A stretch of 64,000 nt of DNA, from NCBI GenBank assembly GCA_950295325.1, contig OX485803.1:37773554-37837553 (forward strand), written 5' to 3'. Origin of the DNA: Polytrichum commune. Its lineage: Eukaryota; Streptophyta; Polytrichopsida; Polytrichales; Polytrichaceae. Of the stretch, positions 1 through 64,000 are shown piece by piece. Under the pieces are notes generated by a model. That model searched no databases and was not told the origin of the DNA. It saw only the letters and a list, made by a program, of their open reading frames with translations. Numbering within the stretch: the first letter of the stretch is position 1; each line of letters opens with the position of its first letter. The translations under genes were made by a program, and so were the position numbers.

Positions 1-2499
1 ATGCCACTCATTCAACAAACGCAGACATGCTGGGGGCGGATCCAAGAACTTGTTATTGGGCATCCGCTTCTTGTTCAGCCAACTATCAGTAGCAACCTGG
101 TAAAGCTTCACCCACTTGGCCTTCGAGATACAGTGGTGCTTCTTGAATTTAGACCAAACGGATCGGTTGAGACACTCAGCACCCTCCGTGTCCTGTCCCC
201 AAATGCCAAAATCTTTTGGATCACGTGCTGACAATTCTTGCAGCAGTATGTTTTTCCACTTCCTAAAGATACACCACGACTTCAAGAGTGACACATTAGA
301 GTTCTTTGTTGACCTGAAAGTCACTCTGGGAACCTCTTCGCCTGGCCTCACTTCGAGTATTCGTTTTGCACACAAAAGATAGTCAGGCTTAGTCAAACCG
401 GCCAAGACCCTAAAAGTTTCTCGAGTCAATAGTTTGCAGACATAAGGCTTCTCCTCGAATGTGGTTGCCGATTTCTTCTTCTCATGACGCGCTCGTTGTC
501 TCTGTTGCGCTTCGAGGTATTCATCCAAATAGGTTGATCCTGGCTTGTCGGGATTCATGAGGGTCCCCTTTTCATGCGCAATGAAGATCTTCTTCCACAA
601 CCTAACAGTCTCATCGTCGGCCATGATGATTGCGAGCTCAGCATTAAGGTCCGCGTGGGTGATACCTCTCGCAATGGCAGTGAACGAAGCCTCCATGCTT
701 GTTGTGAAATTCTGCAATGTGGAAGTGTTAGAATACAAACATAAGGGAAATAGACAGGAGAAATGGAGTGGGAAAGAAATCAACTATGGCATCATGGTAG
801 CTAGCTATTTAGGTAGTCATGTCTTTTTAGGAATGTATCCCTCCCATGAAGTGCTCAAGGGAGGTTCCTCTCGGCCGAGGGGAACCTCCCTTGAGCACTT
901 CATGGGAGGGATCCCTTGAGAAATACATGGGAGGTTCTTCGCGGCCGCGAGGAACCTCCCATGATCACTGTAAGGGAGGCTCCCTTGAGAAATATATGGG
1001 AGGTTCCTCTCGGCCGAGAGGAACCTCCCTTGAGAACTACATGGGAGTGAGGGAGTGAGGAAGTGCATTGTATGAATATGCATACTTACTTTCCATGCCT
1101 CCATCATTTTGGGGTCGAGCGTTGTCTCAGCTTTGTTAACCCTTTGCTTCTGGGGCCTGCCTAGTTTCACCCACACTCTACGACAATACATAATTTGGGT
1201 TGTCCAAGTAGGGATGAACTTGTTAAATGAATTGGAGTTATTTAGGGTATAAGATAGGCGGACTATCATGCTTGGATCCTCGCTCCAGACAATTGTACAA
1301 GGCCACGTCTTCAATTTATCTTTCAATGTTTGTTCTGTATCTTTATGCCCTATAATTTCCCTTGATACAGCCACGCTGTGTTGACCGTTGATAATGAGAA
1401 AATTTCCATTCTTGATGTCGTTCCAAGTCATCATTTCTCTCCATCTTTCATCCTTATTAAGCTTCGGCATTAGGCAAAAATTGTGATGAGGCCATGCCAG
1501 TGGAGTCTGTATAAGGTAGTTCTTCATAAGTGCTACCCCGGCTTCATCCAGTGGGCGAGTAACCTGGTAAGATTTAACTTGCATCATTTTCTTGATGTGG
1601 ACATGGAAAACTTTCTCCACACCGAAAGGATAAAGGTGTCCAAATAATTGGACAAACTTTTTCCGGTCCGCTGCAGCTTCCTCCAAACTTGGTTCCTCTC
1701 CATGCGCGATAATTCTCCCCTTCTCTGCTACAGTGAGCACTAGGGGAGTTTCATCTGTGTCATCCGTCGCCTTCATCTTCTTAGCCTTGGTCTTCCTGGG
1801 TTCATCAGTTGTCATCTTCGGTGCCGGGGGTTTCCTTGGGCCCGTTGTCTCCTCGGGATTGTTGTCAAGAATTGGCGTTGGGTTGAGGGTCCTGGCCAAC
1901 GGACCAATGTCACCTGAAACATTCTTAGACCTCTTAGAAGTCTCTCGTGTTCCTCCAGCTTCCTCTCCGGGTCTCTGTTTCTTTTGTGTCTTCTTATTTC
2001 CTCCATCATCATTCCTAGAAGCGACAAGAGTCTCCGCTTGTTTCTTCTTTTGCTTCTTTAGCGCCTCCTTCTCGGACGCCTCTCTTGCATTGATATCACC
2101 TATTGCTTCAAGTATAAAATTTATGGCCTTCTTGGAAATGCCAGAACCCATCACTATCTCCATATCTTCTTTGTCCGCAGTAGGGAGCGTCGAGATTGAT
2201 TGCGTGAACGGCTCCATATGGAATCTGTGTCTCTTGCAATCGATGGACAAAATTCGTGTTTCAAGTCCTTCGACGACCGACACGTTTAGTTTGTCGCTAT
2301 CACCGATAGCAGCCGAGGTAATTGCATTTCCCGGGTTTGGAATCCAGCTTTTGTCCACCCGGTACGCGAATGTTAATTTTAGAGGCGATTCATTGTCTTT
2401 TCTATGTACTTGCAGCGACCAATGTCGCAAGTGGGTGTCCCTAATTCCCAGTGGACACCCTTCGGCCCCACTTGGATATCCCCAACAAGATCGGTCCAT
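1..2499 (-). CDS. Two-exon gene of unknown function, 3' end beyond window
   Basis: I do not recognise the protein. Exon 1 reads from about 2499 down to 1090 and ends ATGGAGGCATGGAAA before a consensus donor GTAAGT. Exon 2 begins at 711 after TTGCAG and stays open for 237 codons to the window edge in the same phase, giving an EAWK|NFTTSMEASF junction. Exon 1 has a Lys/Glu-rich, nuclear-localisation-like middle, then a folded-looking part containing FLIINGQHSVAVSREI, which resembles the DGQHR/ParB-type 'NGQH' motif; that likeness is by eye only. Exon 2 contains VLAGLTKPDYLLCAKRILEV and a Trp/Lys-rich stretch. The start is uncertain: a second frame (2582-2379) also looks protein-like and an acceptor-like GTGCAG lies near 2540, so a further 5' exon is likely. 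A transposon origin is possible given the surroundings. Confidence 0.6.
841..908. repeat. Palindrome, long-armed copy
   Basis: A 68-bp near-perfect dyad centred on TCGGCCGA. The inner core is the family half-site GGTTCCTCTCGG. The outer arms, CTCCCATGAAGTGCTCAAGG and its complement, are not part of the core seen elsewhere in the window. Confidence 0.9.
928..963. repeat. Palindrome, GCGGCCGC-centred variant
   Basis: A dyad with half-site GGGAGGTTCTTCGCGG. The centre is GCGGCCGC rather than TCGGCCGA. The central change is paired on both arms, so symmetry is kept. Confidence 0.85.
993..1031. repeat. Palindrome, canonical core
   Basis: A dyad with half-site GGGAGGTTCCTCTCGG and centre CGGCCG, the same core as the copies at 12.06-12.89 kb. 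Confidence 0.9.
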
Positions 2500-2638
2500 A
2501 AAACTTCTCTCTCCATGTCACCTGCACGAATCATTGAAATGGTTAGTGTGTGTGGACTCCATGAAAGAGTGTGAAGTCTCAAGAGTGTGGTGTGAAAGAG
2601 AACCTCAAGAGTGGTGTGATAGTGTTTCTACATTGCGA

Positions 2639-2681
2639 AGGGGAGGAGGATCCTCTCGCCCGCGAGGAACCACCTCCCCCG
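2639..2681. repeat. Palindrome variant (inverted relative to 2735-2785)
   Basis: A GGGGAGGAGGATCCTCTCG..CGAGGAACC segment. It is a near dyad and is also the reverse complement of the next copy, about 60 bp away. It lies just upstream of the minus-strand gene. Confidence 0.8.
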
Positions 2682-2719
2682 CTCACAGTGAGCCCTTGTG
2701 AGGTTATCAACCTCACAGA

Positions 2720-2798
2720 GCCAGGGGTCAGTGATGGGGGGAGGAGGTTCCTCGCGGGCGAGAGGATCCTCCTCCCCCCCTCATCACTGACCCCTGGC
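2720..2798. repeat. 79-bp palindrome with private outer arms
   Basis: The outer arms are GCCAGGGGTCAGTGATG and its reverse complement. The inner part is GGGGGAGGAGGTTCCTCGCGG with its partner. As at 841-908, the core is shared with the family while the outer arms are unique to this locus. Confidence 0.85.
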
Positions 2799-2865
2799 AT
2801 GAACATAAGTATAAGCATGAGCATAAACACAAGCATGAGCATAAACATAAGCATGAGCATAAACA
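2799..2865. repeat. Short tandem repeat (AAGCATGAGCATAAACAT-like)
   Basis: Units of roughly 12-18 bp of the type AGCATGAGCATAAACA are repeated imperfectly directly beside the 79-bp palindrome. Confidence 0.8.
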
Positions 2866-2989
2866 TAACACATTCAATCAGATAACACATTCAAACACTC
2901 AGAGCACACAAGCTCTTATACAGATTGAATACAACCCCTAGGTACTCAAACACAACCAAAAAGCACATTCAAACCTTGCCTACATTCAA

Positions 2990-3740
2990 CCAGATTGAAC
3001 ACAAACACACATTCAAACACATTCAAACAAACTAAAACCAGGTTCTATGAGTTTCAACACAAACACACATTCAACACAAACATACATTCAACACAAGCAG
3101 AATCAATGTAGGATTCACCACAAGCACATTCAAACACATTCAAACAAACTTAACCAGGTTCTATGAGTTTCAACACAAACACACACATTCAACACAAACA
3201 TACATTCAACACAAACATACATTCAACACAACCATACATTCAACACAAACATACATTCAACACAAAGATACATTCCACACAAACATACATTCAACACAAA
3301 GATACATTCCACACAAACATACATTCAACACAAACATACATTCAACACAAACATACATTCAACACAAGCAGAATCAATGTAGGATTCACCACAAGCACAT
3401 TCAAACACATTCAAACAAACTTAACCAGGTTCTAGGAGTTTCAACACAAACACACATTCAAACACATTCAAACAAACTAAACCAAGTTCTATGAGTTTCA
3501 ACACAAACACACACATTCAAACAAACTAAACCAGGTTCTATGGGTTTCAACACAAGCACACATTCAACACAAACACACACATTCAACACAAGCATAATCA
3601 ATGTAGGATTCACCACAAGCACATTCAAACACATTCAAACACATTCATACTGAAGATAAACCTAACACATTCAAACACATTGATACACATTCAACACAAC
3701 CACATTCATACTGAAGATAAACCTAACACATTGAGTTGAG
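2990..3740. repeat. 17-bp minisatellite and related higher-order repeat
   Basis: The basic unit is CATTCAACACAAACATA, in a near-perfect block at about 3180-3365. Longer units holding AAACCAGGTTCTATGAGTTT and GCAGAATCAATGTAGGATTC recur on both sides (3040, 3110, 3160, 3370, 3430, 3490, 3540, 3600). It is an AC-rich array with no coding potential; the open frame at 3163-3435 is only repeat translation. Confidence 0.9.
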
Positions 3741-3799
3741 AGTTACCACAAGTTGCTGGAAGGAGGGCTGAGGATTGTGGGAGACTTGGCTATGGAACT

Positions 3800-6650
3800 C
3801 AGCACCCCAACCTAGAGAGAAAAGGCGAACAATCTGGAGTAGAGAAAAGTCGAACTGGAGTGCGACCAGGAGTGCGACCAGGTGTAGAGAAAAGTCGAAC
3901 AATCTTGTTTAGGATGTACAATTCAATCTCAGAATCTGAGAGCGTGGAAGGTGTGAGTGGAACTTGGAAGGAAGAGAGGAGAGGAAGACACAAATGAGGA
4001 GTCGCCCGACATTCGAATGGATGCCACCCGGGCAGGTACGGCTACTGGCCGGAATCGACGGTTCATATGAAGCCGTCATCATGGATGGCCGGGATTAACT
4101 CACCTTCCCATGATGACAAGTGTACCGACTAGTAACAACTGCCTATGGGACATGTGTTGATTGAGTACCTTTTCCCCGGTTGCTCTTTCAACTAATTTTA
4201 TTTTGGCCGTTGGATGCGTGCGTAAACCCTATGGCTCCATCTGCGACATCTGATGTCAAGATGGGAATGAGATTACAACCTCTTTTTCGATGCGGTAATG
4301 AGAAACAATTGTCATAATTGAATCCATATCTTATATGTCAAATTACAAAGTTACGTCATGGATCATATACATATTGGAATTATTTTATAAGCAACTAATT
4401 AAATACTAACACACACACACACGCATTAAGTACTACATATGTGTGGATTTGTTAACATTTTCATGTAAGTTTTGACTTAATTATATGAAAAGATTGGATT
4501 GAAAACTCAAAAGATAACACTCACCATGAGAAAACGATTCATATTAGTATAAATCAACGGTATTGTCAATTTGATTATCAAAACTTGTCTCAAAAGGTGT
4601 GTTAACATGTGCACAAAATATATACAATTTTGATAGAAGAATTCAACTTGTTGTTGATCATCATGCACATTTGGAAGTTTGTTGAGAAGGGTTGATACCA
4701 ATAGCGGAAGTGATGTGGTGGTCATATATGGGTCCATACCAATATCGGAAGTGTTGTGGTTGTCATATATGAGTGTACAAAACACAATCACTATTCACTC
4801 CAATAGTGATCATGATTCACAAAATCTAATCTACGCACTCATGTATATGTCATATTATGCGACGCGACTCACACAACCAATGATTAATTCAATCTTTGTC
4901 CTCGTTGAACCCTAACAATAAGCACTAATAATAATCACTAATAACGTTTAAATTTTATTATATCAGTATAAAGATATAACACCGTGTAAATCCCAATAGT
5001 AAGTCACACAAATATCATATTTGGTCTAGTTGTTAAATGTTGCTGAAACCGAGATGTTTCTCATATGATCATCAAGTGTGTGGGGAGTTTCTTACATAGA
5101 TTTGATTAATAGGTATGAATACCATATGATAGTAGATCGTTCATTTCAAGCGAGGCATACCAAATATTCAATCACAAACATATACAAGTTAATGAGGCAT
5201 TGTATTAATTTGTATTGCTAACTAATGTTTTTTTTATGATGCATCATGCAACATCAAGTGTCTTAATATGCCACTTGTCTTTATTTTCTTATATCATTAT
5301 TGATTCCTTTAAAACTAGGACATAAAGTTCAATGATTGTAATTCTTAAACGTTCCCTATTGGCAAAATATTTAATACCTACATATGATATAGAGCATGGT
5401 AGAAGATACGTGTATTTTGTATTTAAAAGACACTCATACATCAACAATGCTCCTCAAAAATGATTTATTCATTTATTTTCTTTGTTGAGGTGCGATTACA
5501 TAGTGACATGAAAGAAGACACCCATTTTGGCCGTTGGATGCGTGCTTCATAGCAAACTTAGGATGGTTAGCATATTTTGAGCACATAATCCTCATCTTTG
5601 CTAACATGTGTCTTCGTGCCGCCAATTCCAGGTCTCGACGTTACACACTACTCAAATATATAGGTGTCCAAATTATTGTTGTGGTTGATTTAGGCACATC
5701 TACCTTATATTATCAAGCTGGATAATATTGTATGAATAGTCAAGTAACGGCCGAATGTCATGTGCGTCAAAGGTGGTGAGAGTCAGTGGCAACAAATATG
5801 GTTGTCCTAATAAGGATCAATTTCGTTTGGTAGTAAATACATTCTATCCTTCCATGCGATAAACATCAACTCGGGCCTAATTTGGTTAATTTTTTTCATT
5901 AGACACCTACCATAGAGGGCGTTCTATTTCATCAAGTAATGCCATAATGTACATAAACTAAAATTAATGTTACTTTACATAAAAAGAAGCACAAAATACA
6001 AATAATTAACCACATTAAGATTTGAGGAATACAATGAATGTGGCTTGCATTGATTTTCTATTGAAAAATAACTTCAAACAAATAGTAATGTAAATCATTA
6101 TCATAGTAGTGGTAATGTTTCTTGCACACACTTGTATGTCAATCACCTAATATACTAATTCATTTTGCTTCTAGTAATGGACCCCAAAAGTAGGGCGTGA
6201 ATTTTTACTACCCAAGATGTGTTATTACACAATATTTCCAAGTGTTTCTTGACAACATCAATAAAATGGGGTCTCATGGTCACAACTAGTATTATCTTAT
6301 AATACCCATTGTTGTTCATAAAAACAATTGAAGATGGGGAAAGATGTTATTTCATCACCCCTGGGCCAATAACTAACACATGACCCATTTCCATGTATTA
6401 AACATGTACTCAATACTGAAATTGTGGTTAGCAACACTCAAGGTTGATTATGTTTTTAAGATGCACCCATGGCATTGTGGACCCATAACATTAGTGGAAT
6501 CCGAGCCAATGATTTGTTGGACCGACTGTCACAGTGAATTTAGAAAGTGGGTGCAAACCTTCCATGATGGTGGGAGTGGCCGGTCTGATTTTTGGGCATA
6601 ATCGGTCAACATCCCAATGTTTCCAAGTCCAGCCGGTTCCATAATGTGAT
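3800..6650. other. Gene-poor stretch
   Basis: AT-rich sequence with no convincing exon. The clearest structure is a tandem duplication of about 52 bp at 4692-4770, with the repeated phrase CCAATAKCGGAAGTG. A phrase containing ATTTTTGGGCATRATCGGTC near 6585-6640 recurs at 8785-8835. Confidence 0.5.
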
Positions 6651-6657
6651 TGTTTGG

Positions 6658-6681
6658 TTTTAGGGTTTAGGGTTTAGGGTT
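6658..6681 (+). repeat. Interstitial telomere-type tract (TTTAGGG)
   Basis: Three uninterrupted TTTAGGG units. A reverse-complement AACCCTAAACCC tract follows near 6757. The heptamer is the Arabidopsis-type plant telomere repeat and supports a green-plant source. Confidence 0.85.
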
Positions 6682-6689
6682 TGGCAAAT

Positions 6690-9100
6690 ACATGATTTTT
6701 AATTTTTAAAATAATAACCATAAAAACACCACGCAAATATATGACCCTATTACATTTAACCCTAAACCCTATTAGAATTAACATTATTTTACATTAATAT
6801 TTGGCATCGCACGATGTACTGTTATTCCATTGGGCAATTCAAATGTATTACTTATGAGTTCATAATCACTCATGTTGAAAAGGTTGTTTGGACGTTTAGG
6901 GCCTTCACTTATTGTGTGAATAGGTGTGAAGCTAAGAAAAACCCACCGCCCCCCCCCCCCCCATAGGTAGAAGGAGAGTGTGTAGAAAAGATTGGACTTA
7001 TATGTGCTCAAATATGGACATTAGGTAGGTTTAGTACTTAAGACATATGTAGAGACTTTGTAAGCGCTTTGGCTTTTCAATAATTAAAGGTTGACGAAGT
7101 AATCATTGTGAAAGATTGACATGCAAATAGATAAATAGCATCACCAACTTCTTATGCAAGCGAGCAAATGTAAATAGAGAGTCTCTTCACATGTACTAGG
7201 TGTTTACTGCCTTTTGGTGGGGAACTTTGTGACCGTGGCTTTATGAATGGTTTTGTATCTGAGGTAGGGATTGATTAGATGGGACATTTGGGGAGAGGTC
7301 TTGGTGAGAGGTTATTAAGTGTGTTAATGAGGAGTTGGGTTGGGTGTGACTTCAACTTAGTGTTCTTGGGGGGGGGGGGGCGTGTGGCTTTTTGTGAGAT
7401 GAAGATCGAGGGTTCGAAACCTTAATAGACGATAATGAGAAACATGATGACAAGAAAACACTATCCTTTACCATAAATTGGGCGTTCTTTGGGGGTAGTT
7501 GAGTTTGGGTGACCAACCTACAAGGGATGCTCTCTCCATCAGTCAATTGTAATGCAGCTTTCAAAGATGTTTAGTTTCTTTTGCTAGGGGTTTGTTAAAT
7601 GAAATCAACTCACTGCCAAGCTCTTGGGTGGGCAAATAGTGTGAATTGAGAGACAACCACGATTGCATGTATTGTTGTAAGAGTTTGTAAGACTTTATCC
7701 TATGAATCATCATCCAAACACCGATTCAAAACCAAAACAACCTTAATTAATCATGTGAATGTCTAAGTGAAATTAATTTGTGACACCAAGATGATATCGG
7801 AATCACCTTTGAAGTCTTCCTTGAATATTTCATTGGCTTTATGTCTTATTTAAAATCCTAACTACACACCCAAGTGTCATGTATTACAATGTAGCATGCA
7901 AGAGGAAGATAATTGTGAGCAAGTATGGAATGTAGAATATATATTAAAAATGTTGAAACATTGGTGTTCATGCACTAAGGTTGATGAGGCTATTGTGGAA
8001 ACCTCTAGCCTACTTAAAATTATCTAGGTGATGGATTCGAGCATTAGAAGCTTGAGCAGGATAACAATTGCGAATCATGACCAAGCAATCTAAAGTTGTT
8101 GAAATTGGAGTTGAGGAAGGTGTTCGTCTAGGCTCTGGAATCAAAGATTCTCTACTTTCCAATTTGGTTTTAAAGCAAGCAACTCTTACATTGTTCAATG
8201 TTGTGTAAGTGGATGGCGACACTAGCAAATTCTACATGGGTCATTTGTCAATGAAAACGAAGTTTAATGCCAACATTTGTTGTGTCATGTTTTTAAAGTG
8301 GTCATGAATAAGATGAAATGTTGCCAAATTAGGTTATCATTATAAAATACCCACTATGCAAGTGGTTGGCACCTCACAACCATATGCCCACACACTTTGG
8401 GAGAGACCTTAATCCCATCATCCCAAATATTGAGACTAATTTTATTTATAACATTCAATATTTCATGCATAAAAGGAAACCCTTAGGGAAGGAGGATTGC
8501 CCTTCCCAAAATGCTAAAGAGGACTCATTTTCGCCCCATCTCTCTCAAGTGTAGTGTGGCTAAAAAGGGTGTGTGAACTCCTAGGGGTGTGGTAGTTTTG
8601 AGTGTGTTGTGATGGCCTGGTTAGGTTGTGATTACACAAGTGGTGTCGTGGCATGGCTAGGTTGTGAGTGGCTCTCTCTCTTTTTCCTTTGAAATGTTTT
8701 GAAGATTGCTTATAGAGTGTATGCATTTAGGGTTTAGGAACATGATGTGTGAGGAAGATACGTAGCACGCTAATGTCCAAGGGATTTTTGGGCATGATCG
8801 GTCAAAATGCTAGTGTTTGCAAGTCCAACCGGTTATTTCTCAAACTCAACTCTACAAGATCGGTAGCTTCAAAACATCAACGCCACCAAATGGCCTTTGA
8901 CGTTATTTCACAAGATCGATAATTATGTTGAAGCGTTGAACTTCAAACATTTATTTCTCAAACTCAACATGTGCATTTGTAACTATTGGTCAGTTCTCCC
9001 GTATCATTTCAGCCGATCATGTGTGCGCTTCACTAAGGATAGATCTCTCTTCCCAATTGGATAGACGATGATATTTTGCAATTCTCCCATATTTATTGGT
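6690..9100. other. Gene-poor stretch with C/G homopolymers
   Basis: No supported gene. It holds a run of 14 C at 6949-6962 and 13 G at 7368-7380. Open frames here are short and low in complexity. Confidence 0.5.
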
Positions 9101-9105
9101 GCTCA

Positions 9106-9430
9106 TGATAGTAGAAAATTATGTCCAAAAACACCGTAGCCAAAATCGGCTGAGATTCTTTTGACTAGCCTTATCTGCAGTTGCTAAACAATTACATATA
9201 TATTGTTTTACAACAACAATTTCATGACGTTTAGAGCGTGTAATATACCGTTGGAAAGGTGTTTTCAAGACCTTTCCAACAATTTATTACACAAATACAA
9301 ATTACTTAAAATTTTGGTTGCTTAACCAATAAACAAATATGCAATGTTTAAGCAACTGTTGATCACGCTGGTCAAGATAACCGCAACCAATTTTGGTTGC
9401 GGTTGTTTTTGACATAATTTTCTACTATGA
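9106..9430. mobile_element. MITE, about 320 bp, with about 40-bp TIRs
   Basis: The left end reads ATAGTAGAAAATTATGTC followed by CAAAAACACCG. The right end, reverse-complemented, reads ATAGTAGAAAATTATGTC followed by AAAAACAACCG. The interior has no ORF. The superfamily and target duplication are not resolved. Confidence 0.8.
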
Positions 9431-9434
9431 TGTG

Positions 9435-11180
9435 TCTATTTGAAAGTAGTTTGGTGAAAAGATACGATGTTGTTTTGCTAGTTAGTTGTAGTAGCTATTG
9501 GGATGCTAGAGTCTTCTTGTTAAAGCAAAACCCCAAAGAAGGGCCCTAGAGTGCTCACTAATGTTTGAGCAGTGATTTCTCTCTATAAAATTAAAGTGGT
9601 AATAATATTAATATAATGGGTTGATAAATAGACTTGTGGAGCCACTTCACATGGGACGTCTACGTCAATTGTCTACGTCATGGTAGAATTGAAGTTCATG
9701 AAATTGGTTTCAAAGATCCAAAAAGCTGCTAGAGTTAATTTAAGGCCCCCTACCGTGAAATCGATAGAACACTTTGCTAACGTTTATTAAGTCCATGAAG
9801 TAGCTTGGAACCTTCATGAAATTGAGTTTGTACTTCTACGAAGTCATCTTACTAGGAGTATGGTTATTTATCATTCTTGCGTCATCTGAGTCATCTGCCT
9901 CCGACAAAATTGAGGCACAGTTAGGAGGCACTGGCATTTTTGTCCATAAGGTACATACTAGGTCTTCAGTGGCACATTTTCCTAATTGGACACCTAATAT
10001 ATTTGATTGGACCAGGTATGCAGATCAATGAGGATCACAAAGCAAACATCATGAAGACACATGTTTAAAATACAATGGATCGCGTCTTTCTTCCAATATT
10101 AATAACTAATCTACACTTGCTAGTGAACATAGTTCGGAGGATTTGTATATACATTAATTTCCACACAATCCAACAAACATAGTTTGCTAAAATAGGTCAT
10201 ACTTTAATAGTTCGACATTTTAATTAGAAACGGAGTATTTGCTTCAATATAATGGAAACTTCGACATTTTAATTGGAAAGTTCGACATTTCAATTAGAAA
10301 CTAACGTTGGGGATATGACCCCACGTAACTTCTTGATGATTACATATATAAGATGATACAATGGTTTTGCTTACATAACATATACCTAATCATCTTGTGC
10401 GATAGGTATTTATAATGTAGCCAGGGTAGCAAAGAAGAATCACAAGACCATCATGAAACTTGACTACACGTGACCATGCTAATTGGGCCCGCAAAGCCAG
10501 TATGTCATTAACTATAGCCCATAGAGGCTTCAAAGCCATGCAATGCGATGTGCACAAGTAGTTTGTTCTAACTTGGTGAAATTTTAATATATAACTAATA
10601 ATTGATTCCTATGCCGCCGTTCTTCATGACTTCCCACCCATCCGCATGCAAAGGGTAATTGTGCACCTTCCTGGAACAACCTTAATAATTCTCGGTGTAG
10701 CAATCTTAATAATTAAGCATGCAACACACACAAAGCACGGTAAATGGTTGTGGGCCCCATTAACTTCACTTAAGTGCCCAAATTTGTGGGTGCAAAGCCG
10801 TTCTTCTTTGATGCCCATCATCACCCCTTACCATTGGCTCTTTTTCACTATACACATTTGAAATGCATGAATATGGACTCAAGTCTATGGAGTAGGGTAT
10901 TGTGCTAATTCAAGTAGTGGTAACACTTATCGATTCCACATAGGTTAGAAACTCGACCCCCTTTCGATGGGTGGCAACATCATCAAAGAGGCGCTAGACT
11001 AACGTATGCATGTGTTATTCAATAATTTCTCTTAATAGGACCCCCATAGTTGGTCGGTCCCTGGTTCAACGAGGGTCAAAGAACAAATACCATAAAGACA
11101 TGTTTTAGGGGAAGTGGACTACATCTTCAAATTTGATCAAACTACTCCATGTTCAACAATGAACACATTTGAGAGGATCT
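9435..11180. other. Gene-poor stretch
   Basis: No gene supported. A short repeat, TTCGACATTTTAATTRGAAA, occurs three times between 10210 and 10305. The open frame at 9816-10031 starts with a signal-peptide-like stretch but stops after 71 codons, and I see no homologue or splice continuation. Confidence 0.4.
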
Positions 11181-11185
11181 ATGTA

Positions 11186-11579
11186 GTGCCACCCTCTATA
11201 AATGTTACACCTATAAGTGTTAACCCTCTCTAAATGTTAACTTTCTTCTACTGCCCACATATTGCACACTATAAATGTTAAACGAGTCAACTATTAACAA
11301 AATAGTACTGCCTTTGTAAATTTGACTCTGCAAATGTTAATGAATGAAATACAACCACAATATGGTTTTCACCAAAGAATCATTGATTCATACTTCACCC
11401 GTGATTTGTAAACTTTATTGAATAAAGTATTGATTGGGTTTGTATACATTCATAAACTTAACATTTGTATATTGGTCAAAAAAGCAATTTACTAATTTTC
11501 TAATTGTTAATTATTAGCACCTTTATAAATGTTAACTTTGATCCACTCCCGAGGGTTAACATCTATAGAGGGTAGACTG
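11186..11579. mobile_element. pogo/Lemi-like MITE with TA target duplication
   Basis: The termini are GTGCCACCCTCTATAAATGTTA on the left and, reverse-complemented, CAGTCTACCCTCTATAGATG on the right, each flanked by TA (11184-11185 and 11580-11581). Plant pogo-type (Tigger/Lemi) elements typically begin CAGTNNNACCTCTATAAAT and insert at TA, so the assignment rests on terminus likeness. The 394-bp interior is AT-rich and non-coding, with internal TATAAATGTTAA repeats. Confidence 0.75.
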
Positions 11580-12018
11580 TACACTCTAAATCTCGTTGTA
11601 TCATGCCGTTGGCAATCAAAGGAAGGTAATGGAGAATGTACATTATAAGTACTATCAACTAGGGAGCACATCAGCTCGCCAAACAATCATTCTCTACTAC
11701 CACACCTCAAACCATGATATCTCCTACAAGAGAGGACCCCGTACAATAGGGAGGGAAGCTTCAAATATTTTAGTACCCAAACTTAGTCTCCCACCAAACC
11801 AAATTGACACTACTATATAAGGTCCATACCTCCAACCGTTTGTGGCTCACTCTTCAAGCATTTCCATATCTCATTGTTGCCATTCCATGCGTTCAGAACC
11901 CACACATGTTGGTTTTAGCAGGTGCCGGCCCAAGTAGCTCATGCTTTGCCTGAGCCACTGCTCCCCGAAAAAATATGCCCTACGTGTAGTACGTACAATT
12001 CCAGGATGCAAGCGTGTA

Positions 12019-12038
12019 GTCCGTACAATTGTACGGAC
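12019..12038. repeat. Perfect 20-bp palindrome
   Basis: GTCCGTACAATTGTACGGAC is its own reverse complement. It sits 11 bp left of the foldback element at 12050. Confidence 0.9.
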
Positions 12039-12049
12039 CACTGCGATAG

Positions 12050-12893
12050 GGTGCCGAGGTTCCTCTCGGCCGAGAGGAACCTCCGTTGCCAAGGGCCAGC
12101 CTTGGATATCCAAGGTTCCTCTCGGCCGAGAGGAACCTCCAGGCCAGACTTGATATCCAAGGCTGGCCGAGGTTCCTCTCGGCCGAGAGGAACCTAGAGG
12201 CCAGATTGTATGTGACATGGGCATTTCATGTGGGGAACATGAAGGACAACTTAGACCCTATCTCCAATGGAAATATTTTTTATAATTTGAACCTCGATCT
12301 TGACTACATCAAATGTCTTCCAATGCAGTTGTACAGGAGTGAAGTTACACTCTCGGAACTGTGATTTCAAATTCCTATATGGGATCAGACAGGTCAACTA
12401 ATAGCTCATTCGGCTAATTTTGTGATGGAACATCTGAAGGAGAGTAACAAATAGATAACATGGAGGCATAGCAGATTGTGCTTGTATAGTTCACCTAATT
12501 GACTATCTTAATTTCCCAACCACGGGCTTGTGTAATTGCTATGTGGGCCTATATTGGGAGAAAGGGAATATAGACTTTGACCTGTCATACGTTTTGCATC
12601 TCAACTCCAATTCTGGAAACTGCAACTGACCTAGAACTTGAAGTGATTGTCTCGCCATATTGTATGGATAGAGGGTTTAGGGTTTTGTGGACAAGTATTA
12701 TGTTTAGGGCCAGCCTTGGATATCCAAGGCTCCTCTCGGCCGAGAGGAACCTAGAGGATATCTAGGTTCCAAGGATATCTAGGCTCCAAGGAGGTTCCTC
12801 TCGGCCGAGAGGAACCTAGAGGCCAGATTCAGGATATCCAAGGCTGGCCCTTGGCAACAGAGGTTCCTCTCGGCCGAGAGGAACCTCGGCACC
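12050..12893. mobile_element. Foldback element with palindromic arms
   Basis: An 844-bp element. The left end runs GGTGCCGAGG, palindrome core, CCGTTGCCAAGGGCCAGC, CTTGGATATCC. The right end is its reverse complement to 12893, with arms of about 68 bp. Six copies of the CGGCCG-centred palindrome lie inside: 12057-12082, 12113-12138, 12170-12195, 12727-12752, 12792-12817 and 12861-12886. They are separated by GGATATCCAAGGCTGGCC modules that are partly palindromic themselves. The middle (about 12210-12710) is unrelated AT-rich sequence containing TTTAGGG motifs. I see no transposase. Confidence 0.8.
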
Positions 12894-13019
12894 ATTTTAG
12901 GTGTCAGGGTCGTGTTAAATGGTGCCGACAAAAGATGTCTTGTTTAACATGACCTCAAAAGACACCTCAAAAGACACGTTTAACATGTCCTCAAAAGACA
13001 TCTAACCCTTCATGAAGTG

Positions 13020-13560
13020 AAGGCATGGTAAAATAAAGGCCATAATTATTCGAACATTACTGAAACGTGGCGGATGCAACTGGGTTATGTAATGGGTAAA
13101 ATAGACACGGGTGGAGTTAGGTCTGATGCGTGTCAGGAGCAACACCCATAAATGAGAATGAATTTTTTAAATTTGTAGTCGAATCTTGGCAATTCGTTAT
13201 GTTTAGTACTTCGAGTTAAGCATGGTTTAGGGTTTAGGCTATTTTAGGCTATTTATTACCTAAGGTTGTTGATACGAGTGGATGATCTATCATGTATTAA
13301 TTGGGTGGAGTTGGTTCTGATGGGTAGTAGGACCAACAAACACTCAGGGTAAAGCAGGTTCCACTCGGGCGAGTGGAACCTCAATTCGGAGCATTTAGGG
13401 TTTAGGGTTTAAGTTTCTAGGTAAGACACGGTTAATAAAAGGCTATATTTTTTGTCATATTAATATAGGTTTCGGATGCAAATGGGCTATCTATCAGGTT
13501 AGGTAGATATTGTGGTGTTAGTTCTCGTGCGTGAGGGGCAACATCTTTATTGATTAATGA
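13020..13560. repeat. Diverged tandem repeats upstream of the DUF7869-like gene
   Basis: Three loosely matching units (about 13020-13160, 13230-13340 and 13430-13560) share GGATGCAAATGGG-, GGGTGGAGTTRG- and GGRGCAACA-like phrases. They may be subterminal repeats or the 5' region of the transposon carrying the next gene. A TTTAGGG tract lies at 13393-13409. Confidence 0.55.
13356..13381. repeat. Palindrome, paired-change variant
   Basis: Half-site GGTTCCACTCG with partner CGAGTGGAACC. Compared with the family core, CTCTCG has become ACTCG on one arm and the other arm carries the matching change, so the dyad is intact. Confidence 0.9.
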
Positions 13561-13582
13561 AGTTACGTGTGTTATCAAGGTA

Positions 13583-16500
13583 ATGGAGCAAATGGAACTA
13601 GAGCATTTGAGTTCCGAGGAGGTGAGTTATTGTTGTAGTTTGCAATGTGATGTAAACTTAATGTGGTATTAGGGGTTTTACGTTAAGGGTAAACATATTA
13701 ACATGATTCTACAATGCAGGGATCATCACTCTCTGAAGCGGTATTCACGGAAGACGAGGCCGATGTTGGCATTGAGGACATTGATGTAGATTGCAGCGGG
13801 CTTAGAAGGGAGGAATGGCTGAACATTCCTGTGATGCTTGTAAACGCGAAAGGACAAAATGTGGCAAAAGGAATTTGCCGTAATGTCAATCCAATGGATT
13901 GTGTGGAAGACAAGTGTCTTGGAGAAGATAATGTGGGTGTGCTTATTATGGAGCCATTGGAGGGAATGATGGACATGGGATGGGTGTTCTCCTTACGAAT
14001 GTGGCCCCTTACTTGTGTTTATCACCAGAGGTATACTCTTGCACACCACCTCCTAGTGAGCACACGCAGGTTGCGTGTGCAAACCACATTGCTAGAAAGA
14101 CGGAAGAAAGATGGGAAGAGGGCATATGTCACATCACGCACGACCTCCCAGAGTAGACCGACAAAAACATCCCAGATTCTCAATAATAATAGCATCCAAC
14201 AACTATTAGCCAGTGAGTGTTGTGATAGGGAGTGCACTAGATATTTTCCCAGGGAAGAGACACTTGCGCTACGAACTGAGTTTTACACTTGTTCTCCACG
14301 GATGAGACATGCTAAACAACTCGAGGTCCATGGCCAATTACATGTACTACCTGGATGCTCAACGAAGGTCGTTACCTTGTGTGGTCGCAATGTGTGTGAA
14401 AAAGCATGGAGACACATATTTGCCGTCTCCAAAACGACGTTCTATAGGAACCGTTCAGAATTCAAGAGCGGTATGCGTCCACGCGATCATGGGAACCTAA
14501 ACATGAAACGGAATCGAATATCCACCCAACAAGCTACTGCAACACTTTCGACTTTATTGGAAGACAAAGCAGATATGATGCCTCACAAGGCTCGCACATT
14601 GCCAAATGACACACGTGTTGTTGAAATGGTATTGCCTCGCGGAACAAAATGGAAAAAGTTTCTGGTTACAATCAATGAGGTAAGCATTCGATATGACCCA
14701 ATTATCCGCTTTGTATGTGTCGATCAACCACGAGGTGTGTTTGTGGGTATTTAATAGACACGAATGGGTAATCATTAACATATCATATACGATATGGATC
14801 GAGAAGCATGTGAAGTATTATTAATGTTAAGTTATTTCTGTATGTGCAGGTTAATGAGAAATGTGGTGTGCTCCCAATCTCTCTTTCAACTTTGAGCAAA
14901 ATTCGGAATACCTACTTTAAGCACTACATAAAGAAGAGGGTTGGTGACAATTTTGCTCGTTGTGGGAAGTATGATTCGTTTTCCGCGATTATACTTCAAC
15001 ATGTGAAAGGTTCAGCTGCACACACAGGGTTTTCGAAACAATTGGAGAAGCACCAAGCGCAGCAAGAATCAGCTCGCAATGCATACCGTTGCATGAGGGC
15101 TCTTTCAATTGAGCATCCCCGAAAGGTGTTGACGATTATTCACGACAAAATGGATCATGGTAAAACCGCATCTCCTTGCTTTGCCTCCAAGAACAAAGAT
15201 ACCGATATGTTTACAAAGCTACCACTTTCTGTAACAGGCATGATGGCACATGGACATGGAGATGAGAGATATGCCCACTATGCACTGGACATGTACCCTG
15301 GAGATTGCAACCATACTGTAGGGTCATTCGCGAGACTTCTACGTGATTTGGAAGAACCACCAATGTCATCATCCCGGAGTCTTTTTCATGGTGCTGGGCG
15401 GTCACCTCTTTATCGTGCTGTTCTTCATAGAAGCGAAATATGTTTGCAAGGGTTACGAGCCCCACCCACGGAGCCCATACCGGCAATTCCTCTTCCACCC
15501 ATTCTGCACGTTTAGCTTGATAATTGCTGGAAGGACAACAAGTGTAGGTTCGTAAAGGCATTCTGGTCTATGCTCACGGCGAAAGAAATATTCACGGAGG
15601 TACATGTGTCTTATCTATTGGTTGGCCACACCCATGACGACATCGATGCATCATTTGGAAGATGGAGTATGGACCTACGCGAACACGACTACCCCACTAT
15701 CCCCCTTCTCATGAAATCATACATGGATATGGAAAAGGTTCCTGTCATTCCACAGATGATAGAGGAACTTCCAGATTGGAGATCATACGTTAGGGAGCAT
15801 ATCCCAAGTGGTAAGGAGAAACTCATTGGGCACACAAAGGCTCAACAGTTCAAATTCTATGTCCGAGATGATGGTTGGCCTGTTATGCAATACAAAGTGC
15901 TTAGCACGCATGAGGAGTGGTTGCCCAAAGACGGTGTGAAGATGTGGAAATCCAATATAAAAGGGGAGCCCTGTCTTCCATCCGGGGACCCCTTTCCTGC
16001 ACCACCGCGCGGTATGGCAAAACTGGAGGAAGTGGTTGTGGGACTGCAAGGGTTCATTGACTATTGGCAATCAATATGTGACCATGACACGACAGGAGCA
16101 TATATGGGTTCACACATGCATATTTTGCAGTACTGGATAGGGGTGAAGGAGGCATTAGAGACACCTCTCAGAAACGTATACACTGCTGGGCATGCATTAT
16201 GGGAGGGATTCTAGCCACGGAGTAGGGTCGAAGCAGATGCACATCCATTCATGCAGAATGGAGAGCTTCGGGAAGAGCACCAACCGGACGACCATTATGT
16301 TGGTCCAGCAAACCTTCATCCTGCAGCTGTTTTCCGCATTGCGGATAATGTGCACGAGGGGCATATGCTAATATTGCGTCCCCAAGAACAAGATATAGGT
16401 AGACCCATTTGGGTTTGCCGTGCTTTGTTTGGACCCAACTTGGGGGTCACGGGAGAGCATCCACGTCAAATACTTGTAGAGTGGTTCACTCCCACTTCAA

Positions 16501-16832
16501 CCGCCAGAGACCTATCAAAGAAATGGAATGGCTGGGACTCAAATCCTAACTTCAAGTGGAAACGTGATTTGAAGTACTCCGTTCCCGATTGGTAGCCAAT
16601 CGATTGCATTTTGGCAGCTTGGCCTCTGCCAGAACATGAAGATGTGGAGCCCTTAAAGGTTACAATCCCAATAGAGCAAATTGGATTTGCCAAAGATAAT
16701 CTTCGACATTGTTCAACAGCTGAGCGTGGGAACAGGGTGGGTGGGGTGGACGTCGAGGAGCCTAGTGGGCAACAGGGAGGCCGTGGACATGGAACTGGTA
16801 GACGTAAGTCTGGGGGACGCGCATCCCGGTGA
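13583..16832 (+). pseudogene. DUF7869-like transposon protein, three exons, three premature TAG codons
   Basis: Exons at 13583-13621, 13720-14679 and 14850-16832 join in phase 0 through GTGAGT..GCAG and GTAAGC..GCAG introns of 98 and 170 bp, making one frame of about 993 residues. The middle has CCDRECTRYF and LCGRNVCEKAWRHIFAVSKT, typical of a transposon-linked protein family in which an RNase H-like region follows. That region carries LDNCWKDNK and LLVGHTHDDIDASFGRWS, the DUF7869-type signature (family call from memory of the motif). The C-terminus is Gly/Arg-rich. TAG interrupts the frame at 15513, 16212 and 16593, yet the frame continues with sensible sequence after each. There are no frameshifts and no TAA or TGA before 16830. 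Probably a recently inactivated transposase-like gene; its catalytic role is inferred. Confidence 0.75.
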
Positions 16833-17214
16833 TCAAAGACACCGGAATCCAAGGGCATACGGAATTAGAGGAGCAAGTGTGAAGATCCTAGTGTTTTGTG
16901 GTAGGTGATAGGGCGGTCCTTTTTGAACCGAACGAAGGATTTATTTGTTGATACTTGCAATATTGCTATATGTGCACATTGCAACCAATGACATACCTCC
17001 ATGTGTGGTGTACACGCATTAATGTAATGTATACAAACCACAATGTAGGGCTTTTGAACATTAATTTCCTCGCATTTTCGAGAATGTGTCATGCCCCAAG
17101 CTACATATGTGCTGTGTAATGTTGTACTTTGCCAACTAATAATGAATATTGTGAGTATTGTGTGTAAGCGGTGTACAATAGTCAACGTTATGTCCCAAAC
17201 ACGGGCATTTGTAC

Positions 17215-17365
17215 GAAGAAGTTCCCGATGAACGTTCCCAACTGAGTTCACACACACGTTCCCATGTTCCCAATCTAGTTCCCATAAACGTTCCCATGTT
17301 CCCACTCAAGTTCCCATGAACGTTCCCAGGGTCCAGATGGCGTTCACATACACGTTCCCACGTTG
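17215..17365. repeat. GTTCCCAT-type tandem repeat
   Basis: Units built from CGTTCCCATG and AGTTCCCATGAACGTTCCCA recur at least seven times, about 400 bp downstream of the DUF7869-like gene. They may be subterminal repeats of the same transposon; the matching 5' array is not identified. Confidence 0.75.
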
Positions 17366-17399
17366 AATTTTGGTCAAACTTCATGTGTTTTGCAATTTT

Positions 17400-18780
17400 G
17401 GGACTCCCAAAAGTCCCATAATGTTTAATATCATGTTATAGTAGCATTTGAAATGCACAGAGTTTACCTATGAACTTGAACTATAGCTATACTTCCTTAA
17501 TAAGTTGTTGAATTTTTGGAATATGTAAATAGAATGTTTACAAAGAAGTGTAACATCAAGTTTCAAAAGTTACCATTTCATCTAATCATACAAATGTGAA
17601 CATGGGTCAAGTAGCTAAATACTTTCAATTGGCATCAATTGCTGCAAATGTAGTCCCTTGCCTAATCAATTATGTTTATACATGTAGGTCTTTGGATGTA
17701 TGTTTCTAGACCCAAAACCAATCTAACCTTTGATACTCATAGAGACGATGTTATGGTTGCTACATCGTCAAACCAACCCTCTTAGAGTGAGTTTCCATGT
17801 AGGCCGCTTGCCCACTAGATTTTAGATAATAATGAATTGGAGGTGTTCTCATGTAGATAACCACAAGCCGCTAACCAACCACATTATGGTGGCCTCCTAG
17901 AATGTGAAGGGCCATGGACTATGTATATTCAAACTATGTATATTATTAGACATCTATGTGTGAATTTAGGGTTTCAAAATTTAGAGTTCATTCGCCCATT
18001 GTAGAGGTGATTAGAGTTCATTTACCGAATATGAACCATGTCTCTCATAATGAACTTGAATGCCAATTTTGAAATAATTTTGGCTCGGGGTGTTGTCGAC
18101 ACTCCTAAACGTGGCTAATCCTTGCAATAAGCAACATCTCAAACATGAAATATTGCTTCTAGTTTCAGTGACCTTCTATGGGGGAAAAGAACATTTTTGT
18201 CAAGAAAAGGATGAATGAAAAGCTCATATGAACTTGAACTGTAATGTTTATTTCATAATTTGTAAAATGACTAGATCTTAAATTAGTTTTACACAAATAG
18301 ATAGAAAATTACAAACAAGTCTAATACCAAAATTACAAAATTCACATTGCATCCACTTACATAAATGTGAGGCCCATGTGAGGGCTAAGTAGCTAAGAAC
18401 TTGAACTCAACATCTACTGCAAATATAATTTATCCCTCAACAATCAACTACATCAACAAAAGTCATCTTAGAATGCATTCCTTGACCAAAGTTAGTTTAA
18501 CCATTGCTTAACCATCGATATCCATAGAGACCACATTATGGGATTCCCACATCATCACCCCCCCTCAACACCGGTGGGAGACCCTATTTTTTTTTTTAAA
18601 AAAGAAAAAAAAAAAAAAGGATATTGCTATGTGGCAGTGTGATATGGTGAATTAGAGCTAGATGCCTTGCCCATTAAGTTGAGGGCCCACCAATCTTACC
18701 GAGGGTGGGGGTGTTTAGTAAAAGCATTATTCATTCCCATTGATTGATATAATAAAGGTATGATTACAATGCTTCCTATG
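17400..18780. other. Gene-poor stretch
   Basis: AT-rich with no supported gene. Diverged duplicated phrases are seen: ATAGAGACSAYRTTATGG near 17740 and 18530, and CATGAACTTGAACT-like phrases near 17470 and 18230. A T11/A-rich low-complexity tract lies at 18588-18620. Confidence 0.5.
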
Positions 18781-18784
18781 TCTA

Positions 18785-19261
18785 TCAACTATATTTCTGT
18801 TTCGCATACTTCTTGGATGAATCTGAGGGAGGTGGACCCGGTCTAAGCAAATCCATATAAGAAACTGTCTTATCTCTCTTTCGATCCTTCAACGGCAGAT
18901 GATGTGGCGGCAAGGCTCTCATCCGTTCGCGAAATGAAGGAGACTTCGAAGATTCCCCTACAACCTTCACCTCCTCCTCCTCCGTTTCGTTCGATTTGTC
19001 TTCATCTAAATCAGCGTCCTTCTCCGGCACATCTTCTTGCCTCTTTTCTTTTTGCTCACGTTGTTTTTGCTCCTCCCGCGTCCTCCACCTCCATGTTTGT
19101 GTAGACTGCGAAAATGAAGTCAGGTCGTAGTCATCACTACTTCGATTTCCAGCAGCAAACGAAAATTCCGGCGACAAATTAACCGGAATATGAGGATCTG
19201 CTAGACTCCTAATTTCCTTCTCCCATCCTAATCCAGCAAACATATCTCTCTCATCACCCAT
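18785..19261 (-). CDS. Small charged hypothetical protein
   Basis: Not recognised. From the internal Met at 19261 the product begins MGDERDMFAGLGWEKEIRSL and is about 158 residues; an upstream Met at 19303 gives 172. I prefer the internal one because residues before it look random. It has a short N-terminal segment with DPHIPVNLSPEFSF, a Trp/Arg element (TWRWRTREEQ), a Glu/Lys-rich coiled-coil-like middle and a basic C-terminus ending AKQKYS. There are no membrane segments. Composition is less random than in neighbouring open frames. It could be a single-exon gene, a final exon, or a transposon accessory protein. Confidence 0.4.
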   Translation of the reverse strand: MGDERDMFAGLGWEKEIRSLADPHIPVNLSPEFSFAAGNRSSDDYDLTSFSQSTQTWRWRTREEQKQREQKEKRQEDVPEKDADLDEDKSNETEEEEVKVVGESSKSPSFRERMRALPPHHLPLKDRKRDKTVSYMDLLRPGPPPSDSSKKYAKQKYS

Positions 19262-19998
19262 TGTATGCAAGTGTATATACAATGATGTTGGGTATGACTC
19301 CAATATATAATATATTCGGCCACATACGATAATTGCTAAAGTCCAAGCTATAGAGTAGACTCACATATAAGACAAAGAGAAAAATGATGAATAAAAACGA
19401 AGGAAGTTCATTATTTTGATTCCTTTGTATTTTGATTGACTCACTCTTCAATTATACCAATCTCCGAAAATCCATTTTCATTGATTTTTTTCTTGTGATC
19501 ATCCTTGGTTTTAATAATTCAACCACCTCACGGTTTTCAAACTTAATGAGACCATTCCAAATTCAGGGCCATTTTTTAAATTTTATGACATATACATCCC
19601 ACGGAAATAGGTCCAATTTTTACTATTATTGGCAGATTCTGGAATATTCCAAGTATATTTGGTCTATTTTTGAAATATCCTAATTTTAGTCTTGCAAGTT
19701 TACTATTTTTATTTCATCTACGCTCTCCGCTCTCCAAATCTACGCTCTCCGCTATCCGCTCTACGCTCACATACAAGTCTTGTCCCAAGCTGCAATAATG
19801 ACATGGTAGACATTTTGTGCCTGCTACAGGCGATTGCATGGTGACATGTGTCCATTATGAGACCAAATGGTCATGAATTATGGGCGATAATGTGTACGCT
19901 CATATCAAATCAAGAATAAACACGCTAGCAAAATATATACATTAATTTGGAATTCCATCATATGTTGATAGTTTCTTCCCAAGTGAGTTTGTTTCGTA

Positions 19999-20728
19999 GT
20001 GTGCATGTATCAACGTACATCACAAACAATACTCTCATATGCATTATTATTTTCTTATGCACTATTTTGTCTACATTTACTCAGATCCTAGTACTCGGTT
20101 AGATAATCATAACATTTGCACATAAGCAAGGTTGCACTTGGCATGCTTGGGTTGGTGGATTCACACTACACTATCACCTCGCTCTTGATGATGAGGCTAA
20201 GAACATCCTTATAGTCTATTCCCATTTCTCCAACAATTACTTCACTCGTAAACACTCACAATACTTGACGACAACACATGCCACTCAATAACTTTATCAC
20301 GTATCACGTAGCTAGTCATTTAACAATTTTCAAATAGGACAGGAATCTCCACCCAACAATAGTGTGCATGTATCAATGTATAACGCAGACAATACTCTCA
20401 TATGCATTATTATTTTCATATAAACTATTTTGTCTACATTTTCTTAAATCCTAGTACTCGGTTAGATAATCATAACACTTGCACATAAACAAGGTTGCAC
20501 TCGACACGATTGGGTTGGCGGATTCACACTACACTATCACCTCACTCTTGATGACAAGGTGGAGAACATCCTTAGAGTCTATTCCCAATTCTCCTCCAAC
20601 AATTACTTCACTCCTAAACACTCATAATATTTGACGACAACACATGCCACTCGATAACTTTATCACGTATCACGTAGCCAATCATTTGACAATTTCCAAA
20701 TGGGACAGTAATTTCGACCCAACAATAA
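19999..20728. repeat. Tandem duplication, two units of about 365 bp
   Basis: Unit 1 (about 19999-20361) and unit 2 (about 20362-20728) align throughout, for example CTAGTACTCGGTTAGATAAT, GATTCACACTACACTATCAC and ACTTTATCACGTATCACGTA in both. Divergence is moderate with small indels. Not coding. Confidence 0.9.
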
Positions 20729-20729
20729 G

Positions 20730-21780
20730 GTGGATGGGAATTTCTACATGAATCATGCAAGCACATGATTGTATTGAAATAGAGAAGATATGCACCTATG
20801 TGAAGAGGTAGGAAATACAAATGATGGTGGTGTTGTGGTCAAATCGCCCTTGAAGTCAACTTTCCAATCTTCATGAGCCATGCTATTAAGCAATTCGCGG
20901 AAGTCCCTTTTGTACCACACCACACTAAACGCTTAAGTTAACGTGGCCAACATTATATGTCGTGGATCACATGCATCTGGTAACTAGAGAGGGTGTCAAA
21001 CGACACTTGGTGCTACATGACCAACCATGAAGACCACTCTAATCAACATGGTTAGATGTTTTTAATCCCACACTCAATATCTATGGTCTTGATTGCTCCT
21101 CAAATTTTAGGGCGCACAAAATCCCTAGGAGCAACCGCCGCTCAACTCAACATCAACACAACCTAATTTCTTCACTAAACAACCGCCAACAAATCTAATC
21201 CACAAAGAGGAGTGCGAGTATATAGGAAGCAACATACATGTGAAGCAAATTAACTCCTATTTAGACTCCTCTCTGCATGACAAATACCTACTTCAATAGC
21301 AAGCTATTGATATGTCTCCAAGAAACAAACAAAACAAACAAATCTTTGGCTATTGGTAGAACCACAAGCTACACACAAAGTGGTCGAGCCAAGGAATATT
21401 TTTGACGGCTACATACCTTTTGTTCGTCGCTACAGGGTGGAACAAGAGGTCGAGTCCAACAAAGCCTGGGAAACGATAGGGATGGTGAGCCCAAAGAATA
21501 AAAAATCAATGCCCATGACCCCAAGTATCATTTGAACATCGTTGCCGTTGCAAGCCATGACCCACCATCACCAAAGAACCTATAAGTTTTGGGAGTCGGT
21601 TGATCGTGAGAGCCAAGGTGGTGAACAAAGGCCAGCATGCCCCTCCCACAAAAGTAAACACAAGATCGTTTGTAGAATGCCATGAAGTAGAGCACAAAGT
21701 CATACAAAATACACCAAGACTGATGCAGAGTCACAAAAGAGTCTCTCTAGAAAGTGTAAAACTTTTAATGCAAACTAGTA
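20730..21780. other. No gene supported; shared repeat phrase
   Basis: A phrase holding GTCGGTTGATCGTGAGAGCC near 21595-21640 recurs at 25143-25180 in the same orientation with diverged flanks. Short open frames here do not look like real exons. The missing C-terminal half of the EXO70 fragment is not visible. Confidence 0.45.
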
Positions 21781-21781
21781 C

Positions 21782-23937
21782 CTATAAACCTTGAGACATC
21801 GTGCATGGTAGCCAGCGGCAACAAGCCTTTCAGTCATTTCTCGTAGCTGGGTCACAACTTTTGGGGCAATCAAAACAGGTTGTTCAAGAGGTCCCTTAGC
21901 ATCTCCATTGGACACATCAGTCCTCCCTTCTTATGGTGGATTACTACCGTGCTTTCCAGAACTGCTAGGCATTACCTCCAGAAGCCGGGCTGTATCAGCA
22001 GGTTTACTGCAAAACTGAGATAGCCATTCAATTCGACTTGACTACAATCAACATCAAGTGCAATTTCATTGACAATTGGCATATTGCACAATAAAGAATC
22101 TACTCCATCATCAAAATCAAAGAGATGTATCAAGTCTGTCAGCATTTCAAACTAAAAGGCATACATGGGTAGGGACATATTCAGGGCTCATTGCTTCCCA
22201 CTCTTGAAATGATGTTGGCTTTGCAGTAACAAGAAAAGTTTACCAACACCACAATGATCAGAATGCAACAGAACCATTGGATCCTCGAAGGAAGCACGAC
22301 AAACCTGTGCGGAGTCAGAAGTGCTTTAAACTCAACTGCCAGACGAGACATGCCCTTATTCAAGAAATATCGAGCATGATCAAGTGCCCCATCACTACTA
22401 CCGTACGTTAAGGGCAGCTTCGGCGCTCTCTTGCCGAATAATTATTAAAAGTAAAAAAACAATGTTTGGCGGGAAAAAAAAATTACTAAAAATTTCGGCA
22501 TTTTAAATAGTTTAATAATGCAATTTCGGCATACATCCAAGAAGTTATTACCTAACGGTAAACAAGAATGTTTATTCACGATTTCACAATTTGTGTGAAG
22601 AGTTTTACAAAAGATATAAATCTTTCACGATTTTGTGAAGAGTTGAGAATGCTCTGTGCTTTATACAAGTAGAGTGGAGTTGTGTTCAACAATGCATATG
22701 GGATATGTAAAGTTTGAGGTGAAGCACCTAGTTAGACTTCATTTTTATAACACGCATAACTTTTGCATAGAGTCTTCAAATGACATAAAATTTGTTGGAG
22801 GTGAAAGATTACTTGATTTCTAAACTTTTCTTAGAGCAACAAATTCCAAAAAAGTTGATCTTCTATGCACAAATGAGCTCCGAAAAACTGTTATGAACGC
22901 ATTTTAATTTTTTGATCTTTACACGGCTGCAATGTTTTGTCCATATCTTTTGCATAAAGATTTATTTTGACACAAAACTTGTTGGGGGTGGAAGATTACT
23001 TGATTTCTCAACTTTTGTTAGTTGGACAAAATTCTATAAAACTTCATCTTCTATGCTCAATTGGACTCCAAAAAATTGTGTACAACACATTTGAAAAGCC
23101 TCACTTAGAGTCTTGCTACTTCTTAACCCATATTCTTTGTGGACTAATGTAAGTGAGCTTGATTACAAAAGGAGCACCTTCTCTCCATCAGAATTCATAT
23201 ATGCTTCCAGTGTAAGTAAAATTCTAGTGAGAAGTTAAAATTTCTTACTTTTCGGCAATTTTGAAAATTAATTAATTTTATATTCGGCAAAAAATGTCAA
23301 TAATTTTCCAAATTTTTCGGCGTCTATTTTTAGAATTATTTTGTGCCGAAGCTGCCCTTAACGTACGGTAGCTCTGAGACTTCGGTTGAGTGTGAAAAAC
23401 TCCACATTGTGTTCAAGCTGGTCAACAACTTCTAGGAATCCACCAAGATCATTCTCAGGACCTTCCAATACCTTGTTCTCCACCTTCAATCCCACATATA
23501 TCACATGAACTTAGATCTGTCTTCTTGCAGTTATACCATACTTGTTGAGAAAACTGGAGAATGAAAATATACGGTACATATTCAGAACAAAATTTTATGA
23601 AGATATGGCACATCAAACACTACCACTAGCTTGTAAGTACTTCCTAACCATGCCAGTATCCTATACAGTTGTCTAGCCACAGATAATCAGTTGCATACGC
23701 ACCTGAAAACATGACATCCTGTTGATTTGGCACAACTTGAAACAGAATTACACTTCATTGATAGTATGCCTACACCAATTTTAAGATTCTGAACAGAGAC
23801 ACAAAAATTCAAGATAGGCCTTCAAGGAAATTTTCATAAGTAGGAACGAATGTAAGCCTACCTGGCGTGAGATATCCAATTGAGTCAAGACAGATTCAGC
23901 AGCTTTGAGAGTACTGTCAATGTTCTCATGTGCTCTC
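21782..23937 (-). pseudogene. EXO70: EXO70 exocyst subunit, N-terminal fragment, transposon-interrupted
   Basis: EXO70 is the exocyst subunit that binds plasma-membrane lipids and tethers secretory vesicles. Three minus-strand segments match the plant EXO70 N-terminal half in order. (1) 23937-23862: RRAHENIDSTLKAAESVL then TQLDISRQ, ending at donor GTAGGC. (2) About 23495-23369 plus 22398-22305: KVLEGPENDLGGFLEVVDQL, EHNVEFFTLNRSLR, then SSDGALDHARYFLNKGMSRL, ending at a CACAG|GTTTGT donor. (3) About 22020-21782: SKPADTARLLEVMP, then VVTQLREMTERLVAAGYHAR and CLKVY. Segment 2 is split by a 968-bp transposon. Segment 3 has one in-frame TAA. The first exon and the C-terminal half were not found, so this is probably a truncated pseudogene, though introns may hide parts of it. 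Confidence 0.75.
22401..23368. mobile_element. Non-autonomous TIR transposon inside the EXO70 exon
   Basis: Perfect 24-bp terminal inverted repeats begin CCGTACGTTAAGGGCAGCTT at 22401-22424 and mirror at 23345-23368. The flanking dinucleotide is TA on both sides (22399-22400, 23369-23370), the target choice of Tc1/mariner-type elements. Inside, two diverged copies of a phrase with GGRGGTGRAAGATTACTTGA lie at about 22770-22860 and 22955-23050. No transposase ORF. Subterminal regions are rich in TTCGGC. Confidence 0.9.
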
Positions 23938-24119
23938 CTAAATGCATGCGTTCAGACCTAAACAATGGATCCCACAGAATGCATTCAGTTACTTCAAATA
24001 TTTATGTAAGTCTATGCGTAGTTTCAAAACAAGGCACAGAAGGGACAAAAGAGGTCCAATTGTTTATCAAAGTTACACAAGCGTAATTGTCCCTTCACAG
24101 CTAACATGAATATTCATAC

Positions 24120-24720
24120 ATCACATTTTCTTATCTTGCATTCTCCCCCTTCCCACATCAGCTGCGCACGCGCTCTCACTTTCTCTGTTTCTTTCCTCCT
24201 CCACTCCTCTTCACTTCAACCTTGTCACAAATCACCGCAATGCATCTCCGTCTTCTAAATCCCAATTAAATCAGCCCTCCCACACGCTCCCAAGCCTTCG
24301 TGATGTGCGCAAGTTGCAATCTTCCCAACAACACTCCTCACGCATTAACAAGGTGGTCTTCGTCTTACTCCCCACAAATGCATCTCCGTCTTTTAATTTT
24401 CAATCATTCCACAACATGCATAACCTCACAGCACAGCATCGTTGCATCTCCTACGCTCCCAAGCCTTAGCGATGAGCGCATGTTGAAATCTTTCTCATCC
24501 TCCGCCTTAAATCTCGGTCCTTAAATCTTCTTCTTTAACCGCACAACACAGCAACTTCAGCTGCTTCCAATGTTCTCCTTCCCAACAACACTCCTCGCGC
24601 ATTAACAAGATCTTCTTCGTCTTGCTGCGCCACAAATCTCGCACCACATCAAACCTCCTCTGCACTCAATGTAAGTACTCTTCCCCTCGAGGACCAGCTT
24701 AAGTTGAGCAGAATGTTTGG
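24120..24720. repeat. Imperfect repeats in CT-rich DNA
   Basis: Phrases such as CACAAATGCATCTCCGTCTT, CTCCCAAGCCTTMGYGATG and CCAACAACACTCCTCRCGCA each occur twice or more, in shuffled order. A local duplication of CT-rich, 5'-UTR-like sequence upstream of the EXO70 fragment. No coding call. Confidence 0.65.
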
Positions 24721-24729
24721 GCTCTCCGA

Positions 24730-25680
24730 ACAAGAGGTCTCCTACCTCGACCGTCGCCACGGCCGCCGTTTTTCACCATCTCCCCCCCAAATCTGACACT
24801 GAAATCACCGTCCACTCACCAGAGATCGTTCCAACCTCTCCCCATTCCACTTCCACGTGTACTTACCTCCGCCCTTATGCATGCCCTCACTGTTTCGCTA
24901 TGGCCAACCTATGAGTTAACTTAGTAAGCCCTCAGGCATCCTCTCTGCTCTTTCGTTACTGACATGGCCATTTTGGCTACCATTTGCACAATTGTGCACC
25001 GATTCGCGTCATCCGGCCATCGCTAGGGAGCCCTCGGCGACGAGAATCCGGTCCCCACAAAAACTGCGCCATCCCTGTACACAGAAATGTTGCGCCATGG
25101 GTGTTAAGATATGGAAGAGACACATGGAAGTTAAGATACGGGAGTCGGTTGATCGTGAGAGCCAAGGTGATGAACAAGGGTGAGCATGAGAACACAAAGT
25201 TGACTATGGCGGGAGTGGAGGTGGAGGTGAAGAAGGCGGTTTGGTGAAAAGGATTGTGGTTGCTTGAGTCCGTGTCCATACGTTAATGGGCGGGCTAGGG
25301 AGACCTGGACTTGGGCGGGCGTCTTCGGTTACCGATTGTACGTCTCCCACAAGACCCACGCTGGCCAAAGTGTCTGTACTCACTCGAGATTCCCGCTGCT
25401 TGGATTATTGTCCGGGGTTCAAGCGACGCACAGTCGGAAGCCTGGAATGTTTGAATATATAGGATAATGGTTCATGCCTTGCGGATTCCAAGGGTGCGTT
25501 GGGGAATGAGCAACACGTGGACTGTAACTGTGAACCATTCTTGGGTTTCCTTCCCTGCAACGTGCCTGGCAGGCTAACCAGAGTGTCCGTATTTAGGTTT
25601 CTCGAACCTTCGGAAGACATCTAGAGAACTTGCGGCTTCCTGCTCGGTTTAGGGCTTCTTTGGGCAACTACACTAAATAG
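24730..25680. other. Higher-GC stretch, no gene assigned
   Basis: Overlapping open frames on both strands (24977-25279, 25264-25467) reflect higher GC rather than a recognisable protein. The segment 25140-25190 matches 21593-21640. Confidence 0.4.
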
Positions 25681-25689
25681 GCTATTTAT

Positions 25690-25885
25690 TGTCAGATGGC
25701 GTTCAATGTGACTATGTATCGTTTCGGATGACACTTCTTACGAATACGTTTACCGATCCTGTCATGGATGAGTTCGTCCATCGCTCAAAATCCTACCTCC
25801 TCTTGGTCAGCAACCAGTGATGAGATGTTGTCGTGGATGATTGAAATTTGGATGAGAAATCACTTGGTAAGTGAAAGTAATTGCA
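25690..25885. repeat. Dispersed copy of the 47-kb inverted-repeat arm sequence
   Basis: TTTCGGATGACACTTCTTACGAAT.., GTCATGGATGA.TTCATCCAT-like and GATGAGAAATCACTTGGTAA phrases run in the same order as at about 47690-47860. A lone, diverged copy. Confidence 0.75.
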
Positions 25886-25899
25886 ACACCGTAAATCTA

Positions 25900-27170
25900 T
25901 AACACCCCCCCCCCCCCGGCCCGCCAAGAAAAAAAAATTACAAAGGAATTACAAGGAATGACAAATGATGTTGGGTTAACATTTAGTGTGGGTGGCACTA
26001 AACCGCAGTTTACAATTAGTGTTTAGCAAGACAATCAAAATCGGTGACACTAAATATCACCTCTAACTTACAAACGTTTTTACAATTGAATTTGTCAAAA
26101 AATAAAAAATAAAAAACTTTAGATCTTCACCTACAGTTGTTGAAATTGAGGTCGCATTTTATGGGCAGGTTTGAGGGAATTCGGGTGTGGAAAGTTAGGG
26201 GTTGAACCAACCTCACCAACTGCTTGGGCACAACTTCAACTTATTTGATTTTTTGAGTTTAGCTTTATGGTATGTAGTGTGACTTACTACATGGGTTTAT
26301 GGAATGCTCTAACTTTTGCTAAGAATGTAAGTTGTCACGAAGGAAAGTCCATGCATTTAATCTTTTTTGGTAAAACATAAAATCCATAATTAGGAGTTAT
26401 GGCCTTGCGAATTTCCAAATAATTGCACTCTATATCATAAACAATGTACCATTCAACTTATAATGTGTAGGTTGTAGGTTGTATGTTGTACATATACCTT
26501 TAGAAATATCTCAGTTTCACAAAACATATCATGATGTTTAAACTAGTTGAGAATAATGAGATTAGAGTGCTTGTAGAATTTTCTTCATAGGAGCTTCATG
26601 CTCAAGAGATTCAAAGATTCAAATTCAATCATTAGTGTTGAATTAAAAAATGTTTTTTGTTTTTTGTTTATATATATATATATATATATTTATAATCAAT
26701 AAAATTTAGTTGTGGAATGATGTAGTCACCAAGTTGGTGTTTAGTGCGGGCCATCATTACACCATTCATGGCATTTAGTGTCACTTACCAGCCAGAGTTA
26801 CACATTGCTATAACATTTTATTATTAATGCAAATTTTTACCAAGTAAAAAATGTTAATGCTTGATAGTGTCCAAACAACCAATTTGGCCCTTGTTGGTAA
26901 AACATGAGATCTATAGTAAAAACTTATAGCACAATGTAACTACAAAAAGTAAGTGACTAAATGCCATACATGGTGTAGTGAGATACATAATAAAAAGTTA
27001 TAGCACAACAAACTCCAAATAGTAAGTGACATCAAATACCATAAATGATGTCGTTTTCATGCATGTTTTTGTCCTAAAGTGCACTCTTGGTTGATAGTAA
27101 TGTGAAGTGCATATACTTTTTTGAGCACCAAAGAGTTCAAGTGTTGAAGTCATCTTTATCATGTGCCACG
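25900..27170. repeat. AT-rich DNA with a dispersed repeat family
   Basis: At 26820-27050 lies a copy, inverted relative to 29640-29830 and 55190-55340, of a repeat marked by AAATTGGTTGTTTGGACATT and CCAAATAGTAAGTGA. A (TA)n tract is at 26670-26690 and a C13 run at 25905-25917. No gene. Confidence 0.7.
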
Positions 27171-27174
27171 CTTA

Positions 27175-28749
27175 AGGGCCCTCCCCACCTGACTTTAGGC
27201 AAGTGGGTTTTAAGCTAAGACCCCAAGCTTATTACTGGCCTTCCCCACCTGAACCGGTATTAACTGCCGGGCCGAGGTGGCAAGCCAACATGGCGCCCCT
27301 AAATTTGCCATGCCTCCGGTCTTTGTACCAAAGCTTGCCCCCTCCGCTAACAATGCGGAGGGGTTCTAGGGCCGCTAATACCCAGCTGCAGCGGCATCGG
27401 ATTGGCCACTGCAGGGTTTTAGTTATCTAGCCTTCCCGCCTGTCTTTACCGTTAAGACTGAAGAGGTCCACTCTCGGGCTTCTAACGGGCATCCAACTGC
27501 CAATTCAAGTGACACAAGAATTTTGTAGGCGAACGGAATTTTGTTGCCGAAATCACCGAAACCTGTGGCGGCGAGAATCCTTCTTAAGGAAAGTTCGGCG
27601 ACACAAATTTACACATCCTCTTCGGCATTCGGCATTTGGGTTCGGCGACAACCTGTTCGGCGTTTGGATCGAGAAATAACCGGTTGAAGTTCGAGACTTC
27701 ACGAGGATTACCGATCATTCTAGAGGAATCTATAGAACTACCCTCAAACGAATGAAAACAAAACCGGAAGATGTCAACATGTAACCGGTTGGATTCAGAA
27801 TCACTAGGATCTTGACCGACTGACTGTGCCCCAAAACTTCCCGGACACTGGACCGACTATGCCCAGAAATAAATCTCCCTGGACATTGCGCAGAACGATG
27901 AAACTAGAATAAAACTAAACAAGCAAGTAAGTCTGATGTGATCGGTGATTCTCATTATACATGGCGAACACTGTAATCGAGAAACCAAGTTACCGACAAC
28001 GACGACGAGGCTCCTGAACTAAATTCCGCAGTTTCCCAGGACTTCCGGCCCCACTTCACCCAACAATTAATGCAGTGTGTGGATTCTTGTTGAAAATGCA
28101 AGCGGAACCAGGAAGGAAGGAAGGAAGGATCAGCGAACTTGGATAAGTCTGTCGGGAATGAGTGATCGAGTGACAAAGAGTTGAGTCTGTACTCATTATT
28201 GAGTAGCCCTACCAGAATGGGCACGAACGAATCCACCGAGAAGCTGCTTAAAGACTCTTCAATTCGGTACCAATTGACAGGAGTTTGCACAATTGAGAAA
28301 GCGCTTCCAATTGCCGCCCCTCCTCTCGCTCTGCTCTCAGCCCGGACAGGATTCGCTTCAACCTGCTTTGATGTGAAGATGGCACCGACGAGGGGAAAAG
28401 ATAATCTAACCCCGCCCCAAGCTTTCTCAGCAGTGCAGAGACCCTCCCCTCCTCTGAAGTGCAGAGATTTCGTCAAGAATTCCGTTGATGTATCGCCGCC
28501 TTCATGCAAAACTGAATGGTTCAGCATACCGTTAGCCATGCGCTGGTTTGAAACGGGAATCTCCCCTAAGAATTCCGGTAGAGTTAAGAATGTAGTGAAG
28601 TAGCCACGTTAAGAGAGCCCCGGGTATTAGGGCCAAACCTGCCACCCTTGCTAAACCTGATCTCTGACACTAATACCCGGGTCCCGCCTATAATGGCCGG
28701 TTTTAGCTATAAGACCAGGTTTTAGATAAAGTCGGGTGGGGAGGGCCCA
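27175..28749. mobile_element. Non-autonomous element with TTA target duplication and possible captured gene
   Basis: The termini read GGGCCCTCCCCACCTGACTT on the left and, reverse-complemented, GGGCCCTCCCCACCCGACTT on the right, flanked by TTA at 27172-27174 and 28750-28752. A TTA duplication suggests PIF/Harbinger-type insertion. Subterminal modules contain CTAATACCC and its complement. The GC-richer interior (about 27950-28545) encodes an open frame on the minus strand. Confidence 0.8.
27955..28539 (-). CDS. ORF inside the transposon, possibly captured host sequence
   Basis: A 194-codon frame starting MANGMLNHSVLHEGGD and containing GGAAIGSAFSIVQTPVNWYR. No transposase-like motif. Composition is richer in Ser/Gly and GC than the flanks, resembling an ordinary gene exon. 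Homology is not recognised. It may be exon sequence plus read-through intron picked up by the element (Pack-type capture); this is inference from position inside the TIRs. It is also open on the opposite strand (28181-28603), so coding is not proven. Confidence 0.35.
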   Translation of the reverse strand: MANGMLNHSVLHEGGDTSTEFLTKSLHFRGGEGLCTAEKAWGGVRLSFPLVGAIFTSKQVEANPVRAESRARGGAAIGSAFSIVQTPVNWYRIEESLSSFSVDSFVPILVGLLNNEYRLNSLSLDHSFPTDLSKFADPSFLPSWFRLHFQQESTHCINCWVKWGRKSWETAEFSSGASSSLSVTWFLDYSVRHV

Positions 28750-28759
28750 TTAGTGTCAT

Positions 28760-31450
28760 TGCATTGTCAAGTTTAACACCACGTGCGATTGAAAATAAAA
28801 TCCATTTCTTACATAAAGCATCACCAAAATGGGTCCAAATTTTATCAACCTTTTTTCATGACTAGATATACATAGTATCTATTGCATAGTTAAAAAATGA
28901 TAACCATATTTGATGATTTGTTTTTCTAAATAAAGCATACCGTTTCTAACTAGAATGACAGACAATTGAACTAAAACAATTACTACAAAAATGAAGATGA
29001 CTAGAAAATTCAAGAAAATATACAAAAGATATTATCAATGATTGAGTATATGTATGTGAGAAGATCAAAAAATTTAAAATTCTCTATGGCATTGAATATA
29101 GGGTAGCAAAATTTTATCGCACGTGGTTATGAAACGTACGGGGGTGTGATCGCCCCGATATCCTCGAGGATGATGCTCTCATCAGCAAAGTCAATTTGGA
29201 CGATGAATTTATTCTCATGTTTGCCCAAATTGACTTTCCATATGACATGATTATCATTACATTTATTAGTCCTACTAGTGTGGGTGAAAATTCGGTGTAG
29301 GCCACATTGATTTTCTATTGAAGGTGACATTACCATGGGGTCAAGACCTTACATAAAGTAAAAGTTACCTCAGGGGTTGTTCACACTTATGGGTAAGTCC
29401 TAATTGTGATTGCTAGATTTACCAATCTTAATGATAAAATAACCTAACTTTAAGTTAACCTAGTAAATGTTATTCACACTTATAGGCAACTTTACCAAAG
29501 ATGTCGCCTATCTAGAGAGGGTTACTTCTTCCATTCACACATGGTCATCACTAAACTCACCATGTTTGCCAACATGTGATGTGATGACTATAATGAATAT
29601 GCTATTTAGTTTCACTATACTATTTGGAATTACTCAATGCTATAACTATTTACTTTATGTTTCATATTCTACCAACAAATGTCAAATTGGTTGTTTGGAC
29701 ATTATAGAACATTAACACCTTTACTTGGTAAGAAATGACATCAATAGTAGTATGATATAGCATTGCATAATTCCAAATAGTAAGTGATACTAAATTTCAT
29801 ATTTAGTGTAGTAATTCAATAGTCACTACCATTGCCTTTAAATTTAGCTAACCATTCTCGTACGCATGTAATAAGATACCACCCAAGTTAGACGCTAATC
29901 GTGTTGGTAGGTTAGACCTATGAAGTAACTTAACCCAATGATGGTAACTTAATGTATGAGGTAAGTTAACAATCCACCAAGTGTGCATATAGTTATGAAT
30001 AACCATGTCGTTAAGAAAAGATACCCACGGTTGTGAACAATGCCTTAGATCAATAGTAGCATAGAAACAAATAACCACCCACATTGATTTTTTTAATAAT
30101 AAAACTCTTGTCGCCCACTCTATTTTGTATAATATTAATTATTATTGTCACCCATGCTATTTTTTATAAAATAATTACTGTGCCCCATGCATAATTTTCT
30201 ACTAGAAGTTTAGCGTGGTTTGAGAATCAATGTGGCCCACATGAATTCTCATTATAAGAATTACCGAGGGCTTTAGAAAACTAGTGTGGCCCATAGTAAT
30301 AGGATTATTTAGTTACTTTTGCATTTATTAGTCTAACTTGTATGCTTGAAAAGTGCTAATCTATGCACACATAAGGGAGCAACATCTTATAACCCCAACC
30401 AAGTCCATTCTACACTAGTAACCCTAATTACCATTAAGTTCCCAATGATAAGTGAAGTTCCCAAGTAGTTCCCAAGTGAAAATGGATGTATTCTAGATGT
30501 ACATAACATAGATGGAAAGAATTTTAGCATTAATTACCTCTTAAAAATGACAAAACGGAGATTCTAAATGTCATATTATCGAGTGTCATAGACGTATAAA
30601 AGAGGGAGTCTTGAACTAAAAAAATTAGGCACGCAAACATGTGTCGTAATATTGCAGGTGTTTTATAAACGAGTGTCGTATTAACGAGGTTAGATTGTAG
30701 TAGAATATAACAGAAGTCAACAAGCTTAGGCCCTTCCCCACATCATGTTGATATCGTTGCTTTGTATGGCAAAAAGCTACAAGATTCCCAAGAAATACTC
30801 CCTCGATTCCATGGCCCACCCAAGTGCCTAAGCTTGTTGACTAATGTTATGAGTGGAGATCACATGTACCTACATTTTTTACACCTATCGATGTGGCCCA
30901 CTTTACTTTTGACATAACACAATAATTTTGATCAATACAACTTTTCTTGAACCATGACCTTTATGAACCGACTTCAAAACTAGATATGCAACATTTTTTT
31001 TTGCATATATATTAAAATTTTAGAACATAAACATATGATTTACCGTGGGTGAAATATAATATCAACGTAGTAACAAGATTGTATCAAAATATGTATTATT
31101 TCATCTCATTTTCAATATAAATATGAAACGAATGATAAGGCACCTGAATTTTCAACATACACATAAACCATAGTGGGTCACGGCACTTTCTACCCATCCC
31201 AACTTCTAACCATAGTAATAGACGAAAACAATGTACTAATTAAATAAATAATTACAACTACTTGACTCCATGCATTAACCCATTGCCCAAGGCATGTTTC
31301 ATGGTAAATATTTACAAAAGCCCCAAATTATACAAGAATTCCAAACGGATCATTGGCAATATAGCCTAATGCAACGATGTAATGGAAGGATTGCGTCCTT
31401 CACTTTGCACGTCTATTTCTTTATTTACCCATATTGATGGACAACAAGCT
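28760..31450. other. AT-rich, gene-poor stretch with dispersed repeats
   Basis: Contains the repeat-family copy at 29640-29830 (ATTGGTTGTTTGGACATT, CCAAATAGTAAGTGA). Phrases near 30575-30700 (GAGTGTCATA, ACGAGTGTCGTATTAACGAG) may be a decayed pogo-like MITE, but two termini could not be paired. No gene supported. Confidence 0.5.
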
Positions 31451-31461
31451 CATACAACTTA

Positions 31462-31850
31462 GGGCATGTTTACACGAAAGCCATTAGGCCATGGCTCTTG
31501 AGAATCCTGGAATTCTCATTGGTTGAGAGTGTCACATGCCCCTGTTTTAGGTTTACATGAGGTTTGTTTTGGACCACAACCCATTACATTTTTAGTGGAT
31601 GAAAAATCTACATGGAATCTTACATGCCAAGCATGGATAATGTTGGCTGCGATTGTAAGGTTTTTTTTGAGACGGCTCTTGCAAGTAGGTATGGCAGAAT
31701 TTTCGGCAAGAATTTGGGTTTACACTAAGGACTTGTGCCCTCCAAAAGACTTTGGGCTATAGTCCATAGACTTCTCTATGGTGTCATCCAAAAGCATGGT
31801 ATCATGGTCATTAAAGAGCCATGGCCTATGGCTTTGGTGTAATAATGCCC
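31462..31850. mobile_element. Tourist-like (PIF/Harbinger) MITE, TTA target duplication
   Basis: Left terminus GGGCATGTTTACACGAAAGC; right terminus, reverse-complemented, GGGCATTATTACACCAAAGC. The similarity continues as CATTAGGCCATGGCTCTT against CATAGGCCATGGCTCTT. TTA flanks both ends (31459-31461, 31851-31853). 389 bp with no real ORF. Size, TIR and TSD fit Tourist-type MITEs. Confidence 0.9.
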
Positions 31851-31854
31851 TTAA

Positions 31855-34550
31855 AAAACATCCAAACCTCTGGTCCTTTTTGCATGAAAGTGGGTCGTAT
31901 TTATTCCAACTAAAATGTCCCAAAAGGTGGTAAGCAAATTAAAATAATGTTATGATTACACTAAATGGTCTCGAGGAATTTACTTAGCCTTATGTGTGAT
32001 ATAGACATGAGTAATCCATGTATTTGTTTTTGTTTTTTTTGGGGGGGGGGATAAAATGTGAATATTTAGAAATATAAGTGACCCAATTTCATATAAATTG
32101 ATCTTCGGAATAATTTTTAGAACCCTACTAGTACTTATAATCTCTTAGCCATGTGTTCTAAGGGACCCTATATTAATTATAAGGTTTAGAAATTATTTCT
32201 CTACATTGTCCAACAATAATATAATCAAATATAAAGCATCATGATGGTGCAAAAATGATAGTCTTTGTGAAACACGTCACGACCTAATGCAGAGAAGAGT
32301 TACACATTTTGTATTCAATAAACTAATCTCATGACACTTGACATATGTTAAGTGTCATGAGATTAGTTTATCAACCGAAAAACATGCAGGCTTTGTTTGA
32401 AACTTCTCATGTGTTACAAATTGCATTGTTTTAGTAAAGTAACACGGTTGGTGACATCATGGTGTTTTCCTTTTCCCAAAAAGTCATGAAATTCACCTTC
32501 TAGCCTTCAATCAAGGCAAACCTTAATCCTTAATGTCCCATATGGACGTTTTTGTATCAATGAAATTATTTGGAAGGATAGATGGGATGCAAATGAAGTC
32601 ATTTTTGCTCAATAATTTGTTTTGAAATAGATAACATATGTGCCTACTTGTGACCACAAAGAACGCATCCAATATATCAAAAGGAAATTCATATTTTTAT
32701 TACAAATATGTTCAAAAAGTTTTTGCAAGTAGTGAATGTTTTTCACTAGATTAATGCATTGGAAACATGTAAATTTGAAGAGAAAAAATGTTTTTAATGT
32801 CCAAATGTCACTTTTCTAAAAATAAATGTTACAATTGAGATTCATTATGAGACATCATGCAATCTACACATGGCTTAAATCCCATATATCCCAAAATTGT
32901 TTCAAACTAATCCAAATATTCATAATTCATAAGCAATGCACATCATAGAAAATAATTTATAATTGAATCTTGACGCATGGACATTTATCATTAATATATA
33001 TCATATATCATATATCATATGATAAATTCAATCATTAATTTCTTGAATTAGTATAATTTGCATACAAACTAAAATTCAAAATTATGTACCATGCATATAT
33101 AGTTTGTTTGTTTATAATGTTTTGATAAATCATAGATTGTCATATGCTCATGACACCTAGGAAATCGTCAACCTAAAGATATGTAATTTTGAGTAACAAA
33201 ATTGAATCAACAACTACTTGTTAAAGGAAACTTCCTTTGTATATTGGGACAACTGGTATTAACAAGTCCAGGGTGCTCCAAGTGAACCTTTTCCTTAAGG
33301 ATGCAAAGGCTACCACCACAAACTATTTCAAGTTTACCAGGGAGCTGTGAGCTTTTTCAAGAAATTACAGAGAAACATCTTAAAAGATCTCATGAACACC
33401 AAATTACCTTACATCTCACCAAACAATGAGAGAAAAATTTAATGTTGAAAACAAAGACAGTAAGCACGGCCACTTTACAGTTGCTTGATTTATTGAGACA
33501 CTGGGAATTGGTCAAGCTCCCAATATCAAACCCACACACATACATAGGTACATAAATTCGGCGTGGAAAGTCAATGGAGTACTGAGAACTTTTGGATGAA
33601 AGCTTTGTCAATTCATAGACAAAACTTCAATAGGCCCACAAACACAAACTCCTCCAGTTTCAATGGATACCCTCATAACCCAAAGGTGCAGATTAACCTA
33701 TGTAATTGGTCAGATATTTACATTGGAAGTAATTGACCTTGTACCTTTCAATTCTACTTGTACAATTGGCATTTAAAGTTCCAATTGTATGTGACCCTAT
33801 TGTGGGCACTTCCAACTCCAAAGAAAAAATTTCGCAGTTCGATTGAATTGAGAATTGCCTCATCCAGTTAGCAATTGCAAATCACACCACTTATTGATTC
33901 AAGCTTCAGAATCAGAGTTGAGATGCAAAACTTAATGGAGGTCAAAGTGAATAATACACACCCTTCCAATTGTGTTCACTATTGAACCTAGATGGTGTCC
34001 ATATTTAGAGCACACAGTCCAATCTTGCATACCACATGCCTTTTTGGCACTAAAATAATTGAAAAGAGTGACCTTCACTCATTGCATCCTGTTGCAGAAT
34101 TTCCAGAATACCCCAAAACGGAGATGATTGATCCCAATGTCAGTATGATATTGTCTTTTTTAAATGCCATTCAGGTATCTGTGATGAGGATTTCACATTT
34201 TCTGATACCAGTAGGGTGTGGGTATTTGACGGCATCTTTATTTTCAATACCATTTGGGTCTATATACCATATGAGAATCTTGACCCCTAGGCAAAATCGC
34301 CCTAGTACCAATATGATTTAGAATGGTATTTACCCAAATGATAACTCAGGTATATGAAGATTCTCTTACCTTGATGTACCCACCAAATATCAATATTTGA
34401 CAAGTATAAAATTCTCATGCCCACAGGTAGATTTTCTAATACCATCATTGATATTGATTACATGTACCATGCATTCACTCATATAGCAGACCAACATTAA
34501 TTGATACATTAAAAATGGATTCCAATAGCCTAACCCGAGTGACAACAGCT
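31855..34550. other. Gene-poor stretch 3' of the ATPase
   Basis: AT-rich; holds the hairpin at 32318-32371, a TATATCATA repeat near 32990-33020 and a G10 run at 32041-32050. No exon supported. Confidence 0.5.
32318..32371. repeat. Perfect hairpin, 22-bp arms
   Basis: Arm ATAAACTAATCTCATGACAC continues with TT; the exact complement follows a 10-base loop. A compact stem-loop in otherwise unstructured AT-rich DNA. Confidence 0.9.
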
Positions 34551-34554
34551 CCCA

Positions 34555-37500
34555 TCAGGAGGCAAGGACCTCTACAGTGGGCAGTAATAGTGATTGCTCC
34601 TCATGATTTTCGAGCTCCTGTGCAATTTCCAACCTTCTTCGCCACCACATTCTGATACATTTCAAAAGCTCCACCCAGGCAGTACCAGCAACACTGATGG
34701 TAGCTATGGCCAACCACTGGCTTGCCGGCAACGACACCAATTTCAAATGATGCCTGATGGTAGCCGACACAGCTATCAATGCACCCAGGCTGACAGCAGA
34801 AATTAGCCACACCAGCATGGTGGGGTTGGAGAGCACACCTTTTTTGTACACGGGATCACGGATTGTCCTCATGTTGAACGCCAACAACACGTGAGAAAGT
34901 AGCCAAGCAAGAAATGCACTCGTCTGCGCAGATTCATTGCCCGCGTGAATACCGTATGCGAAGCTTAGAAACACAGTGAGTGTCATACACATTGCAGACA
35001 CAAGGATGCCACCGAGAAGCTCGTGGTTGAAGAAACGGTCCGTTGATCGGTATGGTGGGCGGTGCATGATGTCGGAGTCAGCTGGTTCCATCACGAACGA
35101 TGTGCTAGCTCCCAAGTCCATGAAAAGCTCAAGAACTATAATCTGAATGGCACTCAAGGGGAAGCTGTTTGTTTCCATTCACAAATACAGCACGGTTAAG
35201 CTGTGAGGAGGTATCTTCTTCTTCATGAAGATTTAAAGGAATTGCAAGCAACTTATAGTATAAGCAGGGTCTAAAATGGACACTATTAGCTCTGCACCCA
35301 CTTATGTTAGCAAATTCAAATTGAGGTCGTAGCCATTTTCCTCATAATTTTTGAAGCTCATATGAATATCTTAGTCATTATCAAAGTGAGAATTTTCTTT
35401 TCTAATTGACTGATCATATAGATCCCCCCAATTATGTTGATTATCGAGCCTAGAATAGTTAACATATTTTGAGCACATCTCCAATCTCTTTTGAACACAT
35501 GACTACTTTGGATGAGTTGAATACTAGCTGCCTGTACCCAAGGGTAAAGTTTTAATTGAAGAACTCACACAACACTGGTTTACCTTTGCCAAAGAGTGCC
35601 AACGATGAAGAGAGAGATGAGCCCAAGCTTTGCACCCAAGTAAAAGGCTAATGCTTTCCGCAGGTTGTCAAGCAACTTTCGCCCCTCGGCAAGGGCATAT
35701 GGCACCATTGCAAAATTGTCATCCACAAACACTATAGAGGCTGCTTCACGTGCCACATCCGTTCCTTTCCCCATCGCAACACCCACGTTGGCTTCAGCTA
35801 AAATAGGGGCATCATTGAATCCTGGTTGAACACAAAATAGAGTGCATGAGCAACACTACATTGAAGAGTTAGAGTAAGCAAGACCAGCATACCACAGGAA
35901 AACATTTGACTTTCAGTGCAATCCATGGACTATATTAGAGTTATCCTGTAACTCAACATGACTTGGTTGGGAGTTGATTGTTTTGCATACAATACTGTCA
36001 GTAAGTTTTCGGTGCATTCTTGGAGGTAGTGTGGGGGTTTGCACAAAGAAGAATCTATGTTGGCTCTTTGAGGGTCAAACTCATTTGAAATGCCAAGAGT
36101 TGCCAACATGATTTTAGCTTTAATACTCCAAAATAGGTTGCTCTTCAATCAAATTCAAGCATGGCCTCCGCACATGTACCACAAGTGGAAAGAAAATATT
36201 GATATAACATGCAAAACGACCAATGAAAATTCATAGGGGGACAACTCCCAATAAGAAGGCCCATTAAGTTAAAAGGATAACTCTCATGTCCACACTAAAT
36301 TCATGACCTTATTAGTGACACTTCTGTTCCATATACTGCAGAAATCATAAACACCGACAAAAACAAAGTATTCATATGAAATGCATGTGTACCATCGCCA
36401 GTTGCCATTACACATTTCTTGAACCCCTGAAGGGTTTTTAAAATGACGAGTTTGTCATCCGGGGTTGCTCGAGCAAACACACTTGTCTTGCAAACAAGTT
36501 GCTGCGTTTCATCTTCTGACAGATTTTTCAACTGAACCTCTGAGCATGAAATTCCCACTGTGTTGCCTTTCATGTTATGACTCTGCAAGTCAAGGATTCT
36601 CACAGCAGATGCTACCGCAAGTCCGGTTTCAAGATGGTCTCCTGTCACCATGATGACCCGAACACCAGCCCGTCGACATTTCTCCACAGCCTCAGCTGCA
36701 CCTTCCCGAACTGAATCCTGGAAAGCCAGGAAGCCAAGAAAGACCATGTCTTTAAGGACCTCTTCGTGTGCAACCGTTGTGTCTTTGCAGCTTTGAAATG
36801 CACTTTGTGCATAACCAATAAGACGAAGCCCTGAAACAGTACCAAGAGAGATTTGTTGCTGGTAAAAGGGTTCAGCACACACATACTCAAGGCTAAACCT
36901 CTTAATAGACCTGGTTTAGGGTTTAGGATTTATAAGGTCCCAAACTTCTTTAGATTGATAGGATCAACTATGCAAAAGGTTGAACATTCACTGGAGAAGT
37001 GTAAGTTACACCTGTACCTCCAGGAATAGGCTGGTAGAAGTACTTAGGGTATTCATTTACTTCAACTGGAATTGGAATTGATTTCAAATGTATTCACATA
37101 CAACTCATCACAATTCAAACATTTCTTGGGTTTTCAACCTGCTGATGCAGCTCCCAAGATTTGCTCCTCCAGTGGTTTCCGGATGGCATCAACCAAAACA
37201 ACTTGCCCTTCTTGAAGAGTGTACAAACAGTTCCTAAGGAGGAGCTCTGGGGCTCCTTTGATGTACACCACATGATGTGGATCGTGCATGTCAAGATTGG
37301 AAACATCATCCCTGAAAGCACAAAAATCAGAGTAGCATTATGATCCCTTTTATGACGGTTGTCACCCATTGGGTTGGATCGTGCATCAACCAAAGGTAGT
37401 ATTCATTGATTGGATAAGTTAACTAGAAATGATCACCAAATAACACAAAATTATGGTTCTCAATGTGACACATCGAACTGGATGAGATAGCATTCTACTT

Positions 37501-40500
37501 CCTGACCAAATTAGGTTGCAAAGGAGATGCACACACCTGCTACTTGAGTCTACTCTCACATTGAACATACGGGATGCATACTTGACCTTTGAACAGAATG
37601 GGATGTCATCCAGGAGTTTGGATCCTGCTTTTGAGCTGCATGCAATCTGCAGGTATTCTTGAATATGCGGATTATTCGCCACGTAAACTTTTCCTGATGA
37701 TGATGCAGACTCCTGGATTAACACTCCTAATCCTTTCATTATTGCACAATCAAAAACATCCCCACTCACAGCACCTGCAGCAACTTGCATTCCATATCAA
37801 GATAAGTGCATTGTACTTGAGGGATCTGGTTTGGTCTTCATCTGTAATTAACCAAGTCCTTTCCCAGTTTAATAATTCTTGCATCTAGAAGACGTATTAC
37901 CATGACCTTAGTGTTCAAACTCAGGTTTCAAGCAAACTTCAAGATTGAAGTTAGCAATGAACTTAACCAAGGTCCCAAAATGGCATTCAACAAACATAAA
38001 CATTTGGAGGCCTGTAAGCTGACTCCAGAACATCTCAACCACTAATCTTCTGAGGAGATACTCAAAAATAGTACAGAGTTAACGCTGAATCTTGATGTGA
38101 CAACTAAGACATAGCCATGTAGACTGCAAAGACAACAATTACCACTTACAATCACTTCCATCTATGCTGTGAAGGTAGGGCGGTAAACTTGCACTTCTCA
38201 CTAATCAAAATAGGCCACTTTTAGTTGAGGGTCCCAGGTTAGGCATTAAAAGTTAGGTGACATTTTGATTATTCACATAGAAAAAGGTTCACATGATGTT
38301 GCAGCTTTTGGCTGCATGCCATAAGAGTTTCACATTCATTAACTATTGACCCTCACCTCTCTGACTTAATAATGCAAGTGTAAGTCCTAGTACAGAAGTA
38401 GATGCAGACGCATAATACCTATGTTGTTTTGAGTTGAAGGCTTGCTGAGAACAAGAAAAAGAGATGCCTTCCTACTCAGGCTGACAGATGCTAGTGGAAA
38501 TCAATTAGAGGAAGGAAGAATGTACAGTGTTGCATGATCATTAGTACTGTGCATACCAGTAATTTCCAACTATGATGCTAGACTAATTTTGAGTCAAACT
38601 ATTGAACATAAGATTCAAGAGTTAGTACATCACAATAACTGAAGTAGCAATAGAAAATGACAAACATGCTCACCAGGGTAATTACCAAGGTCCTCGGCTG
38701 CTCTATCACCAGATGTGGGCAGCAGCTCAACAGAGCTAACCAATGGCATCACATCTAAATGAATCTCATCCACAACCTCTTCACCTTGAGGAACTCCTTG
38801 GTCTGCTTCTTTGACAAGGTTGTGTAGAGTCTCCATCTTATGTTCACCATACTCCTCAAGATCCTCCCCCATGTCTGACATGAAGATCCATGCCTCCAGT
38901 AAACGTTTCAGACCAGATTCACTTGATGTCCCTGAACCAGTGATCAAATTTCCAGAAGAAAAACTTTCGCAAGGTACAAGGCCGCTTCCAAAATGAAGAG
39001 AATGTAGTTTTAACTTATTTTCTGTCAACGTTCCGGTTTTATCTGTAAGCACCGTATCTACGAAACCCAGATTCTCCGCTGCCCGCAGGCACTTCACATA
39101 TACATTTTTGCGGGATAGAGATTGACTTCCAACTGCTAGGACAGCTGCAATGAGGATTGGCAGCTCTTCAGGGATAGTGGCAAAGGCTAAGCTGAGGCCT
39201 GAAAGCAAGACGTCCTGCCAGCGCATATGCTTTAAAACACCCAATAGGGCACCCACTGTGCTTGCTCCTAATGCTGCCATGCTAAGTACCCATGCAATCT
39301 CCTTCAGAACTACTTGTAACTTGGTTTTCTTCTCTTTCACTTTCCGAGAGCGCATGAGAACTTGACCCAAAGATGTTGAAAGGCCAGTTTGGAAGACTAA
39401 GCCAAACCCTGTTCCCTTGGTCACTAAACTGCCAGCAGTGACAATGTTGGTCCTCTCTAGGAGGGATGCCTCCTCAGGGTGGAGAGCAAAAGGGTCTTTT
39501 GAAACCGGGATAGATTCACCAGTCATTTTGGACTCATCAACTGCAAGGAAATGGGATTGCAATATTCTCATGTCTGCAGGCACCTCCTGTACACAAAATC
39601 CTCTGCTGAATTCAAATCAGAATCCATCAATAAATACATGTGAACCAATAGATGAAATGATCGTTGAAGACTGGAATAAAAGACTCGTGTTAAAAAGAAG
39701 CAATAAAGACATGAAGCCATTCAATTGATGTACACTTCACTTCGGCAATCTGGCTTCCAGGAAATTAAGTGTAACGCTCAAAACTTCTGGTCCAATCAAA
39801 TGCAGTTGACTTCTCTTACCACCCAGAACACACACTGTCCCAATAATAATCTATCATATAATACACTATGGGTGGGTGCTATCGCAATCACCATTCCAAA
39901 GTTCTAAAATGGACGGCTGTTGACAGCTGTATATTCCAGTGAAAGATGGCTTTGGAGTTATCCTTCAATTCAAAAAAAATTTGCTCAGGAGTTGATTGTT
40001 TTGCATAGAACACCCTCCATGTGTGGTGAGTTTTGATGCATGCTTGGTGGGTAGTGTGGAGGTTTGAACGAGGTCAAATTCATTTTGGTATGCCAAGAGG
40101 TGCTAAAATGAGTTTAACCCTCAATGAACCGAAATAGGTTGCTCTTCATTCAAATTCAAATACTACCTTCAAGCATGCACCATAAGTAGAAAGAAATGAT
40201 TGACTCTGTATTCAAAACAACCAATGGGATACCAATAGGGGATACACTCACGATGAAAGCTCCCATTGAGTTAATGAATAACTCTATTCATTCATATGCA
40301 CGGGTGAAGGACAAAGGGAAATTGAGTTTATCAGCATGAGAGCCGTACCATGCCAACCCCAAGCTGTACAATGTCACCAGGAACCACATTGCAGGCTGGA
40401 ATCCTTTGCAGTTGACCTTCCCTCCTCACTACTGCATCATGTGGGGTCGAGAGCTTCAAGCTCGCCAATGCTCGCTTTGCACGCCACTCTGTCCCGACCT

Positions 40501-42002
40501 CCGCAATGACCAGGAGGAAGATGATAATGAATGCCGTCACACCTTCTTCTATGCTCCCAAACATGACATACAAGCCGCCCACACATAGCAGCAGCAGCTG
40601 TTGTCGCCCATCCCCACACATTCATCAGACAAAAATTACTTATGTCATCCTTCAATTGCGTATTTGCAAACGCCAAGGAGCAGGCTTTGGTGTACATGAT
40701 GATGCCAGGAAAACGGCTGTCATAGATAATATACAATCCATGTTGTTCATCCACCATATTTTCACATCTCCACGTATCATCCCATTTTTCAAGAACCCAA
40801 ACCATGCGAAGCACCGACGGGCAGTAGGGTTATTTTGGATTGTACAGGTGCGAGTCACCCATCGCATGAGATGTAATCCTTGCCTCGAATTTTCAAATGC
40901 ATCGGCGCACTTCGCTTGCTAGTGAGACAGGCACTAATCGATGTGACTGCCGGTGCTTTTTTTCTAGCTATTTAACCATAAGTAAACCATAGCCAGTTAT
41001 GTGCAATTATGCATTGCTTAGTCTTTCGGTGCTACGGAACCTCCACACCGCAATCAGGGTAACACCCCCCCCCCCCCTTGCATCCGTTTCAGCAAGGACA
41101 CATTACACATTCTCTTGTTTCAAGGAGCTGAACATTTCTGGTCGCCCCTGCAACACCCATCGAAGGGCAGTAGAGTAATTTTTCTTTGTACAGGTGGAGC
41201 CATCCATCGCATGAGATGTAATCCTTGACTCGAATTTCCAAATGCTTCGGTGCATTTGGCTTGCTATGGAGACAGGCACTAATCGATGTGACTGCCGTTG
41301 CTTTAGCCAGTCATGTGCTATTATTCATCATTTAGCCATGCGGTTCTACGGAACCTCCACACCGCAATTACGGTAAAACCTTAAACCCTTGCATCCGATT
41401 CGGTCAGGACAAAGTACGCATGCTTTTGTTCCAAGGAGATGAAATCTCTGGTCACCCCCTACTACTTACACCAGCAGAAATGCAATCAAAAAAATCCAAT
41501 CATCAACAATCAACAAACAAAAAAGAAAATCAGGGTATTGCACCTGTGTAGGCTCGTAAATCTCCTTGACGAAGAATGCAAAGTATCCAGGCATGACCTG
41601 AACCTCCACACGGTTGGCCCCATACTTTTGCAACCTCACACTCGCTTCCGTCCATGCTAACCCTTGCGCGGGGCGAACAGCAAACTCCTCGCAGAGCCAC
41701 GCCGCCTCACGAGACCATGGCGGTGGCCACACCTGGCTCTCCACTTGCTTCTTCAAATCTTTCACAGCTTCCTGTTGTTGCTGCTTGCGCTTCTGTTTGC
41801 TCCACACGTTGTGGATGAGCGGAATGGACAGCAACATCCCCATGAGGCCGAACACCAGCAGGCCCGCGAATAGGTTGGGCACCGCAGATGGGATGCCATG
41901 GCCGCCAACGACGATGATGGCCACCACCGAAGCGACGATGAGCGCACATGAGCCTGTGAAGTAAGCCACGGGTACCACATACTTGTTGGTCATGGCAAAC
42001 AT
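34555..42002 (-). CDS. P-type cation-transporting ATPase, eight exons, apparently intact
   Basis: An ATP-driven cation pump. Exons at 42002-41544, 40597-40349, 39586-38686 (or 38674), 37774-37537, 37311-37139, 36830-36393, 35821-35584 and 35164-34555 join in phase to about 1101 residues. Order: two extra N-terminal membrane helices (about 12-65); a cation-ATPase N-domain; TGES actuator loop (about 258-261); IPEELPI in M4 (about 374-380); phosphorylation motif DKTGT with catalytic Asp about 418; KGAPE nucleotide-binding motif (about 634-638); hinge TGDGFNDAP (about 817-825); C-terminal helices including [10 protein letters not shown] and [19 protein letters not shown] with MEP..DIMxRPP resembles a bacterial-type cation ATPase group rather than plant ECA/ACA pumps, which have PEGLP. 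The ion is not deducible; Ca2+, Na+ or another cation is possible. Start is the first Met; the fourth codon is also Met. Confidence 0.88.
35930..36290. repeat. Intronic repeat, copy 1 (ATPase intron 6)
   Basis: Starts around GGAGTTGATTGTTTTGCATA and includes AATAGGTTGCTCTTCAATCA. Same orientation as the copy at 39985-40290 in another intron of the same gene. Confidence 0.85.
39985..40290. repeat. Intronic repeat, copy 2 (ATPase intron 2)
   Basis: Shares GGAGTTGATTGTTTTGCATA, GATGCATGCTTGG-like and AATAGGTTGCTCTTCATTCA with copy 1, diverged by roughly a fifth by eye. Probably a dispersed repeat that inserted twice, or a copy moved between introns. Confidence 0.85.
40816..41460. repeat. Tandem duplication in ATPase intron 1
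   Basis: Unit 1 (about 40816-41156) and unit 2 (about 41159-41460) share CCATCGCATGAGATGTAATC, AGACAGGCACTAATCGATGT and CTACGGAACCTCCACACCGC in order. Unit 1 has a C13 run (41065-41077) at a position where unit 2 has none. Confidence 0.9.
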
Positions 42003-42770
42003 CTCACTTGAATAGCTGATTGTGAGGAGATGATGATGATGACGAGCCCCTTAATTACACTGAGAGAAATTGAAACCGATCACCTTCCCTTTCCTCCCGT
42101 TCCCCATGAATCCTGCTGCAGGGCTCCCCCATCTTCGTCCCGAATGATTAACTTAAAGAGAGGGTGATGAGTCTGTGTCTGTTGTCAATCTTCTTAACTT
42201 ACGTCGAGAAGCCAAGTTAAGTTATTAGTCACATATAGCCAATGATATTTCGAGCGAGGTTGGGGAGCCAGCCACGATGATGATCAATTGTGTGTCGGGC
42301 ATCATCTGAGGAGTATGGATCTGGGAGGGAGGAATTCGAGACCAGGTGCTATCCTCCCACGATCTCTTAACTTACACAGGTGGGAAGATGAGGAGGAGCA
42401 GCCCAGCTCCCAAGTGCAGTTACGCCGAGAGAGATGAAGACTGATCGCCTTCCCTCCCCAGTCCAGGTGAATCCTGGGCACTCCCCCATCAGAGTGATGA
42501 GTCTGTGACACTGTGTTCCTGGAGGCGCGCACAGCCGATGCGATTTGGAGGTAGGGATCACGGCGATGATGCACGCAAGTACAGAACGTATTGAATTGTG
42601 TCTGTTGTTGGGCATCATCTGAGGAGTGTGAATCTGGGAAGGAGGTATCCGAGACCAGGTGCTAACTCGTGAACTACCATCTGCGACGAGGAATAACTTC
42701 GAATATGCCGGACTGACTCGGGTGGATCGCATCCTCGTGTCTTCCTCACAGCTGTAACCAAGAGAAACGC
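42003..42770 (-). promoter_or_regulatory. 5' region of the ATPase with duplicated segment
   Basis: Sequence just upstream of the start codon, presumably promoter and 5' UTR. Two related segments (about 42060-42350 and 42420-42670) share GGCATCATCTGAGGAGTRTG, GAGACCAGGTGCTA and TCACTCTGATGG-like phrases, so the upstream region has been partly duplicated. No specific promoter element is claimed. Confidence 0.45.
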
Positions 42771-42779
42771 AACACGGTG

Positions 42780-43975
42780 AAAATAAGCTCATTCGCCAAC
42801 AAGGAATGGCTTGAAATTTGATTTGGGCAAACCAACGCGTTCCTTGGTGAATGCCTAAACCCTTGCCTCCAAGGAACCAATGTATGGGTTCGTTCGCCCC
42901 AGCCTTGAAATTTGTGTAATATTTTTCAGAGATGGAGTAGAGGACATGACGAGGAATGCAAGTTGTTTCGTAATCGTATTCCCTGTAAATAATTAGTTAC
43001 ATTTTCCCAACGAGGCAAGCAAGTTAAACCCCCTACTTGTACAGTAGAGTCTTCCCAATTTGAGCATCAAAACACTTTCCTTTGCATATGAATGCACACA
43101 AAACATGTCACTTGATGGCACCCAACATTGATCCCAAGTGGTGTGAAACAAGACCTACCAAGCCAATCATTGCATCCAGCCTATCACTACATCCTATTCG
43201 GGCCACCAAAAGAAGAAACGCTAACCTTAGTGGGATCAACGTGATTGAAATGCCCGTTCGACCCACTTTTGATACTATGTTCACTGGACATAATATCAAG
43301 GATGAAGGACTACTAACCCCTCTCGAGGTGGGCACTATAGTAACCAGGGTAATGAAAGTGACCATATGAACTGAGTGACTGAATGATCTAAAATTTAACA
43401 CACTCATATTCTCCAAGTTTATTTAAGATAGGGCCACTTTTAGCATAATTAACATGAAATGAAAGTATGTCGCTCAAATGTGTTATTTTTGCTCGGAGAG
43501 GACTAGTTTAGGCCTCTTAAATGCTTAAGATATGTGGGTCAATATTATTGACCCCATGTATTTGATTGGTATGTGGGTAGGTGTGGATCACATAACAAAC
43601 ACCGTATAAAGACACATGTTTCAAAGATTTTGGACTATGTCTTCAACTTTTATTGATTTATTATTTGAAGGCTCACCACCCAACTTGGAGACACGCACAT
43701 AAAAGATAGTTTATGCTCCCCTTCACCCAAGCTCCATATACTTAATATGCAAAAGATACTACTAGAAATCTAACTAATATTGGTAGACTAAAGTCTCCTT
43801 ATCTATAACAAAAAATAAAGTAAATTAAACCTCCATAACCTCCCCATTAGGCATGTATTGAGTGATTCTACTTAAAATAATAAGGGTAACAAAATTACAT
43901 AAGTATCCTCTTTTTATAGTGTTTTACTATGAAAGAATAGTATTTTTGCCATATTTATTTACCTATTGATTATAA
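42780..43975. other. Gene-poor stretch
   Basis: No gene supported. The 95-codon frame at 43082-43369 (and its shadow on the other strand) has no recognisable motif and no splice support. Confidence 0.4.
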
Positions 43976-43979
43976 CAAG

Positions 43980-45150
43980 CTACAATGTGCCAATACTCAT
44001 CGAGCACTTTTGCACTCAAATTCGTCTCTAGCTCCCACTAATTATGTTTTAAGTCTTAATCAAGCCACTTGACGAGGTAGAATTTATTAGGCCTGATTCT
44101 ACTACCTTAGACCTCATGAGCTAATACACACTCAACTTCATAAGACATGTTATCAATTTCTAGGGTTGGAGGTGGCGGAGGCTACACTGTGGCGTTAGTC
44201 ATGCAGGGCTCGAGAATTGACACATGAAATACTTTATGTATATTTATTGTGTCCAATAGCTCTAACTTGTATGCTACCACACCCACCTTTATATTATCTT
44301 AAACCATCCAACCCATTTTATCAACAACTTCCTTACGCCCGAGACTTTCAATTTGATCAATTTTGAGTACTAATAAAAACTTCAATTCCTTCTTCATAGG
44401 AGGTCTTCTGAATTAGTGTAAGACCTTTGCTTATTTTGAGTTGCACTAAGGTAGACTCTATTTGGAATTACACTTTGTTTATTCTCACAACAGAACATTG
44501 CATTGCCATGTTCAACTTAATAGTAGTTGAATAATGTTATGAAAGCATGTTGACCAAAATTCAAAAAGAAAAAGGAGTTCTTTTCAAATACTCTTGCCAA
44601 ACATTATTATATGCAAACTCCAACACATGTAGGAATTTATTTCAATCATTTTGAGTAGCACAAACATAATGATGAACCATATCTTCAAAGAACGTGTTAA
44701 CCCTTTCAATTGAATCATTTGTATGGAGATGGAAAGTTGTGGACGTAATTAATCAAATGACACAACTCAATCCAAAAGCTTACTTGTAAACCATGCATCC
44801 ATGTTACCAATATTATTCCAAGGAAGACCATGAATCTTGAAAAAAAAGTTTGTTGTTTCTTTAGCAGTCAATTGTTTCGATTAGGCCATAAAGTGGGCCA
44901 TCTTACTTAATGTATCAATACATGCAAAAAAAATGCATCACAACCTTCAAGATGGAAGTGAGGCTACTAGTGAAATTAAGCTAACACACTCCCATTTCCG
45001 ATTTTGAATGCATACGTTGTAATTGACATGTTGGTCTCATAGTAAGTCCTTTCCTATACTGGCAAACATCACAAGCAATGACATAATTCTTCACATCCTA
45101 TATCCTTTATTAGATGTGGCCACATTTAAGACTTTGATATTCTAACATAA
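43980..45150 (-). pseudogene. Chromodomain Ty3/gypsy (chromovirus) integrase remnant
   Basis: Minus-strand, multiply frameshifted and stop-ridden. From high to low coordinates: an integrase zinc-binding tail-like DVKNYVIACDVCQ (about 45095-45055); integrase core pieces including GSIERVNTFFEDMVHHYV and FLHVLEFAYNNVWQ (about 44740-44590); a KLELLDTINIHKVFHVS segment (about 44280-44215); and a chromodomain-like stretch with EVECVLAHE, RPNKFYLVKWLD and WELETNLSAKVLDEYW (about 44135-43985). This order is that of chromovirus pol ends. No reverse transcriptase or LTRs were found, so only the 3' part survives. Long dead. Confidence 0.8.
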
Positions 45151-45159
45151 CCACTATAT

Positions 45160-46470
45160 GGAGCGTCATGACATTATTGAAGAACATCAATATGCAAATA
45201 TTGCACCCTTGTGCCACCAAAAACAGTCTTCCTAAACTAAATCTTTTAACTGTACGTGTTAGAAACCATGTATCCATAACATACCATACAATGATTCTAT
45301 ATAAAAATAATAAAATGATTGGCAAAGTCATGATGGTTATTTCTTTCTTCTACAAGTGTATTCGCATCCCCCCCCCTCACTCACAACATCTACAACAATA
45401 GGTTGGGAGTTCTAACCTAGGCAACCTCTTCAAGAAGGCAAGCAAGACCACCTCTCAATGTAGTGGGTTTCTGTTTATTTCTTGAAACTCAACTTGGCAT
45501 ATATCCTTCAACTTGAACCTCCTCTCCATTTGCCAATTGCAAAACACTACGCTGTATATTTTATTTAATGTCACCAATCCTAAATATCTTGCTCAATACT
45601 AATTGTAAACCACATGTGTAGTGTTACCAACACTAAATGTTAACCTAACATTATTTGTCATTCTTTGTAAAAAAAATGTTAAGCATTATAAATTACAATG
45701 TTGCAAAATTATTGTCTCTTACTTAGTGAATTTTCATTCAAATTTCATTACATAAATGTTATGATGCAAAATATACCAAACTTTGTTTCAATAATTGGAC
45801 ATAGTATTCTTGAAAACATCACATTTACATGTGACGTTTTTGTTTTCAAGGCCAACTCAGTTTCTAATCTTGTGAAGTGCACTTGGACTTTGGGAAAAGC
45901 ATAAGGTGAATGTGCCTAACTGGGTTAATTATCTTAATCATACACCTATATCTAAGTAGTATGCGTTTAAGTGTGGCTCTAATACCAAAAAGACTTGTAT
46001 TAAGAAATGATTGAACTCCGTACTTGAAATTTGATAATCATTCAATGCTCAATAGTTAACATCGTTGGGGGACCTATATGACCATCAAACAAGAACATGA
46101 ACATTCACTTTAATAATGAAAAAGATACTCATACAAGCTCCAAATGTTACGAGGAAAGCGGCTATGGCCTCAATTTGAATTTGATGACTATCTTGTATAG
46201 ATCTCGTGGTTCATAACCTTGAATAAAAGTAACCATTTAAGGCTCCCCACCCACGTTACAAATAAAAATTGACCAATAGCAAGAGTGCAATGATACATAA
46301 TGCAATTGAATGGTGCCACGTGGTCTCCACATTACGTTTTCTTACGTTCCCAAAGGTGTGAGAACGGATGAAAACGTGTAGTTGACAATGGGGAATGTTC
46401 ATCCGCATTGCCGACCCCCCTGTGCAGATGTTTCGCAATCCCTACTCTCGCGATACTAAGGGCAGGACAA
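45160..46470. other. Gene-poor stretch
   Basis: Probably further decayed retroelement and repeat sequence. Phrases such as CACTAAATGTTAACCTAACA near 45630 match, inverted, sequence near 25970. A C9 run lies at 45368-45376. No gene supported. Confidence 0.4.
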
Positions 46471-46476
46471 TGAGGA

Positions 46477-47958
46477 GGCTGCGCCTCACTGCCCGCCTGC
46501 CCGCCCCCCTGCTCTGCCCGCCCTAATATTATATGTAGTGTACCATGCAGCCAAGGTTAGTGATTACCAAGTGATTTTTCATCGAAACTTCAATCATCCA
46601 TGACAATTTTTCATCACATGTTGTTGACAAGAGAAGGCACAATTTCGGCCGATGGATGAACTCATCCATCATTCATGACAATATTTGTTCACTTATTCAT
46701 AAGAAATTGTCATCCGAAAAGTTATCAAAGTGACATAAAATTCCATATGGCACTAAATATTATATTTAATGTAGTGTTTGAAAGTTTGAAAGTGAAGAGC
46801 AAAATTGCGATAGAAATGAGCATAAAGTCAATTGGAAATTATATGCAAGCCTAGCATGAATAACTCCAATCTCCACTTTTCTTGTGGCTAGGGATTTGTG
46901 GTGTCTACATAAACTCATGTATTGGTCCAATAGAAAGGTTCATAGAAAGATACAAGATACAAAGATACATAACCAATAAATGAAACTCATGTATACATGG
47001 ACTCATGATACAAGGTTATGGATGAAACTTATGTATAGATACATGTATTGGTCCAATAGATAGGTTCATAAAAAGATACAAAGGATTGGGGATACTTAAA
47101 CTAAGAAATTTAATTAGAAAATGAGCTTTGAGGCCTACAAGAAAAGGCTTGGGATGTGTGGCGTCTTTGTAAAAATTCATCCATTGTGGATGAAGGGGCT
47201 CTAGTAAAAACAAGCCCCCTACAATGTCAAGGGTGGGTTCATTCTACTTGAAATCTAATGGACTAATTCGAGGTCCATGATGTTAGTTTCAAAGTCTAAT
47301 TATCTTAAATTTGTTATTTTCATACTATGAAATAGCTCATTGCATTTTCACCTTGCCAATGTTTGAGTTTATGTAGACACCACAAATCCATAACCTTTCA
47401 TCCATAACCTTATATCATGAGTCCATGTATACATGAGTTTCATTTATTGATTATGTATCTTTGTATCTTGTATCTTTCTATGAACCTTTCTATTGGACCA
47501 ATACATGAGTTTATGTAGACACCACAAATCCCTAGCCACAAGAAAAGTGGAGATTGGAGTTATTCATGCTAGGCTTGCATATAATTTCCAATTGACTTTC
47601 TACTCATTTCTATCACAATTTTGCTCTTCACTGTTAGACCGGAGAATACTACACTAAATATAATATTTAGTGCCATATGGAATTTTGTGTCACTTTCATA
47701 ACTTTTCGGATGACATTTCTTATGAATAAATGAACAAATATTGTCATGGATGATGGAAGAGTTCATCCATTGGCCGAAACCGTGCCTTCTCTTGTCAGCA
47801 ATCTGTGATGAAAAATTGTCATGGATGATTGAAGTTTCGATGAAAAATCACTTGGTAATCACTAACCTTGGCTGCATGGTACACTAAATATAATATTAGG
47901 GCGGGCAGCGCCGTGGGCCGGGCAGGCGGGCGAGGGCGGGCGGGCAGTGAGGCGATGC
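46477..47958. repeat. Long inverted repeat (foldback), arms about 550 bp
   Basis: The left arm (about 46477-47027) and right arm (about 47396-47958) are near-identical reverse complements around a spacer of about 370 bp. Outer ends are GC-rich (GGGCGGGCAG.., ..GGGCGGGCAGTGAGGCG). Inner parts share CCTTGGCTGCATGGTACACT, AATCACTTGGTAATCACTAA and GGACTCATGATA. The spacer holds a further partial copy of TGTATTGGTCCAATAGA. A transcript through it would form a long near-perfect hairpin. A diverged single copy of the arm lies at 25690-25885. Confidence 0.9.
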
Positions 47959-48216
47959 GATGCCTTGTTTTGCACTGAATGGATGGTAGCTGCACCGCGG
48001 CTTCGCTTTCGATGGCAGCTCGCCAGAATCGGGCCTCATAACGTTGCCGTTCGTCTTGTCTTTACGCAATCTCACAAGTTTTCTTTGCGGTTTTTTATCA
48101 TCTCAATTCCGCACAACCTGAAGAGAAGAGAAGAGAAGAGAAGTGGGACAAATAGGCCAGATCCAGCCTCCCTGCTAGGGTTTATTCTTTCATAAGTTGA
48201 AGATCGAGGAGACAGG
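47959..48216 (+). promoter_or_regulatory. Alpha-SNAP proximal promoter and 5' UTR
   Basis: Only about 258 bp separate the inverted-repeat arm from the alpha-SNAP start codon. It contains a purine tract of repeated GAAGA units (48120-48141), typical of plant 5' UTRs. No TATA box is evident. The core promoter may therefore overlap the GC-rich end of the right arm. Confidence 0.45.
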
Positions 48217-51200
48217 ATGGGAGACTTCAAGGCCAAAGGAGTGGAGTATGAGAAGAAGGCGGACAAGAAGTTGAATGGATGGGCTTTGTTTGGGAGCAAG
48301 TACGATGACGCAGCCGATTTGCTGGAGAAGGCAGGCAACAGCTACAAGCTTGCCAAGGCTTGTAAGTGTTTGATTGATGATGCGTGATGATGATGCTTTT
48401 TTATGTTTTTGTGTTTTTATGTTGTTTCAGATTGTGCTACCCGGTGTAGGGAGCTGGGGATGATGATGATGATGTGGAGATGCATGTTGGTCAAAGGAAT
48501 TACTCTGATGATCACATCGATGGGATGACCTAAGGGTGTGCAGAGAGGATGATGATGGCATGACATGACCGATTAGGTAATGTCTGCTATGGGCTGAGGG
48601 TTTCCTGTTTGTTGTTGCAGGGGATGAGGCTGCCGGGGCTTATATCAAGTTAGCGTCGTGCCAGTTGAAGGTGTGATTCTGCCTATCATCACGGCTTCTC
48701 TCTCCGGTACACGTGTTTTCAAGGTGCTTCAAGTGGTTCACAGTAGTTCAAACGGTTCACTGAACCACACTACTAGGAACCCTTCCAGTGCACAGTAGTA
48801 TGAAACCCTAGCAGTGCATTATACATATTATATGTACACATACTCAGATGCTTATTCTGGAAGCAGTGCTGATGTGGATGGACATGTAACCTTGTATCTT
48901 TCTATGAACCCTTATAGGATAATTAGACATCAGATATTAGCCTTTAAACAATGGACCAGAAATTAGGATTTTGATGCGTTAGGGGTTGAGTTGCATGGAA
49001 AATGAACCACTGATTTGTCAAATTGAAGTAGTGAAATGGAGTATATATTGGGTTTGTTGAAAGAATTCGTCAAGTGGGAGTTGGTGATGTATATTGATTG
49101 TTGTGGGTTGCAGTTGGACAGCAAGCATGAAGCAGCTTCTGCTTATGTGGATGCTGCAAATTGTTATAAGAAATCAAACCCGACAGGTGAATTTTCCAGT
49201 CTTGTCAGTTTGGATGACATTCTTGGATTTTATTTTCTTTGATTTTACTCAATACTTGCAAAGTATTTTGTTGCTATCACTGCAGTTTCTTATAGTCATA
49301 TTTTTCAGATAAGGAAAGAATTCACTCTGAAGAGTTTTGGCACCATGTAAAACTTCTACATTGAACCTAATTGTATGAATCTTCGCAGCTTTGTAAATCA
49401 TTTAGTTCCAGCTCTAGCTGGGGCACATCTGAGTTACACCATTACAAGTTATCGTACTGGATAATAGCTATTATGGTTGTGCATTATGAGGTATTGTAGG
49501 CCGTGGTTAACATGTCCTGTCTGCATATTTGGTGCTTTTTGCTATATTGATCATTGCAGCTGTGATGCCAATTTTAAAATGGAAGATAAAATCGTATTCC
49601 TGTTTCTGGTTGACATGACAATTTCATATGTGGCACAGAGGCTGTGAAGATGTTGAACTCAGCAATTCACATGTTTGAAGATATTGGCCGACTTTCTATG
49701 GCTGCTAAGTATTACAAGGTACTTACTTTCATGTTTGAAACACATAACATTATTCTGGAACAGTTCATGTCAACAAATCTGTAATGAGAATTTTTTCTGG
49801 GTTAGAGTATGTTACACCCTTGCTTGGTTTAAGGTTGGAGGAAGGGGATTGTGGAAAACCATGGAATGTGTTTTAGAAAATCATTTGAATGTGCACAGTT
49901 GTGCAGCTTCTACTAATTTCTAGTTAATAATAATACTGGGGTAGAAATTCATTTAAGCTTTACAGTATTTTTATTACCCAAATCAGTAAGAATTTAATTT
50001 AAGATGAATTATATAATTCTATGATATTCAAGTATTCATACTCAATAAAATTCCCATTTATATTTTTGTCACATTAATCAGTTGATCACAGGGTAAACTG
50101 AAGAAAATAGTTTAACGGACATAGGCTAGTGTTGTAGATTGAATTGAAAACTTATAAACATCTGCTTCATGAAACTCAAATGTGCACTGGTCATAGACTT
50201 TGAATGCAGATTACTACAAGAGCGTAATATGTGTCAATCTGATAAGAGGAGCATCTGATTTCAGGAAATTGCGGACATCTATGAGAAGGAAGAGGATATG
50301 GAGAAAGCCATGTTATACTATGACAAGGCTGCAGATCTTTACTCTGGGGAGGGAGTGGAAAGTACTGGCAATCAATGCAAGCTTAAAGTTGCTCAATATG
50401 CTGCATCACTTGAACAGTAAGTCTGGTGAATTTGAAAAGGCCCTGGGTGCTTTATGAATGATAAGATGGTTCTTAAATCTATTGCTAAACTTGCTCTGGA
50501 GCCACTTACCCGGGAATAGAAATTGTTGACAGTGATCTGAAGGTAACATGAATGCAGTTGGAAGTTGTCTTTACTCTTCTGATTTGGAGCATACTTTACT
50601 TAATTCTATTAGGTTAAAATGTTTGCAAATAAAAATTTAACTCCAAAATATTGTGTAAAATTATATTGCTGGCAATCATATTGATGTAAATATGTTACAA
50701 GAAGTAAGGACGAACTTGGTCAGATTCAATAATTTTGATTAAATCTGTTACATATAGTAAGATACAGTTAAAACCAAGCATTTTAATGTTCATTCCTGTC
50801 TTTTAATCTGCTTGTCACTTGAGATATGTGGCACACAAATTGAAAGAGCGCATTAGATAAGTGGACAATTTAACAGGGTAAATTTGGTTACAAGGGGAGC
50901 ATAGGGTGTTTATAGCCTTAACATATTTCTTAAGTCGAAATGGAAATTGAGCTTGATTACTGTGTCTTTATTTTTTGGAATTGGCAAGTGAGGTTTCTCC
51001 CATTAGAAGCGTCTTCTGGAGATATCTAAATTGGTGTGCTACACAAAATCTTAGGTTGAGAGATGAGGGATCAATGAGAGGAATGTTCTGGAGAGCGCGT
51101 CTGATCTTCTTCTGGCCACTGAGTTTTAGAATGATGGAAGGTATTTGGGAGGTTTGTGCCATTATTAGGGTCTTCTAAGAACTTACCACACAACAGCTAA

Positions 51201-52895
51201 AGTTGGGAAATCAGGTTAAATCGTGGGGTACTTATTGAAGAGCTTGCTAAACTCTTACATGCAATTGCGTGCAAAGAGATTCTACATGTCAGTTCAGGAA
51301 ACTCTGAGTTTATTTACAGCAGGTTTTATGAGTACAATGTGTGAGCCGCTGCCAAGCACAGAAGGAAGGTTAAACATCTCGAAATGTCATGAAAGTGCAG
51401 TGAAATCCCATGGCTAACAGTTTAAAAATCTGAGATTAACTTGTTCAATGGGGAGGAAATTATGGGAGAAATCTCACAGTGAGGGTTCTGCCTTATTCCA
51501 CCACAGTTTTATGCCCTCATTACTCTTAACACCCACTCATATATGTGCATTTATTGCTATCTTGGCTTTTGTCAACTACCATTTTTCTCTAGGTCATGTA
51601 GTAAAATGTGGAAGTCAAGGAAGTTGATTAGGTCGTTTGTAACAGGTATGACAGGGCGATTGACATCTACGAAAATGTGGCAAGGCAATCAATGAACAAC
51701 AATTTATTGAAATACAGTGTAAAAGGCTATCTTCTCAATGCTGGCCTTTGTCAGATTTGCGGGAAAGACATTGTGGCTGTCCATAACGCCATTGAGAATT
51801 ATCAGGTGACAGTTTTGATCACTTTGATGTCTTGATTTTGCTGGGAATGCTAACAAGGGGGTGGATTGGGCACTACTTTACATAGTATTTACACTTAACT
51901 GTGGTGGTGTTGATGCAGGAGTTGGACCCAACCTTCAATAGCACAAGGGAATGCAAGTTCTTGCAGGTACAAATCATTTTTGAATTTCAGGATCTTTGTA
52001 AACAACAGAGGCTGGATCTTCATTTATTTATTTATTTTTAAATCTTAAAAAATTTCTGTGCAGCAATTGTCCCTGTTACAACTTTAACTATACGCTCTCA
52101 CGATTTCAAGTATCTATTCTGGTTATATGTTCATGTTATCTATCATGGTTTATTTATGTCTGTTTGTCTGTGTTGCAGTGTTTGGTTGAGTCTTAACATG
52201 TGACAGGTCAAATTATCTAACTAGGCCATTGAGGAATTACTTCTTCTATATATATTCGAAAATTACATGTGATGTGGTATCTATGCAGGATTTGGCGACT
52301 GCTGTAGACGAGGTGGACACTGTGAAATTCACCGATGTTGTCAAAGAGTTTGACAGCATGAGTCGCCTTGTAAGTATGCTTTTGGTCTTGGTTTGGGATT
52401 GTATGCTGAGGATACAACAATTTTCAATTCACTCAACAGTTCAATAACTGACAGCAACAATCAGTTATGCAAGAAGATGATGTTCTATTTTACATATTGT
52501 CTAGGGTTTCAGAAGTGCAGGATTGTTGATCATCTCTTGATTGTAGAGAAATGCACGTTCATTGGTGAGTTATAGTGTCTTATATATAGTTCTTTAACCT
52601 ATAGTCAAAGTACGAGGATCATGTTGATGATAGGTGGTGAATGTTTCAAAACTCTCTTCTTTTACCCAGAGAAAACCTGAGCAGAATTTGATTTTCTTAC
52701 CAATCAGAAATGCTGTCATTAACTTCATTATTGTAGACGAGTCTGCTCCTTTCTGACTGTGTTAGTAGTCATTTATGATTAAAGATCCTGACATTGTGCT
52801 TGTGTAAACAGGATCAATGGAAAACCACGCTGTTGTTGCGAGCAAAGAAAGCTTTACAGAGTAAAGAAGTGGTTGATGATGATGACCTCACATAG
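48217..52895 (+). CDS. Alpha-SNAP, nine exons, complete
   Basis: Alpha-SNAP binds spent SNARE complexes and recruits and activates the NSF ATPase to disassemble them, recycling SNAREs at Golgi, vacuole and plasma membrane. Exons 48217-48361, 48621-48670, 49114-49186, 49639-49718, 50265-50416, 51646-51805, 51919-51966, 52289-52369 and 52812-52895 all have GT..AG junctions and keep phase, giving 290 residues, the family's normal length. The product starts [20 protein letters not shown] and continues with TPR-like helical hairpins: [60 protein letters not shown] and others. It ends [11 protein letters not shown]; the acidic C-terminus with penultimate Leu is the NSF-activating tail of the family. 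The ninth exon ends with TAG, used here as a genuine stop. Nothing looks broken. Confidence 0.95.
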
Positions 52896-53343
52896 AACTT
52901 CTGCTATACAGATGATATTGACATGTTGGTGCTTTCCGAACAATGTAAGAGGGCGCAGTAGTAACTATCTCTTGCATACATGTAGATATCCTTCGGTGAC
53001 ACGTGTCATGCAGCTAGTCTGAATGACTGGAAAGGTGGAGCTTAGGACTCTTACACCACATTGTAGAATAATTGTTTTCCAAAGGAATGTTTGGTAGGGG
53101 GTCCTGGACCTTTAAGAGTGACCCCAAAATATTTGAGGATGGAATTTCTGCACTTTGCACCCTGAAATCAGAGTGTGTTGGTATTTTGGAATTGCTTAAC
53201 ATGCTACTTGTACTGCCTCTTTTCATATATTGACTAGTCAAATGCTTGCCCCTTTATGAGAAATCATAGCATAGCTGGACATACAGAAGTGCGAGGTAAA
53301 TCAGTAACTTCTTGATATATCGCTTTCAGATGAGCTACTCTTA
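52896..53343. other. Alpha-SNAP 3' UTR and downstream DNA
   Basis: The 3' UTR must lie here; no clear AATAAA signal is seen close to the stop. No second gene. Confidence 0.4.
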
Positions 53344-54704
53344 CACTGAATATCAAAACTGAGTCAGTGACTCACTACATCAGTATTCACACAATGTAGT
53401 TTGGATATGATTGAGCATGTTATGCTAGAACTTTTGACGCTGCTTAGGATTGATGGAATTGAAAGAAGCTTGCTCATGCACCCACAGTTGAAGCATTCCT
53501 TTGGTTAGTGTTGGAAACTCATTTAATTTCCGTTTCACAAGTGCCCACACATGCTTCATTGGATTTAGGTCAGGTGATTGAGGAGGTCAAGTAAGTACAT
53601 CCAAATTTTGCATTGACAGCCATTGATTGACTAATTTTGCAGATTGTTTAGGATCATTATCATGTTGAAATATGACACGAGGTTGAAACAACACCATTCA
53701 TTTGTTTTTATGACCCCAACTTGAAGAATGTTATGATACAAAGCTTATGTCATCTTCCGCTCTATCTTGCACATGTAACCCATGCCATGTGAAGTCATCC
53801 AACCCCACACAAAAATTTCACCACCTCCCTATTTGATTGTTTGACTCATGATGAGCTTATAATTGAGATTCTCCATCCCTCACCCAACTCCAAGTGCAAT
53901 CATCAAATTGAAATTAATTCAACTTAATGTCACCACTAAAAATCGGCCTATACCAATCATTGATAGTCCAATCTTGATGATGTTGAGCAAATTCCAACTT
54001 GCAACGCACATTTTTGGCCGTGAGCAATGGTTTCTTTTGCTTCTCTAATGACCCATGACTTGCTTCATGAAGTGCATGCCTCATTGTGTTGGTGCTCACT
54101 ACCACATTCAAAGTGCTCACTCCAAGACTCCTCACGTGTACAACATTATCTGGTCCACCAATGGTGATGGCACTTACACACGCTCATCGTTGAGTAAAGG
54201 CGATGCTTCTTGGGCGACCTTCTCTTGAAGGCTCCACATGAGGAACACACTCTCTACAAATCCTAGAGCATGTAGATTGAGAGATACCCAACAATTTTGA
54301 CATTGCACATGTGCTACGCCCATGCTGCAACATGGCTACAACCTTCAACCTCTTCTCCTCTAGTAATGCTCTCATGGGCAAAGAAAACCTTCACAATTGT
54401 AAGAGAAAACGTCCTAAGAGACCACACTACTAACCAGAAGTGAGAGGAAGAACCCTAGGCGGCTCTGTGAACCTATTCTCGCAATTGAAAGTGAGTGATG
54501 AAAACAATTTCAAAATTGAATCAATAAATTTAAGTTCATTCAAAATGCAGTTTCTCTCTCGTTGCTATCAAGTTGAAATTTGGGAAGGATGCTAATAGCT
54601 TGGTTGTGCATATGACCCAGTTTGACAAAAAGATCGATACTATTCTAAATATGGCTTCCTGAAATTTGTTGTTGTGCTGATTGACTCAGTTTTGAGCGTC
54701 AGTG
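53344..54704. mobile_element. Tc1-like DNA transposon 1, full length, inactive
   Basis: A 1361-bp element with TIRs: left CACTGAATATCAAAACTGAG.., right, reverse-complemented, CACTGACGCTCAAAACTGAG... TA target duplication at 53342-53343 and 54705-54706. It encodes a decayed transposase on the minus strand. Size, TA target and TIRs are those of Tc1/mariner elements. Confidence 0.9.
53480..54381 (-). pseudogene. Tc1-like (DD34E-type) transposase, dead
   Basis: N-terminal helix-turn-helix in the frame from 54381 (AMSKLLGISQSTCSRICREC); then STNTMRHALHEASHGSLEKQ and KPLLTAKNVRCKLEFAQHHQ with DWTINDWYRPIFS; then VWGWMTSHGMGYMCKIE; then IFQHDNDPKQSAKLVNQWL. The second catalytic Asp (FQHDND) is kept. 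The third catalytic residue, expected as Glu in PDLNPxE, is Lys (PDLNPMKHVW), at the 34-residue spacing of DD34E enzymes. A TGA replaces an expected Trp just before PPQSPDLN. Frameshifts also occur. The substitutions alone would abolish catalysis. Confidence 0.9.
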
Positions 54705-54709
54705 TAGCT

Positions 54710-56150
54710 TTTCCTTGTAATCCTAAAAACGATGTGATCACATAGTTTCCAAGTCTACTTTATGGTTTTGCAATCCATTGTCTCCTGGTAGTTCAAAATT
54801 CCATTCTGCATGCAGCTTTGGTTTGTTGATTATCTCTGGTGCTTTGAACATCACAGTTAGAATTGCTTCAGCTCCCGAATGTGCCAAATCATATTGTTTA
54901 ACTGCAAATCAAGAACTGGGCTTCATACAACAACTGATCGATTTGTTGTGTTAATATTGGGAAAACCAAGTGAAGATGATCAGTTTTCTTGATTACGAGA
55001 GAGTGCATGTGATCAGTCAACATGAATCGTTTTGGGACTTTGTTTCCACCTGGGTTTGGGGATCCTAATGATTGGAAATTTCATGGGGAGTATGGGGAAG
55101 ATGGATACACTACACCATGTAAATGCTATTTTAGTGTTACTTACTATCTGGAATTCCGCAGTGTTGTGACTATTTACTGTATGTCTCAATTCTCAGAAAC
55201 AAATGTTAAATTGGTTGTTTGGACATTGAAGAACATTAAAATCTTTACTTGGTAAAAAACTAACATTAACTGTAGAAAAGTATAGCTTTGCATACCTCCG
55301 AATAGTAAGTGACCCTAATGGCCATATATGTTGTAGCATGATTACAAATTCCATGGCCTTAAAACTTTGGAAGGTTTGGATGTGTGGACCATGAGACTTG
55401 GCCAGGGTTAATCAATTTTGACATGGAATATCTAAAGCTTATTAATTCTAATGGACTTGTTTGACTTACTTGAGTGGTAGTGAGACTCTATTTGTGCCTC
55501 ACTGCCTGATACACTGAGGATGGAAGTTGTGGAAGAGAGAGCTCCGACTCACTTGGAAGCAACCTTACACTACTAGGAGTATGGTGTCTAGAGCACACTT
55601 GCTTTGAGCCAAAACAAATTTCTGTCATGTGAAAGGACTATTTGGGTGGCCACTTTTGCACCCTAGTGATATGGTTCAAGGCCATGGTCTTGTTGACTAA
55701 TTTGTGTCATTTTGAGCATGTGGTCTCTTTGAGGATATGATCACTTTGAAAGCCTTGTCATTTGGCCATGTGACCTTGGCAAATATGTAAAGCCTAAGAT
55801 AGTAATGAAAACTAAAAGCATGAGATAGATTATCAGGGAAACTAATCGCTTGGACAAATTCCAAAAACATTCTATAGATATGAAACCTATAAATATTTTA
55901 CAATTTTTATTTTCAAAAAATAATGAAGTCATATGCAACCTACAAAAATTCCCAAAGTTGTTTTAGGAAAGGAACTTTTGGGTAGGTTAAATAGCTTTTA
56001 AAAAATATATATATATATAGATATGAAGAACTATAAATGGAATAACCTCTTAGAGGTTCGTAGACCCCATTGGTTGGTAGAGTCCGATGACATAGGTCGT
56101 TACAATGCATTTGGTCAATTTCTAATAGAAACTTTGTCCTTCTCCGGCTT
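54710..56150. repeat. Gene-poor DNA with dispersed-repeat copy
   Basis: The copy at about 55190-55340 carries AAATTGGTTGTTTGGACATT and CCGAATAGTAAGTGA, matching 29640-29830. A (TA)n stretch lies near 56005-56020. No gene supported. Confidence 0.6.
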
Positions 56151-58764
56151 TGTGATTCTTAATGGGGTAGATAAGTGACGTCAAAATTTCACTTGTTTCT
56201 CTAGTATGGGTGGGGCTAATGCAGTTGATTACCTCATAGGTGATTCCAACTCCCTTCACGATTCTATCTCCAATTTCTTCATACATAATAAACAACCCGA
56301 CTCAAACCATTGGCCTACTTTCTTCAAAATAGGTAATAGTGTAGGTTTGAGGCTTCCAACTGCGTCTAGTCAAGGTCAAGTTTACCATCCCAATCCTAAA
56401 AAGGCAAACCAATACGTTCTAAATATCAAACATGAACCCATTTATTTGCAAGGTGAGACTTGCACCTCATTAGATGACCACGCTCAAGCGTGGTTACACT
56501 TGATGCTATGCATAGCTCAACCCATTGTCTCTAAAAAAAACTAGGTGGCAAACCACATGGTAGACCGTCCAACACATGGTTTGATAGCAATTGTCGAGAG
56601 CATGACGAAGCTTCCATATGGTATTAAACTCGACACTCGAACAATATGTCCATAATGGCTATCAAAAAAACATTGTATGATGATCCGGTATAAGGAACGC
56701 TCTAACTTGGAGCACAAACAAAAGGATCTACATCTTCTCTACAAATTAAAGTGACCCAAAATTATTTTGGAAGAGCTTTGAAGGAAAAGATTATTCAACC
56801 CTCTCATTTAAGCCACAAGAAGCAGTAGATTATTGCACAAACTATACACCTCAAGACAAAGGATCAATGATCATTTTGTTCCAAATATTTGGTTTCTTTA
56901 TGTTTTTACAGAAGGGGAAATATGGGCCCATATAAAAGACCTAACAAATCACAAGGTTGAGGACATCCACGGTTTAAAACTTGAGCTTCTAAAATGGGCT
57001 ACAAATGATATATGTGAACCAATCACAAAGCTATTTGATTTGGTGGCTAAAGAGGGTGCCCCAACTTCATGAACTATCAACATCATTCAAATGATCTTCA
57101 AATCTGGTGAGAGACACTCCCGGGGGGAACTATAGGACTGTTATGCTAGGAACAATCTTTCGCAAATTTTATGGCTTTGTTTTAGAAAAACAATTTAGTT
57201 GATGAGCTTAATTGAAAGGGGTTAGAGCGAGAGGACAAGCAAGTTTCAAGGAAGGTAGATCTACTTTGGACCACATCCTTACATTATGTACTTTAATCAA
57301 ACAAGAAATATTTGTAGGTCGATGTCTCTATTCTTATTTTGTTGATTTCAAAAAAGCTTTTGACATAGGCCCACGTGACAAACTTTGGGAACACCTCCAA
57401 TGATTAGGTGTACCGCCTGATTTACAACACACTATTAAAAGCTATGCACATTGCAGTCCACTCAAAAAGAAATGACAATAGACATTGTGAAGTAATGTCC
57501 GATTGGTGTTAAACAAGATTGTCCTCTCCCCCACACTATTTGGCTTGTACATCTAAGAACTTGAAACATATTTGGATGGGATCAATGGGGATTCTTTGTG
57601 TTTATTTAATACAATATTAATATTCTTCTTTATGTTGATGATGTTGTTCTACTCTCTAAACTAGGAGCATGCCTACAAAGACTTTTGAACAAACTATATG
57701 AGTTTTGCACTTCTTTTAGCCTTGGAGTCAATTCATTTAAGACTAAAATCATGATTTTTGGCCACAACAAAAGGAAATTAAACCAAGAGGCATTTCACCT
57801 AGACAAAGACCAAATTGAGATTACCCATGAATACAAATAATTTGGGATAGCTTTTTACTCACATGTTACTTTGAACCATCTAGTAAAAGGCAAAGAATTG
57901 TAGGTATGAAAGCCTTGATGGGCACTTTAAGGAAAGAAGTAGTAGTCAAAGTTAAACTCAAATCCCATTTATTCAAGGCTTTGATGCTTCATTCTTTCAC
58001 ATATGACATTGAAGTTTAGGAGGCGACTTGAAAAACTCTCATTTCGAAGGTTTTTGAGAAGGGCATGAAGATGCATTTGATGTCTCACATCAAAGTGCGT
58101 TCTTCGACTACCTATTGTATGTTGTTGGCCAAATTTGGAGAACTTCCCATAGAATTATACTTTGTTAGGCTTACTATGGGCTTTCAACAACGGCTTGCCC
58201 ACCTGTCCCCCTCTTGGTTAGTGAATAAAGCAACCTCACTCCCCCAACACATGGCCGAAGAGGAATTTAACACATGGCACAAATCGACAACCATGTGGAA
58301 GATATCATGATGTCTATCTCATAGCGAAATTTATGACAACTCAACCACATCAAAAATAGCATATTATGATATCAAGGAGGCGCTTCTTACTAAAGAGTGG
58401 AACTCTTTCCATTCGTCATGGAAGAAACTAGATAACTCCACCTCAAGGATTTCCTCAAATACGAATGTGAATTGTACTTGAAGCAACTATTGAGTCCACC
58501 ACAACACAAGACCATTGTGCCTATTGCACCTTGAACCATAGATTTTCAATTGAAATTGGACAATGCACAACTATCCCTATATCTAGAGATATTAAACTAT
58601 GCCACTTTTGCTCCTATAATGCATTTGAAAATGAGGCACACTTTGTGTTGAAATGTCCCCTATATAACCCCATTAGAGATAAGTTTTCGTCACTACTTGA
58701 GAACATACAGTGGTTAGCAAAAGTCTTCGGAAAGGATGCCTTGTTCTACAAAATGAACAAGTAA
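56150..58764 (+). pseudogene. LINE (non-LTR retrotransposon) remnant
   Basis: The endonuclease C-terminal part reads GGANAVDYLIGDSNSLHDS then SNHWP (about 56206-56310), where active copies have SDHxP. Reverse-transcriptase pieces follow: GQASFKEGRSTLDHILTLCT, YSYFVDFKKAFDI (about 57236-57366) and, in another frame, the catalytic box LYVDDVVLLS (about 57630-57660). A C-terminal CHFCSYNAFENEAHFVLKCP zinc-knuckle-like motif lies at about 58600-58660. Many stops and frame changes. The 5' end and poly-A tail were not found; the 3' end is cut by a Tc1-like element at 58708. Confidence 0.85.
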
Positions 58765-60328
58765 TCCTACGGAAGTTATCATAGAATTATGAGAAATTAA
58801 ACATAAGATCACATAGTTGAAACAAACATGTAGCACAACATTCATAACCAAGAATGCCAATAAAAAATTAACCAAAAATGAGACACATGATATGGATGAA
58901 CGATTCTTTATGCAAAAAGTGTAGTTGTCCTTTATTTACTATGGAAATAGAATCTTGAGCTTCAAAATCAATTTGATAGGTAGTAGGCACAACCACAAAG
59001 CCCTTATAATCATTACCATCATGTATAGCCACCTTTTGCTTTATAAACGTCAGTTGCTCTTTCAAGCATAGACATGATCAACTTCCTCACAATATCAACC
59101 TCAATGCCATACCAACTTTCATGTAGTTTCTCCCACAAATACTTTTTTTATTAGTGGGTTTCTTCCCAGACATTCTCATATGACGATCTACTTCATTCCA
59201 AAGGTGGCCATGCGATTGAGCCGGATGCCAAATGAGTTGAATTTTTTGTGCTAGCAACCAATCTGGAACATACTTAGAAGTGTATTTGTGGTCATTATGA
59301 TGTTGGAAAATGACATTCTCCTCTCCTAAATCATGCATGTGTATAGTGTTCATAAGCTCCATCTCCACAACTTCACGATAAACATATTTATCCATCTTCC
59401 CTTCTATAAGGCGAAGGTTGCCAACTCCCTCCCAACTCATGCATCCCCAAACCATAATACCCCCCCCCCCAATTTGACAGTAGGTTGCACATGTTGGTCC
59501 AAGAGATGCTCTCCACTCGTCCTCTAGCAATATTGCCGCCCATCTGAGCCAAACAAAATGAATTTTGACTCATCCGAAATAACCACATAACTCCAATCCA
59601 ACCAAGTCGCATGCATGCACTTCTTTGCCCATAATATCGACACACCTTGTGCTTTTTGGTTAATAATGGCTTCATAGTCTTCACACGTGCTTTCAATCCT
59701 TGCCTCTAAAGCCTCCTTCTAACCATATCATCACTCAAATCCAATCCTTGAGATCACATTTCTCTACCCACTGCTCCAGTTGTACCATTAGATGGATCAA
59801 ATAATAGCCTTACAACCTCACAATCAACACGTTCATCAAGAATTCAAGGTCTTCCATTTGAATGTGCATCTCTCAAATCACCTCTCATAGTCAACCTTCG
59901 CACTATATCATGGTAGGTGCTTCGAGAAATTCCTAACACTACAGTATTGGAATTTCAGAGTACGAATCCCCTTTCTCATGCATATGAAGAACCAACTTTC
60001 GCTCATGAAGAGTTCTTATGGGAGCCCTAGCTAATGAGCTATAATCTCTCTCAAACTCTTTGAATTTCTAAATGTAGGAAGTCTCAATATGTAGAGGTTC
60101 TTTGTTGAGATTTTTTGGATGCACAAGTTCTGTGCACATTGCACCAGACACCCTTGAATGAAGTTTTTTGATTGCTTCACTTGTAGATGGCTCAATGTCA
60201 ACACCCTTGCACTCTCTTGACTTCCATCTGTCTCTAATATCATAATTAGCTCCTCTACACCAAACTCAACAATTGTTAGTGCTAATTCTCGATTGCCAAT
60301 ACTGTCCAAAGACTTTTGCTAACCACTC
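58708..60328. mobile_element. Tc1-like DNA transposon 2, inserted in the LINE
   Basis: A 1621-bp element: left end CAGTGGTTAGCAAAAGTCTT, right end, reverse-complemented, GAGTGGTTAGCAAAAGTCTT (24-bp TIRs, two mismatches). TA at 58706-58707 and 60329-60330. The TIR sequence differs from that of element 1, so this is a separate family. Confidence 0.92.
59087..60035 (-). pseudogene. Tc1-like transposase of element 2, dead
   Basis: Pieces in order: RTLHERKLVLHMHEKGDSYS and VVLGISRSTYHDIVRRL (helix-turn-helix region, about 60035-59880); VVISDESKF around the first catalytic Asp; GGGGIMVWGCMSWEGVGNLR; then FQHHNDHKYTSKYV, where the second catalytic Asp is His; and PAQSHGHLWNEVDRHM, where the PDLNPIE block holding the catalytic Glu is deleted. 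Stops and frameshifts are frequent. The VWGCMSWEGVG block resembles fungal-type Tc1 transposases by eye. Confidence 0.88.
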
Positions 60329-60329
60329 T

Positions 60330-62385
60330 AGTTCCATGAAGCCTCAAGTCTTCCTTTCAATCAGACCATCAAGCTAAGATTAACCTCTATATCAAGGAGG
60401 CTATCGCACTCCACCTTTTCTAGAGATTAGTTTGTTTGCAACCATCTTGATGTACTTCCATACCCATTACCATTTCCGGCTTTCCAGACTTCAAAAGCAA
60501 TTTCATTTTCATTCATATTTTCAAATATTGTATGTTATACGCCATATTATTGAGTGTCTAACCCTTAAATGCTCATGCAACCCAAAATGGGCCACCACAT
60601 AATAATCTGATGGGGTTTGTGACCCACTAGGTATCTACTCATGTAGGGTGCTACCCAATACCATGTGGCCCAAAATAACATAGAAAAACCTCACATATGA
60701 TCCCCAAATTAGGTGGATCCCCCCCCCCCCTTAGAACAAGGTGATGGTTGTCGAGAACTTGATTGAATGGATTTGGGAAAAAAATACTGCACTTGTTGCT
60801 TGCTTCATGAAAAGGGGAAATCTGCCAAAATGACCTCATGTGGCCACCCAACTTTGAGGGTGACAGACTTCATCTAAATTTTCTCACAAAACCCCAATTT
60901 TTTGGGAGTAGCTCATTTGTCATCCACATAACATATCATGACAAAGTTGCCAACGTTCTCAAATTTGTGGCTTGATAGAAATGGTCATGAAACAAAGAAT
61001 TAGAGTTTTCTCTAGCTACCCCCTGAATGAAGGCCATGTTCACATGTCTTTCTAACCTAGAAAATGTGGTCTGATTGACTTCAAATTTTTATGCCAAGAA
61101 TATATGGTAGTCTAGTTCACATCCGTACAATTGGAATTCATGCAAAGAGAACCTTTTGTGCTACATGACTGAAATTTGAAGCACCGGTATTGGAAATGCC
61201 CAAAAATGGAATGTGAAGGCTTGAGCATTTAGGGGCTAAAGTGAATGTGTGGCAGCAAGGAGGTGTTGTGTTATGAGAGGGACTTGAGCCTGGACAGTTG
61301 AGACACCATCTTATTGTGGGTAGAGCAAGGAAATTGTTGTTAGCGTTGCGTAAATTGTGATGGGGATTGCGTTTGTGGTAATCCGGTAAGCAGATTGTGT
61401 CTCATGCTTGTCATTGCCAAGGGCAAACTTCGATTTATTGGGAGATAACACTAGTAGGATTGTGGGGCTGTTTTAACAACCCTTTGAGCCAAATATGAGC
61501 CATCATGGACGTTCTCACTAGGCTCAAAGGTGGCAAACACCATGATAGGTGTTCGATTACATCTTCACCCACTTTGCTCTCTTACACAATGCACTCTCAC
61601 ATCCCTCAAATAAATCTCCACCCCTTTACTCTTATCCCCTCTCTATGATGTATCTATTTGGTATGACTCCACATGTGAGGCCAAACCCCCCACCCTTAAG
61701 CGTCCGTAGTCCGAGTAGTGGGTTTGGGCTCACATTCCTCCGCGGTATTGGATTTGGACTTGGATGAGTCCATAGTGCAAGGTTCACCCTTCAAGTGGTC
61801 TTGGATTTAACTGGAATTTCACTTTTAACAACTCAATGTACAATTTCAATACGTATGTGGAGAATGCACAAGTTAACTATGTTATTTTAACCTCCTTATG
61901 CTCGGGTGCTATTTTGTCTTTGTTTGCTTCTAACGTCCATCCGGCCGCTTTAGCTACACAAGCCCTTAAGGATATCCCTCTCCTAAATGGAGTCCGTGCC
62001 GTTGACTCTATACTACCACTTGAACTATCACTTGTGTATTCCGTATCGCTACTATAAGAGGTCTCACTTGGTGTCTCCATACCGTATATAAGCCTTTAAG
62101 TATTAAGAAATACTTATGTGACTTATGTCAATCTCTCCCTCGCACCTTTGGTCTTTGCTTCCTTTGTCTTGTCATCGCGAGAGTGCTCCACATTCTCCAT
62201 TAATTTGTGCACGTGGTTTATTTTTAAAGAGAGGATGCAAGTGTTAAAAAAAACACTATTCTCTATAGTCAATCTCAAATACATTTACTTGTGAAAGCCA
62301 CCATAACACTAACTAGCATAATGTAACTAACTACTTGTCTATGAGCTAATTAGGTAGGCTATCTACTAAGCTCCTTCATGAACCC
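60330..62385. other. Gene-poor stretch
   Basis: Sequence right of 60330 may be the continuing LINE 3' end but is not recognisable. A C12 run lies at 60719-60730. The minus-strand frame 62080-61877 (METPSETSYSSDTEYTSDSS..) is Ser/Thr-rich and could be the start of a retroelement or unknown protein. No gene supported with confidence. Confidence 0.35.
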
Positions 62386-62389
62386 ATCT

Positions 62390-62640
62390 CTTTACTTTCT
62401 AATTACATAAACCTAGCTCCTTCATAAACCCAGCTTCTTAGCTTCTAACTAAACAAACCCAGCTCCTTCATAAACCCAGCTCCTTCATGAACCCAGCTCC
62501 TTAGCTTCTAACTAAACAAACCCAGGTCCTTCATAAACCCAGCTCTTTACTTTCTAACTAAACAAACCCAGCTCCTTCATAAACCCAGCTCTTTACTTTC
62601 TAACTAAACAAACCCAGCTCCTTCATGAACCCACAACTTT
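62390..62640. repeat. Minisatellite, about 47-bp unit
   Basis: Units made of CCCAGCTCCTTCATAAACC and AGCTCTTTACTTTCTAACTA followed by AACAA are repeated about five times with small changes. Non-coding. Confidence 0.9.
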
Positions 62641-62644
62641 GTAG

Positions 62645-64000
62645 TTGTAATCCCCAACTACCTCACTAATTATTCAAGCCCTTAACTAATCTTCCTACCT
62701 AATTTCCCTAATTCTACTAACAACCCCTTTCTAATCACACAATTCTTCTCTAATCCTAAAATCCTAAAATCCTAGAGAGGAGAGGGGGAGAGAGAATTTC
62801 CTAACTTCATTAAGACTAACTAATCCACACAAGTATATTTTTGCACTCATCACAACATCAAGTGCTCAACTCTTAAACATGGAACTTGCAACCACGTGTA
62901 TTCAAAACATGAACTTTAAGTACCACAAATTGGAATCATGAATTAACTTTAAAATCCTTCACGTCAACACTGATTCTACCAAGAGGTCAAGCCCTCTTCA
63001 AGGCTAACAAACCTTGGCTCTCAAACTAAAAACTAAGCACACACATGTGCTCCAATATGGCTTCCCACACCCACACTTATAACTCGTGGGGTGCCTTGGA
63101 GCACAAAGGAAAGAGAGGATGAATGAGGGAAGAATGAGGGATCATATAGTAAGCTTGAGGGGGTGAGCACCCTCAAGGCTCACGATAAGCCCTTGAGATT
63201 TCCTCCTACTTAGTAGGCGCCAATCCTATCTTCTAAGCCTTCCTCCCTCAAATGATCAACAAGGATCCTAATTCGAACATTTAACTAGCCTTGGCTTTCT
63301 ACCTACCACACTTTACCAAACTTGGGATGCTTCAACCCAAACTTAGCCTCCTTCGCTTTCCGCCGCCATAACTTTCTCCCCTTACTTTCCCAAATCGTCG
63401 CTCACCACTTAATTCAAACCACGATGCTTAACTCGTGATTTGATTGGTGCTTTGAGAATTTGCTTATCCTCCACCTTGCATTCTTCCTTGGGCCTTCCCC
63501 ATTAAGTGGCCATGATGAGGTGGTCCACTTGTGCGCTCCATGTGATCCTCCATTCATCCCAATTCGAATGCACTTGCCTCTTGAGTCACTTTGGTTGTCT
63601 CCATCCATTTGTACTAGCCTACTCACTAACTACTCAATCCAAGTTCTCCTTACCTATCCTCATTCACTCAAATCCTTCCGAAGGTAAAAACACAATAACA
63701 ACTCACATCCTAGCCTCTTACAACATGGTACTTCTAAGACTAACATTTCACTCTTTTTATATTTTTGTGAAGTAACATGCTACTTCAAAATGCATCAACT
63801 AACGTTTCAAGGGTCTAAGACTAAATGTGGGCACCCTTTTGGGCTCACATAATTGGCGACCATCGGGGGATGAATCCAAACATCTCTTGCTCCAAGGGTA
63901 AGTTGCCTAGTCAAGCTCGGTACTCCTTACATCTACTTCCCGATGTACGGGTAGGAAAGAGCTCACCATTCAACGTTTCCAATTGAATTGAATTATTAGG
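62645..64000. other. CT-rich, gene-poor stretch; possible LTR end near 63850
   Basis: No gene supported. Close to the right edge, GGGCTCACATAATTGGCGAC resembles an LTR 3' end (..CA) followed by a TTGGCGAC-type primer-binding site. No partner LTR was identified, so this is only a lead. Confidence 0.3.

Follow-up and report, generated by a model that had tools for sequence, protein, structure and literature searches.

Genes and features of the locus

The window, by which we mean the whole stretch of 64,000 nucleotides analyzed here, begins with the right part (1–17437) of a DNA transposon copy of 31,095 bp whose left end lies outside the window (Table 1). Both element ends carry the terminal inverted repeat (TIR) AAC(3 nt)ATATTAAACATTATGGGAC, and in four of four complete copies matching ends are bordered by 4-bp target duplications (ATAG, CATT, TACT, and TTGT). 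Five copies had been extended; the fifth (E2) has one end within the stretch read, and the element-end count rests on the other four. The element thus has the TIRs and the target duplication of fixed length that characterize a TIR DNA transposon. A sister family of 22–23 kb has two genes in common with it, namely a gene for a DUF7869 protein, which is transposase-like, and a gene with a GQHS motif.

The fold of a DUF7869 relative weakly resembles transposase and integrase cores. In the copy at C1:76.77 Mb the DUF7869 gene is a single open frame of 672 codons; in the window copy the frame is interrupted, and this copy is therefore perhaps not autonomous. A comparison of the DUF7869 piece with viral_contigs gave two pattern matches and no relative. 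The GQHS-motif frame is without a Pfam family, and 18 of its 26 protein relatives in the database read beyond the exon. Among these 18, two (P0001 and P0005) show peptides of the same palindrome core as described below, two (P0007 and P0019) show peptides which by back-translation fit another palindrome, and in the other 14 none of the sought motifs was found.

The CACTA superfamily is defined by CACTA-type termini and a 3-bp target duplication, whereas the element described here ends in AAC and duplicates 4 bp. Plant transposons such as CACTA/Spm and Tam3 contain repeated, often palindromic motifs in the non-coding parts near their ends. Our palindromes, set beside these by description only, are likewise repeated palindromic motifs in non-coding DNA, but they are kilobases away from the element ends, partly within an intron and partly upstream of genes. 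An interpretation as CACTA subterminal repeats was dropped, the arrays being internal and the ends different. Target duplications of 4 bp are also found in the Sola superfamily, a likeness which alone is insufficient for an assignment to Sola.

Table 1. Position of the transposon copy, its genes, and its palindromes in the window
Feature	Position	Strand	Basis or remark
Transposon copy, right-hand part	1–17437	+	Whole copy G000:C1:37759896-37790990; TIRs, target duplication, homology to 22–23 kb relatives
Predicted GQHS-gene intron holding array P2	712–1089	-	Splice donor GTAAGTATG and acceptor TTGCAG; ends predicted from the sequence
GQHS-motif gene exon, open frame	817–2514	-	Frame continues through the P2 intron; 26 relatives
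Array P2, first palindrome (site 1 of the sequence-only reading)	837–912	.	38-nt arms; homologues in 9 further copies
Array P2, second palindrome	926–963	.	Variant core; dyad scan
Array P2, third palindrome	998–1029	.	Exact core; dyad scan
Array P3, first palindrome	2640–2679	.	Dyad scan
P3 linker	2680–2731	.	Quasi-palindromic centre GAGGTT-ATC-AACCTC; inverted-copy change here in two other copies
Array P3, second palindrome (site 2 of the sequence-only reading)	2720–2798	.	17-nt outer arms; array and left flank in 10 further copies
Array P4, left group, three palindromes	12050–12195	.	Core search and repeat comparison
Array P4, right group, three palindromes	12724–12893	.	Inverted relative to the left group
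Single palindrome	13356–13381	.	Core deviates on either side (CCACTCGGGCGAGTGG); likewise in two other copies
DUF7869 gene open frames, interrupted in this copy	13702–16595	+	PF25273 in two pieces
Right terminal inverted repeat	17413–17437	-	TIR comparison
Target site duplication ATAG, right copy	17438–17441	.	Element-end comparison

The palindromes and their core

An earlier reading based on the letters of the window only, here called the sequence-only reading, had described two palindromes centred on CGGCCG. Both dyads are real. The first measures 76 bp (837–912) and is symmetric at 37 of its 38 pairs, the previously reported 841–908 being its middle; the second has exact outer arms of 17 nt (GCCAGGGGTCAGTGATG) with a slip in a G-run, and its centre is GCGGGC, not CGGCCG. 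When folded as single-stranded DNA the two sites have z values of −14.6 and −9.5, respectively, and none of 200 shuffles folded as well. With at most three mismatches the core CCTCTCGGCCGAGAGG occurs 12 times in the window, compared with 0.05 occurrences expected from shuffles.

The palindromes are arrayed, with three at 837–1050, two at 2640–2798, and three in each of the two groups of P4. The linkers within one array are related to one another and differ among the array 837–1050, the array 2640–2798, and the pair 12050–12893. An interpretation of this pair as a nested MITE, suggested by its inverted ends, was dropped: no target duplication was seen at 12050–12893, and the sister family has cores at the equivalent position. 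Adjoining array P3 inside the element, positions 2947–3708 consist of dense tandem repeats with 17-, 30-, 49-, and 57-bp units of the TTCAACACAAACATACA type. A scan of the window for ungapped, even-centred dyads with a score limit of 13 gave one dyad scoring above 13 outside the arrays, at about 32318–32371: a near-perfect palindrome of 54 bp with arms of 27 nt (96%), without the core and unrelated to the arrays.

We also scanned five copies of the element for dyads with a score of at least 13 (dyads with shorter arms fall below this limit, and in the window copy the scan started some 860 bp in from the left end). The scan yielded 42 dyads (9, 6, 10, 7, and 10 per copy), all of which, as judged from their printed halves, bear the core or a close variant. 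The arrays sit outside the regions with protein-level alignment to relatives, even if open frames traverse some of them (e.g., 817–2514). They are located in an intron and, judging by the frames, upstream of the DUF7869 and GQHS genes. The exons flanking the P2 intron are 77–79% identical between the window element and the sister family, and in the sister family the same GQHS intron holds an array with the same core and other arms.

The arms belong to positions in the element

The exact core has 162 occurrences, and all 50 places listed by position fall within copies of the two related elements; a core outside the larger elements, as would be expected of an independent palindromic MITE, was not found among these 50 of the 162. 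The exact core was not found in genome_contigs, nor was the exact or a degenerate core found in viral_contigs.

It had been claimed that the outer arms are private to each site. The arms of 837–912 recur in the 10 copies that were aligned, the window included (11 stretches had been prepared, and array P2 was absent from the one at C1:8.95 Mb), and array P3 together with its left flank is present in 11 copies. Since the arms recur at the same element position in 10–11 copies, they are private to the position in the element and not to the insertion site; in addition, related linkers occur elsewhere in the same array. As the finding that would speak against it, the sequence-only reading had named arms that are standard parts of long repeat families, and this is what we found. 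Within this moss-like plant genome the palindromes are built-in, non-coding components of a giant DNA transposon.

Gain and loss of units

The arrays vary in length. In the sister family the intron array is headed by a long symmetric palindrome in each of four copies and contains 2, 3, 4, and 5 cores, respectively, with a period of 80. Core-bounded modules of P4 have apparently been exchanged and lost among the copies (8 left groups and 10 right groups), and in three of the 10 right groups (W2, C4_29, and C2_60) the core is reduced to a half-site. One of the three P1 palindromes read, that of copy W2, has lost the core and kept the arms. As this copy retains an unpaired TCCCTT, a deletion fits better than an unoccupied site. 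The gain and loss of units fits slippage or exchange between cores.

Probable inverted copying in the P3 linker

The clearest difference between copies is found in the P3 linker. In nine of the 11 copies the loop is ATC, between ungapped symmetric arms of 4–10 nt; in the other two (C6:39.03 Mb and C3:27.39 Mb) it is GAT, with ungapped arms 66 nt long. In these two the right half matches an inverted copy of the left at 57 of 57 and at 54 of 57 positions; in the seven comparable ATC copies (two of the nine were left out because an extra unit is present) the agreement is 79–86%. In copy W3 the P3 sequence that was read starts within the array, so that its measured linker may belong to a later unit. 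The left halves of the two GAT copies are 86–100% alike to those of the nine others. The right half was therefore most likely rewritten from the left half, loop included, a direction that we read from the comparison of the copies; the ATC loop is probably ancestral, judging from nine copies against two and from the linkers of other units. An imperfect repeat in homologues, the replacement of one arm by an inverted copy of the other, and the inversion of the spacer together are what defines the correction of a quasipalindrome, and all three are present.

The right halves of the two GAT copies are alike at 56 of 57 positions, and a single event, passed on by descent or exchange, may underlie both; the loop inversion accordingly counts as one observation at one place. 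On reading the P4 arrays (8 copies of the left group, 10 of the right) no loop inversion was seen.

Symmetric changes of the arms

In the first P2 palindrome, compared in 10 copies, four symmetric cells, in which both arms bear an identical change, account for 8 of the 35 arm substitutions, the other 27 being non-symmetric; in the palindrome of the sister family, compared in five copies, six symmetric cells account for 12 of 23, leaving 11 non-symmetric. Because the statistics ignore the relatedness of the copies, the figures on co-change are to be taken as indications and not as probabilities: simulations gave a mean of 0.28 symmetric cells for the 10-copy set, with 2 of 20,000 runs reaching four, and a mean of 0.17 for the 5-copy set, with none of 20,000 runs reaching six. 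When columns were shuffled, the observed values were matched in 0 to 9 of 500 shuffles for most measures; for the 10-copy set, the number of pairs in which both sides had changed was matched in 86 of 500; a separate shuffle of the 5-copy set matched the number of paired cells in 7 of 5,000.

In the 10-copy set, one column of pairs occurs in three states, G-C, T-A, and C-G. In two single-core copies (C2_62, and partly W3) the left arm has changed to resemble its own right arm more closely; in C2_62 the two arms match apart from the two outermost differences. Taken together with the two GAT copies, the symmetric changes support the proposal of the sequence-only reading that sequence is copied locally in inverted form around a hairpin. 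That reading is thus partly confirmed in its observation and partly supported in its interpretation.

Origin of the symmetric arms

We favor, with a probability of about 0.7, the reading that the palindromes are transposon modules whose arms are rewritten by template switching at hairpins and whose arrays vary by slippage or exchange. The arrays are built on a conserved core, TTCCTCTCGGCCGAGAGGAA with near variants, which is most likely a dyad binding site, putatively for a protein of the element; its location, both within an intron and upstream of element genes, suggests that this binding site may be regulatory. The long arms would result secondarily from the formation of hairpins. While DNA is being synthesized, the polymerase would briefly take the opposite arm as template, either on the same strand or on the sister strand, and one arm would thereby be turned into a mirror copy of the other, while slippage or exchange between cores would alter the length of the array. 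Rewriting of the arms together with changes of array length would explain how the arms differ between the families and yet remain symmetric.

Symmetric differences would also result if inverted arms, or different copies of the element, were made alike by recombinational gene conversion in place of template switching during replication. Related arms do occur in several copies and units, and the core-bounded modules of P4 differ between copies as if exchanged. In the 5-copy set, however, an arm is nearer to its own partner (0–4 differences, mean 2.2) than to the opposite arms of other copies (2–9 differences, mean 4.25), and the tract of about 66 nt in P3 with its inverted 3-nt spacer resembles the cases of template switching in PMC8604942. 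Template switching at a hairpin accounts for the correction of the arms and the inversion of the spacer together, and we infer that it acted here rather than gene conversion, which as the sole cause we regard as unlikely.

Alternatively, selection could keep the arms paired because the hairpin has a function (as intron RNA, as a source of small RNA, or as extruded DNA), single changes being compensated stepwise. This too would yield symmetric differences and would suit the position of the arrays outside the protein-aligning stretches, the very stable folds, and the retention of an array in the same intron of both families. It would not predict the change in P3, which spans a whole half and the inverted loop, and G-U accounts for only two of the 11 cells of the 5-copy set that are not strictly complementary. 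A search of positions 1–17500 against Rfam gave no match at the gathering score, which counts only against already described RNA families. We consider selection for pairing improbable as the main cause; both it and gene conversion are possible contributors.

The view that a small mobile palindrome core inserted widely and then copied its flanking DNA in inverted form, as the sequence-only reading proposed, has in its favor that within one element the same core recurs at different positions with arms that are unrelated. It is nevertheless very improbable, and was dropped, given that all 50 listed places (of 162) are in copies of the two elements, that an array stands at the corresponding intron position in both families, with their exons diverged as described, and that the coreless P1 copy (one of three read) fits a deletion.

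The template-switching reading can be extended. The arrays might be a conserved, self-renewing hairpin module, in which a protein of the element would bind or nick the core, stall DNA synthesis, and so drive repeated inverted copying. We put this forward as a speculation that is rather doubtful. If it were true, core and arms would change together with the symmetry retained, and P0007 and P0019 would represent lineages whose core changed along with the binding protein.

Comparison with known cases

No description of this element was found in the literature, where papers on moss transposons, Sola, and Tam3 were judged by their titles and the beginnings of their abstracts. The mutational behavior itself is in print (PMC8604942 and PMC8794818). 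According to the former, template switching between the arms of inverted repeats in yeast genes makes imperfect repeats perfect and inverts the spacer; in REG2 the arms grew from 5 to 16 bp and the 5-bp spacer was inverted. The perfected repeat and the inversion of a short spacer are shared with our case. Unlike the yeast cases given there, the difference seen here is between ungapped arms of 4–10 nt and of 66 nt, reaches across a palindromic core, lies in non-coding transposon arrays, and can be followed in many paralogues within one genome. Template switching is further described in PMC8794818 as creating and maintaining RNA hairpins, with symmetric changes of several bases in the stems. In both systems such multi-base symmetric changes keep the stems paired; unlike the hairpins treated there, ours are formed by palindromes of a transposon that have their core in common, and belong to no known RNA gene.

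We regard the process as a known mutational one, seen here unusually clearly in a new setting. What is new is this setting, arrays of transposon palindromes with a conserved core, arms which change and yet remain symmetric, and a variable number of units. The origin and near-perfect upkeep of long hairpins in RNA genes and transposons are usually argued from sparse cases. The copies described here offer a natural series of paralogues in one genome, in which inverted copying over about 66 nt with an inverted loop can be set against the unchanged form. For moss-like plants, a family of large DNA transposons with internal palindrome arrays is added, the role of the arrays being open to test.

Other features of the window

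Beyond the transposon, the window contains a pair of inverted repeats of 546 bp (46491–47036 and 47386–47931) which are 94% identical and about 350 bp apart. The open frame at 59087–59569, for which no Pfam match was found, we take from its motifs to be Tc1/mariner-like. Pieces of a gene for a P-type cation ATPase (Pfam Cation_ATPase_C and E1-E2_ATPase) lie on the minus strand at 34558–35178 and 38633–39616.
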